Assembly: GCA_020444275.1 (NCBI GenBank)
Contig: JAHLLG010000002.1
Span: 248,001 to 312,000, forward strand
Origin: Bacteroidota bacterium
Lineage (GTDB): Bacteria > Bacteroidota > Bacteroidia > Bacteroidales > UBA12077
DNA length: 64,000 nt
Reading direction: 5' to 3'
Program-made: the position numbers and the translations under genes
Part shown: positions 1 to 64,000 of the stretch, piece after piece
Layout: each line of letters begins with the position of its first letter
How positions within the stretch are numbered: the stretch's first letter is position 1
Notes under the pieces: model-generated
The model's database searches: none
What the model was told of the DNA's origin: nothing
The model's input: the letters and a program-made list of their open reading frames with translations, nothing else

Positions 1-3000
1 GAACATATTTTCCGTAAAAGCCTGAATTTAATACAGGTTTCCATTCTGCCGGAGGATTCCAAAAATGAATTCCGGAGTATTTATATTTGTCTTCCTTATT
101 TTTATTGATGAGTGTCTTTAAATAACTTTCGTATGTTTCCTGAATAAATTCAAAACCATTGTCTTCATTATCAACAATATATTCGTTGGAATTAGCTATT
201 TCTGTAAAAAGTGGGTAATCTTTTACATCATCTAAAATGGGAACTTTCTTTATTTCATCAAATCCGGAAAACTCATAAACCAAATTATTAGGTAGGTTCT
301 CTGAAATATTAGTAAAGATATTCATTCGGGTGGGTTCGGTTGGAAACAACACGCCTATCTCTTTCGCACTATGAGCAGGAATATAAATTTTCTTTGAGTA
401 ATCCAGTTCTTCGGGTCCATCAGAGTTAAAGCTTCTGCTGTTACTTTTATCATCTAAATCAATATTCATGGTAATAATTCCATCAATATTTTCAGGATTT
501 GCAATTTTAAACCGGATCTGATATTTGGTGTATTCTCCATCAAGAACTTTGTAGGTTTGTAAATCTTTAATTAGAAATCCGGGCAGCTTTTTTTGCGTAT
601 ACCATTGATTTACCTCTGATCGAATGGAATTTTTAAAAGTTTGTTCTATTAATGCTTCCAGTTCGCTGAATGTAAACGTTTGGTGCTTGTTTTCATCAAT
701 AAGTTGATTAATAACCCGATTGAACGGTTCATCTCCATATCTTGCTTTAAACAACGAAAAGAGATAATCACCTTTTGCCAGAATAATATCATTAATAGTT
801 AGTTGATCGTCGTCATCATCCAACATATTATCTTTTTCAACTCCAGTTTGTATGAGTTTTTTAAGTGTGTGATCTTTTAGCTCCAGGTTAATTTTTTCTC
901 CATCGCTAATTCCCCTGAAAAACCATCGATTTGATGTAAAATGCTGTACATTTCGTTCTCTTAAATATACTTCTAAAGCCAGATTTAATATAGGAAACTG
1001 ATCAGATTCCAGTTGAGTTACCTGGCTATAATAGTGAGGAATAAGACTAAAAGTATATTTGTCGACCACATTGTCGAACTGATACCATTCACTTGGTGGA
1101 GCCATTAAATTTCCTCGTACAAACCGCTTAAATATTCTGCATTGCAACTCTTCGGGCGAAACTTCTTCGTTGTTTTCTTTCATGCGCTCTTCAAAACGTT
1201 TTCTTCGCTTTCTAAAGTCTGTTTCTTCCATTATGACACCTTTTTCAGGGTAAAACATAATTTCGGGTTGAACAGCATCGCTGGTTACAGACCAAATATG
1301 TTTATCGAGGGCAAAGTGAATAGGTACTTCGGCAAATGAAAAACGGTTAAACCCATACGTTAAGTTAAGCAGAGTTCCATATTCATCGCGAAGCTCACGA
1401 ATAATTGCCGGCATGGTATCTTTAAATTCGGTAAAATGATTCAAATAGAAATCATTTCCTTTTGTAGAATATATGGAATACTCAATAGAATCAACAGTAA
1501 CAGAGTATTTATCATAATCTGCAATAAGCAAGCTTATTTTTGGTAGCACATAATCGTTCGTAAATTCAAAAACGCCATTTTCATGATTAGTGATTTGCCC
1601 TTGAGAGACTGCTGTTAAACTTTCATCAGTTGTTACTTTTAATGTAAATTGGGTAAAATCGGGTTGGTAATATGCTGGCTTATTGGTTGCATAAGTAACA
1701 CCAGATATTGGATACCACAAGGATTCACTGGTAAGACAAACAAAGTGGTCCTGAACATAAGCATATCGTTTTCTTGCTTTAAATATTTCCATTGCAAAAT
1801 TGTCCTCATAATTGTCCAGATTTTGATCAATAAAATGCGTATTTTCATTTATGCTACCTGAATAACTGAAGGTAATATTTGCTTGCTGATTAGGTTGAAG
1901 TCCATCAGGATATTGAATTTGTAACAGATGTAAATTTCTTGTAAATGAAACAATATTATTGTCAATAGTAATTTTAGAAATCTTAAGATCTGGATTCAAG
2001 CTGAATAAAAAGGTATCCAAAGCAGACGAATTTCTGTTTTCAACTACAAGAGATGCCTTAACTTCAATCTGATCTGCTGTATGTTTTAATTCAAGATCTG
2101 ATTGAACAACATATACCTTAGGATGAGCTGAATATTGATTATTTAATGCAATGATTTGTTCTTTCTGCTCAATATTATCTTTTTTTAGATCGATATATTC
2201 AAATCCCAGATAAACACCCAGAGAAATAAAAACTAGTGCTAAAGAAAGAGGAAAGTATCCTGAACTTTTTGATTGAGGCAAGCGGTTCAATTTGTATACG
2301 GTAAAGAATATTAATCCTATACCTAAAAGAAAGTAGATGGATCGATGAATTATAATTTCGGTCATGTTACCAAATCCTGCAATGGTTGAGTGCATCATTG
2401 GAACTTTGTATGCGATGTAATCAAAAAGATGGTAATACTTATCGTTTAGGTAAAATATTGTTAATGCGATATAGCCTAACAAGATAATAAATGTCATGGC
2501 CTGATTTTTAAACCAGGTCATGAATAAGAATGACAAACCGAAAATAAAAACTAAAGTAGGAATACTAATTAGGATAGGGTATAGGAAAGACTCGGCAAAC
2601 CCTTTCGATGAATCGGCGCTCAAAAAGGAAAACCCAATCCCCATGATTAAAAGGATGAAGTTAAGGATTATAAACACAGATAGAATTCCTAATGTTTTAC
2701 CTAGTATATATTGCCCGTTGGTCATTGAGCGGGCGTAGATAACTTCAACAGTATCGTTCTTTTTATCTTGTTTTAAAAACTCAGATGCTAAAAATATAGC
2801 AACAATAGCCTGACCCAGATTAAGAATGATAAGGTTGGCATATGGGATTGCAGCAGGTAATGCTCTGTACAACCAGGGTGCCCCACTTCCTTCAACAAAA
2901 ACAGCGATATTAAAAATTCCTAATCCGAGGATAAATAGTCCGGCAAAAATTCTAAAAAACCAGCTTCGTAAGAGGGTTTTCATTTCGAAGAGGGCGATTA

Positions 3001-3025
3001 TTTTTATGGTTTGAAATGAATTCAT
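1..3025 (-). CDS. ABC-2 permease fused to M1-peptidase-like domain (partial)
   Basis: Reading leftward from the ATG at 3025, the frame stays open for about 1,008 codons to the window edge, so the C-terminus is missing. Residues 1 to about 250 form an ABC-2 type membrane unit with roughly six hydrophobic segments (the first near 22-45), with another membrane segment near 265-285. The long remainder is extracytoplasmic and resembles the beta-sandwich and catalytic-like part of M1 aminopeptidases (an EVPIHF stretch followed by FYPEKG). I see no HExxH in the visible part, so peptidase activity is doubtful. The start lies 2 bp after the stop of the upstream ATPase, which is its likely partner. The fusion type is known in Bacteroidota; the substrate is unknown. 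Confidence 0.8.
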   Translation of the reverse strand, partial: MNSFQTIKIIALFEMKTLLRSWFFRIFAGLFILGLGIFNIAVFVEGSGAPWLYRALPAAIPYANLIILNLGQAIVAIFLASEFLKQDKKNDTVEVIYARSMTNGQYILGKTLGILSVFIILNFILLIMGIGFSFLSADSSKGFAESFLYPILISIPTLVFIFGLSFLFMTWFKNQAMTFIILLGYIALTIFYLNDKYYHLFDYIAYKVPMMHSTIAGFGNMTEIIIHRSIYFLLGIGLIFFTVYKLNRLPQSKSSGYFPLSLALVFISLGVYLGFEYIDLKKDNIEQKEQIIALNNQYSAHPKVYVVQSDLELKHTADQIEVKASLVVENRNSSALDTFLFSLNPDLKISKITIDNNIVSFTRNLHLLQIQYPDGLQPNQQANITFSYSGSINENTHFIDQNLDNYEDNFAMEIFKARKRYAYVQDHFVCLTSESLWYPISGVTYATNKPAYYQPDFTQFTLKVTTDESLTAVSQGQITNHENGVFEFTNDYVLPKISLLIADYDKYSVTVDSIEYSIYSTKGNDFYLNHFTEFKDTMPAIIRELRDEYGTLLNLTYGFNRFSFAEVPIHFALDKHIWSVTSDAVQPEIMFYPEKGVIMEETDFRKRRKRFEERMKENNEEVSPEELQCRIFKRFVRGNLMAPPSEWYQFDNVVDKYTFSLIPHYYSQVTQLESDQFPILNLALEVYLRERNVQHFTSNRWFFRGISDGEKINLELKDHTLKKLIQTGVEKDNMLDDDDDQLTINDIILAKGDYLFSLFKARYGDEPFNRVINQLIDENKHQTFTFSELEALIEQTFKNSIRSEVNQWYTQKKLPGFLIKDLQTYKVLDGEYTKYQIRFKIANPENIDGIITMNIDLDDKSNSRSFNSDGPEELDYSKKIYIPAHSAKEIGVLFPTEPTRMNIFTNISENLPNNLVYEFSGFDEIKKVPILDDVKDYPLFTEIANSNEYIVDNEDNGFEFIQETYESYLKTLINKNKEDKYKYSGIHFWNPPAEWKPVLNSGFYGKYV

Positions 3026-3027
3026 AC

Positions 3028-3918
3028 TTAAAACCGATTTTGATTAGTTAAATATTCCATAAAATAGACATAAGCATGTTCAAGGTTTGGCTCTATTTCC
3101 ACTGCATTTTTAGCGTTTATATTGTCACCAACTAACTGCACTTCCCAACCATTTTCAGATGGGATTGTGGAAATTATTGCGTATTCTGATTTAAGCATTT
3201 CGTATTCAATTCCTGAGGTTGAAACCTGCCAAACATGACCCTTTGTTTTATTAATTAGTTGTTCAGGAGATCCTTTAAATTCAACCTTTCCTTTGTTTAA
3301 TAAGGCCAGATCCTGGCAAACACTCGAAATATCACCAACAATGTGGGTTGATAAAACTATAATTACATCACGCTGACTTAGCTCTGATAGTATATTTCTA
3401 AAACGGATACGTTCTTCGGGGTCCAGGCCGGTTGTTGGCTCATCAACGACAACTATTTGCGGATCGCCAATTAGAGCCTGAGCAATTCCCAAACGTCGTT
3501 TCATACCTCCTGAAAGTTTATTGGCATTGCGTTCTCTTACGTCATATAAGCCAACTTTTTCGAGCCATTCGTCTACTTTCTCCATCCGTTCTTTCTTATT
3601 TCTGATTCCCGATAAACCGGCGGCATAGCTCAGAAATTCCCACGTTTTAAGTTTGGTAAAAAACCGAAAGTCCTGAGGCAGGTATCCGAGCATTTTCCGA
3701 ATTTCACCCCGGTTTTTCATTAAATCATAGCCATTAACGTTTACTTTACCTTGCGACGGTTTCATGAGAGTAACCAAAATTCTCATCAGACTAGACTTTC
3801 CGGCACCATTAGGGCCAAGCAGGCCAAACATTCCGTTTTCTATCTCGAGGTTAACATCGGATAAGGCTTTTTTACCGTTTTTATATATTTTATCTAAATG
3901 TTCAATTTGTATTTTCAT
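3028..3918 (-). CDS. ABC transporter ATP-binding protein (ABC-2 type)
   Basis: Cytoplasmic ATPase that would power the adjacent permease. Walker A GPNGAGKSS lies at residues 35-43, the signature LSGGMKRR near 137, and Walker B IVVVDEPTTGLD near 157, followed by the switch histidine in LSTHIVGD. The length of about 296 residues is normal for the CcmA/NatA-like group. I chose the ATG at 3918; the longer reading frame begins with a TTG two codons earlier. About 100 bp separate it from the GIN-domain gene upstream, so it may belong to the same transcription unit or have its own promoter. Substrate unknown. Confidence 0.9.
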   Translation of the reverse strand: MKIQIEHLDKIYKNGKKALSDVNLEIENGMFGLLGPNGAGKSSLMRILVTLMKPSQGKVNVNGYDLMKNRGEIRKMLGYLPQDFRFFTKLKTWEFLSYAAGLSGIRNKKERMEKVDEWLEKVGLYDVRERNANKLSGGMKRRLGIAQALIGDPQIVVVDEPTTGLDPEERIRFRNILSELSQRDVIIVLSTHIVGDISSVCQDLALLNKGKVEFKGSPEQLINKTKGHVWQVSTSGIEYEMLKSEYAIISTIPSENGWEVQLVGDNINAKNAVEIEPNLEHAYVYFMEYLTNQNRF

Positions 3919-4017
3919 TCCCAAGTATTCGATATATAATGTGCGCTATCTATAATTCGTTTTAATTAAGAATAAGACGCGTTTAGTGGCGATTCGTTAC
4001 AGATTTGTTCTTCTATT

Positions 4018-4647
4018 TTACCAGGATGTAATGGCTGAATTTTCTGACTTTTCCAGTTTAATGATGTTCACTTTACCCAAAATAGAGCACATGGTTGTAT
4101 CATTTAATTCACCCTCAAGTGCTTTCACATGATTCGAGATATTTACTTTTGAGCTCCCAAAAGCTTTAAAATTCAGATAGTTAATGTTACCTGATATGAT
4201 TAAGCTATCAGTAGTTGCATTGTCAGTTATTTTTCTTGGTCTGATTTTAACAGCGCTTTGATTGTAAAGAGTTAGCTCAAGAGAGTCAATGGAATCGTTG
4301 TAATAGTACACCCTTGATTCTCCATAAGTAGTAATGCTCTTTATATCAGAATTTAGTACCTTAACAGGTGCATTATATTTACCGTTATTATTTTTAAATA
4401 TCAGCTTATGATCCTGAACTGATATGAGATGTTGTAAACTATCATTAAAAATAATTACGTTTGCTGTCGTATCTTTATGAAGCTCTACTTCCCAGCCTAT
4501 TTCAACTTCAATTTTATTAAACTCTCTATAATCGAGTTGAATTTCCTTTTTGTTAATTACAAAGGATTTTATTCGAAATTGTAATGCAACGATTACAACT
4601 ACAATTAAAATAAATATGGTTAATAATATGATATTGCTTTTTTTCAT
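4018..4647 (-). CDS. GIN-domain (DUF2807) envelope protein
   Basis: 209 residues. A hydrophobic N-terminal segment (about residues 4-24) serves as signal anchor or signal peptide. The rest matches the DUF2807 'putative auto-transporter adhesin head GIN' pattern: an opening FNKIEVEIGWEVELHK strand followed by repeated short beta-strands typical of a beta-helix. It follows the GntR gene by about 16 bp and so probably shares the GntR-controlled message. GIN-domain proteins are common beside ABC exporters and small regulators in Bacteroidota, but their role is unknown; an envelope-associated accessory role is inference. Confidence 0.7.
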   Translation of the reverse strand: MKKSNIILLTIFILIVVVIVALQFRIKSFVINKKEIQLDYREFNKIEVEIGWEVELHKDTTANVIIFNDSLQHLISVQDHKLIFKNNNGKYNAPVKVLNSDIKSITTYGESRVYYYNDSIDSLELTLYNQSAVKIRPRKITDNATTDSLIISGNINYLNFKAFGSSKVNISNHVKALEGELNDTTMCSILGKVNIIKLEKSENSAITSW

Positions 4648-4663
4648 AACTCAGTCTTTTCAG

Positions 4664-5029
4664 TTAATTATTTTGGATATATTCCTGATAAAGTTTATTT
4701 AAATCGTCGAAAGAAATATCCAATAAGGATATGGTTTTAAAGATTTGCGGAAGATCTTCTTTCACAAACTCTTCTTTCTTTAATTTTAGTGTGGTACTAT
4801 ACGCATCATCGGAAAGAAAATATCCAATTCCTCGTTTGTTGTATATGATGCCTTTATCTTGCAAATAACTATATGTTCTCATTACGGTATTTGGGTTTAC
4901 TTCAATATTTACAGCTAGTTCACGTACAGAAGGTATTCTGTCGCCATTTTTCCATTTTTTCATCAAAATCTCATCAAAAAACAGATCTGTTATTTGAAGA
5001 TATATTGCTTTGTTGTCGTTGAATTCCAT
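4664..5029 (-). CDS. GntR-family regulator, YtrA-like
   Basis: A short GntR protein of about 121 residues. The winged helix-turn-helix fills the first ~75 residues (AIYLQITDLFFDEI, then IPSVRELAVNIEVNPNTVMRTYSYLQDKGII) and a short helical dimerization tail follows, the YtrA layout. I chose the ATG at 5029 because an AAGGAG ribosome-binding site lies about 8 bases upstream and because it starts right after the stop of the permease gene; the longer frame from 5047 would overlap that gene and lose the site. It probably represses its own operon by binding the inverted repeat upstream of the first gene. Confidence 0.88.
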   Translation of the reverse strand: MEFNDNKAIYLQITDLFFDEILMKKWKNGDRIPSVRELAVNIEVNPNTVMRTYSYLQDKGIIYNKRGIGYFLSDDAYSTTLKLKKEEFVKEDLPQIFKTISLLDISFDDLNKLYQEYIQNN

Positions 5030-5030
5030 C

Positions 5031-5792
5031 TTAATGCTCCTTTTCATTTAATTTAAGGTAGGCTATAAACCATAAAATAAGAGGGCCAACATAAAAAACG
5101 GTAGCTTTGGCTAGTCCCTCATATCCTAAAAAGAATTCACTTAGCCCCATATTATCAAACTGGTTATCTGCGCTCATATCAGATAATATCAATTTAGCCA
5201 TGATATTGTTGATTACAGAAAATAGAGTTAGTAAGATAAAACCTGCAATAGGAGTAAGCACAAGAGGATATTTCTTAAAGGTGATTGCTCCAAGAAAAAA
5301 TACACTATGTGCAATAATATATATCTGCATAACAAGAAGAAAATCGGAACTTGCAATGTTTAAAGGTTTAAATGGTAGTTGGTAAAGCTCCCAGGTAATC
5401 CAATTGAAGATGCTTGAATAGATTAGATACGATATAAGCATAAACAACGCATATCCTAAAAATGATATGAGGATGTTTACCAGAAATTTTTCAAAATTTG
5501 ATCCCGGTGTTAATAGATAAAAGTGAGATTTAAGCTTATCACGAAGCTCTATAAAAGAGAAGCTGGTAATAAAAACACTTCCCACAAATAGCATAATGAT
5601 ATAGGTAACAAAATGAAATTCTTCGAAGAATTTTTCGTTGTATACTTCTTCACTAAATTCGAAAACCAAAAATATTACCAACGTAAATAAGCTATACATA
5701 GCTCCGATAATGAGCAAGTCACGTTTGATATTTATATGAATCTCTCTTTTTAGAAGATGCGAGAATCTTTTAAGACTAAAATATTTATTCAT
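5031..5792 (-). CDS. ABC exporter membrane subunit
   Basis: About 253 residues with six hydrophobic segments, consistent with an ABC-2 type permease in the cytoplasmic membrane. I prefer the ATG at 5792 (MNKYFSLKRF) over the longer frame from 5819; it overlaps the end of the ATPase gene by 8 bp, suggesting translational coupling. It sits between its ATPase and a YtrA-like GntR regulator, the classic arrangement of GntR-controlled exporters that respond to cell-envelope stress in Firmicutes; whether that holds here is inference. No recognisable substrate signature. Confidence 0.8.
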   Translation of the reverse strand: MNKYFSLKRFSHLLKREIHINIKRDLLIIGAMYSLFTLVIFLVFEFSEEVYNEKFFEEFHFVTYIIMLFVGSVFITSFSFIELRDKLKSHFYLLTPGSNFEKFLVNILISFLGYALFMLISYLIYSSIFNWITWELYQLPFKPLNIASSDFLLVMQIYIIAHSVFFLGAITFKKYPLVLTPIAGFILLTLFSVINNIMAKLILSDMSADNQFDNMGLSEFFLGYEGLAKATVFYVGPLILWFIAYLKLNEKEH

Positions 5793-6639
5793 GGCTGTTG
5801 TTTTTTTGTTCAAAAGCATTGTTCACAAGTGCACTGTTAGAGTTAATTGCTTTATACAGAAGTTCAATATCAATTTTGGTCTCGTCAGTACCCGATTTGT
5901 TAGTGAGTACTGAATATCCGCCAAACTCTTTATCTGCAAACAGTACATTTGGAGTATCATCAACATTTTTAACTTTCTTAAAGCATAGATTTTCCTGAAT
6001 ATCTCCAACGGTTTGGTTGAATATCACTTTTCCTTTTTCAATTACAATTAAGGTATCAAGAATGTTATCCAGATCGCGCACCTGATGCGTTGATATAAGA
6101 AATATCCGATCTTCGTTAAAGTAAGATGCAATAATTTTCCTGAACGTACTTTTTGATGGAATATCCAATCCGTTGGTTGGTTCATCCATTAATAATACCC
6201 GGCAATTGGTAGAAATGGCAAATGCAATAAGTAGCTTCTTTTTTTGTCCGAATGATAAACTGTTTATCTTACTATTTCCTGTTAGTTCAAATTCATTTAA
6301 CAGGTGATCCATTGTACTTAGATCGAACTTAGGATAGAATCTTGCATGTATTTTTACATATTTTTCGATAGTTAATGATGGAAACTCAAACTCTTCAGGT
6401 ATATAAAATATATCCTCCAAAAAGTCAGGTTCTCTTTTTGCAGGAGTAAATCCATACACATTACAATCTCCTGATTTTGGGAATAATAAACCTGCAATAA
6501 GTTTTAACAGTGTTGTTTTACCGGCTCCGTTATGTCCAAGGATTCCATATACTTGTCCTTTATTAAAGGTTACGTTTAAGCTTGTAAAAAGCTTATTTTT
6601 TTTGCGGTAGCTAAATTCTAGATCTTTTATTTGTATCAT
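5785..6639 (-). CDS. ABC transporter ATP-binding protein, first gene of GntR operon
   Basis: 284 residues. Walker A GHNGAGKTT at residues 35-43, a signature of LSFGQKKKL type and Walker B VLLMDEPTNGLD, with the switch histidine in ISTHQVRD. It is the first gene after the regulated promoter and pairs with the permease that overlaps its 3' end by 8 bp. The C-terminal ~80 residues after the nucleotide-binding core are specific to this group and lack a named domain. Likely drives export; substrate unknown. Confidence 0.9.
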   Translation of the reverse strand: MIQIKDLEFSYRKKNKLFTSLNVTFNKGQVYGILGHNGAGKTTLLKLIAGLLFPKSGDCNVYGFTPAKREPDFLEDIFYIPEEFEFPSLTIEKYVKIHARFYPKFDLSTMDHLLNEFELTGNSKINSLSFGQKKKLLIAFAISTNCRVLLMDEPTNGLDIPSKSTFRKIIASYFNEDRIFLISTHQVRDLDNILDTLIVIEKGKVIFNQTVGDIQENLCFKKVKNVDDTPNVLFADKEFGGYSVLTNKSGTDETKIDIELLYKAINSNSALVNNAFEQKNNSHE

Positions 6640-6652
6640 TGTTTACATTATT

Positions 6653-6676
6653 AGTGTATTACTAAACTAATACACT
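6653..6676. promoter_or_regulatory. Probable GntR operator (inverted repeat)
   Basis: A perfect 9-bp inverted repeat, AGTGTATTA (6653-6661) and TAATACACT (6668-6676), separated by 6 bp. It lies 14 bp upstream of the ATPase start codon and immediately downstream of the -7 box, where a bound repressor would block initiation. The YtrA-like GntR regulator encoded two genes downstream is the obvious candidate ligand, implying autorepression. Confidence 0.75.
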
Positions 6677-6677
6677 G

Positions 6678-6710
6678 CAAATGTAGATAAAATATTTTGA
6701 TATCTCCAAA
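6678..6710 (-). promoter_or_regulatory. Bacteroidota-type promoter of GntR/ABC operon
   Basis: On the minus strand a TTTG (6710-6707) is followed after 21 bp by TACATTTG (6685-6678). This matches the Bacteroidota housekeeping pattern of a -33 TTTG and a -7 TAnnTTTG element at suitable spacing. The start site would fall within the adjoining inverted repeat. Confidence 0.7.
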
Positions 6711-6765
6711 AATAAATGATAAAAAAATAAAGATAAATACTAAAAAGCTGATTATATAGTTAAAG

Positions 6766-6792
6766 AAAAAGGAGGCAAGTACCTCCTTTTTT
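6766..6792 (-). terminator. Rho-independent terminator of the M3-like peptidase gene
   Basis: Arms AAAAAGGAGG and its complement flank a 6-base loop at 6776-6781. On the minus strand the stem ends in a T-rich run. It begins 5 bp after the stop codon of the peptidase gene. Confidence 0.85.
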
Positions 6793-6796
6793 GAAT

Positions 6797-8311
6797 TTAT
6801 TTTATATCGTAGTAATTAAAATACGCTTCAATATCTAAAGGTTTTCCGGTTCCTTGAATTAGTCGTTCATTCCAGTTGTAATATTCACCGGCGCTATAAA
6901 AGTTTTTGATGAGGTATGGTCCAACTTCTTTATTGAATACATAGTTTTCACCGAACTTTTCATTCAGTGCAGTATGAACCTGACTTGCAATCATATCAGC
7001 AAGTAAATAATTCTGAAGATATAATGGATAAGAAACATAGATAATATTATTTAATCCTCGTGTTCTTATCTCTTCCGTTTCAATAAGCAAGTATTTTTTA
7101 GCCAAATAGGTTTGAATTTCTTCGTACGATTTTTCCGGATTCAGATATAGCTCGGTTTCGATCATAAAGTTGTATAAACTAAAACGAATATAGGCTGGCA
7201 CCGATTCATGAACTAATTCTCTTTTTTTAGCTATTTCCTCTTTTGTTAAATTGGTGTATTTCTTTTGCCATTCGGGATTTCTTGTAATCCAGGCAGATGT
7301 TTCAGCCATTCCTTCGGCAAAGGTTGTGTTGGCATTTCCGGGGATCCATTCGTATCCTTCCAAAATTGGCTCATCAATTGAATTAAATAAACCATGCAAG
7401 CCATGCCCCATCTCGTGCATCCACGTTGATATTTCCACTCCAAGAGTCATTGCCGCACGAAAATCATTCGGAATATTAATCATTAGTCCTTGCCCACCGA
7501 CTCCCGGTGGCAACTCCTTTTCAACTAACTTAGCTGGTAGTTCACTGTAATTAATTCCAATATTTGCTAATGATTCTTTTACCAGTGGAATCATTTCTTC
7601 TTCTTTAACATTTCTCGATTCAGTATTTCTATAAAATTGTGCATATAACCGATATGCATTTCGTTGGTCGAACTTTTCGAGATTCTTTTCTTCTTTGGTT
7701 TTATCAACTAACGATCTATATGCGTTGTAAGACAATGAATCCATTTGTATTACAAAGTTTTTAAACCATTGATAACCTAAACCATTTACTTCGAACGTTA
7801 AGTGCACGTAATTATCAAATCCTAACTCAACTGCTTTTTTATTCCTTAACTGTATAAGCTTTAGCATGTTTGTTTCAAAGTCGTATGGTTCTTTTGTTTT
7901 TTTATCCGATACCTGTAAGGCTTCTTCCAGTTCGTTTCTTAATTGCATTATTTCAGCATCGTATTCTACTTTGGCAGAAAGCAATACTCTATGCCATAGT
8001 TCAATTCTTCTTCTTAATATCGTATCTTTTATTTCGGCACGTTTTGGGTACCATTCTTTAATGTAATTATTTAGCGTATCGTTTATTAATAGGTTATAAA
8101 ATTCATCTTTCGGAGTTTTAAGATCAGCTTTGGCTTCGCCGGAATAAAAATTCCAGTATGCATCGCCCAGTTCATAGGATATTTGTTCGAATTGTTTTTC
8201 TTTTTTGTCCAGGAATTTCTCCAATTCCGGATTCGTCGAATTGCAGGCTGCTAACACGAAAACATTAAAGCCTAATGTAAGCAATGCAAGTTTGAAGAGT
8301 TTATTTTTCAT
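6797..8311 (-). CDS. Zinc peptidase lipoprotein, M3/M2-like
   Basis: 504 residues. The N-terminus is a lipoprotein signal with lipobox LAAC and Cys23. The gluzincin motif HEMGH lies near residues 298-302, followed by GLHGLF, and the third zinc ligand is probably the glutamate of FAEGMAET about 30 residues later. HEMGHGLHGLF combines traits of M3 oligopeptidases (HEFGHALH) and M2 peptidases (HEMGH), so I leave the family open. Likely cleaves peptides at the cell envelope. It is monocistronic, with its own terminator just downstream. Confidence 0.85.
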   Translation of the reverse strand: MKNKLFKLALLTLGFNVFVLAACNSTNPELEKFLDKKEKQFEQISYELGDAYWNFYSGEAKADLKTPKDEFYNLLINDTLNNYIKEWYPKRAEIKDTILRRRIELWHRVLLSAKVEYDAEIMQLRNELEEALQVSDKKTKEPYDFETNMLKLIQLRNKKAVELGFDNYVHLTFEVNGLGYQWFKNFVIQMDSLSYNAYRSLVDKTKEEKNLEKFDQRNAYRLYAQFYRNTESRNVKEEEMIPLVKESLANIGINYSELPAKLVEKELPPGVGGQGLMINIPNDFRAAMTLGVEISTWMHEMGHGLHGLFNSIDEPILEGYEWIPGNANTTFAEGMAETSAWITRNPEWQKKYTNLTKEEIAKKRELVHESVPAYIRFSLYNFMIETELYLNPEKSYEEIQTYLAKKYLLIETEEIRTRGLNNIIYVSYPLYLQNYLLADMIASQVHTALNEKFGENYVFNKEVGPYLIKNFYSAGEYYNWNERLIQGTGKPLDIEAYFNYYDIK

Positions 8312-8377
8312 GGAAATAAAATTTAAAGGTAAATAATGATTAACATTATTACTAAGATTCTAAATGTGTTTGAAGGT

Positions 8378-9733
8378 TTAATAAAAGTTAAAAACTAAAG
8401 TAAAAATTGTTTCTCCGGGTTCAGAATTAACTGAAATGTTTCCACCATGCAGTTGTATAATTTGACGTGCCAGACTTAATCCTATACCGGAACCTTTTTC
8501 TTTAGTAGTAAAGAATGGAACAAAAATCTGATTCATGATTTCCTGATCAATTCCTTTTCCGTTATCCTGAAATTTAAGAATGGTTTTATCTTGGATATCT
8601 TTGTAAGCAACTAATTTTATGAAGCCGTTTTTGTGATCAATTGCTTCAATGGAGTTTTTTATCAAATTAATACAAATCTGTTCGATATATTTCTTATCTG
8701 CATAAAGTTCCAGATCAAAAGGTTTTATTTCGATTTCAAGACTGATATTTTTTTCTTTTAGTTGATTTTTCATTAATAGCTCGAGATTATAGAATAATTC
8801 GGCCACTTTAATGGTTTCAAAATCTATTTTTTTTAGCGAAGCTATTTCTTTATAATTCTGTACAAATTGGATTAATCCTTCACTTCGTTTTGTAATTAGA
8901 CTTAATCCCTCTGATGTTTTTGCGATGATATCTTCTGATATCTCTTCTTTTGTAATCGTTTTGTGGTTATTATGGTATAAATCTTTTAATGAATCAGCTA
9001 AAGAACTAATTGGAGCTATGGAGTTATTAATTTCGTGGTTTAATACTCGTATCAGTTTATGCCATGAGAGTAATTCTTTTTCATTGAGCTCCGATTCTAT
9101 ATTTTGAAAAGAGATTAGTTTTAACTGATTCGATTTTTGTTTGAATTCAGTAACTCGTATTGCTAAAGGGATTGTTTTTGAGTTAAAGGTAATGTTTACC
9201 ATTTTTTCATCTCCTGCCGATGCATTTTTAATAAATTGATAAAATGCCGGATGAATATCCTGTAATGAGTTAATAGTAGAAATTTGCTTAATCTGAAGCA
9301 ACTCCATTGCATGCTTATTTGCTACATCAACTTTTCCATTACTGCTGAATGTGATTATTCCGGTTTGAGCACTTTCAATGAGTGTTTTTAAATACGACTC
9401 CTGGATTTCTTTGGATTGCGTAATATTAAAAATCTGGTTTTTAACATGCTCAATATCTTTTCTAAGTGATTCAGTGATATGAGGAAAAGCTTTATCGTGA
9501 AAAGCAAAAGACGCATCGTTCGTTTTTAGTGCAGAGAAAAAGTAGGCAATATCTTTATTAAATTTATTAATGTAATTAATAAGTAATACTACCTGCAATA
9601 GTAGTAGTATTATCAGCGAAATAATAGTAAAAAGCTTTTCTTCTTGAGCTAAAAAAGGTACAATGCTAAAACAGTTTACAAGAATTAAAACAATTCTAAG
9701 TACTATGTTAATATAGAATTTTTTATTGATCAC
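8378..9733 (-). CDS. Membrane sensor histidine kinase, NtrB-like (pair 1)
   Basis: 451 residues. Two transmembrane helices (about 8-30 and 34-57) are separated by only a few residues, so there is almost no periplasmic sensor. A PAS-like region (about 115-215) precedes the phospho-acceptor helix with LNHEINNSIAPI (His233), then a HATPase domain with N-box (INLIKNSIEAI), DNGKGID and [12 protein letters not shown]. It appears to start with a GTG that overlaps the regulator stop in a GTGA, implying coupled translation. It should phosphorylate the regulator encoded immediately upstream. Confidence 0.9.
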   Translation of the reverse strand: MINKKFYINIVLRIVLILVNCFSIVPFLAQEEKLFTIISLIILLLLQVVLLINYINKFNKDIAYFFSALKTNDASFAFHDKAFPHITESLRKDIEHVKNQIFNITQSKEIQESYLKTLIESAQTGIITFSSNGKVDVANKHAMELLQIKQISTINSLQDIHPAFYQFIKNASAGDEKMVNITFNSKTIPLAIRVTEFKQKSNQLKLISFQNIESELNEKELLSWHKLIRVLNHEINNSIAPISSLADSLKDLYHNNHKTITKEEISEDIIAKTSEGLSLITKRSEGLIQFVQNYKEIASLKKIDFETIKVAELFYNLELLMKNQLKEKNISLEIEIKPFDLELYADKKYIEQICINLIKNSIEAIDHKNGFIKLVAYKDIQDKTILKFQDNGKGIDQEIMNQIFVPFFTTKEKGSGIGLSLARQIIQLHGGNISVNSEPGETIFTLVFNFY

Positions 9734-11097
9734 GATTGTAAATTGTATTTTTTTATTTTGTTATGTAATGTTTGCCGGGTTAAGCCCAACTCCTTTGCGG
9801 CATCAATAATTTTACCCGAATTATTTTGCAGAGCGCGCTGAATAGCCATTCTTTCAATTTCTTCAAATTTTAATGGCCAATCGCTGGTTTTTTCTTCCTG
9901 TCTTAACATAAAATCTTCGGGTCTGAGCGTAGTATCATTCGATAATATGACGGCTTTTTCCATGGCATGTCTTAGTTCTCGAATATTTCCCGGCCATGAA
10001 TAATTCAGTAACGATTCTGAGGCCTTATTGCTAATCTTCAGTGTCGGTTTATCATATTTCGTGGTATAAAATTTAAGGTAATATTCGGCTATAGGGATAA
10101 TATCATCTTTGCGTTTTCGCAATGGAGGTAATTCAATTTGTACGGTATTAATCCGGTAAAAAAGATCTTCCCGGAATAAGCCCTCTTGAATGAGTTCATT
10201 AAGATTCTTATTGGTAGCAGTAATTAATCTAATATCAATCGATATTGGTTTATTGCTTCCAACCGGAGTTATTTCCTGCTTTTGAATAGCTGTTAAAAGC
10301 TTAGATTGCAGAGATACCGGAATATTTCCGATCTCATCCAAAAAAAGTGTTCCGCCGTTGGCAATTTCAAATCGACCAGTTCTGTCGTCTTTAGCATCAG
10401 TAAATGAGCCTTTTTTATGCCCAAATAATTCACTTTCAAATAGGGTGTCGGATATGGCTCCCATATCTACTGTAATCATTGGTTTTGTACTACGGGCCGA
10501 GTTTTTGTGAATTTCTCTGGCAATAAGTTCCTTGCCTGTGCCATTTTCACCTAATATTAAGATGTTTGCATCGGTTGAAGCTACTTTTTCAACCATAGAA
10601 AAAACCTGTTGCATTTCTGCAGATGAACCGATTATTTTATCACGCGGTTTGCTAATTTCGCTGCTTAACGATTTGTTGTCTTTCGATAGCTGGTCTATTT
10701 GTAACTGCGATTGCCTGATTTTTAGTGCCGACTTCAGAGTGTAGATTAATTTTTCATTATTCCACGGTTTTATAATAAAGTCGGTTGCACCTTCTTTCAT
10801 TGCCTTTACTGCCAGGTTTACATCTCCATATGCGGTTATCAATACCACGGCAGCTTTTTGATCGATTTTAAGAATTTCGTTCAGCCAGTAAATACCTTCG
10901 TTTCCAGTGTTTATTCCCGCAGAAAAGTTCATGTCGAGCAATACAACATCAAAGTGGTATTTTGTATATTCCGAAAGGATAAGATTAGGGTTCGAAATTG
11001 TTTTTACTATATCAAATTCACCATCCAACAGTATTTTTAACGAACGAAGAATGTTTTTATCATCATCAACAATTAAAATTTTTCCTACCTTTTCCAT
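9730..11097 (-). CDS. NtrC-type sigma-54 response regulator (pair 1)
   Basis: 455 residues. The receiver domain has acidic residues 11-13 and phospho-acceptor Asp55 in LLDMNF. The AAA+ domain has Walker A GENGTGKE (182-189) and a GSFTDA loop at 229-234 in place of the canonical GAFTGA that contacts sigma-54. A Fis-type helix-turn-helix ends the protein (AAKELGLTRQTLHNKI). It is divergent from a permease gene whose promoter region carries a sigma-54-like element, so it probably activates that gene. Confidence 0.93.
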   Translation of the reverse strand: MEKVGKILIVDDDKNILRSLKILLDGEFDIVKTISNPNLILSEYTKYHFDVVLLDMNFSAGINTGNEGIYWLNEILKIDQKAAVVLITAYGDVNLAVKAMKEGATDFIIKPWNNEKLIYTLKSALKIRQSQLQIDQLSKDNKSLSSEISKPRDKIIGSSAEMQQVFSMVEKVASTDANILILGENGTGKELIAREIHKNSARSTKPMITVDMGAISDTLFESELFGHKKGSFTDAKDDRTGRFEIANGGTLFLDEIGNIPVSLQSKLLTAIQKQEITPVGSNKPISIDIRLITATNKNLNELIQEGLFREDLFYRINTVQIELPPLRKRKDDIIPIAEYYLKFYTTKYDKPTLKISNKASESLLNYSWPGNIRELRHAMEKAVILSNDTTLRPEDFMLRQEEKTSDWPLKFEEIERMAIQRALQNNSGKIIDAAKELGLTRQTLHNKIKKYNLQS

Positions 11098-11221
11098 TTA
11101 TTTAACAAATGTTCATTTTCGTAAAAAGATTTTACCTAAATGTAAAATTTTTTTACATAAAAATATAGCAAAAACAATTTTTTTAGACTTAAGTGTTTGA
11201 TATATAGAAATTAAAAATTTT

Positions 11222-11237
11222 TGGTATTAAGTTGGTA
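11222..11237 (+). promoter_or_regulatory. Sigma-54-like promoter upstream of permease 1
   Basis: TGGTATTAAGTTGGTA places GG and GT exactly 10 bp apart, the sigma-54 -24/-12 spacing, with GT instead of GC. A start about 12 bp after the -12 element would give a leader of roughly 26 bases to the ATG at 11274. A second candidate, TGGTATCTGGTTTGG, begins at 11233; I cannot tell which is used. Confidence 0.55.
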
Positions 11238-11273
11238 TCTGGTTTGGAAAGTTAAATTTAAAAAACCAAAATC

Positions 11274-13703
11274 ATGTTTATAAATTTTTTAAAAGTATCC
11301 ATAAGAAATTTGATTCGCCATAAAAGTTATAGTCTGATAAATATTATCGGATTATCAATAGGGATGGCTTGTAGTATTATCATTGCATTGTTTGTTTTTG
11401 ATGAATTAAGCTACGATAAGTACAACGAAAATTACCAACAAATATACCGTTTAGGAATTAATGGTAGCTTTAACGGACAGGAAATGAGAGCTTACAGAAG
11501 TGGTTCTCCTGATGGTCCGGTGATTACATCTGAAGTTCCTGAAATAAAAAACTTTGCACGAGTAATCAGTGCGTCGTATAACGAAGAAGAGATTTTAATA
11601 ACTTATGAAGATAAAAGCTTTCTTCAGGAACGTGCTTACTTTGCAGACAGTACTTACTTCGATATTTTTACCTGTAATTTTATTGAAGGAGATCCCCAAA
11701 AGGCTCTGGCTAATCCAAATTCGCTGGTTTTAACAGAATCGGCAGCAGTGAAAATATTTGGAAATAAAGATGTTATGGGTAAAATGGTTAATATGTTAGA
11801 CGAAGAGTATACCGTAACAGCCATAATTGAAGATTGTCCGAGCAATACACATTTTCATTACTCCATGCTAGCTTCATTAGTTAGTATACCTGCTGCTGAT
11901 TTTACAACCTGGCTTAGTAATGATTATGCAACGACCTATTTTTTAATTGATGAAAATGCTGATATAAACCTGGTTAAGAAAAAAGTGAATGATGTTGCAA
12001 AAAGTTATGCTGAAAGCGAGTTGGAGAGTGGATTTGGCATAAAAATAGAGGAATTCTACAAGTCGGGGAATTACTTTGAATTTTTATTACAACCCATTGA
12101 ACGAATTCATTTGCATTCGCACACAAATTTCGAGATTGAACCAAACTCCAATATAATTTATGTTTATATCTTTTCGATCATTGCTGTTTTTATTCTAATA
12201 ATTGCCTGCGTTAATTTCATGAACTTGTCAACAGCACGATCGGCAACCAGGGCCAAGGAAGTAGGTGTTAGAAAGGTTGTTGGAGCTACTAAACGAAGTT
12301 TATTTAATCAGTTCATTTTAGAGTCTATTGTAATTAGTGTAATATCTCTGTTTATTGCAATGATTATTGTTGAATCGATATTGCCTGTATTTAATAATTT
12401 ATCGGGTAAAGCATTATCAGTAGGTTATTCATCAAATATTGTGGTAATTCCATTGCTACTGTTACTGGCATTATTTGTTGGAGTGTTCTCCGGCTTATAT
12501 TCAGCATCATATTTATCATCCATAAAAATATTATCGGTTTTCAAAGGATCTTTATTATCAGGTAAAAGTCAAAGTTGGTTTAGAAATGTTTTAGTTGTTT
12601 TTCAGTTTACCATTTCTATCGGGCTTTTTATATCAACCTTTATTATATACGATCAGATCAACTTACTTAAAAATAAAGATGTTGGCTTTAATAAGGAAAA
12701 TGTATTGTTAATTGAACGATCGAATGCTTTACGCTCATCAAGCGAATCGTTTAAGCAGGAGTTAATGAAACTGCCTAATGTAAAGAATGTTACTTTTTCC
12801 AATACCATTCCTTCAGGTCATTTTAGTGGGTTTCCATGCTCGGTTGAAGGCGATGATGCTTCCAGAACGTTTGTACCACGAATTCTTCGCACAGATTATG
12901 ATTATGCTGATGCATACGATTTAAAATTGAAGGAAGGACGCTTTTTCTCCAGAGAATTTAGTACGGATAGTTTTGCTTTAATTATTAACGAGGCTGCTGC
13001 AAAAGATTTTGGTTTTCAGGGATCAGCGGTGGGTAAACATATCATAACCAATTATGGTGGTGAAGTAACCAGGTGGCCTATCATAGGTGTTGTGGAGAAT
13101 TTCAATTTTAATTCACTATACCAGGATGTTGGACCGCTTGTTTTATTGAACCCTTCTTACTTAAGTTTAAATTATACCTCAGTTCGATTTACCAATGGAT
13201 TAAACCAGGAAAACATTCAGAGAGTGCAACAAGTTTGGGATAAGTATGTTGCAAATGCGCCATTTAAGTATAGCATTTTAGAAGATGAATTTAACAGTAT
13301 GCATAAAGAAGAATTCAGAACAGGACAGTTATTTGGTATATTTTCGGTATTAACCATATTTATTGCCTGTTTAGGACTTCTGGGGTTAGCATCATTTATT
13401 GCTCAGAATAAAACCAAAGAGATTGGAATCAGAAAGGCATTAGGAGCTTCGGTATTTAAAGTTACTGCATTGCTGCTAAAGCAATTTACATTTTGGGTAG
13501 TAATAGCTAATATTATTGCGTGGCCGGTTGCTTATTTTGCCATGCATAAGTGGCTTCAGAATTTTGCCTATAAAGTAGATATTCAGTGGTGGGTATTTAT
13601 TGTTTCAGCTGCGCTAGGCTTACTTATTGCAGTAGTTACAGTAAGTTATCAGGCAATTACTGCAGCACAAAAGAATCCGGTTGATTCTTTGAGGTACGAG
13701 TAA
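11274..13703 (+). CDS. MacB/FtsX-like ABC permease 1 (two-half, ~800 aa)
   Basis: 809 residues. Membrane helix near 20-43, a large extracytoplasmic MacB-type domain (about 50-285), three helices (near 290-315, 345-372, 392-417), a further helix near 437-462 opening the second half, a second extracytoplasmic domain, and three final helices (near 690-710, 740-760, 775-797). This is two MacB_PCD-FtsX halves in one chain. The C-terminus ends in NPVDSLRYE, shared by its paralogues. No ATPase or membrane-fusion protein is adjacent. It is divergent from regulator pair 1 and converges on kinase 2 with 1 bp between stop codons. Confidence 0.9.
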   Translation: MFINFLKVSIRNLIRHKSYSLINIIGLSIGMACSIIIALFVFDELSYDKYNENYQQIYRLGINGSFNGQEMRAYRSGSPDGPVITSEVPEIKNFARVISASYNEEEILITYEDKSFLQERAYFADSTYFDIFTCNFIEGDPQKALANPNSLVLTESAAVKIFGNKDVMGKMVNMLDEEYTVTAIIEDCPSNTHFHYSMLASLVSIPAADFTTWLSNDYATTYFLIDENADINLVKKKVNDVAKSYAESELESGFGIKIEEFYKSGNYFEFLLQPIERIHLHSHTNFEIEPNSNIIYVYIFSIIAVFILIIACVNFMNLSTARSATRAKEVGVRKVVGATKRSLFNQFILESIVISVISLFIAMIIVESILPVFNNLSGKALSVGYSSNIVVIPLLLLLALFVGVFSGLYSASYLSSIKILSVFKGSLLSGKSQSWFRNVLVVFQFTISIGLFISTFIIYDQINLLKNKDVGFNKENVLLIERSNALRSSSESFKQELMKLPNVKNVTFSNTIPSGHFSGFPCSVEGDDASRTFVPRILRTDYDYADAYDLKLKEGRFFSREFSTDSFALIINEAAAKDFGFQGSAVGKHIITNYGGEVTRWPIIGVVENFNFNSLYQDVGPLVLLNPSYLSLNYTSVRFTNGLNQENIQRVQQVWDKYVANAPFKYSILEDEFNSMHKEEFRTGQLFGIFSVLTIFIACLGLLGLASFIAQNKTKEIGIRKALGASVFKVTALLLKQFTFWVVIANIIAWPVAYFAMHKWLQNFAYKVDIQWWVFIVSAALGLLIAVVTVSYQAITAAQKNPVDSLRYE

Positions 13704-13704
13704 A

Positions 13705-15045
13705 TTAAAACTCTAATATAAAAGTGGTTTTATCTGTAGTAGCTTGAACTGTGATATTTCCACCATGCAAACGCATAATCTGACGAGCAAGGCTTAATCC
13801 AATTCCGGAGCCTTGCTCTTTTGTTGTAAAGAATGGAACAAAAATATTATCTAATATTTCATCGGAGATTCCTTTTCCATTATCCATGATTAAAATTTGA
13901 TGCTTTCCCTCCACAGTTTTTTCATGTGATAATATGATTTTTGTTGCATCCGCTTCCACAGAGTTCTTAATAAGGTTAATAAGTATTTGTTCTATTTGGT
14001 TTTTATCAATTACCATAGAATTATCGGAACGTGAATATGTTTTTAGCTCAATACCTTTACCTTCCAGATCCTTTTTCCAAAATGCTTGAACATGATCTAA
14101 TAGAGAAGAAATATCTGTTTTTTCAAATGTAGGTTCGGGTAGTTTTGAAATAGTTCGAAACTGATCAATAAATTTCTGTATTCCTTTGTTGCGCTCCTGA
14201 ACGATTTTTAATCCTGCGGCAATATCTTCAATGATCTCCTGGCTAAGTGATTCCAGTTCATGCGTTTTATTATTCTCAGGATTTGTAATAATATCATTTA
14301 GCGTGTCAATGGTAGATGAAATTGGACTTATAGAATTCATAATTTCATGACGCAAGATTCTTACCATTTTTTGCCATGCGTCCAATTCCTTCTTATCCAG
14401 CTCGTGATTAATGTCCTGCACCGAAACTAACTTTAATTTTTCCTCTTTTGTTTTAAGTTCAGTTGCCCGAATAACAAGCTGTGTCAGGTTATTATGAACC
14501 TTTACTTTAATCAAGCTTTGCTCCTGAATATTAATGCTCTGTAAGGTATCTTCGAAATCACCATGAAGCATATTTAAATCCGATATATGTGTTGGATTTT
14601 CTATGTGCAACAATGCTTTAAAGGCTTTATTACATAACTTTATTTTGCCGGTACTATCAAATACAAGTAAGCCAACCGTAGCATGTTCTATAATGGTTTT
14701 ATAGTAAAAATCCTGTTGTACGTTCTTCTCTTTAAGCTTGATAATTTGTTGATTTACACGCTGAAGTCGTTTGCTTAATCTGAAATAATCCTGACTCTGT
14801 TCTTTATTACTCAGAAGAATAGAAGATTCATCATACTTAATGGAATCGAAAAATGAAATCAAATCACGATTTACATAGTTTAATCTCCGAATTAGAAGAA
14901 TAATTTGGATTATGATTAGTACAACAATGTTGGCATCAATAACTATATCGTTATATTTATTGTGAGCTATTGGCAAGAGGAAACAACTGGCAACTAGAAG
15001 AACAATCCTAAAAATAATATTGTAATATAGATTTCTAAATATCAT
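13705..15045 (-). CDS. Membrane sensor histidine kinase, NtrB-like (pair 2)
   Basis: About 446 residues from the ATG at 15045 ([10 protein letters not shown]); the longer frame from 15081 is less likely because the chosen start gives the same 11-bp overlap with the regulator gene seen in pairs 3 and 4. Two N-terminal membrane helices, a PAS-like domain, an H-box with [12 protein letters not shown], and a HATPase domain with DNGKGIS and [12 protein letters not shown]. Partner of the regulator encoded immediately upstream. Confidence 0.88.
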
Positions 15046-16408
15046 ATTTTTCGATTTTGCGGTAAAGCGTTTGCCGGCCAACTTTAAGCTCTTTGGCTGT
15101 TTCGCTTATATTCCAGTTGTTTCTGCCTAGTGCATTTTTTATGATTATTTTTTCGCCTTCTTCTAATGAAAGAATCTTATCTAATTTAGCGTTTGCTGTT
15201 TCAGGTTTTTCAAAAAAGAAGTCATCTGATGCAAGTGTATTTCCATTACATAATATCACCCCTTTTTCAATAGTATGTTTCAACTCACGTATATTACCTG
15301 GCCAGGAATAATTAATGATTTGTTCCATTGCTTTATTGTTTATTCTTAAGCCAGGTTTATTATAATGTGAACTGTACATCTGCAAGAAGTGGTTGGTTAA
15401 ACTTATGATATCTTCTTTTCGCTCACGTAATGGAGGTAAAATAATTTGTACAGTATTTATTCTATAAAGCAAGTCTTCTCTGAATAGATTATCTTCTATG
15501 ACTTGTTTAATATCTTTATTTGTTGCCGATATCAGTCGAATATCAATTGGTGTAGATGTATTTGAGCCTATCTTAGTAATTTGTCGGTTTTGTAAAGCAG
15601 TTAACAACTTGGCTTGCATGGTAAATGAAAGATTTCCGATTTCATCCAAGAACAATGTTCCACCAGACGCTGCTTCAAATTTCCCTGTTCTTTCTTCTTT
15701 TGCATCGGTAAATGAGCCTTTACAATGCCCGAAAAGTTCACTTTCGAAAAGATTCTCACTCAATGCAGCCATATCTACGCTCATGAAAACCTCATTTTTT
15801 CGTTCTGATAACTGATGAATTCTCCGTGCAATAAGTTCTTTCCCGGTACCATTTTCTCCTAATATCAAAACATTAGCATCTGTTTGCGAAACTTTTTCTA
15901 CCATGGCAAACACTTTCTTCATACTTTCAGATTCACCACCAATAAAATGAATATCAGCATTAAGGTTTGTGTTTATAGCCGCTTGCTTTTCTTCTAACTT
16001 TTTAACTTTTAATTTTGATTGACGCATTCCAAATGCAGCCTGCAATGTAGCAAGCAGTTTCTCGTTGTTCCAGGGTTTTTCAACAAAATCAAAACCACCT
16101 TGTTTTATAGCTTTAACAGCAAGTTCTGTATCGCCATACGCGGTAATGAGGATTACAATAGTTTCGGGTGATTTCTTTTTGATCTCGGTTAACCAAAACA
16201 AACCCTCGTTACCGGAATTTATGCCGGCAGTAAAATTCATGTCCAATAAAACAATATCAATATCATGCTTATCTAAAGTCTGGTAAATATGATTTGGATT
16301 GCTTAAAGTAAGAACTTCGCGGAATTTATATTTAAGAAATAACTTTAAAGAATTTAAAATACTCTGATTGTCATCAATTACAAGTACTGTTCCGTCAGTT
16401 TTGTTCAT
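15035..16408 (-). CDS. NtrC-type sigma-54 response regulator (pair 2)
   Basis: About 457 residues from the ATG at 16408 (MNKTDGTVLVIDD); the longer frame begins at a GTG and adds 25 residues with no counterpart in the paralogues. Receiver Asp56 in LLDMNF, an AAA+ domain with GENGTGKE and a GSFTDA loop (GAFTGA position), and a C-terminal Fis-type helix-turn-helix (AKELKVGRQTLYRKI). Divergent from permease 2, whose upstream region carries the best sigma-54-like element in the window. Confidence 0.92.
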   Translation of the reverse strand: MNKTDGTVLVIDDNQSILNSLKLFLKYKFREVLTLSNPNHIYQTLDKHDIDIVLLDMNFTAGINSGNEGLFWLTEIKKKSPETIVILITAYGDTELAVKAIKQGGFDFVEKPWNNEKLLATLQAAFGMRQSKLKVKKLEEKQAAINTNLNADIHFIGGESESMKKVFAMVEKVSQTDANVLILGENGTGKELIARRIHQLSERKNEVFMSVDMAALSENLFESELFGHCKGSFTDAKEERTGKFEAASGGTLFLDEIGNLSFTMQAKLLTALQNRQITKIGSNTSTPIDIRLISATNKDIKQVIEDNLFREDLLYRINTVQIILPPLRERKEDIISLTNHFLQMYSSHYNKPGLRINNKAMEQIINYSWPGNIRELKHTIEKGVILCNGNTLASDDFFFEKPETANAKLDKILSLEEGEKIIIKNALGRNNWNISETAKELKVGRQTLYRKIEKYDI

Positions 16409-16468
16409 TGCTATCCATTTTGAATAATCAAATTTATAACTAAATTTAGTTACGACAAAACCAATTGT

Positions 16469-16504
16469 ATGATTTTGGAACACGTAATGGATGATTTTGA
16501 AACA
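16469..16504. promoter_or_regulatory. Tandem half-sites, possible NtrC-type enhancer (permease 2)
   Basis: Near-identical 14-mers ATGATTTTGGAACA (16469-16482) and ATGATTTTGAAACA (16491-16504) repeat with a period of 22 bp. Their GAACA/AAACA cores start 93 and 71 bp upstream of the -24 GG at 16571, a typical enhancer distance. The same core and spacing recur upstream of permeases 4, 5 and 6. Confidence 0.5.
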
Positions 16505-16569
16505 ATGTAGCCATATAGCGTGTTGTGTTTATTTTTGTATGTGTCATATAATAAGTTAATTATGTTTTT

Positions 16570-16585
16570 TGGTATAGCATTGGCA
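16570..16585 (+). promoter_or_regulatory. Sigma-54-like promoter upstream of permease 2
   Basis: TGGTATAGCATTGGCA has GG at 16571-16572 and GC at 16583-16584, ten bases apart, matching the sigma-54 consensus at its invariant positions. The predicted start near 16596 gives a 21-base leader to the ATG at 16617. The neighbouring divergent gene encodes an NtrC-type activator. Confidence 0.7.
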
Positions 16586-16616
16586 ATTGAACAGGAAACG
16601 TAAAAACAGAAAAGCT

Positions 16617-18986
16617 ATGTTTATAAAAAATTTTATACTATCTATTCGAATTATGTTAAGAAGTAAATTATTTTCATTTCTTAACATTGCCGGTTTGGCA
16701 TTTGGTTTAGCCTGTACCATTTTACTATATTTATGGATTACCGATGAATTAAACTTTAATAAACATCACGAAAAGTTAGACCGCATTTATCTTGTTCAGC
16801 ACTGGCAGCATTATGGTGATGAAGATTTCCATTGCCAGGTTTCGCCATCGCCACTGGCTGCTGCATTTAAAGAAAAATATCCTGAGGTTGAAAATACGTC
16901 ACGATTTACCTATGGATATAAAGGATTGGTAAATCATGAAGAAAAGAAATTCACTCAGGAAGTGCTTGCTGCCGACCCTTCAATTTTAGATATATTTACT
17001 GTAAAATTTATTTATGGAACAAAAGCAAATTTTGGCAGTGGTGTAAATAATATCATTATTTCTAAAAAAGTATCTGAACAGTATTTTGGTAGTATTGATC
17101 CGGTAGGTAAAACGCTTCTGGTTGACGATAAATATGCATTTACGGTACAAGGTGTATTCGAAGATTTACCTCAAAATACCGACTTTAGATTCGATCTGTT
17201 AATTCCATTTGAAAAATTGCGCGACTTTGGACAGAATCTCGATAGCTGGGGTAACAATTGGTGTTTTACATTTGCATTATTAAAAGAGGGTGTTGACTAT
17301 AAAGAGCTTGAGAAAAAGGCAGTAACCTTCTTGGATGAGATGAAGAATAATCCGGAAGACAGTAAAAACGAAGTATTCTTCAATCCATTAAAAAGAGTTC
17401 ATTTGTATGATATTAAAGGTGGAGGAAAAATTGAAACAGTCCGGATTTTTGGTTTAATAGCTATTTTCATTTTGTTGATTGCCTGTTTTAACTATACTAA
17501 CCTGGCAACTGCACGAGCCGAAAACAGAGCGAAAGAAATTGCTGTTCGTAAAGTACTAAGTGCCTCAAAGAAAAAACTCATCATGCAGTTTCTGGGCGAA
17601 TCGTTCGTGTATACGTTCCTGGCATTAAATATATCCTTAATAATTGTGAGATTGTTGCTCCCGACATTTAATAATATGGCTGGTAAAGAGCTTGTAATGG
17701 AATATACAAATCCGATTATACTTACTAGCTTACTTTTAATATGGGTTTTTACCAGCTTTTTTGCTGGCTTATACCCGGCATTTGTACTCTCATCATTTAA
17801 AGTTACAAGTACTCTAAAAGGTTCTAAAGGAAGCGCATCAAAAGGAGGAGTTTTTAGGAAAATTCTTGTAGTGATTCAGTTCTCTTTATCTATTGGTTTA
17901 ATAATATGCACGTTAGTAGTGAGTAAACAGTTGAATTTTTTAAAGAATAAAGATTTGGGTTTTGATAAAAATGATATGATCTATATCCCTGTTCAGGGTA
18001 AAATGATGGAACGATATAATAGCATTAAAGCAGAATTAATAGCAAACGAAAATGTTATAAATGTTACTCGAACTTCTCACTATAATCCTTACTCAATTGG
18101 AAGTAATGGTGGAGGTTGGAACTGGGAGGGTAAAGACCCGAATTTAAATCCATTGGTTTATTTAATGGTTGGCGACTTTGGTTTTCCGGAAACATTTAAA
18201 ATTAAGATGCTAAAGGGACGGTTTTTTTCTTCAGAATATACATCCGATACTGCAACTTGTGGTAACGATTTGAAAATAGTTGTTAATAAAACTTTTGCAG
18301 ATCTAATTGGTTACGATGGAATTACTGAAAAATTTCTTACCCGTGGAGGAGAAACTAAATATTCCATAATTGGAGTAATTGACGATTTCCATTTCTTACC
18401 TGCTGATCATGAGATGGAACCACTTCTTATGTACTATAGACCTAACTGGTACAGGCATATTTATGTAAGAATTTCAGACAAGAATTATTCGGAGACTGTT
18501 GGCTTTATTGAGTCTGTTTTCGAAAAATTTAATCAGGGATTTGTTTTTGAATATGGTTTCCTTGATCAAGGATATGAGAATTTATACAGAACCGAACAGC
18601 GAATAGGAAAAATAATGCGATCGTTTACCATTTTTGCCATACTTATATCGTGTCTTGGGTTATTTGGATTAGCTGCATTTTCTGCTCAAAAGAGAACCAA
18701 AGAAATTGGAATACGAAAAGCTTTAGGTGCACCGGTAAAAAATATCGTTTTTATGTTGGCAAAAGATATGACCAAATGGGTTTTAATTGCCAATATTATT
18801 GCCTGGCCGTTGGCATATTATTTTATGAATAAATGGCTTAATAATTATCCATATCACTTTGACTTAACTATTTGGATATTTGTTTTGGCGGGAGCAATTG
18901 CATTTGGACTGTCGTTACTTACGGTTATTTATCAGGCTTTGGTAGCTTCGGTTAAAAATCCTGTGGATAGTTTGAGATACGAGTAG
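16617..18986 (+). CDS. MacB/FtsX-like ABC permease 2
   Basis: About 789 residues from the ATG at 16617 (MFIKNFILSI); the longer frame begins at a TTG inside the predicted promoter and is rejected. It has the two-half layout of permease 1: an N-terminal helix, an extracytoplasmic domain, FtsX helices near the middle (IAIFILLIACFNYTNLATARA), a second half with FRKILVVIQFSLSIGLI, three C-terminal helices and the tail NPVDSLRYE. A strong terminator follows. Confidence 0.9.
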   Translation: MFIKNFILSIRIMLRSKLFSFLNIAGLAFGLACTILLYLWITDELNFNKHHEKLDRIYLVQHWQHYGDEDFHCQVSPSPLAAAFKEKYPEVENTSRFTYGYKGLVNHEEKKFTQEVLAADPSILDIFTVKFIYGTKANFGSGVNNIIISKKVSEQYFGSIDPVGKTLLVDDKYAFTVQGVFEDLPQNTDFRFDLLIPFEKLRDFGQNLDSWGNNWCFTFALLKEGVDYKELEKKAVTFLDEMKNNPEDSKNEVFFNPLKRVHLYDIKGGGKIETVRIFGLIAIFILLIACFNYTNLATARAENRAKEIAVRKVLSASKKKLIMQFLGESFVYTFLALNISLIIVRLLLPTFNNMAGKELVMEYTNPIILTSLLLIWVFTSFFAGLYPAFVLSSFKVTSTLKGSKGSASKGGVFRKILVVIQFSLSIGLIICTLVVSKQLNFLKNKDLGFDKNDMIYIPVQGKMMERYNSIKAELIANENVINVTRTSHYNPYSIGSNGGGWNWEGKDPNLNPLVYLMVGDFGFPETFKIKMLKGRFFSSEYTSDTATCGNDLKIVVNKTFADLIGYDGITEKFLTRGGETKYSIIGVIDDFHFLPADHEMEPLLMYYRPNWYRHIYVRISDKNYSETVGFIESVFEKFNQGFVFEYGFLDQGYENLYRTEQRIGKIMRSFTIFAILISCLGLFGLAAFSAQKRTKEIGIRKALGAPVKNIVFMLAKDMTKWVLIANIIAWPLAYYFMNKWLNNYPYHFDLTIWIFVLAGAIAFGLSLLTVIYQALVASVKNPVDSLRYE

Positions 18987-19010
18987 AGTAGTTTAAAATT
19001 ATTTGCATAC

Positions 19011-19060
19011 AACGTTCGCTACTGTTACATGAATGTACGGTAGCGAACGTTTTTATTTTG
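19011..19060 (+). terminator. Terminator after permease 2
   Basis: Perfect 12-bp arms AACGTTCGCTAC (19011-19022) and GTAGCGAACGTT (19040-19051), followed by a T-rich tail. It separates permease 2 from permease 3, so permease 3 needs its own promoter. Confidence 0.88.
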
Positions 19061-19205
19061 CGTTATCTTTTTTTAATTAGCTGTTAATCAAAGATAACAT
19101 ATTCTTGGTTCGGATTTTGATAAAGTGAAATCATTATTTGCATTTCATTTTATGCGCAAATAGAATTATATACTTTTAACTAAACTTTAACATTTTTACT
19201 ATTGA

Positions 19206-19227
19206 CTACACCGCATATAAGGTGTAG
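19206..19227. promoter_or_regulatory. Inverted repeat in permease 3 leader
   Basis: CTACACC (19206-19212) and GGTGTAG (19221-19227) form a perfect 7-bp inverted repeat with an 8-bp spacer, 31 bp upstream of the start codon. It could be an operator or a leader hairpin. No other permease upstream region has it. Confidence 0.4.
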
Positions 19228-19258
19228 ATTTATTATTTAATTTGAAAAGAACCTAATT

Positions 19259-21640
19259 ATGCTTAAAAATTTATTCAAAACAGCCATTCGAAACATTTTT
19301 AAAGATTTGGGATATAGTGGTTTAAATATCCTGGGGTTAACGATAGGAATTGCAAGTGCCCTATTTTTAGTAATTTATATTGCTGATGAAGTCAGCTACG
19401 ACCGATATCACGAAAAAGCAGATCGTATCTATCGTGTTTCATCTCATATATCTGAAACCGACGATGAATTTACGTGGATTGTTGCTCAAATTCCTTTTGC
19501 CCCTCAGCTTGTTCAGGATTATCCTGAAGTGGAGCAATCAGTTCGTTTCATTGATGTAGGACGCGAACTTTTTAAGTTTGAAGATAAAGAGTTTTTCGAG
19601 GAAGATTTCTATTTTGCAGATTCCAATATTTTTGAGGTATTTACCTATGATTTTATTTATGGTAATCCGGAAAGTGCATTGATCGAGCCGAACACCATTG
19701 TATTAACAAAAACAGTTGCGGCAAAATATTTTGGTAAGGTTAACCCAATAAATAAAACACTAGTTAACGGTGACGATACCTATAAAGTAACCGGAGTAAT
19801 TGAGGATGTTCCCTTTAACTCGCATTTCAGATTCGATGGACTACTATCACGTAGTAGCTTACCAAAAGAAATGGGGAGTTGGGGTAATTTTGGAGTTTTT
19901 ACCTATGTTCTCTTACCTGAAAATTTAGATTATAAGGAGTTTGAAGCCAAAATACAGGAGATGTATGGAAAGTACATGGCCGAAATTTTTGAGCGATTGG
20001 GAATAAAAATAGAATATGTTCTGGAACCAATTACAGATATTCATCTTAATTCAACGAACCCAAGTGAGCCGGAACCTACAGGAAGTATGGCTTATGTTAT
20101 TATATTTGGAATTGTTGCACTGTTTCTGGTTTTAATAGCTGCAATGAACTATATGAATTTGGCTACGGCCCGTTCAGCCAAGCGTGCTCGCGAAGTGGGA
20201 TTACGTAAAGTGGTTGGTTCGCATCGTGAAGGATTAATTTTTCAGTTTTTAACTGAATCCACACTGTTTACTTTACTATCGTTGGTGTTTAGTATTATTT
20301 TGGTTGCCCTGTTGTTACCACAGTTTAATCAACTGGCAGGTAAATCATTTCAGGCAGATGTACTGTTTTCTCCCGTTGTAATACTAAGTATCATTGCAGT
20401 TGTAGTTGTCGTAGGTATTTTAGGAGGAAGTTATCCGGCATTTTATCTATCACGATTCAACCCGGTAAATGTTCTCAAAGGAGAGGTTACTAAAGGAACA
20501 TCAGGAAGTATGTTTAGGAAAATTCTTGTTGTTATTCAGTTTACCATTTCTGTAGCTATGATTGTTTCTACTTTAGTGGTATATAAGCAATTGAATTATT
20601 TGAAAACCAAAGATCTGGGTTATGATATGAAAAATGTAATAAGCCTTGAATTTACCACGCGGGATATGGTTAGTAAATATCCGGTTTTAAAGCAGGCTTT
20701 ACTTGAAAATCCAAACATTAAACATGTAAGTTCTACAAGTACTCGCGTGGGTGAAGGTTCTGGTAAAATTCTATTAAATGTTGAAACAAACGATGGAATG
20801 CAACAACGAGGAATCAACCTTGCCAGAGTAGATCATGATTTTGTTGAAACAATGGGTATAACAATGCTTGAAGGAAGAGATTTTCAGGAAGATATGCCTT
20901 CAGATACCTTATTGGGAGTTATTGTGAATGAGACCATGGCAAAAAGATTAAACTGGGATGATCCTATTGGGAAAAAGGTAGAACTGCAGGGAAGAAATGG
21001 ACGGAATTTCTTGCAAGCTCGTGTAATCGGATTAATGAAAGATTATCATCAAACCGGATTATATAATGAAATCGAGACTTTCATGTTGTATTATCGGGTA
21101 AATAACAGGCTTGTTTACGCAAAACTCGACGATGATAATGTGCAGGAAACGATTCGATATATTGAAAAACGATGGAACGAGATATTTCCGGAACAGCCTT
21201 TCGAGTATTCATTTCTTTCCGATCGTTTTAGTGAACAGTTCGGAGCTGATGAAAAACGCGGATTTATTTTTACCTTATTTACTGTTTTAGCCATATTAAT
21301 TGCATGCTTAGGTTTATTTGGTTTAGCTTCTTATACGGTTGAACAAAAAACAAAAGAGATTGGTATTAGAAAAGTAGTTGGTGCTAGTGAAGGTACTGTA
21401 GTTAAATTAATCTCGCGTGAATTTTTAATTTTGGTTGCCATATCAATTGCAATTGCATTTCCACTGACGTATTACTTTATGCGCGATTGGTTGCAGCAAT
21501 TTGTTTATAGAACGAATCTGGGATTATTTGTTTTTCTTCTGGCAGGTTTAATTACAATTGCCATAACATTTATTACCATAAGTTATCAGGCTCTTAAGGC
21601 TGCCAATGCAAATCCTGCAGAGTCTTTAAGAGTTGACTAG
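19259..21640 (+). CDS. MacB/FtsX-like ABC permease 3
   Basis: 793 residues with the same two-half architecture: an N-terminal helix (YSGLNILGLTIGIASALFLV), an extracytoplasmic domain, mid-protein FtsX helices (VALFLVLIAAMNYMNLATARS), a second half beginning FRKILVVIQFTISVAMI, three C-terminal helices and the tail NPAESLRVD. Unlike permeases 1, 2, 5 and 6 it has no divergent kinase/regulator pair; it lies between two terminators. The start has paralogue-like spacing to the first helix. Confidence 0.9.
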   Translation: MLKNLFKTAIRNIFKDLGYSGLNILGLTIGIASALFLVIYIADEVSYDRYHEKADRIYRVSSHISETDDEFTWIVAQIPFAPQLVQDYPEVEQSVRFIDVGRELFKFEDKEFFEEDFYFADSNIFEVFTYDFIYGNPESALIEPNTIVLTKTVAAKYFGKVNPINKTLVNGDDTYKVTGVIEDVPFNSHFRFDGLLSRSSLPKEMGSWGNFGVFTYVLLPENLDYKEFEAKIQEMYGKYMAEIFERLGIKIEYVLEPITDIHLNSTNPSEPEPTGSMAYVIIFGIVALFLVLIAAMNYMNLATARSAKRAREVGLRKVVGSHREGLIFQFLTESTLFTLLSLVFSIILVALLLPQFNQLAGKSFQADVLFSPVVILSIIAVVVVVGILGGSYPAFYLSRFNPVNVLKGEVTKGTSGSMFRKILVVIQFTISVAMIVSTLVVYKQLNYLKTKDLGYDMKNVISLEFTTRDMVSKYPVLKQALLENPNIKHVSSTSTRVGEGSGKILLNVETNDGMQQRGINLARVDHDFVETMGITMLEGRDFQEDMPSDTLLGVIVNETMAKRLNWDDPIGKKVELQGRNGRNFLQARVIGLMKDYHQTGLYNEIETFMLYYRVNNRLVYAKLDDDNVQETIRYIEKRWNEIFPEQPFEYSFLSDRFSEQFGADEKRGFIFTLFTVLAILIACLGLFGLASYTVEQKTKEIGIRKVVGASEGTVVKLISREFLILVAISIAIAFPLTYYFMRDWLQQFVYRTNLGLFVFLLAGLITIAITFITISYQALKAANANPAESLRVD

Positions 21641-21673
21641 TTTTTTTAGTTAATAATAATATAGATTTTAAAG

Positions 21674-21703
21674 TTGGGTACTGTATGCAGTGCCCAATTT
21701 TTT
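21674..21703 (+). terminator. Terminator after permease 3
   Basis: TTGGGTACTG (21674-21683) pairs with CAGTGCCCAA (21688-21697), with one G-U pair and a 4-base loop, followed by a run of T. Confidence 0.8.
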
Positions 21704-21715
21704 ATGTGCATTATT

Positions 21716-21740
21716 GAACAAGATCGTCCATATTCGAACA
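21716..21740. promoter_or_regulatory. Tandem GAACA half-sites (permease 4)
   Basis: GAACA occurs at 21716-21720 and 21736-21740, a period of 20 bp, 82 and 62 bp upstream of the candidate -24 GG at 21798. The arrangement parallels the repeats upstream of permeases 2, 5 and 6. Confidence 0.38.
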
Positions 21741-21796
21741 TTTCTAATTGATGTGTAATTTTTGTAAGTAACAGATAAACAAGAGGTAAAGCGATT

Positions 21797-21812
21797 TGGA
21801 ATATGGTTTGAT
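21797..21812 (+). promoter_or_regulatory. Weak sigma-54-like element (permease 4)
   Basis: TGGAATATGGTTTGAT has GG (21798-21799) and TTGA with the correct 10-bp spacing, but GA instead of GC at -12. The predicted leader to the ATG at 21844 is about 21 bases, as for permease 2. Confidence 0.4.
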
Positions 21813-21843
21813 AATGTTATATGAACCAATAAATTCGAAAAAA

Positions 21844-24258
21844 ATGTTTAAACATAATCTCATAATTGCATTAAGGAATATCCTTAAATATTGGAATTAT
21901 TCAATTATCAATATTGGAGGATTAGCCATTGGGTTGGCTAGTTTTATATTTATTGTTCTCTACATCGATGATGAACTAAAATATGATCAGTATCACGAGA
22001 ATGCCGAAAACATTTATCGTGTAAACAGATTGTATAATAGCAACGACGTTGATGAAGACGCAGCAACACTCTCTTTCCCTGCAGGCCCGACTTTAGTACT
22101 TGATTACCCTAATTTGGTTAAGAACCAGGTTCGTTTTTTTAATCAGCTAAGAAATCAATGGTTTTTCGATTACCAGAAAAGCGAAGATGAAATTATTCGA
22201 TTTAATGAGCCTCATTTTATGCTGGCTGATTCCACGGTGTTTGATATTTTTACATTCCCGTTTGTGGAGGGTGACCCCAATACTGCCCTGGATAATCCAG
22301 GAACAATTGTAGTTACCGAATCAACAGCTAAACGATATTTTGGCGATGAACCGGCAATAGGCAAAGTTTTACGTGTTGAAGAAGGACTAAATTTTGAAGT
22401 CACAGGTGTTATCAAAGATTTACCAACACAATCGCACCTAAAAATTGATATTTTAGGCTCTTTAAATACATTCAGACAGTTTACTCCAAACGGACAGTTT
22501 CCGCAAACTTGGATATGGAATCCATGTTGGACATACGTTTTATTGCATGATGGCACAGATCCTGCATTGTTAGATGAAAAGATGCCGGAATTTTACGAGA
22601 ATCATTATAACGATCTTCGCGATGCTGACGTCTCTCTTTATTTGCAACCATTAACCGATATTCACCTTAAATCGCATCATGTTTATGAAATGCGACCAAA
22701 TAGCAATATAGTTTATGTATATATCCTATCAATTGTAGCTGCAATTATTTTAATTCTCGCCTGTATTAACTTTATGAATCTGGCAACAGCCAGTTCTGCA
22801 GGAAGAGCAAAAGAAATTGGAATCAAAAAAGTTTTTGGTAGTCATAAAAAGAGTTTGGTTTTTCAATTTTTGAGTGAAGCTGTTGTTCAGAGCTTTTTTG
22901 CGATGCTAATTGCTATTATCATTGTTGAACTATTGCTTCCAGGGTATAACAATTTTACGGGCAAAGATATTACACCATCCTTTTTGGTAGAGCTTAAAAT
23001 ACTCGGATTTATTCTAAGTGTTGCATTTGTTGTCGGATTAATTTCAGGAACATACCCGGCTTTTGTTTTATCATCGTTTAAACCACTTAAAGTATTAAAA
23101 GGAGCATTAAAGAGTGGTGCTAAGTCTGGTACTGCAAGAAAAGTATTAGTTATTGTGCAGTTCTCAATTTCAATAAGTTTAATAATTGGTAGTTTGGTTG
23201 TATTTGCCCAGTTGAAGTTTTTGCGAAATGCAGAACTTGGATTTAAAAAAGATCATATTATCAACATTGAAAGGGTAGGGCCGTTATTCAGAAACTATGA
23301 AGCCTTCAAACAGGAGCTTTTAAGTCATAAAGATATTGATTATGTTACCGGAGCAGAGGATTATTTAGGCATAAACCATAATACCCGCGATTATGAAGTG
23401 GAAGGATTAACTCCCGGTCAACGTTTTTATATTCCAACATTTATGGTCGACTGGGACTTTATCGAAACATTCGATATTAAAGTTCTTGAAGGCCGTGCAT
23501 TCTCAAGAGATTTCCAAAGTGATACCATTAATGCAGTCATGATTAACGAAACTATGGCCAAGGATTTAGGTTGGAGCAATGCCGAAGCAATTGGAAAAAG
23601 AATTATTTCGCGCGATGGCGACGAAAGAGTAATTGGCGTGTATAAAGATTTTAATGCCATGTCGTTGCATCGTCCGGTTAATAAATTTATTCTAGATATG
23701 TTTCGTCGTCCGGAAGTATTTGCCAGAGTGATCTCTATACGGTTTAGTTCAAATAACTACCAGGAAGTAATTAAGCATATTGAGAATACCTGGAAAGAAT
23801 TTGTTCCCACACGACCATTCGAATATCAGTTTTTCGATCAACAATTAGATAATTTATACAAAGATGAATTACGGTTTGGTAAATTTTCAGTGATGCTTAC
23901 GGTGCTTGCTATTATAATTGCAAGTATGGGACTGGTAGGATTAACATCATTCTTAGCAGAACAAAGAACCAAGGAAATAGGTATCCGAAGGGCATTAGGA
24001 TCGTCAACAGGTGGTATTGTTAGTTTAATGGCTAAAGAGTTTTTATGGTTATTACTGGTTGCGAATATTATTGCCTGGCCAATTACGTACTATGCTACAA
24101 CAAACTGGTTAGAAAGTTACTCACGACATATCTCAACCAACTGGGGGATTTATTTCTTATCAGGATTTTTAACCTTGTTCATTGCAATGACTATTATTAC
24201 TTATAGGGCATATAAGACTGCATTGTTAAATCCTGCAGAGACCTTAAGATATGAGTAA
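21844..24258 (+). CDS. MacB/FtsX-like ABC permease 4
   Basis: About 804 residues from the ATG at 21844 (MFKHNLIIALRN), which aligns with the paralogue starts; the longer frame begins with a TTG at 21796 that lies within the candidate promoter. Two-half MacB/FtsX layout: an N-terminal helix, an extracytoplasmic domain, mid helices (AAIILILACINFMNLATASS), a second half from ARKVLVIVQFSISISLI, three C-terminal helices and the tail NPAETLRYE. No adjacent regulator pair; followed by a terminator. Confidence 0.9.
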   Translation: MFKHNLIIALRNILKYWNYSIINIGGLAIGLASFIFIVLYIDDELKYDQYHENAENIYRVNRLYNSNDVDEDAATLSFPAGPTLVLDYPNLVKNQVRFFNQLRNQWFFDYQKSEDEIIRFNEPHFMLADSTVFDIFTFPFVEGDPNTALDNPGTIVVTESTAKRYFGDEPAIGKVLRVEEGLNFEVTGVIKDLPTQSHLKIDILGSLNTFRQFTPNGQFPQTWIWNPCWTYVLLHDGTDPALLDEKMPEFYENHYNDLRDADVSLYLQPLTDIHLKSHHVYEMRPNSNIVYVYILSIVAAIILILACINFMNLATASSAGRAKEIGIKKVFGSHKKSLVFQFLSEAVVQSFFAMLIAIIIVELLLPGYNNFTGKDITPSFLVELKILGFILSVAFVVGLISGTYPAFVLSSFKPLKVLKGALKSGAKSGTARKVLVIVQFSISISLIIGSLVVFAQLKFLRNAELGFKKDHIINIERVGPLFRNYEAFKQELLSHKDIDYVTGAEDYLGINHNTRDYEVEGLTPGQRFYIPTFMVDWDFIETFDIKVLEGRAFSRDFQSDTINAVMINETMAKDLGWSNAEAIGKRIISRDGDERVIGVYKDFNAMSLHRPVNKFILDMFRRPEVFARVISIRFSSNNYQEVIKHIENTWKEFVPTRPFEYQFFDQQLDNLYKDELRFGKFSVMLTVLAIIIASMGLVGLTSFLAEQRTKEIGIRRALGSSTGGIVSLMAKEFLWLLLVANIIAWPITYYATTNWLESYSRHISTNWGIYFLSGFLTLFIAMTIITYRAYKTALLNPAETLRYE

Positions 24259-24278
24259 TACTAAATAATTAATACAAT

Positions 24279-24316
24279 ATCCCTGATTAAGTTTCATGCT
24301 TAATCAGGGATTATTG
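24279..24316 (+). terminator. Terminator after permease 4
   Basis: Perfect 13-bp arms ATCCCTGATTAAG (24279-24291) and CTTAATCAGGGAT (24299-24311) with a 7-base loop and a T-containing tail. Confidence 0.82.
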
Positions 24317-24344
24317 TTAAATTTGAATTTAAACGGTTTTAAAA

Positions 24345-25148
24345 ATGAAAAGAATATTTAGATTAGCCTTACTTCTTGTATTACTTATCACATCAATTCA
24401 ATATTTAGCGTATAGTAATGTGCTCGATAAATCTGAGAGTGATATAAAAGTTACCATTATTTATGACAACTATGATTTTAAGGATGGCTTAAAATCAGAT
24501 TGGGGTTTTTCATGTTTAATCGAGTTCCCCGATAAAACCATCCTTTTTGATACGGGAGCCCGCCCCGGTGTATTTGAGAAAAACTTAAAAGCATTGAATA
24601 TTGATCCACAATCAATTGATATGGTTGTTGTTTCACACGATCATTACGATCATACCGGAGGATTATCTACTTTCTTAGAACTGAATAATAAGGTTCCGGT
24701 TTATATCCTGAAGTCGTTTTCAGATAAAACTAAAGAAATCATAACAGAGAATAATGCAAAAATAGTGTGTGAACATGAATTAACAGAAATCTCCAAAAAT
24801 GTATTCTTAAGTGGCGAGCTTCAAGGGAAAATTGAAGAACAATCCTTGGCAATTAATACCGATAAAGGTTTAGTTGTAATAACTGGATGCTCGCATCCCG
24901 GAATAAATAAAATTCTTGAACATTTTAAATCATCGCTAAATAAAGATATTTACATGGTTTTTGGTGGTTTTCATTTAATGCGAATGAATGATGAAGAAAT
25001 AGAGCAGATCATTACCAAAATGAGAAGTTTGGGTGTTCAAAAGTGCGGAGCTACGCATTGTACAGGGAAAAAGCAAATAAAACAATTCAAAAATGCTTTT
25101 GGAAAAAATTATGTGCAAATGGGAGTAGGAAACGTGGTAGAATTCTAA
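24345..25148 (+). CDS. Metallo-beta-lactamase-fold hydrolase
   Basis: 267 residues. A hydrophobic N-terminal segment (about 5-22) suggests export or membrane anchoring. The metal-binding HxHxDH motif appears as HDHYDH near residues 98-103, and TGCSHPGINKIL matches the subgroup annotated as 7,8-dihydropterin-6-yl-methyl-beta-D-ribofuranosyl-aminobenzene 5'-phosphate synthase-like. A later GGFHL and THCTG supply further metal ligands. The true substrate is unknown. TAAATTTG at 24318-24325 could be its -7 box. Confidence 0.85.
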   Translation: MKRIFRLALLLVLLITSIQYLAYSNVLDKSESDIKVTIIYDNYDFKDGLKSDWGFSCLIEFPDKTILFDTGARPGVFEKNLKALNIDPQSIDMVVVSHDHYDHTGGLSTFLELNNKVPVYILKSFSDKTKEIITENNAKIVCEHELTEISKNVFLSGELQGKIEEQSLAINTDKGLVVITGCSHPGINKILEHFKSSLNKDIYMVFGGFHLMRMNDEEIEQIITKMRSLGVQKCGATHCTGKKQIKQFKNAFGKNYVQMGVGNVVEF

Positions 25149-25237
25149 ATTGCAGAAGAAATTTCTTTTAGCAAAATAAATCAACTCATCCATAGGAATA
25201 TTGGTTAATTTGGTCTTCTTATTAAATGTAGATAAAG

Positions 25238-26170
25238 ATGATTGCCCGAAACAGATACCAAAAGGAATATATTTTTCGCATAAATAAAGTAATTGATTAT
25301 ATTGATTCGCATCTTGATGATAAACTAAGCCTGGGCATATTGGCCGATGTAGCTAGTTTCTCGCCGTATCATTTTCATAGAATTTTTTCAGCATTTACAG
25401 GAGAAACCTTAAATAGTTTTATTAAACGTCTTCGCATTGAGAAAGCTGCCAGTTTGCTGTTAAATAATCCGGATATACCAGTAAGCGATATAGCATATAC
25501 GTGTGGTTTTAACAGCAATTCTGTATTTTGCAGAGCATTTAAAGCTTATTTTAAGTATAATGCGCAAAATTACCGTCAGGCCATGCTCGATGAACTTAGC
25601 AAGAATAGTCAATCGAATAGCAAAATTGATAAACTAAAGATTAACTCCAACGACTACATTCGCATTGTAGAATTAACAACTAAATGGAGAAATCTTATGA
25701 AAACAAACATTGAAATTAAAGAGATGCCTGCTTTGGATTTGATTTATTGCAGACATAAAGGCCAATATGATCAAATTGGTAAAGCGTATGAAAAATTGTT
25801 TAAGTGGGCAGGCCCCAGAGGTTTGTTAAACTTTCCGGAGACTAAAACTGCAACGGTTTATCATGATGATCCTAAGGTGACGGATACAGATAACGTTCGC
25901 CAAAGTGCTTGTATTACAGTTAACAAAGATGTCAAGCCGGAAGGCGAATTTGGCAAGCTTCATCTGCCAGAATGCAAGTGTGCTGTTGGTCACTTTGAAA
26001 TTGACGTAACTGAATTTGAACAGGCCTGGAACACCATGTGTCTTTGGGTTTCTGAAAGTGGTTACCAGCCCGACGATAAGAATCCTTACGAATTGTATTA
26101 TGCAGATCCGGAACATCACCCTGAAAATAAATTCGAGTTGGATATTTGTATACCGGTAAAACCTTTATAA
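25238..26170 (+). CDS. AraC-family regulator with GyrI-like domain
   Basis: 310 residues. The N-terminal ~105 residues form two AraC helix-turn-helix units (LGILADVASFSPYHFHRIFSAF, then ISDIAYTCGF-like VSDIAYTCGFNSNSVFCRAFK). The C-terminal ~155 residues are a GyrI-like/effector-binding domain (IEIKEMPALDLIYCRHKGQY) that usually binds a small hydrophobic ligand. This is the Rob/SoxS-like fusion seen in drug- or stress-responsive activators. Targets are unknown; it stands alone, 90 bp after the metallohydrolase gene. Confidence 0.9.
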   Translation: MIARNRYQKEYIFRINKVIDYIDSHLDDKLSLGILADVASFSPYHFHRIFSAFTGETLNSFIKRLRIEKAASLLLNNPDIPVSDIAYTCGFNSNSVFCRAFKAYFKYNAQNYRQAMLDELSKNSQSNSKIDKLKINSNDYIRIVELTTKWRNLMKTNIEIKEMPALDLIYCRHKGQYDQIGKAYEKLFKWAGPRGLLNFPETKTATVYHDDPKVTDTDNVRQSACITVNKDVKPEGEFGKLHLPECKCAVGHFEIDVTEFEQAWNTMCLWVSESGYQPDDKNPYELYYADPEHHPENKFELDICIPVKPL

Positions 26171-26490
26171 GAGGTTAGAAATAATTAGAAAAAATGCTGC
26201 CCTTAAATGAATAGAGTAATAGAAAAAACTGTAAAGTTTAAACTAAGGGCAGCATCTGCTTAAGCTTCGTTAATAATTATTTAATCTTCTTCAAACCTTT
26301 CTTTATTTAAAGACGAACTACTTATCTGGTTAGTTACACAAAAGGTAAAATTATTACACTTTTATTGAACTATAATCCATATGTCCTGTTAGTCAATAGC
26401 ATATTGTTATTTGCTATGGTCGGTTTTATTAAGAATTGAATTTGTCTTGATTTTAATGTACATTTACTTAGAACCAAAACCTCTTTCCCA
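26171..26490. repeat. 320-bp intergenic region with long inverted repeat
   Basis: ATGCTGCCCTTA (26194-26205) and TAAGGGCAGCAT (26244-26255) are perfect 12-bp inverted arms around a 38-base loop that includes AGTTTAAACT. They follow the AraC gene but lack a T-run, so terminator function is uncertain. The remaining ~230 bp hold no gene I can support. Confidence 0.6.
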
Positions 26491-26967
26491 ATGAAAAAAA
26501 TACTTCCTCTAATTTTTATGGTAATTATTTCGTGTAAAACTAAACAGGAAATTGCTGATGTTAAGGTTGTTACTGCAAACAATGAGTTTTTAGAAATATT
26601 AGTAGAACAAAACGATAATATATCGTTTACGCTTAAAAATATCTCAGAAGAGCCTATTTATATTTATCAGTTAGGAAAATTAGAACTTGAAAAATATGAA
26701 GAATCTTTATGGCAAAAGCTAAAAATCCTTCCATGTCCTTGCGATGCTCCATGTAATGCAGGTAGAGAAATGGAGCAACTGCTTGCAGGCGAAACTTTTG
26801 TTTTGATATGGAATAAACAGGAAAGCTGGTGTGGAGATAAAAGAGAAGGGCCGGTTAGAGAAACGATAAAGCAAAAAGTAGGGAAAGGGAGATATAGAAT
26901 TGCTGTGAACTTTTCTGCTGATAAAACCACAAAAAAAGTTTGTTATAAAGAGTTTGAAATAGAGTAG
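26491..26967 (+). CDS. Small putative lipoprotein, unknown function
   Basis: 158 residues. The N-terminus has a short hydrophobic stretch and a lipobox-like VIISC with Cys15, implying a lipoprotein. The body looks like a single beta-sandwich, with a central cysteine-rich PCPCDAPC segment and two further cysteines, which could form disulfides or bind metal. I do not recognise a family. It precedes the T9SS-exported protein by 22 bp and may be co-transcribed with it. Confidence 0.65.
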   Translation: MKKILPLIFMVIISCKTKQEIADVKVVTANNEFLEILVEQNDNISFTLKNISEEPIYIYQLGKLELEKYEESLWQKLKILPCPCDAPCNAGREMEQLLAGETFVLIWNKQESWCGDKREGPVRETIKQKVGKGRYRIAVNFSADKTTKKVCYKEFEIE

Positions 26968-26989
26968 ATTATTAATTAAACGTTGCGCA

Positions 26990-29900
26990 ATGAAAAATAC
27001 TTTACTATGTATTACAGTCTTTCTGTTCCTTGTTGTGAATAGTAAGGCACAACCGTGGTTGCCGGAATTAGAAGAAGCCGCCACGCAAAAAAGCGAGTTA
27101 ACTTTTTATGAAATCCAAAAAATAGTAAACGACTACTACTCCTCAGAAAATTTTGAAAAAGGATATTATTACATCGACGGGGATAAACAAAAAGCGCCCG
27201 GTTGGAAACAATTTAAGCGATGGGAATGGTATTGGGATTCGAGAGTTGAACTTAAAACCGGAGCGTTTCCCAAAACTTCAGCAACAACGGAATGGAACGA
27301 CTATATTCAAAATAAAGATGCGGAAAAATCCGTTTCAGGAAATTGGGTATCCTTAGGACCTGATGTTTCAGTTGGAGGTTATGCAGGTATTGGTAGAATA
27401 AACTGCATTACTTTTCATCCTTCCGATACGAATACTTACTGGGTTGGATCACCTTCAGGAGGTTTGTGGGAAACAACAGATGATGGCCAATCGTGGATGG
27501 TTTTGACTGATGAGAACACAGTTTTAGGTGTTAGCGACATTGCAGTTCCTTCAGATTATGAAAGTTCCCAAACAATTTATATTGCCACAGGCGACCGTGA
27601 TGGTGGCTCAGTTTGGACATTAGGTGGTGCGCATTACTACGATAACCATACCATCGGAGTATTAAAATCGACCGATGGAGGAGCAAACTGGTCAGCAACT
27701 GGTTTAACTTATAACACAAATGATATAGAGATTATTGGTAGATTATTAATTGATACTACAGACAACCAAACGCTTTTTGCTTCAACGTATAATGGAATAT
27801 ATAAAACCACTGATGGTGGGGCTAATTGGAATCAAAAGTTAACTACCAATTATGTGATCGATATGGAGTTTAAACCAGGTGATCCAACAACAATTTATGC
27901 CTCAACCAACTACTCCAATAACCCCAAAATTTATCGAAGTACCGATGGTGGTGATAACTGGACTACAGTAGCAACTTTTGGTTCAGGATCTCGCAGAGTT
28001 GAGCTTGCAGTTACTCCACATGGACCGGATTATATATATGCCATTGTTTCCAATACCAGTGGTGGATTATATGGTATTTATAAATCCAGAGATGGAGGCG
28101 ATAATTTTGAGTTGGTATTCGATGGCGATGAAACAAATCATTATTTGTTAAACTACTATAGCGATGGTTCAGGCGATGGAAACACAGGACAGGGAAACTA
28201 TGATTTGGCTATTGCTGTTGCACCTAACGACACCAATACCGTTTATATAGGTGGAATAAATACCTGGAAATCGGAAGATGGAGGCTATTCCTGGACAATA
28301 AATAATATGTGGACTGCTTATTCAGGCTATAACTTTGTGAATGCACCAGTAGTTCATGCCGATAAACACGTTTTAAGTTTTAGAGATAGCACTGCGCTTT
28401 TTGAAGGAAACGACGGGGGTATTTATAAAACAAATAATGAAGGTGCAAATTGGACCGATTTATCGAATGATATGACCATTAGCCAGCTTTATAGAATTGG
28501 ATTATCAGAAAGTTCCGAAAATTTGATTATTGCCGGATTACAAGATAATGGCACCAAGGTGTATAATAATGGCAGCTGGTCTGATGTAAAAGGTGGCGAT
28601 GGTATGGAATGTATCATCGATCCTACTGATGATAATATTCAATATGGAACTTATGTTAATGGTGAAATTGAACGTACAACAGATGGATGGACCTCAAGTG
28701 CAAACAGCACAATTATTTCAGATAACATTTCCGATGCAGATGGAGGATGGTGGGTTACGCCATACTTACTGGATCCGAACAACAATCAAAACTTGTATGT
28801 AGGCTATAATGATGTGTGGAAATCTACCGACGGAGGCGATAATTTTACGCAAATTTCATCAATAAATAGTGGTGATAATTTGAGATCGATGGATATGTCT
28901 CCAGCAAATAGTAATGTATTATATGTTGCAGATAAATCAACCATTTGGAAAACTGATGATGGTGGTTCTACCTGGAATGATGTAACCGGTTCGCTACCTT
29001 CCAGTTATTCAATAACATACATAACTGTTAAAGAAACCAGCGAAGATACATTATGGGTAACTTTTGGAGGTTATGATGCTAATCGTGTGTATGAGTCAAC
29101 GGATGGCGGAGCTACATGGACTAATATTTCTGCAGGGTTACCAAATTTACCCGTATTTAGTATTATTCAGAACAAGCAGGTAACCGATTCTATATCTTTA
29201 TATGTGGGAACTGAAATGGGGGTTTTTGTAAAAAATGGTAACGACAACTGGCAGGCCTATAACGATGGTTTACCCAATGTGATGGTTACTGAACTGGAAA
29301 TATATTATAATCAATCAGTTCCTGAGGACAGTAAGTTAAGAGCTGCTACGTATGGAAGAGGCTTGTGGGAATCAGATTTGTATAATGATCCGGATATAAT
29401 AATAAATGATATTGTGGATACATTCTATGTTTCTGAAACCAATACTGCTGAAATTGATATATCCTTTACTATAAGTGCTACATTCTCGTCGAATACATTT
29501 ACTGCGTATTTATCTGATCAGGATGGTGATTTTTCATCTGAAGAAGAAATTGGCTCTTTAACTTCTGATGTGGCAGGAACAATAAACGGAACAATTGCTG
29601 CAAGTACTCCTTCTGGCGAAGGTTACAGAGTGCGTGTTAAGTCATCAAATCCTTCATCGGTTAGTTCATTGAGCAATAGCTTTAAAGTTGTTTTCGATAA
29701 TGTTGCTCCATCGGTAAGTATTACTTCTGATGAGGGATCAAGCACATCTTCTGAACCAATTGATATTTCGATTACTTTTAGCGAAGAAGTAACGGGTTTT
29801 ACTGAAGAAGATATCGATGTAGGTAATGGAACTGTTGTATCGTTTGATGATGCCAATGCGCCCGAGTATTTTGTTGAGATAGAGCCAACAGAATCGGGCG

Positions 29901-30250
29901 AGGTAACAGTCGATGTTGCAGCAGGTGTGGCTACTGATATTGTTGGTAATGAAAATACAACAGCATCACAATGGAGTATAAGTTATACACCGACCAGCAT
30001 TGATCTTATTGAGCAGTATGGAATAAAGATTTATCCAAATCCATCAGCAGGAATATTTACTATCGAAACTGCAGATTATTCGGTTCAATCTGTTGAAATT
30101 GTTGATATGTCAGGAAAAATAGTTCACCAACAACCTTTCGACATAGCAACCAGTAAAGAAATAGAAGTGCGCAGCCTTACAAAAGGAGTTTATATCCTTA
30201 GATTACATATAGAGGATAAGGTTGTTACTGAAAAAATTATGATAAAATAG
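26990..30250 (+). CDS. Large secreted beta-propeller protein with T9SS sorting tail
   Basis: 1086 residues. N-terminal signal peptide ending near SKAQ. From about residue 110 to 790 there are many BNR/sialidase-like repeats (STDGGANW, TTDGGANWNQ, TDDGGSTWND), as in VPS10/sortilin-like and photosystem-assembly-like propellers. An Ig-like module follows (about 900-1000, TDIVGNENTTASQW). The last ~80 residues are a type A type-IX-secretion sorting domain (IKIYPNPSAGIF, then LTKGVYILRL and a basic end). Likely exported across the outer membrane and held at the surface; ligand or enzymatic role unknown. Confidence 0.92.
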   Translation: MKNTLLCITVFLFLVVNSKAQPWLPELEEAATQKSELTFYEIQKIVNDYYSSENFEKGYYYIDGDKQKAPGWKQFKRWEWYWDSRVELKTGAFPKTSATTEWNDYIQNKDAEKSVSGNWVSLGPDVSVGGYAGIGRINCITFHPSDTNTYWVGSPSGGLWETTDDGQSWMVLTDENTVLGVSDIAVPSDYESSQTIYIATGDRDGGSVWTLGGAHYYDNHTIGVLKSTDGGANWSATGLTYNTNDIEIIGRLLIDTTDNQTLFASTYNGIYKTTDGGANWNQKLTTNYVIDMEFKPGDPTTIYASTNYSNNPKIYRSTDGGDNWTTVATFGSGSRRVELAVTPHGPDYIYAIVSNTSGGLYGIYKSRDGGDNFELVFDGDETNHYLLNYYSDGSGDGNTGQGNYDLAIAVAPNDTNTVYIGGINTWKSEDGGYSWTINNMWTAYSGYNFVNAPVVHADKHVLSFRDSTALFEGNDGGIYKTNNEGANWTDLSNDMTISQLYRIGLSESSENLIIAGLQDNGTKVYNNGSWSDVKGGDGMECIIDPTDDNIQYGTYVNGEIERTTDGWTSSANSTIISDNISDADGGWWVTPYLLDPNNNQNLYVGYNDVWKSTDGGDNFTQISSINSGDNLRSMDMSPANSNVLYVADKSTIWKTDDGGSTWNDVTGSLPSSYSITYITVKETSEDTLWVTFGGYDANRVYESTDGGATWTNISAGLPNLPVFSIIQNKQVTDSISLYVGTEMGVFVKNGNDNWQAYNDGLPNVMVTELEIYYNQSVPEDSKLRAATYGRGLWESDLYNDPDIIINDIVDTFYVSETNTAEIDISFTISATFSSNTFTAYLSDQDGDFSSEEEIGSLTSDVAGTINGTIAASTPSGEGYRVRVKSSNPSSVSSLSNSFKVVFDNVAPSVSITSDEGSSTSSEPIDISITFSEEVTGFTEEDIDVGNGTVVSFDDANAPEYFVEIEPTESGEVTVDVAAGVATDIVGNENTTASQWSISYTPTSIDLIEQYGIKIYPNPSAGIFTIETADYSVQSVEIVDMSGKIVHQQPFDIATSKEIEVRSLTKGVYILRLHIEDKVVTEKIMIK

Positions 30251-30275
30251 ACCTTGTTACAAGGTATACAAAATC

Positions 30276-30310
30276 AAAGCCTTCAGAGTTTAATGCTGAA
30301 GGCTTTTTTG
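30276..30310 (+). terminator. Terminator after T9SS protein gene
   Basis: AAAGCCTTCAG (30276-30286) and CTGAAGGCTTT (30296-30306) form an 11-bp stem followed by T residues. A smaller palindrome, ACCTTGTTACAAGGT, lies at 30251-30265. Confidence 0.88.
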
Positions 30311-30358
30311 TTTAATGTTAAAAATTCGACCGATGGTTTTAAACACAAATAAAAACAT

Positions 30359-30366
30359 TAAATTTG
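30359..30366 (+). promoter_or_regulatory. Possible -7 box for acyl-ACP synthetase gene
   Basis: TAAATTTG matches the Bacteroidota TAnnTTTG box, 66 bp before the start codon. A clear TTTG at -33 is missing (only TTTT at 30337-30340), so support is partial. Confidence 0.38.
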
Positions 30367-30431
30367 CAGGTCGAATTAAATTCAGATTTCGAACAAAACG
30401 TTGAATTTTAGAGTTTATTATAGGAGATAAG

Positions 30432-32885
30432 ATGATAAATACACAGTACATAGATCAGATAGCTTTAATCACAAGAGAGAGAAGTTATACGTATAATGAG
30501 TTGTTTGAAAAAATAAATCAGTATTCAAAATTATTTGAAGGGAAAGGATATCAAAAAATAGCAATTCATTCTGAGAATAGAGAGGACTGGATATTTGCTT
30601 TTTATGCAGGTTGGAAAAATAATTGTATTGTAATTCCAATAGATTTTTTAGCCTCAGTTGATGATGTATCATATATCCTGAACGATTGTAAACCAGATAT
30701 GGTTTTTATTAGTTCGGATATGCTATCGAAAATTGAAAAGGTTACGCCAAGGTTAAATTATACTCCTGAATTCCTAAATTTCGATGAGTCAGAATTAAAA
30801 CCGGTGAATGCTGAATTCTCCTGGGATATTCCTAAAGACAAAGAGGAAACAGCCGTAATCATATATACATCGGGAACTACCGGTAGTCCTAAAGGTGTAA
30901 TGTTATCTTATAAAAATCTATTAGCAAATATTAAAGCGGTTTCTGAAAAAGTGGAGATATTTACTAAAGACCGACAAGTTTTACTATTATTACCATTGCA
31001 CCATATATTTCCATTAGCAGGATCTATGGCTGCTCCTTTAGCTGTAGGAGGAACAATAGTTTTGGCTCCTTCTATGCAATCATCTGATTTATTGGAAACA
31101 CTTAAAAATAATAAAGTAAATATTATGATTGGTGTTCCAAGACTATATGATTTGCTGTATAAAGGGCTAAAAACAAAAATTTATGCGTCTACTGTTGGTA
31201 AGGTTGTTTTTAAGCTGGTTAAGGCAATAAATTCTAAAAAAATTGCTAAAAAGGTATTAAAGAAGGTTCATGATGGATTTGGCGGACATCTTGAGTTTTT
31301 GGTTGCCGGTGGAGCATCATTAAATAAGGAGACCGGATCCTTTTTCAGGGCACTGGGCTTTGAAGTTCTTGAAGGATATGGTATGACTGAGGCTTCTCCA
31401 ATGATCACATTTACAAGGCCGGGCAAAGTTAGAATAGGATCTCCCGGACACATTTTACCTGGTTTGTCGGTTGAAATAAGAGATGATGAGATTTGTGCCA
31501 AGGGCGATAATATTATGAAAGGATATTACAACAGGCCCGAGGAAACTGCAGATGTAATAAAAGATGGATGGCTCTATACCGGTGATCTTGGTAAATTCGA
31601 TAAAGATGGTTTTCTGTATATTACAGGTCGAAAAAAAGAGATTATTGTACTCCAAAATGGCAAGAATGTTAATCCAGTTGAATTGGAACAAAAACTTGAA
31701 AAGATTGAGTTTGTTAAAGAAGCTGGCGTATTTCTTAGAAACGATAAACTGCATGCAGTAATTGTTCCCGATTTTGAGTCTATCTCAAAAAATGAAATAA
31801 AAGATCCGCAGCAATTTTTTAAGAGTGAAGTTATTCCATCTTTTAACAGAGAATTAACTTCGTATAAACGAATAATGAAATATTCGTTAATTAAGGAAGA
31901 AATTCCGAGAACCAGGTTGGGTAAAATACAACGATTTAAATTGGACGAATTGTATGAGAATCCTATTAAAAAAGAGGTGCAAGCAGATCAACCCGAATCA
32001 GAGGAATATGTAGCGATTAAATCATTTATCGAAAGCCAGGTAGATATGACTATTTCGCCTGATGATCATCTGGAGTTTGATATTGCGCTGGATTCTTTAG
32101 GAAAATTAACGCTTATTGATTTCATTGAACGAACTTTCGGTGTTAAAATAGAGGAAGAAAACCTTCTTAAATTCCCATCGATTAGAACTATGGTAGATCA
32201 TATTAAGGAGAATAAAGTGTTTCACAATATGGAGATGCCAAACTGGTCGGAAATCTTGAAAGAAAAAATCAATCTGAAATTACCTAAATCCTGGATGACA
32301 TTGCCTCTTTTTATAAAATCAACCAAAGGGTTTTTGAGGTTTTATTTCAAGTTTAAAAGTCGTGGACATGATCAACTGCCAGAAGGACCGGCAATTATAG
32401 CACCTAACCATCAAAGCTTTTTCGATGCGTTATTTGTAACTGCTTTTCTAAACCGAAAAACCATTAAAGAAACATACTTTTATGCAAAAAGAAAGCATGT
32501 CAGAACAAAACTTTTCAGGTTCTTAGCCGGGAAGAATAATGTTATTGTAATGGATCTGAATAACGATCTCAAAGAGTCGATTCAGAAAATGGCAGCAGTG
32601 TTAAAATCGGGCAAGAAGATTATGATTTTTCCCGAAGGAACAAGATCTAGGGACGGTGAGCTGGGAGATTTTAAGAAAACATTTGCTATTTTAAGTAAGG
32701 AGCTCAATGTACCGGTAATACCCGTTGCAATTACTGGAGCAAATAAGGCATTGCCTGTAGGTTCCAGGTTCCCAAAACCATTTACAAAAGTACGGGTAAA
32801 ATATTTAGAACCCATTTATCCTCAAGATTATACATTTGAAACTTTAACCGAAAAAGTGAAAGAATCCATAGCAGAAGTGGTTTAA
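30432..32885 (+). CDS. Acyl-ACP synthetase / carrier / PlsC acyltransferase fusion
   Basis: 817 residues with three modules. The AMP-binding adenylation domain (about 1-510) contains YTSGTTGSPKG near 145-155 and the GYGMTEASP and YTGDLG motifs. A carrier-like domain (about 520-600) has DSLG near 554 with the phosphopantetheine serine. The C-terminal PlsC-type acyltransferase has its HxxxxD signature in NHQSFFDALF near 658 and FPEGTRSRDG near 732. Together this resembles Aas (acyl-ACP synthetase/lysophospholipid acyltransferase) but with an inserted carrier domain. Likely activates fatty acids and re-acylates lysophospholipid at the inner membrane. Confidence 0.92.
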   Translation: MINTQYIDQIALITRERSYTYNELFEKINQYSKLFEGKGYQKIAIHSENREDWIFAFYAGWKNNCIVIPIDFLASVDDVSYILNDCKPDMVFISSDMLSKIEKVTPRLNYTPEFLNFDESELKPVNAEFSWDIPKDKEETAVIIYTSGTTGSPKGVMLSYKNLLANIKAVSEKVEIFTKDRQVLLLLPLHHIFPLAGSMAAPLAVGGTIVLAPSMQSSDLLETLKNNKVNIMIGVPRLYDLLYKGLKTKIYASTVGKVVFKLVKAINSKKIAKKVLKKVHDGFGGHLEFLVAGGASLNKETGSFFRALGFEVLEGYGMTEASPMITFTRPGKVRIGSPGHILPGLSVEIRDDEICAKGDNIMKGYYNRPEETADVIKDGWLYTGDLGKFDKDGFLYITGRKKEIIVLQNGKNVNPVELEQKLEKIEFVKEAGVFLRNDKLHAVIVPDFESISKNEIKDPQQFFKSEVIPSFNRELTSYKRIMKYSLIKEEIPRTRLGKIQRFKLDELYENPIKKEVQADQPESEEYVAIKSFIESQVDMTISPDDHLEFDIALDSLGKLTLIDFIERTFGVKIEEENLLKFPSIRTMVDHIKENKVFHNMEMPNWSEILKEKINLKLPKSWMTLPLFIKSTKGFLRFYFKFKSRGHDQLPEGPAIIAPNHQSFFDALFVTAFLNRKTIKETYFYAKRKHVRTKLFRFLAGKNNVIVMDLNNDLKESIQKMAAVLKSGKKIMIFPEGTRSRDGELGDFKKTFAILSKELNVPVIPVAITGANKALPVGSRFPKPFTKVRVKYLEPIYPQDYTFETLTEKVKESIAEVV

Positions 32886-32888
32886 GAA

Positions 32889-33986
32889 TTATTGCGATGC
32901 TACAAAAGGATTTATTTTTAGAAACTCAACATACCCGTTTGTAGTGCAAACCACAACGGTATTATCGCTAAGAACAATAGGTGTTGCAAATATTTTTCCT
33001 TTGGTTTTATATTTACCTAAGAAAACTCCTTGTGGAGAAAAAAAGTAGAGATACTTGTCATATGATCCAACCATAATGGTTCCATCATTAAGACAAACCG
33101 GAGAAGATACAACCTTCTTTTGGGTTTTGAATTTTCTGAAAAGTGTCCCATCAGGTTTTAGAAAGTAGATGAATCGGTCAAATGATCCAAAAACAATTTT
33201 AGAGTCTTTAGTTTTTAAGGGTGTAGAGTGTATTCTTCCCTTAGTTTTAAAGGTTTTCACAAAATTTCCGTCTAAACTGCATATGTAAAGATTTTTATCA
33301 TAAGAGCCAAAAGCAAAATTATCTTCATTTATAGATATTGGCGCAGAATGCATTATCCAGCCTTTGGTTTTTAACTTGGATATAAGTTCCGCGTTTTCGT
33401 CTAAAATATAAATATGCTTATCGTTCGATCCAATTACCAGTTTATTATTGCCTAAAATACTTGGAGTACCATGCACCCATTTTCTTACCGGATAAATATG
33501 AGTTGTACTATCTTTTTGATTATAAAATATAATACCTTTCTTATTAGAGCCATATACCAGCAATCGGTTAGGCAATTCTATAATGGAAGTAAACAGGGAG
33601 CCTTTGCTGGGCTTCATTTTTTCTTTAAATTTTCCATCTTCAGTAAAAAAATAGATATACCCATCATACGAACCAACAGCAACTGATCCGTCTGATAATA
33701 CCGACGGAGAAGCATGTACCCAGCCATCAGTTTTGAATTTGCTAAGTAATTCACCATGGTGGTTAAAAAAATAAACATACTTATCGTGCGACCCTACAAT
33801 AACATGATCATTTTGTGTAACTGCAGGTGATGAAAAAATGGGCTTACCAATTTTAATTGATTTAACAACATAAATATAATCGCCTGATAATAAAGGTTCG
33901 CCTGCATAAGTTGATGTAATGATAAAACAACTAATACAAAAAAACATCAGCTTCAAGAGAGTTGATTGAAAACGACTTTTTATCAT
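32889..33986 (-). CDS. Exported PQQ-like beta-propeller protein
   Basis: 365 residues with an N-terminal signal peptide (about 1-28). Eight repeats of about 40 residues each contain a GSYDKYLYFFSPQG-type strand followed by K-F-K-T-K-G and a (S/T)(A/S)P turn, matching PQQ/BamB-like propellers. The repeats are unusually uniform. It converges on the acyltransferase fusion gene with 3 bp between stop codons. Likely periplasmic or surface scaffold; no catalytic residues recognised. Confidence 0.85.
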   Translation of the reverse strand: MIKSRFQSTLLKLMFFCISCFIITSTYAGEPLLSGDYIYVVKSIKIGKPIFSSPAVTQNDHVIVGSHDKYVYFFNHHGELLSKFKTDGWVHASPSVLSDGSVAVGSYDGYIYFFTEDGKFKEKMKPSKGSLFTSIIELPNRLLVYGSNKKGIIFYNQKDSTTHIYPVRKWVHGTPSILGNNKLVIGSNDKHIYILDENAELISKLKTKGWIMHSAPISINEDNFAFGSYDKNLYICSLDGNFVKTFKTKGRIHSTPLKTKDSKIVFGSFDRFIYFLKPDGTLFRKFKTQKKVVSSPVCLNDGTIMVGSYDKYLYFFSPQGVFLGKYKTKGKIFATPIVLSDNTVVVCTTNGYVEFLKINPFVASQ

Positions 33987-34143
33987 GTATTTAATTTGAG
34001 TATATTTTTTTGATTCGGCAAAATATGAATTATAAATGTATTGAATTTATTTTACTTATATATGTTGTTGATATGTTTTTTATGGTAAAAGTTTATTTTA
34101 ATTTAAAATGGTTATTTTCATGTTTTATTAAATCAAACTCATT

Positions 34144-35364
34144 ATGAGAATAACATTATTAGCATTCACTATTTTAACCATTTGTCCTTGCTTTTGTTCT
34201 GCACAGAAAGTAAAAAAAATTAGAAATATAAATGAAAGAGCAAATACTACTGAAATCTTTTACGTGCTAAAAGAAAAAAAAGATATAAAACATGGTGAAT
34301 ATTTGTATAAGTATAATGGAAAAATTCAGGTTCAAGGTCAGTTTGAACAGAATTATGCAGTAGGTAAATGGATTTATACTCCTGGCAAAGATTTTCGTAT
34401 AGAAGGAAATTTTTTAAACAACAGGAAAAATGGCGTGTGGAAATATTATTCAAACGATCGATTAATTTCAGAGATTAGATTTAAGGAAGGTGTTTTGGAT
34501 GGAAAAGCAACTGGTTATTACGAAAATGGACAAGTTGCTGCAAATACCGCATATGCCGATGGGCATTTAGAAGGGGAATACATTGCCTTTCATGAAAATG
34601 GTAATATCAAAGAAAAATCGAATTATACGGAAGGCAAGTTGGATGGATTATTTGAAAAATTTGATAAAAATGGCGAGCCAGTCTACTCAATTAAATATAA
34701 CGAGGGAGTGCCATTTAATCTGGACATAATGCAAAATAACGATAGTATCTATGTATCTGGTAATTTACAGAACGGTACAGGCGAATTTATAGAATATGAT
34801 AAAAATAATGATGGAGATAAGTATGTTGCAAGTATAAAAACATTTGAAAACGGAAAATTGAACGGTTCCGTTGAGGGGTTTGATCCAAAAGGAAAACCAT
34901 TCTACCGTGGTCAGTATAAAAACGGATATAAGATTGGTATGTGGGAGTTTTACATGAATAATAATCAAAAACACTATAAGTCTGTATATCAGTATTCCGA
35001 TAGTATTAAAGAAGATTCAACAGATCGATTTTTAAATGTATATCGAAGCGGATTGAAACTATATGGCACAATGCCGAAGTTTGAAAACTCTAATTCTGAT
35101 CAGTTCAGGTATCATATTATGAGAACTCTTATATATCCGATACAAGCTCAGAGAAGAGGTATTTCTGGTCGGGTATATGTTCAGTTTAAAATAAGCGAAC
35201 AGGGGTTGGTTAAGGATGCAGAAGTAGTAAGAGGGGTTGATAAGTATTTGGACAGAGAAGCACTTCGGGTTGTAAAATCTTCTCCACTTTGGATCCCGGG
35301 GTTTAAAGATCAATTACCTGTTGATGTTCTGTTTACATTCCCAATTGTATTTCAACTGAGATGA
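34144..35364 (+). CDS. MORN-like repeat protein with TonB C-terminal domain
   Basis: 406 residues. A signal peptide ends near FCSAQ. Residues about 50-270 hold tandem MORN/YwqK-like repeats (YYENGQVAANTAYADG, FHENGNIKEKSNYTEG). The last ~85 residues are a TonB_C-type domain (GRVYVQFKISEQGLVKDAEVVRG, then LDREALRVVKSSPLW). Both parts would lie in the periplasm. There is no N-terminal ExbB/D-coupling anchor of the usual TonB kind, so energy transduction is unlikely; binding to an envelope partner is inference. Its TGA overlaps the next start in ATGA. Confidence 0.82.
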   Translation: MRITLLAFTILTICPCFCSAQKVKKIRNINERANTTEIFYVLKEKKDIKHGEYLYKYNGKIQVQGQFEQNYAVGKWIYTPGKDFRIEGNFLNNRKNGVWKYYSNDRLISEIRFKEGVLDGKATGYYENGQVAANTAYADGHLEGEYIAFHENGNIKEKSNYTEGKLDGLFEKFDKNGEPVYSIKYNEGVPFNLDIMQNNDSIYVSGNLQNGTGEFIEYDKNNDGDKYVASIKTFENGKLNGSVEGFDPKGKPFYRGQYKNGYKIGMWEFYMNNNQKHYKSVYQYSDSIKEDSTDRFLNVYRSGLKLYGTMPKFENSNSDQFRYHIMRTLIYPIQAQRRGISGRVYVQFKISEQGLVKDAEVVRGVDKYLDREALRVVKSSPLWIPGFKDQLPVDVLFTFPIVFQLR

Positions 35365-35846
35365 AAAGAGAAAAAATAGAATACAGTCCTATTGGAATCA
35401 TAAAAACACCTTTTAGTACTAAAGAAGGAATGCCAATACAACCTTCAGGTGCTGCAGGAATTAAAGGAACTATTGAACTTTTTAACGAATTTGTAGAAGG
35501 GTTAAAAGATTTAGACGGTTTTTCGCATATTATTTTAATTTATCATTTACACCAAGCCAAAGATTATAAGTTAGTGGTTAAACCCTTTATGGATAACGAG
35601 TTGCGTGGAGTGTTTTCGACAAGGGCTCCCAAAAGGCCCAATGCAATTGGACTTTCAGTTGTGAAGTTAAATAAGATCGAAGGTAATATTTTACATATTG
35701 AAAATATTGATGTAATAAATAACACTCCGTTACTCGATATAAAACCTTTTATCCCCGATGTAGACAGTCCAACTATTGAAAAGCTTGGGTGGTTGCAAAA
35801 TAAGTCCGATAAGATGAAAGAAAAAAGATCAGATAATCGGTTTTAA
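35361..35846 (+). CDS. trmO: TrmO/TsaA-like tRNA methyltransferase
   Basis: 161 residues covering the TsaA/YaeB beta-barrel domain: SPIGIIKTPF at the start, GFSHIILIYHLH, then the signature FSTRAPKRPNAIGLS and DIKPFIPDVDS. The family (TrmO) uses S-adenosylmethionine to methylate t6A37 in tRNA. It is shorter than the E. coli protein and lacks its C-terminal extension, as is common in this family. The ATGA overlap couples it to the preceding periplasmic-protein gene, an odd functional pairing. Confidence 0.88.
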   Translation: MKREKIEYSPIGIIKTPFSTKEGMPIQPSGAAGIKGTIELFNEFVEGLKDLDGFSHIILIYHLHQAKDYKLVVKPFMDNELRGVFSTRAPKRPNAIGLSVVKLNKIEGNILHIENIDVINNTPLLDIKPFIPDVDSPTIEKLGWLQNKSDKMKEKRSDNRF

Positions 35847-35895
35847 TTTAACAGATATTCGGTACAAATAAACTTATAGTAATTAATAATAGAAT

Positions 35896-37008
35896 ATGAA
35901 TCAGAAAGAGTTAAACAGTTTGATATTAAAAAAGTACATTGAAGATGTTGATTTGTCTGATATTGATCTTAATGGGGTGGATTTGTCGGAATGCACAATT
36001 AAAAATGTTAGGTTTTCGAAGGAGAACTCAGACAAAGAGCTTAAAAACATAAATTTTAAAAATGCAAAGCTTCAAAATGTTTTTTTCGATAATGCTAAAC
36101 TGGAAAATTGTGATTTCGATGGGGCGAAAACTATTCTCGAACAGGTATCATTTAAACGATGCATACTGGATAAATGTAGATTCAGAAATACATCAATATC
36201 GTGGTGCGATTTTAGATATGCTGAAATAAACTCGGCTACATTTGAGGGATCAAAGATTGACTTCTGTGATTTTTATCGCGCATTTTTGGTTGGTGTAATT
36301 ATATTCCGTAAATCAAAGATATCAAACTGCAGTTTATTTTATACCTATTTTGATGAAGGTTCTACAATTCGCAGAGAAAACCTTAAAAATGGTCAACTAC
36401 TGCAGCAGAGCAAAGTTGCGTATCGTAAATTTTTAATCGATTGGAATACATATGGCACAGGTACAAGAAAAAATGAACAGAACCGTCTGTCAAACTGGGA
36501 CCCTACTGCATCTTTAAAATCAAGGTATGCTGATGCTGAGGATATTTACAAAACCTTGAATGGGCTGTGGATGAGTAAAGGATATTTAGGCGATGCAAAC
36601 TGGGCTTATGTAAAGGGCAAAAAGATGGAACGAAAAAGGTTGATATCTGAGCTTACCTCAACTGAAAAATCTTATTACGAAAAGTTTAAAGATCTCTTTT
36701 TAATTATCTGGAATTACATGTCGGATGCCATGTTTGGATACGGCGAAAGTATGCGAAAGATGATTTTTACATATGTTATTATGGTGTTTTTATTTGCATA
36801 TCTCTATTATTCGTCATCTGAAGTTTCTTTAGCTACTTATACTAAAGCTTTAGGGATAAGCTTTAAAAATATGGTTGCCATGACGCCTGATGAGGTTTCA
36901 AATGTATCTCCTTTTATTGATTTTTTGAATATGATACAAACAACTGTGGGGATATTAATAACAGGAATATTCGGATTTATACTTGGAAATAAAATTAGAA
37001 ATCAATAA
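35896..37008 (+). CDS. Pentapeptide-repeat protein with two-helix channel-like tail
   Basis: 370 residues. Residues about 15-150 are pentapeptide repeats (A/C-N/D-F/L-x-x pattern: DLSDIDLNGVDLSEC, NFKNAKLQNVFFDNAKL), forming a right-handed beta-helix. A linker (about 150-270) follows, then two hydrophobic helices (near 290-308 and 347-367) separated by FKNMVAMTPDEVSNVSP. The layout matches pentapeptide-repeat/Ion_trans_2 proteins, but the K+ selectivity filter (T-V-G-Y-G) is not present. Likely an inner-membrane protein with a cytoplasmic beta-helix; transport function uncertain. Confidence 0.78.
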   Translation: MNQKELNSLILKKYIEDVDLSDIDLNGVDLSECTIKNVRFSKENSDKELKNINFKNAKLQNVFFDNAKLENCDFDGAKTILEQVSFKRCILDKCRFRNTSISWCDFRYAEINSATFEGSKIDFCDFYRAFLVGVIIFRKSKISNCSLFYTYFDEGSTIRRENLKNGQLLQQSKVAYRKFLIDWNTYGTGTRKNEQNRLSNWDPTASLKSRYADAEDIYKTLNGLWMSKGYLGDANWAYVKGKKMERKRLISELTSTEKSYYEKFKDLFLIIWNYMSDAMFGYGESMRKMIFTYVIMVFLFAYLYYSSSEVSLATYTKALGISFKNMVAMTPDEVSNVSPFIDFLNMIQTTVGILITGIFGFILGNKIRNQ

Positions 37009-37029
37009 TGTAATAAAGGTCTTAGTTAT

Positions 37030-37677
37030 ATGAAATCAAAACTAATTATCTGGGATTGGAACGGAACATTATTAAATGACATAGACGCTTGTGTTGATAG
37101 CATGAATATCATGTTATCCAGGCGAAAAATGAAACGGATTACTACAGACTATTATAAAAGCGTCTTTACTTTTCCTGTGCAGAAATATTATGAACAACTT
37201 GGTTTCAACTTTGAAAAAGAATCTTTTGAAGAGTTATCAGTTGAATATATCGATTTATATAAAGAAGCATCGCAAAATGCTCCATTGCAGATCGGATCTG
37301 TTGATGTTTTAGAATCTTTTAAAAGAGCAGATCATAAGCAGATTATACTTTCAGCATCAGAACAAATAGCGCTTGAAACGCAGGTTAAAGAAAGAGACAT
37401 TAGCCAATTCTTCCATTCACTATTAGGGTTAAATAATATACATGCCAAAAGCAAGGTGAATAATGCGATAAATTATATAGAGAAATGGAATATAAAAGGT
37501 GATGAAATTATACTTATTGGCGATACATATCACGATTATGAAGTAGCACAAGCACTGGGTTGTAGAAGTATTTTAATTAACAAAGGACATCAGGATTTAA
37601 ATCAGTTTGATTTTGATCATTCAAATATGGTGATTGATGATTTCTCTGAATTAGTGAGAATACTGGAACTGAACTAA
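37030..37677 (+). CDS. HAD-family hydrolase, phosphoglycolate phosphatase-like
   Basis: 215 residues. Motif I is DWNGT with nucleophile Asp9; the general-acid position is Asn11 in place of the usual Asp. Motif II Ser lies in IILSAS, motif III Lys in HAKSKVNN, and motif IV is LIGDTYHDYEVA. A helical cap (about 15-85) gives the Gph/PGMB-type fold. The substrate is not predictable. It follows the pentapeptide gene by 21 bp. Confidence 0.88.
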   Translation: MKSKLIIWDWNGTLLNDIDACVDSMNIMLSRRKMKRITTDYYKSVFTFPVQKYYEQLGFNFEKESFEELSVEYIDLYKEASQNAPLQIGSVDVLESFKRADHKQIILSASEQIALETQVKERDISQFFHSLLGLNNIHAKSKVNNAINYIEKWNIKGDEIILIGDTYHDYEVAQALGCRSILINKGHQDLNQFDFDHSNMVIDDFSELVRILELN

Positions 37678-37778
37678 GTGCATTATCCGAATAAAAAAAT
37701 CCTGGTAAAATATAAAATAGAACAACTGGTAAAAAACGATCCAACTTCCAATACGTTTTAAATGTTTAGTAATATCAA

Positions 37779-37806
37779 CAATCTTTTGAACAAATTGAAA
37801 AGATTG
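37779..37806. repeat. Hairpin in intergenic region before DAK2-DegV gene
   Basis: CAATCTTTT (37779-37787) and AAAAGATTG (37798-37806) are perfect 9-bp inverted arms with a 10-base loop, about 90 bp before the next start. It could be a weak terminator of the HAD gene or an operator. Otherwise the 220-bp gap appears empty. Confidence 0.35.
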
Positions 37807-37897
37807 ATGTCTTATACACGTATTTTTATGATTGAATAGATGAACTATATTGGTATTTCTGATCAATAAGTTTTATTTTTAATTAAAAAACAGGTTA

Positions 37898-39685
37898 ATG
37901 GAAATTGCTCAAATAGACGGACGTCGATTATACTACACTTTTATAGCTGGAGCCAACAATATTATTAAAAATCAGATACATCTGAATAAAATTAATGTGT
38001 TTCCGGTAAAAGATGGTGATACCGGAACCAATATGGCTTCTACCATTCGCGCAGTTATCGATTCCATCTCTCCCCATAAATCATACAAAATAACAGCCGA
38101 TCGAATTGCCGAATCAACCTTATTGAATGCACGAGGAAACTCAGGAATTATTTTTGCACAGTTCTTATATGGTGTTAGCAATGAAACTGATAATATACAA
38201 ACGATAACGGTTACACAATTTATTGAAAGTGTTAAAAGATCAGTAAGATATGTTTATGATGCAGTCGCTAATCCGGTAGAAGGCACCATGTTAACTGTAA
38301 TAAAAACGTGGGCTGAATTTATGGACACGAATAAAGCCAGGTTTAACGATTTTAATCAACTTTTTGTGCATTCAATTGAGATACTGGAAAAGGAGCTGGC
38401 TGAAACAAAATCAAAGCTGAATGTTCTGAAACAATCGAATGTGGTAGATGCAGGAGCTAATGCATTTGTATTTTTTATTGAAGGGATTATTGATCTTATT
38501 CGTTCAAAGAATATTAAAAGAGTAATGCAGTTAAGAGCTGAAGTGGAAGTTTTTCCTGAAATTGAAGAGCAAATACCTGAAGAAGTTGACTTGCGATATT
38601 GCACCGAAGCCATGATAAAAAATGTTGATTTGACTCAAAAGCAATTATCAAAGCTAGTTCAAGAATATGGAAATTCGGTGGTTGTGGCTGGAGCAGAAAA
38701 AACGAGGCGAATTCATGTACATACTAACGAGCCTGCTAAATTGTTTGACGATTTACAACAACACGGAACAATTACATTTCAGAAGGTTGATGATATGTTA
38801 CGCCAGAGTGATTCAGTGTATAAACGAAAATGGAATATAGCATTGGTAACAGATTCTGCTTGTGATTTATCTCAGGATCTGATCGATAAGTACCAGATTC
38901 ACATGCTACCTATTAATTTGTTTTTTGGCGAAAATCACTATCTTGATAAAACAACCATGCAACCGGAGCAGTTTTACAAAAGATTAAAAACAGATAAACA
39001 TTTTCCAAAAACAGCTCAGGTCAATGAGGTAGCCTTTCGAAACGTATATTCTCATTTAGCGTCGCATTACGATGCCATTATTGCCGTGCATCTAACTGGT
39101 CAGTTTAGTGGTACATTTTTTAGTAGTCAGAAAGCAGCAGAGAAAATAAGTAAAGAATTTCAAAAGCCCATTGCTGTATTGGATTCAAAAAATTTATCTG
39201 GAGCATTAGGGCTGATTGTATTGCGAATAGCCCAAGAAATTGAACGGGGAGAATCCTTCGATAAAATTATTCAGAAAGCTGAACAATGGATTACCGATAG
39301 TCGAATATTTGTAAGTGTAAAAACACTCAAATATATGGTTCGAGGCGGGCGGGTTTCACCCTGGAAAGGTTTAATAGCTAGGTTGCTGAATGTGAATCCG
39401 ATTGTCTCTATGGATGAGAATGGTAAATCCTTAGTATTTGGTAAAACATACAGCCAAAAGTCTAATATGGAAAAGGTTATTAATCATGTAAAAGATATAA
39501 CTCAGGATAGAAAAATTTGGAACTATATTGTATTGCATGCCAATAACGAAAAAGGAGCAGATTGGTATACAAAAGAATTAAAACAACTAACAGGTAAAAA
39601 GCCGACTTCAGTAGTAAACATTTCGCCGGTGATCGGTGCAAATGCTGGTTTAGGAGCTGCTTCTATTGCTTTTATGTACGAATAA
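37898..39685 (+). CDS. DAK2-DegV fusion, fatty acid kinase-like
   Basis: 595 residues. The N-terminal DAK2/DhaL kinase domain (about 1-200) has the NVFPVKDGDTGTNM signature (DGDTG near 39) and GNSGIIFAQ. A middle region (about 225-310) resembles the FakA linker domain. From about 317 to the end lies a DegV domain (TDSACDLSQDL, HLTGQFSGTFFSSQKA, DSKNLSGALG). FakA is the ATP-dependent kinase and FakB (DegV) presents the fatty acid; here the two activities appear on one chain. Likely role: production of acyl-phosphate from free fatty acids, in line with the acyl-ACP synthetase/PlsC fusion nearby. The fatty-acid role is inference. Confidence 0.85.
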   Translation: MEIAQIDGRRLYYTFIAGANNIIKNQIHLNKINVFPVKDGDTGTNMASTIRAVIDSISPHKSYKITADRIAESTLLNARGNSGIIFAQFLYGVSNETDNIQTITVTQFIESVKRSVRYVYDAVANPVEGTMLTVIKTWAEFMDTNKARFNDFNQLFVHSIEILEKELAETKSKLNVLKQSNVVDAGANAFVFFIEGIIDLIRSKNIKRVMQLRAEVEVFPEIEEQIPEEVDLRYCTEAMIKNVDLTQKQLSKLVQEYGNSVVVAGAEKTRRIHVHTNEPAKLFDDLQQHGTITFQKVDDMLRQSDSVYKRKWNIALVTDSACDLSQDLIDKYQIHMLPINLFFGENHYLDKTTMQPEQFYKRLKTDKHFPKTAQVNEVAFRNVYSHLASHYDAIIAVHLTGQFSGTFFSSQKAAEKISKEFQKPIAVLDSKNLSGALGLIVLRIAQEIERGESFDKIIQKAEQWITDSRIFVSVKTLKYMVRGGRVSPWKGLIARLLNVNPIVSMDENGKSLVFGKTYSQKSNMEKVINHVKDITQDRKIWNYIVLHANNEKGADWYTKELKQLTGKKPTSVVNISPVIGANAGLGAASIAFMYE

Positions 39686-39696
39686 AATAAAAAATC

Positions 39697-40479
39697 ATGA
39701 GCTTTTTTGAAATATATATACAGGGTTTAGGAATTATAATGATTTTAATGACCTTTTTATGGATTGTAAGTGTATTTAAAACCAATGCAAGTATTGTAGA
39801 TCCTTTCTGGGGATTTGCTTATGTTTTAGCTGCTATTTGGTATTTCTTGCAAACCAGTGGTTCTGATCCCAGGTCATTCATTGTATTGATTTTAGTAGTT
39901 GTTTGGGGAATGAGATTATCCGTATTTCTGGGATGGCGAAATGCCGGAAAAGGAGAAGATTTTCGATATCAGCAATTTAGAAAAGATTATGGAGAAAACC
40001 GATATTGGTGGGTGAGCTTTTTTCAGGTATTTCTTTTACAAGGTATTCTGGCCTGGTTAATATCATCTCCATTATTAGCCGCTATGTATTACTCAAACGC
40101 AGAGCCTTTAGGAGTTATTGATTTTATTGCGCTGGCAATTTGGGTAGTTGGATTTATATTTGAAGCCGGAGGCGATTGGCAAATGGCTCGATTCAAGTCT
40201 AAACCGGAAAATAAAGGAAAAGTATTAAACAAAGGCTTTTGGAAATACACACGGCATCCGAATTACTTTGGTGATGCAGCAGTGTGGTGGGGATTTGGAT
40301 TATTCGGAATAGCTGCCGGAAGCTATATTACATTCTTAAGTTCTATTTTGATGACATTCCTTTTATTGCGAGTTTCAGGAGTTAGCTTATTGGAAAGAAC
40401 CTTAAAAGATAAGAAACCAGAATATAAGGAGTATATAAAAAAGACCAGTGCATTTATACCCTGGTTTCCTAAAAAGTAG
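39697..40479 (+). CDS. DUF1295 / steroid 5-alpha-reductase-like membrane protein
   Basis: 260 residues with about six to seven transmembrane helices. Characteristic motifs are VDPFWGFAYV near residue 35 and the C-terminal NKGFWKYTRHPNYFGDAAVWWG, the NADPH-binding signature of the ICMT/5-alpha-reductase-like DUF1295 family. Probably a lipid-modifying reductase or methyltransferase-like enzyme in the inner membrane; substrate unknown. It starts 11 bp after the DAK2-DegV gene and precedes a small membrane protein by 3 bp, so the three are likely one operon. Confidence 0.88.
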   Translation: MSFFEIYIQGLGIIMILMTFLWIVSVFKTNASIVDPFWGFAYVLAAIWYFLQTSGSDPRSFIVLILVVVWGMRLSVFLGWRNAGKGEDFRYQQFRKDYGENRYWWVSFFQVFLLQGILAWLISSPLLAAMYYSNAEPLGVIDFIALAIWVVGFIFEAGGDWQMARFKSKPENKGKVLNKGFWKYTRHPNYFGDAAVWWGFGLFGIAAGSYITFLSSILMTFLLLRVSGVSLLERTLKDKKPEYKEYIKKTSAFIPWFPKK

Positions 40480-40482
40480 ATT

Positions 40483-40752
40483 ATGCAGTTTATTAAAGAG
40501 CATATCTGGTTAATCTTATTTGTAATTTGGGGCTTACCGTTAACATTCTACCGAAGCAAGTTTCGAAAAATTGTTTATCAAACAGATCATTGGATCATCA
40601 ATATAAAACCTGTATTTTGGAGAGAAATAAAAGCTCTTTTCGGTAACATGTATCCACAAAATAATACATATGTTCGTTTCAGGAACTTTTATCGGTTTTA
40701 TCTGTTTGTGTACTTTGTTTTATTTATAGTATACATCATCTTATCAAACTAA
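40483..40752 (+). CDS. Small membrane protein, unknown
   Basis: 89 residues, two hydrophobic segments (about 7-21 and 68-87) around a basic, aromatic-rich centre. No family recognised. It begins 3 bp after the DUF1295 gene and ends 5 bp before the peroxiredoxin gene, and this tight spacing supports real expression. Confidence 0.65.
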   Translation: MQFIKEHIWLILFVIWGLPLTFYRSKFRKIVYQTDHWIINIKPVFWREIKALFGNMYPQNNTYVRFRNFYRFYLFVYFVLFIVYIILSN

Positions 40753-40757
40753 AAGTT

Positions 40758-41216
40758 ATGAGTAAAATTCAGGAAGGAAGTAACATACCATCATTTGCTT
40801 TGCTTAATCAACATGGTGAAGAGTTTAATATCGACAGCGTGTTAGGAAAGAAGAACCTGGTAATCTATTTTTATCCAAAAGATGATAGTCCGGGATGCAC
40901 GGCCGAAGCCTGTTATTTCCAGGATCAGTTTGAAGTTTTTAAAGAGGCAAATGCAGAGGTTATAGGCATAAGTGCACAATCGGTTGAAAGTCATAAACGA
41001 TTCGCTGAGAAGCATAGCTTAACTTACACTTTGTTAAGTGATCCCGGAAATAAGATTAGAAAAATGTTTGGAGTACCAACCAGTTTTTTCGGTTTATTAC
41101 CAGGCCGGGTAACCTATATAGTTGATAAAACCGGGAAAGTAATTTATATGTTCAATTCTCAAATTCAGGCAACAAAGCATGTTGATGAAGCGCTAAGGAT
41201 CTTACAAAATTTATAG
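40758..41216 (+). CDS. bcp: Thiol peroxidase, Bcp/PrxQ type
   Basis: 152 residues, a full-length thioredoxin-fold peroxiredoxin. YPKDDSPGCTAEACYFQD holds the peroxidatic cysteine and, five residues later, the resolving cysteine of the PrxQ helix-2 type. Reduces hydrogen peroxide and organic hydroperoxides using thioredoxin. It ends an apparent operon with the DAK2-DegV, DUF1295 and small membrane protein genes, which suggests protection of lipids from peroxidation (inference). Confidence 0.93.
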   Translation: MSKIQEGSNIPSFALLNQHGEEFNIDSVLGKKNLVIYFYPKDDSPGCTAEACYFQDQFEVFKEANAEVIGISAQSVESHKRFAEKHSLTYTLLSDPGNKIRKMFGVPTSFFGLLPGRVTYIVDKTGKVIYMFNSQIQATKHVDEALRILQNL

Positions 41217-41296
41217 CATGAAATTCATTGTTAAAAAATATTAAAGTCTTTCTTGTTCTAATTTGCATATCTGCCTAAAAATGCATATTTTATCAT

Positions 41297-41581
41297 ATGC
41301 AAAAAAGAGATTTAGTAATCATCATTTTCCTTAGTTTACTTATTGTAATTTTCGCCACACAAAATGCAGTGAAGGTTACAGTTTATTTATGGATCGTTCA
41401 GTTTGAGAGTCCATTATCGCTTATAATAATTGGTTCTTTGGTGCTGGGAGCATTAGTAACCTGGTTGTCGTTATTAATGGAGTTAAGAAAGCGAAAAAAG
41501 AAAATAGATAAAAAGGAACAAATTATTAAGGAGTTGAAGGAGGAGATTAATGCAAAAGATTCCTTTAATATGGATATATAA
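41297..41581 (+). CDS. LapA-domain (DUF1049-like) membrane protein
   Basis: 94 residues: helix (about 6-24), FATQNAVKVTVYLW, helix (about 40-62), then a charged coiled-coil tail. The ATQN-x4-V pattern and two-helix layout match LapA/DUF1049 proteins, which in E. coli help couple LPS synthesis and transport. It opens a run of five envelope-type genes. Confidence 0.8.
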   Translation: MQKRDLVIIIFLSLLIVIFATQNAVKVTVYLWIVQFESPLSLIIIGSLVLGALVTWLSLLMELRKRKKKIDKKEQIIKELKEEINAKDSFNMDI

Positions 41582-41653
41582 ACAATATCCGTATTTTCCT
41601 GTAGTAATTTATTGTAGTTAACTAAGGTTATAAAAAATAAAAACTTTAATAAT

Positions 41654-42514
41654 ATGATTAGGTTTACAAAAACTTATACAGCTTTCTATATTTTATCCAT
41701 TACATTTTTATTGATGATTGGGTGTTCTAATCCTCAATCGCAGAAAGAAGTACAAAAGTTGCTTCAGTCGGAGGACAAGCATTTAGAATCCGTTAAATCA
41801 AATGAATTAGAACTGAAGAAATTTCAGCCGGCACAGGATTCCACTAACGATAAAGCAGTTGAAAGTAAAGAAGTAACTCGGCAATATAATGAGAAACAAG
41901 AAACCAACTTGGATAGTTTAAATCGCAAAATAGATCTTTTAAATCAACAAGTTGCAGATTTGGAAAAATCACTGGAGCACGTTAAAAGTAAGTTGCATTC
42001 TCTTGAACAGAATAAATATAAAACAAAAGAAACTGAGTTGACAGAAAAGAAGGAAATCCCAGAAGAAAAAAATCTACACGAGTTAGAGAAAACGAATGTT
42101 AAAGATTTAGTAAAAAAAGAAAAAGAGCCGGGCGAGAAACTATTGGAACGATTAGAAAGTAAAAATACAACAGAAGAAATCAAATCAGATGATTCTGATA
42201 GAACTCTGGTAACAAAAGATACCAGTAAGAATGAATTGTCAAAAATGCCGGATAGTGCTTCAAATAATCCTGATGTAATATTCAAATCGGATAGCAGTAG
42301 TAAATTACAAAAATCAGAAGATGTAAAGAATACCGATTCTGCTGAATTATTGATCAAGAAGAAAACCGAGATTAAACAAAAGAAGTCAAAGGGTGTAGAT
42401 TCAACAACTAAAATTATTACTATTATTCTTGCTGTCGGTCTGGTATTGTTTGTGTTTTTATATATGGTTGGTAAGCATGGAACAGCTAAAAAGAAATCTT
42501 CAACAAAGAAATAA
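41654..42514 (+). CDS. Lipoprotein with coiled coil and C-terminal membrane helix
   Basis: 286 residues. Lipobox LMIGC with Cys near residue 24, then about 220 residues rich in Lys, Glu and Ser with a heptad stretch (LDSLNRKIDLLNQQVADLEKS... near 80-115) and a disordered middle, then a transmembrane helix near 253-272 and a basic tail (KKKSSTKK). A lipidated N-terminus plus a C-terminal helix is unusual and would allow bridging of the two membranes. No family recognised. Confidence 0.7.
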   Translation: MIRFTKTYTAFYILSITFLLMIGCSNPQSQKEVQKLLQSEDKHLESVKSNELELKKFQPAQDSTNDKAVESKEVTRQYNEKQETNLDSLNRKIDLLNQQVADLEKSLEHVKSKLHSLEQNKYKTKETELTEKKEIPEEKNLHELEKTNVKDLVKKEKEPGEKLLERLESKNTTEEIKSDDSDRTLVTKDTSKNELSKMPDSASNNPDVIFKSDSSSKLQKSEDVKNTDSAELLIKKKTEIKQKKSKGVDSTTKIITIILAVGLVLFVFLYMVGKHGTAKKKSSTKK

Positions 42515-42522
42515 AGTGAAAG

Positions 42523-43017
42523 ATGAGTAAGGTGAACCAAACATCAAAACAACGAAAGCAACAGAGCTCGAGCAAAAAAACAAAAGCAAAGGTTAGTAGG
42601 AGTGAACATGGGTTCTGGAACGAAACAAAAGAAAATGTTAGTGAAGGTGCTAAGATTATTGGTAATGAGTTGAATACTATTGGTAAACGATTTGTTAAAG
42701 TTACAGAATCATTGTTGGGAACAGTGCAGAATAAAACCAATGAAATGTACAAATATGGAGTAGAAATAACAAATAATGGTAATGAGATAAATGATTTAGC
42801 AGATCATATAAAGGATGATGTTACCCTTAAAAAACTGCATGCACATAAAAAAGAGTTGGCAGAAAAACTGGGGGTGCATCTTTATAAACTTGTAAAAGAT
42901 AATAAGAATAAAGTTCCGGAGAATTTACAAAGCAATAAAGAATTACTCTCATTCATTAAAGATTTGAAAAAAGCAGATAAAGAAATTTCAGATTACGAAA
43001 AAAATAGAAACAAATAA
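42523..43017 (+). CDS. Basic helical protein, unknown
   Basis: 164 residues, no signal peptide and no membrane helix. A lysine/serine-rich disordered N-terminus (about 1-30) precedes a mostly helical body. The N-terminal part resembles the low-complexity basic regions of nucleoid- or membrane-associated proteins, but I recognise no domain. It starts 8 bp after the coiled-coil lipoprotein gene and is likely co-transcribed. Confidence 0.62.
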   Translation: MSKVNQTSKQRKQQSSSKKTKAKVSRSEHGFWNETKENVSEGAKIIGNELNTIGKRFVKVTESLLGTVQNKTNEMYKYGVEITNNGNEINDLADHIKDDVTLKKLHAHKKELAEKLGVHLYKLVKDNKNKVPENLQSNKELLSFIKDLKKADKEISDYEKNRNK

Positions 43018-43041
43018 AACAGGAATAATTTAAAACATCAT

Positions 43042-43482
43042 ATGGACATGAAAAAAACGAGTATTCAATCAGCAATTAATATCTTGATTTTTATTTGGAT
43101 AGCCGTTTGGCTATACTATGCACTTTTTAATTGGGATGTTTTTGTTGTTAAATTAAACACAAACTTAGGGTTTAATACAGTTCCAACACTACCATTTGTG
43201 CTTTTCTTTTTTATTGGTTTACTTATACTGGTAGTAATGAAGTATATTATTTATTACGATCAGGTACAGGTTGATGCAAGAGATAAAGAGTATAAAGATA
43301 AAATCTCATTGTTGAAAAAGGATATAGAAATACTAAAGTTAAAAGAAGTGCTCTTTAAAATGCAATCAGAGGGTATGAATAAAAGTACAGCTACCGTTAA
43401 TGCACTGCAAGCAAAACTGGATGAGCTTTCAAAAAAGAGAGATGAAAACAATGACGATGAAAAAGAAGAAAAGGAAGAGTAA
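43042..43482 (+). CDS. Two-helix membrane protein with coiled-coil tail
   Basis: 146 residues. Helices near 10-28 and 50-72 are followed by a charged coiled coil (about 75-135) and an acidic end rich in Glu and Asp. The layout echoes the LapA-like protein two genes upstream, though the ATQN motif is missing. Function unknown; 24 bp after the preceding gene. Confidence 0.65.
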   Translation: MDMKKTSIQSAINILIFIWIAVWLYYALFNWDVFVVKLNTNLGFNTVPTLPFVLFFFIGLLILVVMKYIIYYDQVQVDARDKEYKDKISLLKKDIEILKLKEVLFKMQSEGMNKSTATVNALQAKLDELSKKRDENNDDEKEEKEE

Positions 43483-43505
43483 ATTTTAGAATAAACACAT
43501 ATTTT

Positions 43506-44030
43506 ATGAAAACAAATGTTCGATTTAATAACCCTTGGGTAGTTGGTATTCAGGGAGTAATCATGATCATTTTTGGTTTAGCCGCTATAATTAATCCGGA
43601 AATCACGATTACAACCATTACCAGATTTTTTGGAATTTTATTATTGTTAGGTGGCATTTTTCTTATCTTTTTAACGAATTCAAAATCGAATAGTTTACCG
43701 GTATTTTGGATGTACGAAGGGATAGCTAATATTGTAATTGGTTTATTATTCATTGTTTTTCCAAAATTAATCGCAAATATTTTTGTCTTCTTTATTGGTG
43801 TAATAGCCTTAGTTGTCGGAATTCGAAACCTATGGATTTTAGTTAAAAGCAAGCCTAAATTAGTATTATTAAGCTTAATTAGGAATGCGATACTGGTTAC
43901 GTTTGGTTTATTATTTTTGTTCGTGCCTTTTCAGGGAGCCATGGCAATTGTCAATGTGATAGGTGTTGTTGCGTTAATCTATGGTTCAGTAACCGTTTTT
44001 ATGGCATATAAATTATTTCAGATCAACTAA
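43506..44030 (+). CDS. HdeD/DUF308-like membrane protein
   Basis: 174 residues with about six short hydrophobic helices and the repeating G-x-x-x-I-x-P pattern of HdeD (GVIMIIFGLAAIINPE, GIANIVIGLLFIVFPKL, VTFGLLFLFVPF). In E. coli HdeD is linked to acid resistance; the role elsewhere is unknown. Last gene of the 41.3-44.0 kb envelope run. Confidence 0.8.
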   Translation: MKTNVRFNNPWVVGIQGVIMIIFGLAAIINPEITITTITRFFGILLLLGGIFLIFLTNSKSNSLPVFWMYEGIANIVIGLLFIVFPKLIANIFVFFIGVIALVVGIRNLWILVKSKPKLVLLSLIRNAILVTFGLLFLFVPFQGAMAIVNVIGVVALIYGSVTVFMAYKLFQIN

Positions 44031-44084
44031 TAATTCATTAAGGTAAAGCATAGAAAATTATCAGTAAAATAGCAATAAGGTTAT

Positions 44085-44153
44085 ATCTGTTTGAAATTTA
44101 AATAATTATAGTTATTTTTAAATAAAATTATTGTTATTCAATTTCAAACAGAT
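44085..44153 (+). promoter_or_regulatory. Long inverted repeat covering the CPBP gene start
   Basis: ATCTGTTTGAAATT (44085-44098) and AATTTCAAACAGAT (44140-44153) are perfect 14-bp inverted arms, with inner arms AATAATT (44101-44107) and AATTATT (44126-44132). The right arm overlaps the first ATG (44152-44154). In RNA this would fold into a stem that hides the start region; as DNA it could be an operator. Confidence 0.6.
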
Positions 44154-45063
44154 GATGACACTCTTAAAAACACTCAAAAACCTTTTTAGTCCCGATAATG
44201 AGTTTGTTAACCTTGCAAGATCCGGTAAGCGAATAACACATATTGCAATAGCTATTCCGTTTATTATTGTTTTTCTCATTGTTGGAGGAATATTGTCTTT
44301 TATCCCTGGTCAGTTTATAGCAGATCAACTAAACCCTGGCGAAGCTTTTATTTCATTCTATAACTTATTTATATCCTTTGGTATAACGATAGTTTTAGTC
44401 GGATTGTGGGTGAAATTATTTGAAAAGCGCCCGTTCTGGACACTGGGTTTTACTGCTCATGGTGCAGTAAAAAAATATTTTAAAGGATTTTTTGTTGGGC
44501 TCTTCATGTTAAGTGTTGTAATTGCGTTAATTTCGATTTTTGGTAAGATTGAGATTGTTGAGAATCCTAATCCTATTAATTTAAAGGTTTTAGGAATTAT
44601 AGGACTTCTTCTGATTGGCTATATGGTTCAGGGAGCTGCCGAAGAAATACTTGCACGTGGCTGGCAGTTTCAGGTAATAGCAGCACGATATAAACCCTGG
44701 ATAGGAGCCCTTATTTCATCCGTTATATTTGCTCTTTTACATGGTTTTAATTCTGGAATATCGCCTATTGCTTTGGTCAACCTGTTTCTTTTTGCGGTTT
44801 TACTGCTTTTATTCATTTTACACGACAGAAGTATCTGGGCTGCATGCGGCTGGCATACTGCATGGAACTGGGCGCTGGAAAATATTTTCGGACTTAAAGT
44901 AAGCGGATCAGAAGGGATTGTATCTATTTTTAAATTCTCAACGCAAGGGCCAAATTACATTACCGGAGGAGATTTTGGACCGGAAGGAAGCATCTTAACT
45001 ACATTTGTACTTATTGGTGGAATGATATTTATTCTTATTTTCGAGGCGCGAAAAAATAAATAA
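44152..45063 (+). CDS. CPBP-family intramembrane metalloprotease
   Basis: About 303 residues from the ATG at 44152 (an ATG one codon later is equally possible); the longer frame begins at a TTG. About eight helices. The CPBP/Rce1-like motifs are GAAEEILARGW (EExxxR) near residue 166 and FALLHGFN near 201, with a further HTAWNW near 235. These residues form the glutamate/histidine metal site. Bacterial CPBP proteases act in membrane protein processing or immunity; the target here is unknown. An unusual hairpin overlaps the start codon. Confidence 0.85.
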   Translation: MMTLLKTLKNLFSPDNEFVNLARSGKRITHIAIAIPFIIVFLIVGGILSFIPGQFIADQLNPGEAFISFYNLFISFGITIVLVGLWVKLFEKRPFWTLGFTAHGAVKKYFKGFFVGLFMLSVVIALISIFGKIEIVENPNPINLKVLGIIGLLLIGYMVQGAAEEILARGWQFQVIAARYKPWIGALISSVIFALLHGFNSGISPIALVNLFLFAVLLLLFILHDRSIWAACGWHTAWNWALENIFGLKVSGSEGIVSIFKFSTQGPNYITGGDFGPEGSILTTFVLIGGMIFILIFEARKNK

Positions 45064-45071
45064 GATATGTT

Positions 45072-45419
45072 ATGGCAATGGACAGTTTAGTGGCTCTTGA
45101 GGTTATTGAAACTCTTGAAAATTATATTGATAAAATAAGGCCTCCAGAGGATATGAGGGATACATACGATATTACCTATAAAATAGATGATCAGAGCGTT
45201 GTCATATATGAAGTTCGGGAACATTGGAAAAAGAAGAAGGAAAAGATTGAGTCTCTCATTGCAAAAACCACATATGTAATTAAACAGAAGCACTGGAAAG
45301 TGTTTTGGTTAAGAGCCGACCTTAAATGGCATACCTATGAACCAAAACCAATTGTAAATTCAATTCAAGAGTTTGTTCATTTAGTGGAAGAAGATGAGAA
45401 ACACTGCTTCTGGGGATAG
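45072..45419 (+). CDS. DUF3024 protein
   Basis: 115 residues matching the DUF3024 pattern: YDITYKIDDQSVVIYEVREHWKKK near the middle, AKTTYVIKQKHWKVFWLRADLKWHTYEP, and the C-terminal VEEDEKHCFWG. Family function is unknown. It starts 8 bp after the CPBP gene. Confidence 0.78.
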   Translation: MAMDSLVALEVIETLENYIDKIRPPEDMRDTYDITYKIDDQSVVIYEVREHWKKKKEKIESLIAKTTYVIKQKHWKVFWLRADLKWHTYEPKPIVNSIQEFVHLVEEDEKHCFWG

Positions 45420-45444
45420 TATTATTGATAAAGATTCTGTTAAT

Positions 45445-45912
45445 ATGAGAAGAAAAGACCGCCTGATAGAAAATCTGCCAGAAATAGAAGAGATCATAAA
45501 GAAATCAGATGTTTGCCGCATAGCTATGGTAGATGGTAATTTGCCTTATATGGTAACCATGAATTTTGGATATAAAGCGGGCAATCCTGCTTGTTTATTT
45601 TTCCATTGTGCCAATGAAGGAAGAAAACTCGATATCATTAAAAAAAATAACATAGTTTGTTTTCAGATGGATATCGAACATGAGTTAATAACTGCTGATA
45701 AAGCATGTGGATATACTATGAATTTTAAGAGTATTGTTGGATACGGACAAATAGATATTGTTGATAATAGGGAAGAGAAGATTGAAGGCCTCAATCTTAT
45801 TATGAAACAATACACCGGAAAAGATGCATATGATTATAACAACAATATGTTGGATAAAACTACAATCTTAAAGTTAGAGATTGATAGTATTTCTGCAAAA
45901 CGAAAAGAATAG
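45445..45912 (+). CDS. Pyridoxamine-phosphate-oxidase-fold protein, NimA-like
   Basis: About 155 residues from the ATG at 45445 (MRRKDRLIENLPEIEEII), chosen because the longer frame would overlap the DUF3024 gene by 26 bp. VCRIAMVDGNLPYMVTMNFGY and the following FFHCANEGRKLDII match the FMN-binding split barrel of NimA-like flavin reductases. Likely binds FMN and reduces a small molecule; nitroimidazole reduction cannot be inferred from sequence alone. Confidence 0.85.
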   Translation: MRRKDRLIENLPEIEEIIKKSDVCRIAMVDGNLPYMVTMNFGYKAGNPACLFFHCANEGRKLDIIKKNNIVCFQMDIEHELITADKACGYTMNFKSIVGYGQIDIVDNREEKIEGLNLIMKQYTGKDAYDYNNNMLDKTTILKLEIDSISAKRKE

Positions 45913-45924
45913 GGAGAGGTTTAT

Positions 45925-46362
45925 ATGATAAAAGATACATCAACAGTAGTTGTTGAACAAGTGTTTGGGAATTCAGTTACTCAGGTATGGCAAGCTATTA
46001 CACAACTGGATCAAATGAAACAGTGGTTTTTTGAGAATATTCCTGAATTTAAACCGGAGGTTGGTTTTAAAACCCAATTTAATGTGAATGCAGGAGAGAG
46101 GAACTTTTTACATTTGTGGAGGATTTTGGAAGTAGTTCCTGAAAAGAGCATAGTTTATGATTGGAGATATAAAGAATATCCGGGGCAAGGTATTGTAAAA
46201 TTTGAACTGTCAGAAACAGGTGGACAAACAAAACTAAAACTCACCAATGAAGGATTGGAAAGTTTCCCGGATCATATTCCTGAGTTTACCCACGAAAGTT
46301 GCCATGCCGGATGGAACTATTTTATAAAGGAACAGTTGAAAGCTTTTTTGGAAGGCAAATAA
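45925..46362 (+). CDS. SRPBCC/AHSA1-like ligand-binding protein
   Basis: 145 residues, START/SRPBCC helix-grip fold of the AHSA1 group: VFGNSVTQVWQAITQLDQMKQWF, then a beta sheet ending in FTHESCHAGWNYFIKEQLKAFL. A ribosome-binding-like AGGGAGAGG precedes the ATG. Such proteins bind hydrophobic ligands or serve as small enzymes in the cytoplasm. It is 12 bp after the NimA-like gene. Confidence 0.85.
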   Translation: MIKDTSTVVVEQVFGNSVTQVWQAITQLDQMKQWFFENIPEFKPEVGFKTQFNVNAGERNFLHLWRILEVVPEKSIVYDWRYKEYPGQGIVKFELSETGGQTKLKLTNEGLESFPDHIPEFTHESCHAGWNYFIKEQLKAFLEGK

Positions 46363-46387
46363 AAAAGCGAGTTTGTAAAACCCGCTT
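46361..46387 (-). terminator. Terminator of the LPP20-like gene
   Basis: On the minus strand AAGCGGGTTT (46387-46378) pairs with AAACTCGCTT (46374-46365), with one G-U pair, and runs into T residues. On the plus strand the stem has an A-C mismatch and no T-run, so it serves the minus-strand operon. Confidence 0.7.
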
Positions 46388-46402
46388 AATCTATTCTGAT
46401 GA

Positions 46403-47755
46403 TTACTTTATATTATCAAACCCCTGCTTAAAATACCGCCTGTTGAGTGCAGTTTGGAATTCATTCATGGCTTTATTGTAAGCTTCTTCAGGATTGTTAC
46501 CTACACCTTTAATGTCATCTGTTTGTTTTGACCAAATAATGCTTCCTTTGCTATCTCTTATATCTATTTTACCAGATATGTATTGTGAAACTAATCCTCC
46601 TGCGCTTTCACCCCGCTTTGATGCAAAAGATAAAACAAAGATAAAATCAGATGATTTAACAGATTCTAATTCGTAACCGTACTGTTTGGCATTCTGGGTG
46701 AAGATATTCTCTATTTTATCGCAGTCGGAACGATTTGAGCAACTGTTTTCCGCAATATTTAAAGCGGTTGAAGGAGCTTCAATTTTTACCTGAACAATGG
46801 CTGGCTTTAATTTACGTTTCAAAATTAAACCTCGTATAAACAGATCATCAACAGCTTTTTGTGCTAGATCTTTTAAGTCAATAGTTGCTGAAATTTGTTC
46901 CTTGCCATTTCTGGAGTATAAAACTTCAGGTTCTAATTTTACTATTCCATTTGCACTGGAATTTTGCCTGTCTTTCTTTAGGTATCCCCCGGTATATGAG
47001 AATTGAACAGGAATACCTTGAACAGGATTTCCTTTATACGTAACTAAAAAGTCAATAGGATAAGCAAAACTTTCGCCTCGTTTCACTTTTATTTCACTGG
47101 TTTCGGCTTCAATGACCAGGGCATTTAAAATATCACTGGCAGAAGAATACAGTTCATTTCCGATATCAACACTGTTTCCCTTATATTTAGCAGGAGTTTC
47201 TTCGTTTAAATATCTCTTTATTGCTTGTAAACCTTGCAGGTAAAAAGATAAAGCTTCTTTTGGTTTATTTAATTTTTGTTCTGCAATCCCCGATTCGTAC
47301 TTTGCTAGTGCTGTGGCAATGGCTTCCTTCTTTCTCTTCTCTTTCATTTCATGATAGGTTGCCTTATCTATTTTGTAATACACCCAGTATGAACTTTCGT
47401 TTTCGTATGAGTCTACAGGATCAAAACCTTCTAAATAATCATCAGTACTGATCTCAATTTTCTGGTTATACGATTCTGAAAATCCATATTCCGTTTCAAT
47501 ACTATGTAATACAGAGGTTGCACTTACATTGGACGAAACACTTTCTGCCAAATCTGTTAATGCCTGCTGACGTGCTTTTGCTGTGTATTGTGCCGATGTG
47601 CCTACTTTTTTTACTGAGGCAATTCCTACATAATAACCAGGAATAATTGGTTTCTGTTTTACCCAGTCGGGTAGTGCTTCATATTCTGCAGCTTGTTTCT
47701 TTGCAGCACAGGAAGTAAGAAATAAAACAAGAAGAACGATTACATATTTTTTCAT
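46403..47755 (-). CDS. LPP20-family lipoprotein
   Basis: 450 residues. Lipobox LTSC with Cys16. Residues about 28-135 match LPP20/FlgP-like domains (LPDWVKQKPIIPGYYVGIASV, then ARQQALTDLAESVSSNVSA). A TPR-like helical part (about 145-190), an Ig-like segment (about 220-300) and a C-terminal domain follow. LPP20/FlgP proteins are outer-membrane lipoproteins. The start overlaps the upstream lipoprotein stop by 1 bp (TAATG), implying coupled translation and a joint complex. Confidence 0.8.
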   Translation of the reverse strand: MKKYVIVLLVLFLTSCAAKKQAAEYEALPDWVKQKPIIPGYYVGIASVKKVGTSAQYTAKARQQALTDLAESVSSNVSATSVLHSIETEYGFSESYNQKIEISTDDYLEGFDPVDSYENESSYWVYYKIDKATYHEMKEKRKKEAIATALAKYESGIAEQKLNKPKEALSFYLQGLQAIKRYLNEETPAKYKGNSVDIGNELYSSASDILNALVIEAETSEIKVKRGESFAYPIDFLVTYKGNPVQGIPVQFSYTGGYLKKDRQNSSANGIVKLEPEVLYSRNGKEQISATIDLKDLAQKAVDDLFIRGLILKRKLKPAIVQVKIEAPSTALNIAENSCSNRSDCDKIENIFTQNAKQYGYELESVKSSDFIFVLSFASKRGESAGGLVSQYISGKIDIRDSKGSIIWSKQTDDIKGVGNNPEEAYNKAMNEFQTALNRRYFKQGFDNIK

Positions 47756-49113
47756 TAGTTCTCTGGATTATATTGATCAACTTTTTGAGTAATTTGTTTT
47801 AATGCTTCAATTTTTAGTTCACCCAATAAGGTTTCGGCCGATTTAATATTTTTATCAGCCTTTAAAAGGTTTTGAAGGTGTCGTATATCCGATTTGTTAT
47901 CTCTGATAATATCATCTTCTGAATCACGGTTTTTGTACTTCCAATAACCTGGTATCAGTTTATCTTTGTCGCCGCCATAAACCGCGTAATGAATTTTATC
48001 TGAATTGTTAAGATTGATCATATCAGAAACCATTAGTGCATTGTCATCTGTAGAAACAAGGTCAAAATTTAATTCCAGATTTGCCCGATTGGTTTTAGTA
48101 TATTCCAGGTAAGTTGTTTTATCGTATTTAACCTTTTCAACAACGTTTCCTTCTTTATCTTTCGTTTTGTATACGTGTTTTAAATAGGCTGGCTTTTCAT
48201 CTTTGTCAAGCCTTCCGTTTATGGTTCTGACACTTGTTACTTTTCCGTTTAAAATAGCTTTTATTCCGGCTAGATTTGCAGCTTGCATATTGATCTGACC
48301 GTTTTGAATTATATCAACATTTAGTGCCGATTGATCGATGATTCTAATAAACGGATTGTCTAAATTGCTAATCATTCCTTTTAAATCGGATGTTAAATCC
48401 CGGGCTATTTCACCATAGCGGTAACTTTGATAAGAAAGATCTGTTACAAGAATAGTTATTGTACCCTTCTCTTGAGCTTCGTCTTTTAATGCTTCACACT
48501 GTTTGTAATTACCAGCTCCCAGGATAATGGTTGCGTACATATAATACGCTTTTCTGTATAATCCGGTTTCCAGATATTGGTTTGCATCACGATACATAGG
48601 TTCATATTTCGCAGTTATGTAAAGATCGTTCACATCTTTATAATCTGCATCAATTCCTTTTATCTCCTGAAAAACTGTTAATGCTGCAGAAAAATCTTCT
48701 CGATTGAGTTTATCAACACCATCGGCATATTTTTTATTCAAGTAATCGCCCTTGGCTTCTTCGTAATACTCTTTATGATACTCCGGAAAATCAAGTTCTA
48801 CCTTTACAGATTTTACTTTGTTGTAGTATTTCTCAGCTTCAAGGTAGTTATATACAGCTTTTTTATAATCTGACTGCCTGTATGATGCTGTAAATTCAGA
48901 CAACTTCTTATCCAGTGTCATTTGTCCGGTTTTCTTAAGTCCCAATTTTGCATCTACATTGGAATCTTTCTTTTTTACTGCCTGATAATAATATTCAGCA
49001 GCATCTTCGTATAATCCGGCTTCTTCAAATTTTGCAGCTTTCTTGGTATAACGCTTAGATGCACAGCCGGCAATCAGTAAAATGACACTTAAAAGGAGTA
49101 TTACTTTTTTCAT
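47755..49113 (-). CDS. TPR lipoprotein with CsgG/FlgO-like domain
   Basis: 452 residues. Lipobox LIAGC with Cys17. Residues about 22-210 are TPR-like helical repeats (KAAKFEEAGLYEDAAEYYYQAV). The second half has ITILVTDLSYQ, IRIIDQSALN and LAGIKAILNGKVTS, the order seen in CsgG/FlgO-like outer-membrane lipoproteins. With the LPP20 protein it resembles a FlgO/FlgP-like pair. No flagellar genes are in the window, so an envelope structure other than a flagellum is more likely. Confidence 0.72.
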   Translation of the reverse strand: MKKVILLLSVILLIAGCASKRYTKKAAKFEEAGLYEDAAEYYYQAVKKKDSNVDAKLGLKKTGQMTLDKKLSEFTASYRQSDYKKAVYNYLEAEKYYNKVKSVKVELDFPEYHKEYYEEAKGDYLNKKYADGVDKLNREDFSAALTVFQEIKGIDADYKDVNDLYITAKYEPMYRDANQYLETGLYRKAYYMYATIILGAGNYKQCEALKDEAQEKGTITILVTDLSYQSYRYGEIARDLTSDLKGMISNLDNPFIRIIDQSALNVDIIQNGQINMQAANLAGIKAILNGKVTSVRTINGRLDKDEKPAYLKHVYKTKDKEGNVVEKVKYDKTTYLEYTKTNRANLELNFDLVSTDDNALMVSDMINLNNSDKIHYAVYGGDKDKLIPGYWKYKNRDSEDDIIRDNKSDIRHLQNLLKADKNIKSAETLLGELKIEALKQITQKVDQYNPEN

Positions 49114-49152
49114 GATTAAAATAGGTTTTGAAATGGATTTGAAAAATAGTAA

Positions 49153-49168
49153 TATAATTGCAATTATA
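49153..49168. promoter_or_regulatory. 16-bp perfect palindrome in divergent intergenic region
   Basis: TATAATTGCAATTATA reads identically on both strands. It lies between the divergent TPR lipoprotein and TPR-peptidase genes, 40 bp from the lipoprotein start, and could be a regulator site. TATTTTTG at 49206-49213 is a plausible -7 box for the rightward gene. Confidence 0.4.
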
Positions 49169-49242
49169 AAAATGAGGTAGTTTATAAAATATTAAAATAA
49201 TCTTATATTTTTGAATTACAGATTAACTGCAAAGATTATTTT

Positions 49243-50301
49243 ATGAAACACGTATTATTAACCTCTATTGTTTACCTTTTAGTTTTATCTTCCAACGCAC
49301 AAGATCCCAAATTACAAAAATTATGGGAAAAGCAACAAAAAGGAAAATATGAACAGGTAATTAAAGAAAGCAATATCCTACTTCAGAATGATCCTGAAAA
49401 TATAGAGTATAATCATCTTTTAGGAAGAGCATATTTTGGGAAAGGCGATATGGATAATGCAATAGTTTACCTTGAGAAATCAACAATCACAGATGACCCT
49501 AAATCATACACAAAAGCCTGGTCGTATAACTTTTTGGGCAAATGTTATTTATCTAAAAATGAACTAGCAAAAGCCGAAGATTATTTCTATAAATCATATA
49601 GCATGCATGCAACTAAAAATGTTACCAATTCTTCCTACAGGCATGCAATTTTTAATGGTTTACTAAAACCTTACGGTGATTGGACTGAATTGGAAACAGA
49701 ACATTTTATCTTTTATTTCCAGGATTCTGTGGGGATGAATCAATTTGCTAATAGTAGAGAGAAAGCATACGATTCTATTTCAAACTATTTAGATGTGTAC
49801 CTGAATCAAAAAATCCGATATGTTGTGTGGACATCGAGGGAAAATGCTCGCCAAATTTTAAACATGAATATTGGATTTTCGAAACCATCACAATATCTGA
49901 TTCATAGTAAATCAACACAAACTCCAGGACATGAAGTAACACATGTAATATCTCATTATATAGCTGATCTTAAATATAAAACCGGATTAATAAATGAGGG
50001 TATAGCGGTGTATTTAGATATGGCCGATAAAGATGAAAAAGTGATTGTCCAAAATGCAATGAAAAAGTACAACCTGGAGAAACTATCGATAAAAAGTTTT
50101 TGGACGAATTGGCGATCGTATCATGAAGAACTTAGCTATGCCGTTGCAGGTTTGTTTGTAGGAGAATTGATTGAATTTTATGGTAAAGAAAAGTTTCTGG
50201 AATTTTTTACTGATCAATCATACAAAAATGCACAAGCGTTATTTGGGAAAGGATTTAATGATTTTATCAAAGAATTTGAATCAAAATTTAACGAAATATG
50301 A
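49243..50301 (+). CDS. TPR metallopeptidase (peptidase MA-like), copy 1
   Basis: 352 residues. A signal peptide ends near SSNAQ. TPR repeats cover about 25-130. The gluzincin motif HEVTH lies at 230-234 and the third ligand in NEGIAVYLD near 251, as in peptidase MA-like proteins. Periplasmic or secreted zinc peptidase; substrate unknown. Tandem paralogue of the next gene, whose start overlaps this stop in ATGA. Confidence 0.85.
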   Translation: MKHVLLTSIVYLLVLSSNAQDPKLQKLWEKQQKGKYEQVIKESNILLQNDPENIEYNHLLGRAYFGKGDMDNAIVYLEKSTITDDPKSYTKAWSYNFLGKCYLSKNELAKAEDYFYKSYSMHATKNVTNSSYRHAIFNGLLKPYGDWTELETEHFIFYFQDSVGMNQFANSREKAYDSISNYLDVYLNQKIRYVVWTSRENARQILNMNIGFSKPSQYLIHSKSTQTPGHEVTHVISHYIADLKYKTGLINEGIAVYLDMADKDEKVIVQNAMKKYNLEKLSIKSFWTNWRSYHEELSYAVAGLFVGELIEFYGKEKFLEFFTDQSYKNAQALFGKGFNDFIKEFESKFNEI

Positions 50302-51356
50302 GGAAGTTATTCATTGTATTGCTAATTCTATGTGCCTGGATTGAATTACATGCTCAAAGCCCTAAGCTCAAAGAGTTGTGGAAGTTATACCGAAAAGAGA
50401 AATTTGATGAGTTGATCGAAAAAGGAGAGGTGTTTTTAGAAAACGATCCGGATAACATCGAATTTAATTTTTGGGTTGGCAAAGCCTATACACGAAAATC
50501 AAAAATAGAAGAAGCTTTTCCTTATTTTGAAAAAGCGGCCATGCATAAAGATCCAAACTCTACAATAAAAGCAAGAGCTCAGGTTTATATAGGTATTTAT
50601 TACTTTTTTAAAGAGAAAAAAGATAAATCAAAGGAAGCTTTTTTGGAGGGACAAAAAATAAAATCGTATTCCGGCATAAGTGAAGCAAGTGAATTTTGGT
50701 ATGAGCGTTTAGGTTTCGATGATTTTTTTCAGGATTGGAGCCAAAAAGAAACTGAACATTTTATTTTTTATTTTCAGGATACAACAGATCTGAATTATAA
50801 AAGGTTTATTAATAATTGTGAACAAGCGTATACTGCTATTGATACATTTTTTCATGTTACGCTTCCAAAGAAAATTGATTATTATGTTTGGACATCCACA
50901 ACCGATGCAAGAAATATTATAAAAAGTGCCGGTGCTTTTGCTATGTCTGATATTTGCTTAATCCATGGCAATACAAACGAAAATGAAGGACATGAAATAG
51001 CGCATGTTATCTCCTTAAACTCCATTGAAGATATCGAGAAGAACAGGTTTATTACCGAAGGTACGGCAGTTTATTTTGATCAGACTAATTTAGATATTGA
51101 ACAGTGGTTTGAAGGTGTTTTGGATGATTATGATATTAAAAAGATCGATGTTAAAAAGGTGTGGGACAACTGTGAAAAGTTCCCGGCAAATTACTATTAC
51201 CATTTAGGAGGTTTATTTGTTGAGGCTTTAATAAATGAGTATGGTCAGGATAAGTTTTTAGAGTTTTTTGCCGATCAATCATACAAAAATGCACAAGCGG
51301 TTTTTGGTAAAGAATTGGATGATTTTATCAAAGAATTTGAATCTGGTTTTAATTAG
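50298..51356 (+). CDS. TPR metallopeptidase (peptidase MA-like), copy 2
   Basis: 352 residues, the same length as copy 1. A signal peptide ends near LHAQ; TPR repeats follow; HEIAH lies at 232-236 and TEGTAVYFD near 254. The 3' end is nearly identical at DNA level to copy 1 in two blocks of 27 and 23 bases, while the remainder has diverged. A tandem duplication with later local conversion or strong selection on the C-terminus is likely. Confidence 0.85.
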   Translation: MRKLFIVLLILCAWIELHAQSPKLKELWKLYRKEKFDELIEKGEVFLENDPDNIEFNFWVGKAYTRKSKIEEAFPYFEKAAMHKDPNSTIKARAQVYIGIYYFFKEKKDKSKEAFLEGQKIKSYSGISEASEFWYERLGFDDFFQDWSQKETEHFIFYFQDTTDLNYKRFINNCEQAYTAIDTFFHVTLPKKIDYYVWTSTTDARNIIKSAGAFAMSDICLIHGNTNENEGHEIAHVISLNSIEDIEKNRFITEGTAVYFDQTNLDIEQWFEGVLDDYDIKKIDVKKVWDNCEKFPANYYYHLGGLFVEALINEYGQDKFLEFFADQSYKNAQAVFGKELDDFIKEFESGFN

Positions 51357-51408
51357 TTTTTTTAAGTTGTTAAAAACTAATATCTTTATCTGAAATAGAT
51401 TAAAGCAT

Positions 51409-52098
51409 ATGAAAAACTACAAAAGAATAGGAATTGTGGGTGGTGTTAGTCCGCAATCATCTGCTCTGTTTTATAAAAAGCTTGTTGAAAAACATTACAC
51501 CAAAAATAACGACTACTATTATCCTGAAATTGTACTATTTAGTGTCGACTTTGGCAAAATCAAAGATTTTCAGCAAGAAGAAAATACGCATAATTACATT
51601 CAGGAATTTGTCAATGCCATAGAAAACCTGGAAAAGGCAGGAGCTGATTTTGCCGTAATTGCTTCAAATACGCCACATCGGGTTTTTTCTGAAATCGATA
51701 AACAGGTTTCTATTCCTCTAATCAGTATGGTTGATGTTATTGCTGAACATTCGGTAAAACATAATTTTAAGAAGGTATTATTGTTGGGTACAAAATATAC
51801 CATGAGCGAAGACTTTTATAAAAAAGGGTTACAGGCTCACGGAATTGAGGCCATAGTTCCTTCTTATGATGAACAAATCATTGTGAATAATATTATTTTC
51901 GATGAGTTGGTTTTGGATCGTATCATACAATCAAGTAAACAAAAGTTAATTAAGATCATTGAAAAATATCCTGCCGATGCTGTAATACTTGGATGCACTG
52001 AATTACCGCTTATCATTAAAAAGGAGGATGTTCATTTAACAATTATTGATACAACGGATGTTTTTGCTGAAGCGACACTGAATTTTGCAATACTTTAA
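51409..52098 (+). CDS. Asp/Glu racemase-family protein
   Basis: 229 residues with the racemase start GIVGGVSPQSSALFYKKL. The first catalytic site reads ASNTPH, with Ser in place of the usual Cys; the second site keeps Cys in GCTELPLI. The length is normal. E. coli YgeA-type broad-specificity racemases likewise lack one of the two cysteines, so this may be of that group rather than a true aspartate racemase. Alone, with a terminator after it. Confidence 0.85.
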   Translation: MKNYKRIGIVGGVSPQSSALFYKKLVEKHYTKNNDYYYPEIVLFSVDFGKIKDFQQEENTHNYIQEFVNAIENLEKAGADFAVIASNTPHRVFSEIDKQVSIPLISMVDVIAEHSVKHNFKKVLLLGTKYTMSEDFYKKGLQAHGIEAIVPSYDEQIIVNNIIFDELVLDRIIQSSKQKLIKIIEKYPADAVILGCTELPLIIKKEDVHLTIIDTTDVFAEATLNFAIL

Positions 52099-52130
52099 TG
52101 TGCAAATAAAATATAAAATGTAAATATATC

Positions 52131-52173
52131 TAGCCATCAAGCTGTTTTATCAGCTTGATGGCTATTCATTTTT
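52131..52173 (+). terminator. Terminator after racemase-like gene
   Basis: TAGCCATCAAGCTG (52131-52144) and CAGCTTGATGGCTA (52151-52164) form a perfect 14-bp stem with a 6-base loop, then a T-rich tail. Confidence 0.88.
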
Positions 52174-52201
52174 ATGATATAATTATTTCATTAGTCATAT
52201 T

Positions 52202-52245
52202 ACTATAAAAATAGTTGTATAATTAAAAATATAGTTATATGTTTG
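52202..52245 (+). promoter_or_regulatory. Promoter and probable operator of BlaI operon
   Basis: TTG (52215-52217) and TATGTTTG (52238-52245) are 20 bp apart, fitting the Bacteroidota promoter pattern. ACTAT-AAAA-ATAGT (52202-52215) is a perfect inverted repeat over the -33 region, and ATAGTTGTAT / ATAGTTATAT form a direct repeat of period 20 (52211 and 52231). A BlaI dimer bound here would block transcription. Confidence 0.6.
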
Positions 52246-52249
52246 TGGT

Positions 52250-52633
52250 ATGAAAGAATTAACCAAAGCTGAAGAACAAGTAATGCAATATCTCTGGGAG
52301 ATCGAAAAAGGATTTCTTGCCGATATTGTTGATCAATTCCCTGATCCAAAACCTGCTTATACAACTATTTCAACTGTTGTACGAGTATTAGTTAATAAAG
52401 GGTTTATTGGATTTAAAACGTACGGAAAATCGAACCAGTATTTTCCGAAAATTAGCAAAAAAGATTATGCTAAAGCATTTGTTAAGAATACCGTAAAAAG
52501 TTTTTTTAATAATTCGGCAAGCAAGTTGGTTTCATTTTTTGCAACAGAAAATGAGTTAAGCATTACCGAGTTGGAACAGTTAAAAAAACAAGTAGAAGAA
52601 CAAATTGAATTAAAGAAAAAATCGAAAAAATGA
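52250..52633 (+). CDS. BlaI/MecI-family repressor
   Basis: 127 residues. Winged helix: LTKAEEQVMQYLWEIEKGFLADIVDQF, then YTTISTVVRVLVNKGFIGF, followed by a dimerization tail. BlaI proteins repress their targets until the partner M56 sensor protease triggers their cleavage. Its stop overlaps the sensor start by 4 bp. The repeats just upstream are the likely operators, implying autoregulation. Confidence 0.93.
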   Translation: MKELTKAEEQVMQYLWEIEKGFLADIVDQFPDPKPAYTTISTVVRVLVNKGFIGFKTYGKSNQYFPKISKKDYAKAFVKNTVKSFFNNSASKLVSFFATENELSITELEQLKKQVEEQIELKKKSKK

Positions 52634-53964
52634 GTTCATTTATTAACTATATCATTGAGTCGACCATATCTATTTCAGTATTTTTTATTTTTTATGAGCT
52701 GTTTCTGAAAAGAGATACCTGGTTCAGATTTAATCGATATTATTTATTATTCGGTTTGATCTTTTCATTTGTTATTCCATTTATTGGTTTTTCAGCAAGC
52801 GGTGTTGGGGTTGATTCTCAAAATCAATTCCAGTTTAATGAATTGATACAAATGGGCTCTTATGTAAAATCATTTGAGCAGAATACTTTAAATAAATTGC
52901 CGCAGATCAATTATTACATGTTAATTTACTTAGTAATCTGTGGCTTGTTTCTCGTACGATTATTCGTTCAGTTTATAAAAATTTATAAAACGATACTTGC
53001 CAATGAGATAATACATTATAAGAAATTTAAAATTGTTTTTATACAAAAAGAAAGTGCTCCATTTTCGTTCTTTAATTATATTTTTATTTCAAAAGATGAT
53101 TACGGGAGCATAGGGTCGAATGAATTGTTATTGCATGAATTTGTTCATGCCAGGCAAAAGCATTCATTCGATGTAATCTTTCTTGAATTATTGCTTGTTC
53201 TTCAGTGGTTTAATCCTTTCATTTACAGGTATAGGTTAGCATTCAAGGAAGTTCATGAATATCTGGCTGATCGTGGTGTTTTAGTAAAACAAACCGATAG
53301 AACAGCGTATCAGAAATTGATACTCGACCAGATTGAAAAGGGCTTTCAAATAAACCTTGCCAGCCATTTTAATTATTCATTAACAAAAAACAGAATAAAA
53401 ATGATGACAAGAATAAATTCAAGTAAAAAAGCATATGTAAAAATACTTTTCGTTTTACCCTTAGTGCTGGTATTATTATCGGCATTTACCATAGAAACTG
53501 CAAAAGAGAGTGTAGTTGAAAAAAGTGGTTTTAATTTTATGATAGATCAAAGCACTAAAGTTCCATCGTTATTTCCGGTTAAAAAAATAGAAGGTGTAAA
53601 AATCTCTTCGGGATTCGGAATGCGAATGCATCCGATAAAAAAGGAGAAGATGATGCACAACGCGGTGGATATTAAAGCACCTCAAGGTACGCCGGTTTAT
53701 GCAGCAGCAGACGGAATGGTACGTAAGGTAAAACAAAATCATAAGGAGGGAACAGGTTATGGAAGATACATTATTATCGACCATGAAGAAGGGTTTTCGA
53801 CATTATATGCACAGCTTGCTGGCTACAATGTAAAAGAAGGTGAAGAAGTTAATAAAGGTGAAATTATTGGCTATGTTGGTAGCTCAGGAATGTCAACAGG
53901 ATCGCATTTACATTATGAAGTAATGAAAGATGGAGAAAATGTAAATCCTGAAAAATATTTTTAA
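52630..53964 (+). CDS. BlaR1-like M56 sensor protease fused to M23 (LytM) domain
   Basis: 444 residues. The N-terminal M56 part has membrane helices near 10-27, 35-55, 95-115 and 270-290; the zinc motif HEFVH is at 169-173, followed by EVHEYLADRG. After the last helix a periplasmic M23/LytM domain begins near 325: HNAVDIKAP with His343, and HLHYEV with His426 and His428, all the M23 ligands. In BlaR1 this position holds a penicillin-binding sensor domain. Here the protein may sense or cut peptidoglycan and signal to BlaI; that link is inference. Confidence 0.92.
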   Translation: MSSFINYIIESTISISVFFIFYELFLKRDTWFRFNRYYLLFGLIFSFVIPFIGFSASGVGVDSQNQFQFNELIQMGSYVKSFEQNTLNKLPQINYYMLIYLVICGLFLVRLFVQFIKIYKTILANEIIHYKKFKIVFIQKESAPFSFFNYIFISKDDYGSIGSNELLLHEFVHARQKHSFDVIFLELLLVLQWFNPFIYRYRLAFKEVHEYLADRGVLVKQTDRTAYQKLILDQIEKGFQINLASHFNYSLTKNRIKMMTRINSSKKAYVKILFVLPLVLVLLSAFTIETAKESVVEKSGFNFMIDQSTKVPSLFPVKKIEGVKISSGFGMRMHPIKKEKMMHNAVDIKAPQGTPVYAAADGMVRKVKQNHKEGTGYGRYIIIDHEEGFSTLYAQLAGYNVKEGEEVNKGEIIGYVGSSGMSTGSHLHYEVMKDGENVNPEKYF

Positions 53965-53987
53965 TAGGAAACGCAGTTTATAATTAA

Positions 53988-54052
53988 AGTTGTCATGCTG
54001 AGCCTGCCTGACGGACGGACAGGCCTGTCGAAGCATAGACAACTTTTTTTTA
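53988..54052 (+). terminator. Palindromic element acting as terminator
   Basis: AGTTGTCATGCT (53988-53999) pairs with AGCATAGACAACT (54032-54044; one extra A), with an inner GCCTG/CAGGC stem and a run of at least 8 T after it. The GC-rich inside differs sharply from the surrounding sequence. The GTCATGCTGAGCCTG core resembles a palindromic element that I recall from intergenic regions of many Bacteroidota. Confidence 0.75.
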
Positions 54053-54117
54053 TATGCTGTAACGAATTTAATCTTCAATCGTCTTTAGATAAAGTTTAAC
54101 AATTAAAGACGAAAACT

Positions 54118-54582
54118 ATGAAAAGAATAGTAAGCATTTTATTAGTAGTAATACTTTCAACAGCAGGATTGGCTGCACAAGAATCGTTAAGAGATGTTGT
54201 AAAAGAATTTCAACGCAATAACAGCGAATTTACCTTAGTAATTCCTTCGTTCTTAATTAAGCTCGGATTGGCTTATGGAGATATGGAAGATGAAGAGAGA
54301 GAAGTATTGAAAATGATTGATAATATGAAGATTGTCGTTAGCGAAAGTAATTTTCGAAAAGCCGACTTTTCTTTACTTGACGAAGGAATAAAAAATGGAA
54401 GCTTTGTAGAAGTAATGACAGTTAGAGAAAGAGATGAAAATGTTCGAATGGTGATGAACCAAAAATCAAAAAGAAAATCAGAAATGTTGATGCTTGTGGA
54501 AAGCAATGATGAAAATGTCTTATTGCTTTTTGATTTTCACGGTGAACCCGACTTTTCAAAGTTTGTAAGTTTGGCAAATTAA
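54118..54582 (+). CDS. DUF4252 exported protein
   Basis: 154 residues. A signal peptide ends near GLAAQ. The body has the DUF4252 layout: an early conserved stretch leading to FTLVIPSFLIKLGLA, then IDNMKIVVSES, and the closing LLLFDFHGEPDFSKFVSLAN. Members of the family are small exported proteins of unknown role, often near sigma factor or anti-sigma genes; none is visible here. Confidence 0.75.
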   Translation: MKRIVSILLVVILSTAGLAAQESLRDVVKEFQRNNSEFTLVIPSFLIKLGLAYGDMEDEEREVLKMIDNMKIVVSESNFRKADFSLLDEGIKNGSFVEVMTVRERDENVRMVMNQKSKRKSEMLMLVESNDENVLLLFDFHGEPDFSKFVSLAN

Positions 54583-54599
54583 GATGGATATAAAGATAT

Positions 54600-54643
54600 A
54601 GATGGAAAACACATATTATCGGTGTGTTTCCATCTGTTTTTTT
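54600..54643 (+). terminator. Terminator after DUF4252 gene
   Basis: AGATGGAAAACACA pairs with TGTGTTTCCATCT (one extra A) around a 9-base loop, then TTTTTTT follows a G. The right part of the stem is also the 3' coding end of the convergent STAS-like gene. Confidence 0.75.
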
Positions 54644-55005
54644 AACCACTCAATAGCTTCCTCTTCTCTGGTAAATAAACGTGTAGGTAATTTGGGTTTG
54701 CTAAACCGTAAGAAAAGGTTTGCAAAAGAGCTAGAGATTCTTGAATCAACTAAGAATGCTTGTCCTGCAACATGATCTCTGTATTGTTTTGCTCCATACG
54801 ATCTTGCTTCAGAATCGGCAAAAAGCATATCACGGATATCAATTAAATTGGCACAAAGTTCTGTTCCATTCCATTCGTCGCCTGCTTCAGTCATCATTTT
54901 TACAGTTTCTACATCAATTGAACATTTATTAATTGCTTTGTAAATATAGATTTGATCATCTCGTTTAATCAGCTCTATTTTGTCGTTAATTATTCTGCTT
55001 TCCAT
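54616..55005 (-). CDS. STAS/SpoIIAA-like protein
   Basis: 129 residues, no signal or membrane helix. The order of a beta-strand start (IELIKRDDQIYIYKAI), a central ANLIDIRDMLFADSEARSYGA and the C-terminal RLFTREEEAIEWLKKQ resembles SpoIIAA-like/STAS-related small proteins. I am not certain of the subfamily. Ahead of kinase 3 on the same strand, about 80 bp away across its 3' side, so a functional link is possible but unproven. Confidence 0.6.
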   Translation of the reverse strand: MESRIINDKIELIKRDDQIYIYKAINKCSIDVETVKMMTEAGDEWNGTELCANLIDIRDMLFADSEARSYGAKQYRDHVAGQAFLVDSRISSSFANLFLRFSKPKLPTRLFTREEEAIEWLKKQMETHR

Positions 55006-55084
55006 AATGCCAATTTAAAGTTGGGTTAGTGATTTTTGATTAAGATACGGTGAATCTGAAAAAAGGTTTATTATTTCTTCAAAT

Positions 55085-56425
55085 TTAAAAAGTTAGTGTA
55101 AAAACAGTTGCCTTATTTGGTTCTGACTTAACTGTGATAGTGCCTCCATGTAAATGCATAATTTGACGTGATAAGCTTAAACCAATTCCTGATCCTGTTT
55201 CTTTGGTGGTAAAAAACGGCACAAAAATTTCGTTTATTTTTTGTTTTGTTATACCAGTTCCATTATCTATAATTTCAATGCATATGTTGCTGTTGTGCTC
55301 AAATGCACTCAACTCTATTCTACTTGCAGAAGCTTCGTTAGCGTTTTTAATTAAATTGATTAAAATCTGTTCTACCAATGTAAAATCAGCAGTTAGCTTC
55401 ATGTCTTGATTTTGTAATTTAATTGCCAGCTCTGATGATTTTTTATCCAATTCTTCAGATAACAAATTATACACAGAATTAAAAAGTTCTGATACTTGAA
55501 ATTGCTTTTTATTTGGTTCAGGGATTTTTGCCAGTTTTCTAAAATCATCAACAAATTGGTATAATCCGGAGGTCCTCTTTTCAATGGTTTTTAGTGCCTT
55601 CTGGATTTTAGCTATAGAGGTTTCGTTTAATTCTGTTTTGGCTTTGAGATCACCTGATTCATGTTGTACCTGCATTAAGCTGGTTTCTGTAAGTGAAATG
55701 ATTGGCGTAACCGAATTCATGATCTCGTGGCTTAATGTTCTCAATAACTTTTGCCACGACTCAATTTCCTTGTTATCCAATTCTTCCTGAATATTATGGA
55801 AAGTGAGCAGAATATATTGTTTGCTTACTAATTTTAGCGGACTGGAGTGCACTAAATACTGGAGTTTTTCATTGGCTAAGTCTAAATCTACTGTTTTCTT
55901 TCCTGCAAATGGAGTAGTAAATAGCTCAGAAATTCCGGGAACTTTTTTCTGAATGGTCTTGAATGAATCTTCCGGATTAAGATTTAACATCTTAGTTGCC
56001 GACTGATTCATTAAGGTTAAGTTTGCATGATCACAATCGTAGAGTAAAATACCAGGTTGAACTTTGTCAATAATAACTTTAAGGAGTTGAAATTGAGCCT
56101 CTTTTTCTATCTTAGAATTGAAAATAGTTTGTGCTATTCCCTTAAACGATTGATTTAATGATTTAAACGATTTATCAACCAACTCAATATTACTTGTGGC
56201 AGAATAATCTTTATCTTTTATTGTATCTAAGAAATAGCTTAAACTACGGTTGGTTTTATTTATAAAGTGCAGTAGTTCATATATTTGCCCTATGAGAATG
56301 AGAATAAAAACAAGACTACTGAAAAGTCTGTTGGGCATGGATATATATCGAGCAATTAATGTCATGTTAATTAACATGAAAGCAATACGAACAATTACTA
56401 CTATGGAAAATCGTTTATAAACCAT
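55085..56425 (-). CDS. Membrane sensor histidine kinase, NtrB-like (pair 3)
   Basis: 446 residues. Two membrane helices (about 8-26 and 33-50), a PAS-like region, an H-box with LSHEIMNSVTPI, and a HATPase domain with INLIKNANEA, DNGTGIT and [12 protein letters not shown]. The ATG overlaps the last codons and stop of the regulator gene by 11 bp, exactly as in pairs 2 and 4. Confidence 0.92.
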   Translation of the reverse strand: MVYKRFSIVVIVRIAFMLINMTLIARYISMPNRLFSSLVFILILIGQIYELLHFINKTNRSLSYFLDTIKDKDYSATSNIELVDKSFKSLNQSFKGIAQTIFNSKIEKEAQFQLLKVIIDKVQPGILLYDCDHANLTLMNQSATKMLNLNPEDSFKTIQKKVPGISELFTTPFAGKKTVDLDLANEKLQYLVHSSPLKLVSKQYILLTFHNIQEELDNKEIESWQKLLRTLSHEIMNSVTPIISLTETSLMQVQHESGDLKAKTELNETSIAKIQKALKTIEKRTSGLYQFVDDFRKLAKIPEPNKKQFQVSELFNSVYNLLSEELDKKSSELAIKLQNQDMKLTADFTLVEQILINLIKNANEASASRIELSAFEHNSNICIEIIDNGTGITKQKINEIFVPFFTTKETGSGIGLSLSRQIMHLHGGTITVKSEPNKATVFTLTF

Positions 56426-57791
56426 GTTTTTCTAATCTGCGATAAAGGGCATTGCGCTGAATGCCTAATTCTTGAGCTGCTTTGGTTATATTACCCTGAT
56501 GTTTTTCTAATGCTTTTAAGATTAATAGTTTTTCGTTTTCATCCAGGTTTAAATTGGTATAGTCCTTATTTCCTTTCGCTGTTTGCGATAAGATATTCAT
56601 GTCAATATGTACAGTATTTCCATCTGATAAAACTGTAGCTCTTTCGATAATATTTTTAAGTTCTCTAATATTTCCGGGCCAGTCGTAATTTTTTAATTGC
56701 CGCATAATGCGATCGGTAAATTTTAAATCGGGCTTATTATATTTTAATTTGAATTGATTTAAAAAATGATTTGCAAGTAATGGAATATCTTCGGTTCGCT
56801 CTTTTAAACGCGGATTATGTATTTCAAAGGTATTTATGCGATAAAAGAGATCCTGTCTGAATTCACCTTTCTCTACCATTTCTTTTAAAGGCATATTCGT
56901 AGCACAAATCACCCTAACATCCACCGGGATTTCTTTTGCAGAGCCTACTTTAGTAACTTTTCGATTTTGTAGAATGGTTAAAAGTTTGGCTTGAAGGTTA
57001 TAGGGCAAATTACCAATTTCATCTAAAAATATGGTTCCTTTATGGGCTAGTTCAAACCGGCCGGGTTTATCCGATTTGGCATCGGTAAATGCCCCTTTAA
57101 CATGTCCAAAAATTTCGCTTTCAAATAGGGTTTCACTAATAGCTCCCATATCAACCGAAATGAAAATCTCGTTACGGCGGTTCGATAGTCGGTGTATTTC
57201 CCGGGCAGCTAATTCTTTACCTGTTCCGTTTTCGCCTAAAAGAAGAACATTGGCATCTGTTTCGGCTACTTTTTTTAAGGTTTCTTTGAGTTGATTTATA
57301 GCAGGCGAATTTCCAATAATTTGCGTGTAATCTTTTGAGATGCTTTCATTAAGAGCATCTGACTGATTTTTATATCTTGTTTTCTCTTTTTGATTTTCGA
57401 TAAATCGATGTGCTGATATTAAGCTTGCCAGTAATTTAGGGTTTTTCCATGGTTTTAGTATGAAATCGAATGCACCCTTTTTTGTTCCCTGAACTGCCAG
57501 ATCGATATCGCCAAATGCTGTCATTAGAATAACAACAATTTCAGGGTACTCCGTCTTTATCTTTTCCAGCCAATAAATCCCTTCCTGACCTTCTACATCT
57601 CCCTTGCGAAAATTCATATCAAGCAATACAATATCAATATTATGATGTACCAATTGGGAGATCAGTTTTTTCGGATTTGATTCTGTAATGACGTGAGCAA
57701 AATTGTCTTCTAAAAAAAGCTCTGCCGATGTCAGAATATCAACATCATCATCAATAATTAATATGTTTGAATCAAATTTTTCTTGTGCCAT
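56415..57791 (-). CDS. NtrC-type sigma-54 response regulator (pair 3)
   Basis: 458 residues. Receiver domain with DDDVD near 16-20 and phospho-acceptor Asp in LLDMNF near 60; AAA+ domain with GENGTGKE and the loop GAFTDA; Fis-type helix-turn-helix at the end (AAQELGIQRNALYRRL). Divergent from permease 5, which has a sigma-54-like element and paired AACA repeats upstream. Confidence 0.93.
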   Translation of the reverse strand: MAQEKFDSNILIIDDDVDILTSAELFLEDNFAHVITESNPKKLISQLVHHNIDIVLLDMNFRKGDVEGQEGIYWLEKIKTEYPEIVVILMTAFGDIDLAVQGTKKGAFDFILKPWKNPKLLASLISAHRFIENQKEKTRYKNQSDALNESISKDYTQIIGNSPAINQLKETLKKVAETDANVLLLGENGTGKELAAREIHRLSNRRNEIFISVDMGAISETLFESEIFGHVKGAFTDAKSDKPGRFELAHKGTIFLDEIGNLPYNLQAKLLTILQNRKVTKVGSAKEIPVDVRVICATNMPLKEMVEKGEFRQDLFYRINTFEIHNPRLKERTEDIPLLANHFLNQFKLKYNKPDLKFTDRIMRQLKNYDWPGNIRELKNIIERATVLSDGNTVHIDMNILSQTAKGNKDYTNLNLDENEKLLILKALEKHQGNITKAAQELGIQRNALYRRLEKHGL

Positions 57792-57850
57792 ACGATTTCG
57801 TAATGGGTACTAAGATACAAATAATTCTGATTGATTATTTAAAATGCTTC

Positions 57851-57886
57851 AAAAACGAACAGTGTGTTGCGCTAAAAACGAACAGT
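57851..57886. promoter_or_regulatory. Perfect 13-bp tandem repeat, possible NtrC-type enhancer (permease 5)
   Basis: AAAAACGAACAGT occurs at 57851-57863 and again at 57874-57886, period 23 bp. The GAACA cores begin 94 and 71 bp before the -24 GG at 57951, almost the same distances as upstream of permease 2 (93 and 71). An AACA-GTG-TGTT dyad lies at 57858-57868. Confidence 0.6.
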
Positions 57887-57949
57887 AATTGTAGTATATT
57901 TTATAGATTGCATGTTGTAAAATCAAGATAAATAGTTAGTTATAATTTT

Positions 57950-57965
57950 TGGAATACAAATTGGT
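57950..57965 (+). promoter_or_regulatory. Sigma-54-like promoter upstream of permease 5
   Basis: TGGAATACAAATTGGT has GG (57951-57952), then TTGG with G-G at -13/-12 after 10 bp. It matches TTG of the -12 box but not the C. The predicted leader to the ATG at 58010 is about 34 bases. Confidence 0.5.
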
Positions 57966-58009
57966 TATAAACCGTTAAATATTGATAAAAACATTTAAAT
58001 TTATACCAT

Positions 58010-60373
58010 ATGTTTAGAAATTATATAAAAGTAGCATTACGAAATTTATTCAGGAATAAGATTTATTCGCTGATAAATATACTTGGTTTAGCTGTTGGTT
58101 TAGCGGCTACCATCTTGTTATTCTTATATGTTCGGTTAGAGTTGAGTTACGATAAGCATTTTAAAGAACACGAACAGATTTATAGGGTATTATCGCATTC
58201 GACCCGCGCAGGTGAACAGGAAATTGACATGCCCATTACCCTGTATGAAATTCCGGAAGAGGTAACATCGAAAATTCCTGAGGTGGCATATGCAACCAGA
58301 ACTACTACTTTTGATAAACGAGAAGTTAAAGTAAATGGCGAAACCAAAGGATTTTACAACAGTACATTAGCTGACTCGTCATTTTTTAAGGTGTTTTCTT
58401 TTAAGTCGTATGCTGGCGATCTGCAAAATGCTCTTGATCGACCAAACTCTGTTGTTTTAACAAAAGAAAGTGCCGAGAAAATCTTTGGCAATGCCGATGC
58501 AGTAGGTAAAACCGTGTATGTTTTTGGTGATGATATGACCGTAACAGCTGTAATGGAGAATGTGCCTGAAAACACTCACCTCAAGTTTGATTTATTAATA
58601 TCAATTATATCGGGTGATGAGCAACACATGAAATATCAAGGAAATAATTTTCATGTGTATGTTAAGTTTAAACAACCGGCAACTGACAATCTGAGATTAA
58701 AGACGTGTAATTCTATTTCGGCCTATGTGAACGAAATGTTCAAAGAATATAAAATTACGTATTCGCATTCTTTACAACCACTTGCCGATATTCATTTACA
58801 CTCGGGTAAATTGGATTATGATAGTGCCGAGCTGGGAAGCATTCAATATATATACATCTTTTCAATTTTGGCCGCGTTTATTTTAATTATCGCAATCTTT
58901 AATTATGTAAGTTTATTTACGGCCAAATCGGAAAGCAGAGCAAAAGAAGTTGGCATAAGAAAGGTGAGTGGAGCATTTCGTCATGCAATCGTAAAACAAT
59001 TTATTGGTGAATCGGTTATTATCTCATTTATCTCGTTTTTAATTGCCATGTTTTTGGTAGAAGCATTTTTACCTCATTTTGGTAACCTGGTAAGTCGAAA
59101 AATAGTTTTTTCTTATGCTCAGAATTTCGAGTTAATCGGTTTGTTTTTGTTCATATCACTATTTGTAGGATTTTTCTCGGGCATATATCCGGCTTTATTT
59201 ATTTCCCGGTTTAATCCGGTAGCTATTCTTAAGGGAACATTTACAGGAAAGAAAAATAAGTTTTTAAATATTCTGTTAGTTGTTGTTCAGTTTTCTATTG
59301 CTATAGCCCTAATTTCTTCATTATTTGTACTATATGCTCAGGTTAGGTACATGAAAAATAAAAATATGGGTTTTGACAAAGAGCAGCTGGTGGTTTTTTC
59401 GAATTTTACAGGTAAAATTGTATCCAATTATGAATCGTTAAAAGGTGAATTACTTTCCAATCCGGATATTATCTCCGTAACGGCTTCACAGTCTATACCA
59501 GGAATCAGCAGAAGTGGAATGAATATTCGATTACCGGAATGGCCTTTGGAAGAAGCTATTCCGTTAAAGGAAAATCGTGTTCAGGACGATTATGTTAAAA
59601 CTATGGGGTTTGAGTTAATTGAAGGTTCTGATTTTTCCGATCGATTGGCAAGTGATAGTGCTGCCTTTATTTTAAACGAGGCTGCCGCCCGATTGCTTAA
59701 TTTGGATGATCCAATAGGGAAAGAGATTATAGTTTGGTTACATAAAGGAAGGATTAAAGGTATTATTAAAGATTTTCATTTCACATCATTACATGAAAAA
59801 ATAGAACCCTTGGTTTTTAGTCATTATTCTAATCGTTTTCATAATATTAGTATTCGAATAAAAGCAGGCCGAATACCGGAAGGGTTAAAATATGCACAAG
59901 GTGTTTTTTCAAAATTCGATGCAGATTATACACAAAACTATACATTTCTCGATGATATGTTTGATAGTATGTACCGGAATGAAGAAAAATCAAACAAGCT
60001 TATATTTTTAGCCTCATTATTAGCAATATTGATTTCTGTTATGGGATTGCTGGCATTAACTTCGTTTGTTGTGGCACGCAGAACAAAAGAGATAGGAATC
60101 AGGAAAGCACTGGGGTCGAATGTTGGTTTAATACTGGTTTTATTGAATAAAGATATCCTAAAATGGGTATTCATTTCATCACTGATAGGGATTCCGGCTT
60201 CGTACTTGTTTATGAAAAAATGGTTGTTAAATTTTGCCTATAGGATTGATTTAAATATTGGTTTCTTTCTGTTAGCTTTACTCATTGCAATTTTGATTGC
60301 TGTGGTAACCATTACAGTGCAGTCTTTCAAAACAGCCAATAAAAATCCAACAGAATCGTTACGTTACGAATAA
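58010..60373 (+). CDS. MacB/FtsX-like ABC permease 5
   Basis: 787 residues with the paralogues' two-half layout: an N-terminal helix (YSLINILGLAVGLAATILLF), an extracytoplasmic domain, mid helices (AAFILIIAIFNYVSLFTAKS), a second half opening with LNILLVVVQFSIAIALI, three C-terminal helices and the tail NPTESLRYE. No ATPase nearby. Its TAA directly abuts the stop codon of kinase 4 on the other strand, with no base between them. Confidence 0.9.
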   Translation: MFRNYIKVALRNLFRNKIYSLINILGLAVGLAATILLFLYVRLELSYDKHFKEHEQIYRVLSHSTRAGEQEIDMPITLYEIPEEVTSKIPEVAYATRTTTFDKREVKVNGETKGFYNSTLADSSFFKVFSFKSYAGDLQNALDRPNSVVLTKESAEKIFGNADAVGKTVYVFGDDMTVTAVMENVPENTHLKFDLLISIISGDEQHMKYQGNNFHVYVKFKQPATDNLRLKTCNSISAYVNEMFKEYKITYSHSLQPLADIHLHSGKLDYDSAELGSIQYIYIFSILAAFILIIAIFNYVSLFTAKSESRAKEVGIRKVSGAFRHAIVKQFIGESVIISFISFLIAMFLVEAFLPHFGNLVSRKIVFSYAQNFELIGLFLFISLFVGFFSGIYPALFISRFNPVAILKGTFTGKKNKFLNILLVVVQFSIAIALISSLFVLYAQVRYMKNKNMGFDKEQLVVFSNFTGKIVSNYESLKGELLSNPDIISVTASQSIPGISRSGMNIRLPEWPLEEAIPLKENRVQDDYVKTMGFELIEGSDFSDRLASDSAAFILNEAAARLLNLDDPIGKEIIVWLHKGRIKGIIKDFHFTSLHEKIEPLVFSHYSNRFHNISIRIKAGRIPEGLKYAQGVFSKFDADYTQNYTFLDDMFDSMYRNEEKSNKLIFLASLLAILISVMGLLALTSFVVARRTKEIGIRKALGSNVGLILVLLNKDILKWVFISSLIGIPASYLFMKKWLLNFAYRIDLNIGFFLLALLIAILIAVVTITVQSFKTANKNPTESLRYE

Positions 60374-61726
60374 TTAAAAAGTAAGTGTAAATATTGTTTC
60401 AACATCAGGTGTTGATCTAACCATAATATTTCCACCATGTAAATGCATAATCTGACGAGAAAGGCTCAAACCAATACCAGAGCCTTTCTCTTTAGTTGTA
60501 AAGAATGGAATAAAAATGTTATCAATCTCTTCATGTGTAATACCTTTCCCGTTATCGCTAACTTTTATTAATGGTTTTTCATCGTGTAATTCTGCTGTAA
60601 TTTTAAGATATGAATTCTTTGTACTTAATAATGCCTCGGATGAATTTTTCATTAAGTTAATTAATACCTGTTCAATTAGTTTTTCATCGGCATGTAAAAT
60701 AAGATCCTTAGGATTACACGAAAAGCTAAAATCTATTGCTTTTTCCTGAAAATCTTTATTAAATAATGTTTTCAGATGTTCAAACATATCGGAAACAGCA
60801 AACTCTTTCATTTTAGGTTTAGGTATTTGAGTAAGGTTTTTATAAGTTTCCACAAAATTACTTAACCCTTCGCTTCTTTTTCGAATGGTTTTTAGTCCTA
60901 ATAATGAATTTTCAATAGTTGAATGGTCAATCTGTTCAATGGTTTTAACCTGGTTGTTTTCTTCGTACATTTCAATTAGCGATCCTGATAAAAGTTTAAT
61001 TGGGCTAACCGAATTCATGATTTCGTGCGTTAAAACACGAATAAGTTTTTGCCAGGCATCCACCTCGCTCTGATCAATCTCACTTTTAATATTTTGTAGC
61101 GACAGTAATTTAATTTCGCGGCTTTTAATTTTAAAGTTGGCTGTTTTAACCGATAACTGAATAATTTCATTATCGATGTTTAGTTTAAAGAGCTTGTTAT
61201 TTCCGGGTTTTAGTTTTATAAACTGATTTGATAATCCAACTTGAACAGATTCCAAATCACTAATATTTTTTAAGGAATGCTTATCCAGCAATTTTAAAGC
61301 CGATTCGTTACACACTTCAATTTTTCCCGTTTCATCAAAAGCAAGGATACCAATCGCAATATGTTTAATCGTATTTTGAAAGTATTGGTGTTCTGTTTCT
61401 TTTTCTGATCTTACCTCTGAAATATCTTGAATAATATTATTTAGCTCATGATATAAACTTTGAAAAGCTTTATCAATTTTTTTCTTCTTATGAAAACTTA
61501 TGGAAACATCGTTGTATTTAATGGCAGTTATGAATTTAATCAGATCGCGCTGAATACGCTGAAGATACCAGATTAGATAAATAATTTCCAGTATCCACAA
61601 AATTACAAGCGATGAACTTGTAATGAGCATATATTCCTGATCTAATGTCCAAAAAAAAGCCGCTGTAGTTGCTGCAATTAAAACTACTTGTAAAATTATA
61701 TTTAATCTGAATTTGCTATATACCAT
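60374..61726 (-). CDS. Membrane sensor histidine kinase, NtrB-like (pair 4)
   Basis: 450 residues. Two membrane helices (about 9-26 and 33-53), a PAS-like region (about 118-210), an H-box with LTHEIMNSVSPI, and a HATPase domain with INLMKNSSEA, DNGKGIT and [12 protein letters not shown]. It overlaps the upstream regulator gene by 11 bp. Convergent with permease 5 at zero distance. Confidence 0.92.
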   Translation of the reverse strand: MVYSKFRLNIILQVVLIAATTAAFFWTLDQEYMLITSSSLVILWILEIIYLIWYLQRIQRDLIKFITAIKYNDVSISFHKKKKIDKAFQSLYHELNNIIQDISEVRSEKETEHQYFQNTIKHIAIGILAFDETGKIEVCNESALKLLDKHSLKNISDLESVQVGLSNQFIKLKPGNNKLFKLNIDNEIIQLSVKTANFKIKSREIKLLSLQNIKSEIDQSEVDAWQKLIRVLTHEIMNSVSPIKLLSGSLIEMYEENNQVKTIEQIDHSTIENSLLGLKTIRKRSEGLSNFVETYKNLTQIPKPKMKEFAVSDMFEHLKTLFNKDFQEKAIDFSFSCNPKDLILHADEKLIEQVLINLMKNSSEALLSTKNSYLKITAELHDEKPLIKVSDNGKGITHEEIDNIFIPFFTTKEKGSGIGLSLSRQIMHLHGGNIMVRSTPDVETIFTLTF

Positions 61727-63089
61727 ATTTTTCCATTTTTTTATAAAGGGTTGATCGGTTAATACCCAGTTCTTTCGAGGCTGAACTAATATTTCCTTTG
61801 TACTTTTGAATAGCTTTCTGAATTATTAATTTTTCATTCTCATCCAGGTTCAATGATTTTGTAGTTTTTCCTTTTAATTTGGAGTCTCCATCGGGCCAGC
61901 AATGACTAGGTGCTATGGTGTTTCCTTCACACAAAATAACTGCTTTTTCTACAGTATGCTGTAATTCCCTAACGTTACCAGGCCAGTCATGTTCTTTGAG
62001 TTTTATTAACACGTTGGGATGAAACTTTAGTTGGGGTTTATTGTATTTGGATGCGAATTTCAATAAAAAGAATTGGGCTAATTGTATCACATCATCATCC
62101 CTTTCTCGTAATGGTGGTAAGTTAATTTTTATGGTATTAATCCGGTACAAAAGATCTTCACGAAAGGTGTTTTTTTCTATCATTTCCTCAAGATCCTTGT
62201 TAGTGGCGCAAATTAATCGGATATCGACAGGAATGGGCTTATTAGAACCCACTCTAAAAATTTCTTTATTTTGTATAGCGGTTAAAAGTTTAGCCTGCAG
62301 AGGTAATGGTAAGTTTCCAATTTCATCCAGAAACAAAGTGCCTCCGGATGCAATTTCAAATCGTCCAACTCGGTGTTCTTTGGCATCCGTAAATGCTCCT
62401 TTTTCATGACCAAAAAGTTCACTTTCAAATAAATTTTCTTGCAGGGCTCCAATGTCCACATTTACAAAAACTTCTTTAGCTCTAGTTGACTTTCTATGAA
62501 TTTCACGTGCAATTACTTCTTTTCCCGTACCATTTTCTCCTAATATTAGTACATTGGCATCTGTTTTTGCAACTTTTTCTATCATATCAAAAACCTTCTT
62601 CATTTCAGAAGAGTTGCCAACTACATGGCTGTAATTTTCATCAATCTTTTCTGTTAAATGCTTCTGCTTTTGTTCTAAACTCTGAATTTTTAATTTCGAT
62701 TGTCGTAGATTATATGCTGAAAGTATTGTGGATAGAATCTTCTTTTCATCCCACGATTTTTGGATGAAATCAGCAGCACCTTCTTTCATGGCTTTAACCG
62801 CCAACTCAACATCGCCATATGCAGTTATTAAAACAATCGTTGCGTTGGAATCTTTGGCAAGAATCTCCTTCATCCAATATATTCCTTCATTGCCTGTATT
62901 AACACCTGCTTTGAAATTCATATCCAGCAGAATAATATCATAAATTTCCTTTCTTAGTTGCTCGTGAATAAGATTCGGATTTTTTATGGTATCAATTTGT
63001 GAAAAGTGTTTCGATAAGAAAAACCGAAATGCTATCAATAACTCCTCATTATCATCTACAATTAGTATTTTACCTTTCGACTTTGACAT
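61716..63089 (-). CDS. NtrC-type sigma-54 response regulator (pair 4)
   Basis: 457 residues. Receiver Asp in LLDMNF near 56, AAA+ domain with GENGTGKE and a GAFTDA loop, and a Fis-type helix-turn-helix (ASKELGINRSTLYKKM). Divergent from the truncated permease 6 across a 348-bp gap that holds three spaced AACA-type half-sites and a sigma-54-like element. Confidence 0.93.
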   Translation of the reverse strand: MSKSKGKILIVDDNEELLIAFRFFLSKHFSQIDTIKNPNLIHEQLRKEIYDIILLDMNFKAGVNTGNEGIYWMKEILAKDSNATIVLITAYGDVELAVKAMKEGAADFIQKSWDEKKILSTILSAYNLRQSKLKIQSLEQKQKHLTEKIDENYSHVVGNSSEMKKVFDMIEKVAKTDANVLILGENGTGKEVIAREIHRKSTRAKEVFVNVDIGALQENLFESELFGHEKGAFTDAKEHRVGRFEIASGGTLFLDEIGNLPLPLQAKLLTAIQNKEIFRVGSNKPIPVDIRLICATNKDLEEMIEKNTFREDLLYRINTIKINLPPLRERDDDVIQLAQFFLLKFASKYNKPQLKFHPNVLIKLKEHDWPGNVRELQHTVEKAVILCEGNTIAPSHCWPDGDSKLKGKTTKSLNLDENEKLIIQKAIQKYKGNISSASKELGINRSTLYKKMEKYGI

Positions 63090-63118
63090 TTTTATAATGA
63101 TTTATTTGCTTTGTGAAA

Positions 63119-63139
63119 CCCTGTCTGCCGAGAGGCAGG
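63119..63139. repeat. GC-rich short inverted repeat
   Basis: CCCTGTCTGCC, GAGA, GGCAGG: a CTGCC/GGCAG stem with a 4-base loop, more GC-rich than anything nearby. It resembles the CCTGCC/GGCAGG core inside the element at 53988-54052, so both may belong to one family of small intergenic repeats. Confidence 0.45.
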
Positions 63140-63290
63140 TTTGAGCCTTCTTTGTATTACCTGGTGATATAACTGTTACAAAAAGTTACGCTAAGAAAAC
63201 ACAGAGTATCCCAAAGTTTTAATACTTTTAATTTTATCTTTAATCCTTATTTAAGCATTATTGTATTAACTCATTTAATCATTTAAAATT

Positions 63291-63337
63291 ACAACATATT
63301 GTTGTTAATTCCGACATAAGTGTTGGATTTTGCAACA
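63291..63337. promoter_or_regulatory. Three spaced half-sites, possible NtrC-type enhancer (permease 6)
   Basis: ACAACATATTGTTGT (63291-63305) is a perfect dyad; an imperfect CGACA-TAAG-TGTTG dyad (63312-63325) and a CAACA half-site (63333-63337) follow. Cores begin about 102, 82 and 61 bp upstream of the -24 GG, a period of 20-21 bp. The rest of the 63090-63437 gap holds the GC-rich repeat and no gene I can support. Confidence 0.55.
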
Positions 63338-63392
63338 GTAAAATATTGAGTTGGTTATTGTAAAGTTAAGATAATGTGAATATAAGGATTTT

Positions 63393-63408
63393 TGGTATAA
63401 CATTGGTT
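63393..63408 (+). promoter_or_regulatory. Sigma-54-like promoter upstream of permease 6
   Basis: TGGTATAACATTGGTT has GG (63394-63395) and GT (63406-63407) at 10-bp spacing, nearly identical to the element of permease 2. The predicted leader to the ATG at 63438 is about 19 bases. Confidence 0.6.
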
Positions 63409-63437
63409 GTCCTATTTGAAAATATAAAATAATTGTT

Positions 63438-64000
63438 ATGATTACAAATTATATAAAAATTGCTTTAAGAAATTTCTATAGAAATAAATCTATAACCTTT
63501 ATTAAAATTCTGGGACTTGCATTAGGTTTGGCTGTTACCTTATTTATTCTCATTTATGTAAGTACAGAAACAAGTTACAACGATGATTATAAAAATAAGA
63601 ACAGAATTGTAAGAGTATGTCAGAATAATAAAATACACGGATGGCATACAGCAAATACTCCATTTCCAATGAGAGATGGATTATTAGATAATTTTCCAGA
63701 AGTAGAAAAAGCTACAAGATACATGATTATTAATGATTTTATTTTTAATAAACACGGTGAGGAGTTTACAGGTAATAAAATGCTTGGTGTCGATGAAAAC
63801 TTTTTTGAAATATTTAGTATTCAAAAAGTAAAGGGAGATGTAAGTAGTTTTATTTCAGGTAATAATATTGTTGTTACAGAATCTGCTGCAAACAGATATT
63901 TTGGTTCAACCGATATCATAAATGAATCTGTGGAAACAAAAATAGGAGAGAAGGATGTTGTGTTAAACATTATAGCCGTAATCAAGGATTTCCCTTCGGC
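63438..64000 (+). CDS. MacB/FtsX-like ABC permease 6 (partial)
   Basis: Open from the ATG at 63438 (MITNYIKIALRNFYRNKS) to the window edge, 187 codons. N-terminal helix near 20-42 (FIKILGLALGLAVTLFIL), then the start of the extracytoplasmic MacB-type domain with NFPEVEKATRYM and ENFFEIFSIQ, as in the other permeases. The C-terminal three quarters are outside the window. Confidence 0.88.
   Translation, partial: MITNYIKIALRNFYRNKSITFIKILGLALGLAVTLFILIYVSTETSYNDDYKNKNRIVRVCQNNKIHGWHTANTPFPMRDGLLDNFPEVEKATRYMIINDFIFNKHGEEFTGNKMLGVDENFFEIFSIQKVKGDVSSFISGNNIVVTESAANRYFGSTDIINESVETKIGEKDVVLNIIAVIKDFPS

Follow-up and report, generated by a model that had tools for sequence, protein, structure and literature searches.

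The window analysed here, a 64,000-nucleotide stretch of a Bacteroidota genome, carries pairs of kinase and regulator genes lying back-to-back with genes for large permeases, which raises the questions of whether each regulator drives its own permease and of which machine the permeases belong to. A preliminary description had reported two such pairs, each divergent from a MacB/FtsX permease of about 800 residues, two more permeases after the second pair, and a recurrence of the design at 55-64 kb. We recovered the first two observations as open reading frames (ORFs) with the corresponding Pfam domains, and the third as ORFs that span 55085-64000 and continue past the window:

8378..9733, minus strand: kinase HK1 of module 1, with two transmembrane (TM) helices, PAS-like, DHp and HATPase_c regions (Pfam and AF2 model)
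9730..11097, minus strand: regulator RR1 of module 1, an NtrC-type sigma54 activator with Response_reg, Sigma54_activat and HTH_8 (Pfam and alignment)
11274..13703, plus strand: permease A of module 1, duplicated MacB_PCD-FtsX (Pfam, AF2 and fold matches)
13705..15081, minus strand: kinase HK2 of module 2, likely start 15039 (Pfam)
15035..16483, minus strand: regulator RR2 of module 2, an NtrC-type sigma54 activator, likely ATG start 16405 (Pfam and alignment)
16587..18986, plus strand: permease B of module 2, likely ATG start 16617 (Pfam)
19259..21640, plus strand: permease C, with no regulator and no strong sigma54 site (Pfam)
21796..24258, plus strand: permease D, likely start 21844, with no regulator and no strong sigma54 site (Pfam)
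55085..56425, minus strand: kinase of module 3 (Pfam)
56415..57791, minus strand: sigma54 activator of module 3 (alignment of 13 regulators)
58010..60373, plus strand: permease of module 3 (Pfam)
60374..61726, minus strand: kinase of module 4 (Pfam)
61716..63089, minus strand: sigma54 activator of module 4 (alignment of 13 regulators)
63438..64000, plus strand: permease of module 4, truncated by the window end (ORF calls)

The last permease ends outside the window, at C9:313819, and two more lie behind it at a spacing of 11-12 bp. Translation of RR2, permease B and permease D probably begins downstream of the called TTG or GTG codons; in module 2 a single base separates the -24/-12 site from the called permease B start.

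Both RR1 and RR2 combine Response_reg, Sigma54_activat and HTH_8 domains, the NtrC-type set, and regulators of this type generally act, once phosphorylated, by firing sigma54 promoters. The earlier label NtrB/NtrC holds as a description of type, but not as an assignment to nitrogen regulation: against the NCBIfam nitrogen-regulation equivalogs RR1 reached 351 bits (cut-off 558.6) and 290 bits (cut-off 620), and HK1 72.9 bits (cut-off 240). The sigma54-contact loop, GAFTGA in its textbook form, reads G[AS]FTDA in 12/13 module regulators and FTNA in the other one (alignment), and the remaining five sigma54 activators of the genome carry FTGA (four) or FTSA (one). HATPase_c was found in all six kinases scanned (Pfam), and the catalytic residues are invariant across 13 kinase paralogues.

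Genome-wide, 12 of the 18 full-length sigma54 activators are divergent from a duplicated permease, for which random neighbours give a binomial p of about 1e-17 with 3600 genes assumed. A thirteenth close regulator paralogue (C7) faces a DarC-like adaptor and a DarD-like ATPase, with no permease beside its kinase. A sigma54-dependent promoter calls for a -24/-12 element upstream of its target and rpoN in the genome, and we found both, rpoN as a single copy. The intergenic regions of the window contain these candidate sites:

11140..11158, no strand assigned: candidate activator palindrome of module 1, ATGTAAAA-TTT-TTTTACAT (p=0.18 alone)
11222..11237, plus strand: -24/-12 sigma54-type site TGGTATTAAGTTGGTA directed at permease A (leave-one-out matrix)
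16437..16452, no strand assigned: candidate activator palindrome of module 2, TAACTAAATTTAGTTA (p=0.13 alone)
16570..16585, plus strand: -24/-12 sigma54-type site TGGTATAGCATTGGCA directed at permease B (general consensus and leave-one-out matrix)
57950..57965, plus strand: -24/-12 site TGGAATACAAATTGGT of module 3 (leave-one-out matrix)
63393..63408, plus strand: -24/-12 site TGGTATAACATTGGTT of module 4 (matrix; not the top site by the general consensus)

By the leave-one-out matrix, a -24/-12-like site points at the permease or adaptor in 13/13 module intergenics, one of these sites being weak; the home site at C3:228200 scores below its reverse strand. The matrix was built from sites picked by eye in these same 13 regions, a circularity against which leaving one out and turning to foreign genomes both guard. 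In independent genomes it placed a site at 15/16 adaptor-first and 8/11 permease-first loci, compared with 0/16 and 2/11 in the reverse direction (single-letter shuffles; 49/52 divergent loci, L168, L185 and L188 being excluded for a gap <40 nt). Scanning with the general sigma54 consensus gave p<0.05 individually in 5/13 intergenics and a combined p=2e-7, with the top match falling on the named site in 10/13 and on another site in 3/13; upstream of permease A the consensus alone favours an overlapping site 11 nt downstream of 11222..11237. The strict pattern TGGCNNNNNNNTTGC was rejected as a module marker, as it hit 101 genome sites, compared with 45 for the reversed pattern, and left the modules unmarked, their -12 part often being TTGG.

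Palindromes exceeded shuffles at p<0.05 in only 2/13 intergenics individually and at p=6e-4 for the 13 combined, with control intergenics trimmed to 150 nt and module regions limited to 170 nt, and a clear palindrome is kept in only two of four orthologue pairs. Conservation of upstream DNA between orthologues is the stronger argument, the dyad statistics alone being weak. Upstream DNA differs between paralogous modules (best cross score 24.1, median 16.3), yet that of orthologues ranks 1 of 13 in 4/4 pairs with scores of 40.7-110.5, a match that is owed in part to how closely the two genomes are related and in one pair runs over 82 nt, longer than an operator.

The proposal that each back-to-back activator would drive its own permease is thus well supported by DNA signals in cis, because the sigma54 sites are directed and the module-specific upstream DNA is kept between orthologues. 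The pairwise match of paralogues, which the preliminary description had set as its own test, failed among the 12 home modules: permease distances were unrelated to those of regulators (r=-0.07, p=0.61) and kinases (r=0.03, p=0.44), while regulator and kinase distances correlated at r=0.38 (p=0.052). Agreement across genomes was partial, with both measures pointing to one and the same home module for 6/12 foreign modules (permutation p=2e-4). Given the lack of correlation between permease and regulator distances at home, permeases may have changed partners among the switches. The same mismatch, along with the paralogy of all regulators and kinases and the similarity of the -24/-12 sites in every module, might instead point to cassettes that are only duplicated, with cross-talking regulators and no activator private to its permease. 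We find this very doubtful given the upstream DNA, unlike between paralogues and matching between orthologues, even with kinship accounting for part of that match.

Private control would not extend to every permease. The genome encodes 31 duplicated permeases, 14 of which have neither a switch nor a clear sigma54 site; the upstream DNA of another, C9:232258, which lacks a switch but has a strong sigma54 site, could be assigned to none of the 13 module regions. Permeases C and D are each preceded by a strong hairpin:

19008..19062, plus strand: terminator-type hairpin in the gap between permeases B and C (-24.5 kcal/mol, z -7.0, fold prediction)
21666..21712, plus strand: terminator-type hairpin in the gap between permeases C and D (-18.8 kcal/mol, z -4.75, fold prediction)

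Because of these hairpins and the lack of a strong sigma54 site, C and D are probably transcribed separately and not as the tail of module 2, a point the preliminary description had overlooked.

What the modules might sense is a further question. The kinases had been described as having almost no periplasmic loop, and the AF2 model of HK1 agrees, with helices at 3-28 and 31-70 joined by a two-residue turn. HK1 therefore shows, in this model, the intramembrane-sensing topology that is one criterion of a Bce module, and a BceABS chain is among the fold matches of the permease. By analogy, the kinases could be nearly loopless because the adjacent permease is the sensor, binding the substrate and relaying the signal across the membrane, and would then be at least in part a receptor and not a pump. 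This reading may coexist with the exporter model developed below. We judge this rather unlikely. No kinase-permease co-evolution was seen among the 12 home modules, and the kinase-TM signal is not specific, as the kinase catalytic region correlates equally well with the permease TM region (0.34, p=0.016). A kinase of the same type occurs without an adjacent permease in the adaptor/ATPase module, and likewise at 16/20 named genome loci. An alternative input is also at hand, in that the kinases contain a cytosolic PAS-like domain that had been overlooked (Pfam and the HK1 model), a PAS family exceeding its cut-off in one of the six kinases scanned, HK2.

By domains and fold (Pfam; AF2 model and fold matches of permease A), the permeases belong to the MacB/FtsX-type (type VII) ABC class, and all five scanned have two MacB_PCD and two FtsX stretches. 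No ATPase gene was flagged by motif in the 12 permease modules. The modules lack an ATPase and adaptor, which are likely supplied elsewhere in the genome, another feature missed earlier. Among the best-scored candidates the genome has one adaptor of the family at E 1e-40 and two DarD-like ATPases that are 84.6% identical, the next own ATPase standing at 48%; for this grouping we used the identity gap alone, the ATPase tree being poorly supported (2/38 inner branches starred). The second ATPase gene immediately follows a permease gene (C4:137837-140962).

Relatives in the order often keep these parts together. Counting at most the best 15, 14, 8 or 24 candidates per genome, depending on the search, we found kinase family, permease and ATPase all present in 61/119 genomes and all absent from 52/119; because only best-scored candidates were counted, the relatives' permease numbers are lower bounds. 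A gene divergent from the regulator was present at 52 loci of relatives. At 41 of these the regulator faces one or more parts of an exporter (15 adaptor, ATPase and permease; 12 permease alone; 6 adaptor and ATPase without permease; 8 other mixtures) and at 11 something else, with 13 further loci having a codirectional neighbour (ORF calls). An OEP-family (TolC) gene lies beside exporter genes in three relatives tested (L167, L118 and L166), and relatives such as L167 encode OEP, adaptor, ATPase and permease together, parts that are split in this genome. Orphan permeases are also kin to operon-encoded ones: using only starred groups of a permease tree that has long branches, permease C is sister to the operon permease of L141, and permease D falls in a clade with those of L128 and L139 (support 100/100).

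We therefore favour, with modest confidence, a reading in which the modules are permease units, each with its own switch, of a single dispersed tripartite ABC exporter of the MacAB/DarBCD type. The NtrB-type kinase would phosphorylate the adjacent NtrC-type activator, which would bind the module-specific DNA of the common intergenic region and thereby let RNA polymerase-sigma54 transcribe the back-to-back permease from its -24/-12 promoter. This duplicated permease, a single chain with two MacB-like halves, would be energised by a common DarD/MacB-type ATPase and joined to a common DarC/MacA-type adaptor and a TolC-type channel, with transport presumably outward; adaptor and ATPase would be the pair encoded together at C7 under the thirteenth copy of the regulator pair. 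More tentatively, and short of an even chance in our estimation, the system could be a hub-and-spoke one, in which a constant adaptor/ATPase core under its own same-family regulator serves about 30 exchangeable one-chain permeases, about half of them privately sigma54-switched, so that the pump is re-tooled by swapping the permease.

The tie between C7 and the modules is drawn from sequence, and the genome holds further, more distant MacB/LolD-like ATPases at 42-48% identity. Orphan permeases might accordingly be powered by distant MacB/LolD/FtsE-type ATPases, or without ATP, with C7 a separate exporter that shares only a regulator ancestor. This is distinctly unlikely in our view, as the relatives' operons join the same permease clades to the same ATPase and adaptor family, and ATPase, permease and kinase share their presence and absence. 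The permease coupling stretches are conserved as well: across the 31 permeases conservation peaks in the coupling-helix stretches (0.65 and 0.81 vs 0.39-0.56 elsewhere), though in operon-encoded permeases the first stretch (0.55) hardly exceeds TM1 (0.54).

Several known systems resemble the proposed dispersed exporter in part. DarBCD, the darobactin exporter (NF038008, NF038010, NF038007), has the same set of permease, adaptor and ATPase and is the top NCBIfam match of adaptor and ATPase and the second match of the five permeases scanned, but with 213/450, 279/375 and 84-165/700 bits, respectively, all fall below the equivalog cut-offs, and here the permeases are many, scattered and under sigma54 two-component switches. 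MacAB-TolC shares the MacB_PCD and FtsX domains, the adaptor, the MacB-type ATPase, the fold matches and, in three relatives, the OEP gene, whereas here the permease is duplicated in one chain without an ATPase domain and the parts are encoded apart. The top match of all five permeases is ADOP, the acidobacterial duplicated orphan permease family (TIGR03434), whose members are likewise duplicated and in many copies, and most of the permeases here have no adjacent ATPase; the scores of 244-285 bits stay below the cut-off of 622.3, and here sigma54 regulators lie beside 12 permeases and a partner ATPase/adaptor family is proposed. BceABS also pairs a loopless kinase with an FtsX-type permease. 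Bce modules have an OmpR-type regulator and an adjacent ATPase gene, and BceB has one periplasmic domain, whereas the regulators here are NtrC-type, the modules have no ATPase gene and each permease has two periplasmic domains.

One ATPase serving many permease sets has a precedent in the multitask ATPases MsmX and MsmK of sugar importers (PMC7658222). Those are importers of another ABC type for which sharing was shown experimentally, unlike the MacB-type exporter here, for which we infer it. An enrichment of sigma54 promoters ahead of COG0577 permeases in Bacteroidia, termed first evidence, has been reported in a paper whose available text makes no mention of dedicated activators, module-specific operators or a shared ATPase/adaptor (PMC12316311). 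The literature searched, in which subscription journals are thinly covered, yielded no account of NtrBC-permease modules served by a separate ATPase/adaptor, and the best 10 of 490 matches to "duplicated orphan permease" or "ADOP" were unrelated work.

Duplicated orphan FtsX-type permeases can abound in a genome, as the 31 here illustrate, and these modules offer them a candidate partner ATPase and adaptor together with a candidate regulatory code. With these candidates, and with relatives that retain the parts in one operon, the orphan-permease question becomes directly testable. The modules also add a case in which numerous sigma54 two-component switches, apparently insulated from one another, surround what may be one machine.

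The window corresponds to positions 248001-312000 of contig C9. All eight open reading frames proposed at 8378..24258 in the preliminary description were confirmed, with the domains expected of them, and the design said to recur at 55-64 kb is present there, running beyond the window end with two further permeases spaced by 11-12 bp. In the home genome (a 4.22 Mb draft in 10 contigs, 98.87% complete), Pfam Sigma54_activat detected 18 strong activators and three weak partial matches, and a profile built from the window's four regulators separated 13 close relatives (>600 bits) from the other five activators (<=374 bits). A same-type kinase follows each of the 13, and 12 of these regulators lie back to back with a duplicated permease; the 13th regulator/kinase pair (C7:832299-835008, on contig C7) is divergent from an adaptor and an ATPase instead. 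The permease of one module converges on the next module's kinase with 1 base between them at 13703-13705 and 0 bases at a second convergence, 60373-60374, so the modules are packed end to end. Among the genome's 31 duplicated permeases, 12 are the leading permease of a module, another 4 come 11-13 bp behind a module, and the remaining 15, window permeases C and D included, are located elsewhere. Two other window genes, read by eye, encode a secreted-looking protein of 1086 residues with a C-terminal sorting-type tail (26990-30250) and an 817-residue fusion of acyl-CoA-synthetase-like and acyltransferase-like parts (30432-32885). The adaptor and ATPase genes outside the modules are:

C7:835212-836501, adaptor, divergent from the 13th pair
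C7:836542-837225, ATPase, beside the C7 adaptor
C4:140279-140962, ATPase on contig C4, immediately behind a duplicated permease

A motif scan flagged no ATPase gene in any of the 12 modules. Two of the 12 ABC ATPases in the regions examined stood out by the relatives' exporter-ATPase profile, those on C7 (466 bits) and C4 (451 bits), with the next at 266 bits; they are 84.6% identical, and the best other identity to the C7 ATPase is 48%. At E 1e-75, the C7 ATPase matched just itself and the C4 copy genome-wide (best 24 of 64 candidates), and at E 1e-40 the adaptor query gave one match in the home genome (best 15 of 33 candidates). The top NCBIfam matches of the C7 adaptor and ATPase were DarC and DarD of the darobactin exporter, both below cut-off. 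Outer membrane channels of the OEP type gave 26 domain matches elsewhere in the genome. At C10:185529-188740, outside the window, a MacB/LolD-type ATPase precedes two single permeases, with a strong upstream sigma54-type site (score 15.3).

The genome encodes one rpoN. Scanned with the sigma54 consensus, the 13 intergenic regions held permease-ward sites that were jointly significant (p=2e-7; 5/13 below 0.05 singly), and regulator-ward sites in the same regions were not (p=0.71). A matrix derived from the 13 home sites was checked by leave-one-out and on foreign genomes outside the training set: the left-out site was the best forward match in 13/13, and forward scores exceeded reverse in 12/13 (the exception, C3:228200, scored 4.5 vs 5.1). 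Forward and reverse sites were significant in 15/16 and 0/16 foreign adaptor-first intergenics, 8/11 and 2/11 permease-first, two and two of four ATPase-first loci, and seven and none of 17 loci whose first gene is of another kind; the site at the single regulator-first locus was not significant. Home sites lie 39-66 nt upstream of the likely starts. Of the home permeases, 26 have at least 40 nt of upstream gap, and 13 of these gaps score at least 9, namely those of the 12 modules that trained the matrix and of C9:232258 (outside training); 13 of 240 other upstream regions reached 9.0, the adaptor's own among them. The C9:232258 permease (C9:232258-234618, outside the window) is duplicated, with a strong site and no adjoining kinase/regulator pair, and comparison with the 13 upstream regions assigned it to no activator. 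In 12 of the 13 exporter-family activators (RR1, RR2 and 11 paralogues) the loop that contacts sigma54 has the sequence G[AS]FTDA, and one has FTNA; the five other home activators have FTGA (4) or FTSA (1), and 66/69 family activators of relatives have FTDA, with 3 unmatched by the pattern. Sigma54 promoters ahead of FtsX-like permeases were reported in Bacteroidia in 2025 (PMC12316311).

The best palindrome of each module has its centre 73-125 nt upstream of the -24 element and differs in sequence from module to module; these palindromes are weak singly, are jointly significant (p=6e-4) and exceed 86 control intergenics (p=0.002). In four orthologous modules of one same-genus genome, the orthologue's upstream region was the best match of 13 in 4/4 (scores 40.7-110.5; second-best <=25.6). 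A clear palindrome is kept in two of these, with AGTGTTAAGTTTCTTAACACT unchanged in one, and in the other two the match covers DNA around an imperfect palindrome. This conserved upstream DNA is the main evidence for putative private switches and, with the permease-ward sites, favours the earlier suggestion that each activator drives its own permease. The proposed pairwise matching of trees failed among home paralogues for the permease against either partner (regulator r=-0.07, p=0.61; kinase r=0.03, p=0.44), with a weak regulator-kinase correlation (r=0.38, p=0.052), and held in part across genomes: adding 12 permease-first modules of other genomes gave correlations of 0.45-0.52 (p=1e-4) that partly reflect orthologues, and the nearest home module agreed for 6/12 foreign modules (permutation p=2e-4) and 3/3 of the same genus. 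Judged from these sequences, the pairings are stable over the short term, and over the long term have been reshuffled or are too diverged to trace.

The kinases were described as having almost no periplasmic loop, in agreement with a predicted HK1 structure of two membrane helices joined by a two-residue turn. Beyond the membrane, the model places a long helix, region 125-211 and then the DHp and catalytic parts; region 125-211 is read as PAS-like from its strand/helix order, in a domain arrangement left uncertain by the model's low pTM of 0.43. PAS_8 scored above cut-off in HK2 (28.8 vs 21.8 bits) and below it in HK1, and was absent from the match lists of four other kinases scanned. Kinase input may come from the membrane, the permease or the cytosol. 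Permeases C and D do follow module 2 as described, but they are probably separate units: terminator-type hairpins lie upstream of both, and neither is preceded by a strong sigma54 site (8.1 and -0.2). Perhaps another sigma factor serves them.

In a survey of 119 genomes of the order (kinase E 1e-50, permease E 1e-60, ATPase E 1e-75), each family was found in 64, all three together in 61 and none in 52. The home genome has 13 kinase copies, the next highest 6, 5 and 5, and 43/64 have one; ATPase copies number 1 or 2 in 61/64, the remaining three having 3, 3 and 5. Among 75 kinase loci of these relatives, a divergent gene was seen beside the regulator in 52, and in 41 of the 52 the divergent side carries an exporter component: adaptor, ATPase and permease (15), permease without the other two (12), adaptor and ATPase without permease (6) or other mixtures (8). 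Of the other 23, the neighbouring gene was codirectional in 13 and the contig ended in 5; in 4 the kinase had no regulator next to it, and in 1 no kinase was recognised. One relative's locus, L167, runs OEP, adaptor, ATPase, permease. Among 20 named loci related to the C7 kinase (13 Bacteroidales, 4 Bacteroidetes), 16 have a regulator back to back with the adaptor and ATPase, and no permease within at most 8 kb on either side (shorter where a contig ends); one further locus, L114 of Ignavibacteriales, has adaptor, permease and ATPase. For sugar importers, the sharing of an ATPase is established (PMC7658222). A MacB-type exporter divided into one shared core and permeases that are switched separately was not described in the limited literature covered.

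In a quick regulator-plus-kinase tree, the adaptor-module pair clusters with relatives' adaptor-first pairs and the 13 home pairs are scattered across the two deep halves of the family, a spread that makes the module expansion look old and not like a recent burst. The permease tree groups D with the operon permeases of relatives' loci L128 and L139 (100/100), and C with that of L141 (99/96), and it places A in a group (97/96) with the C4 permease, the L122 operon permease and one other. Taken with the relatives' operons, these groupings make the orphan permeases look like pieces split off from a tripartite exporter.
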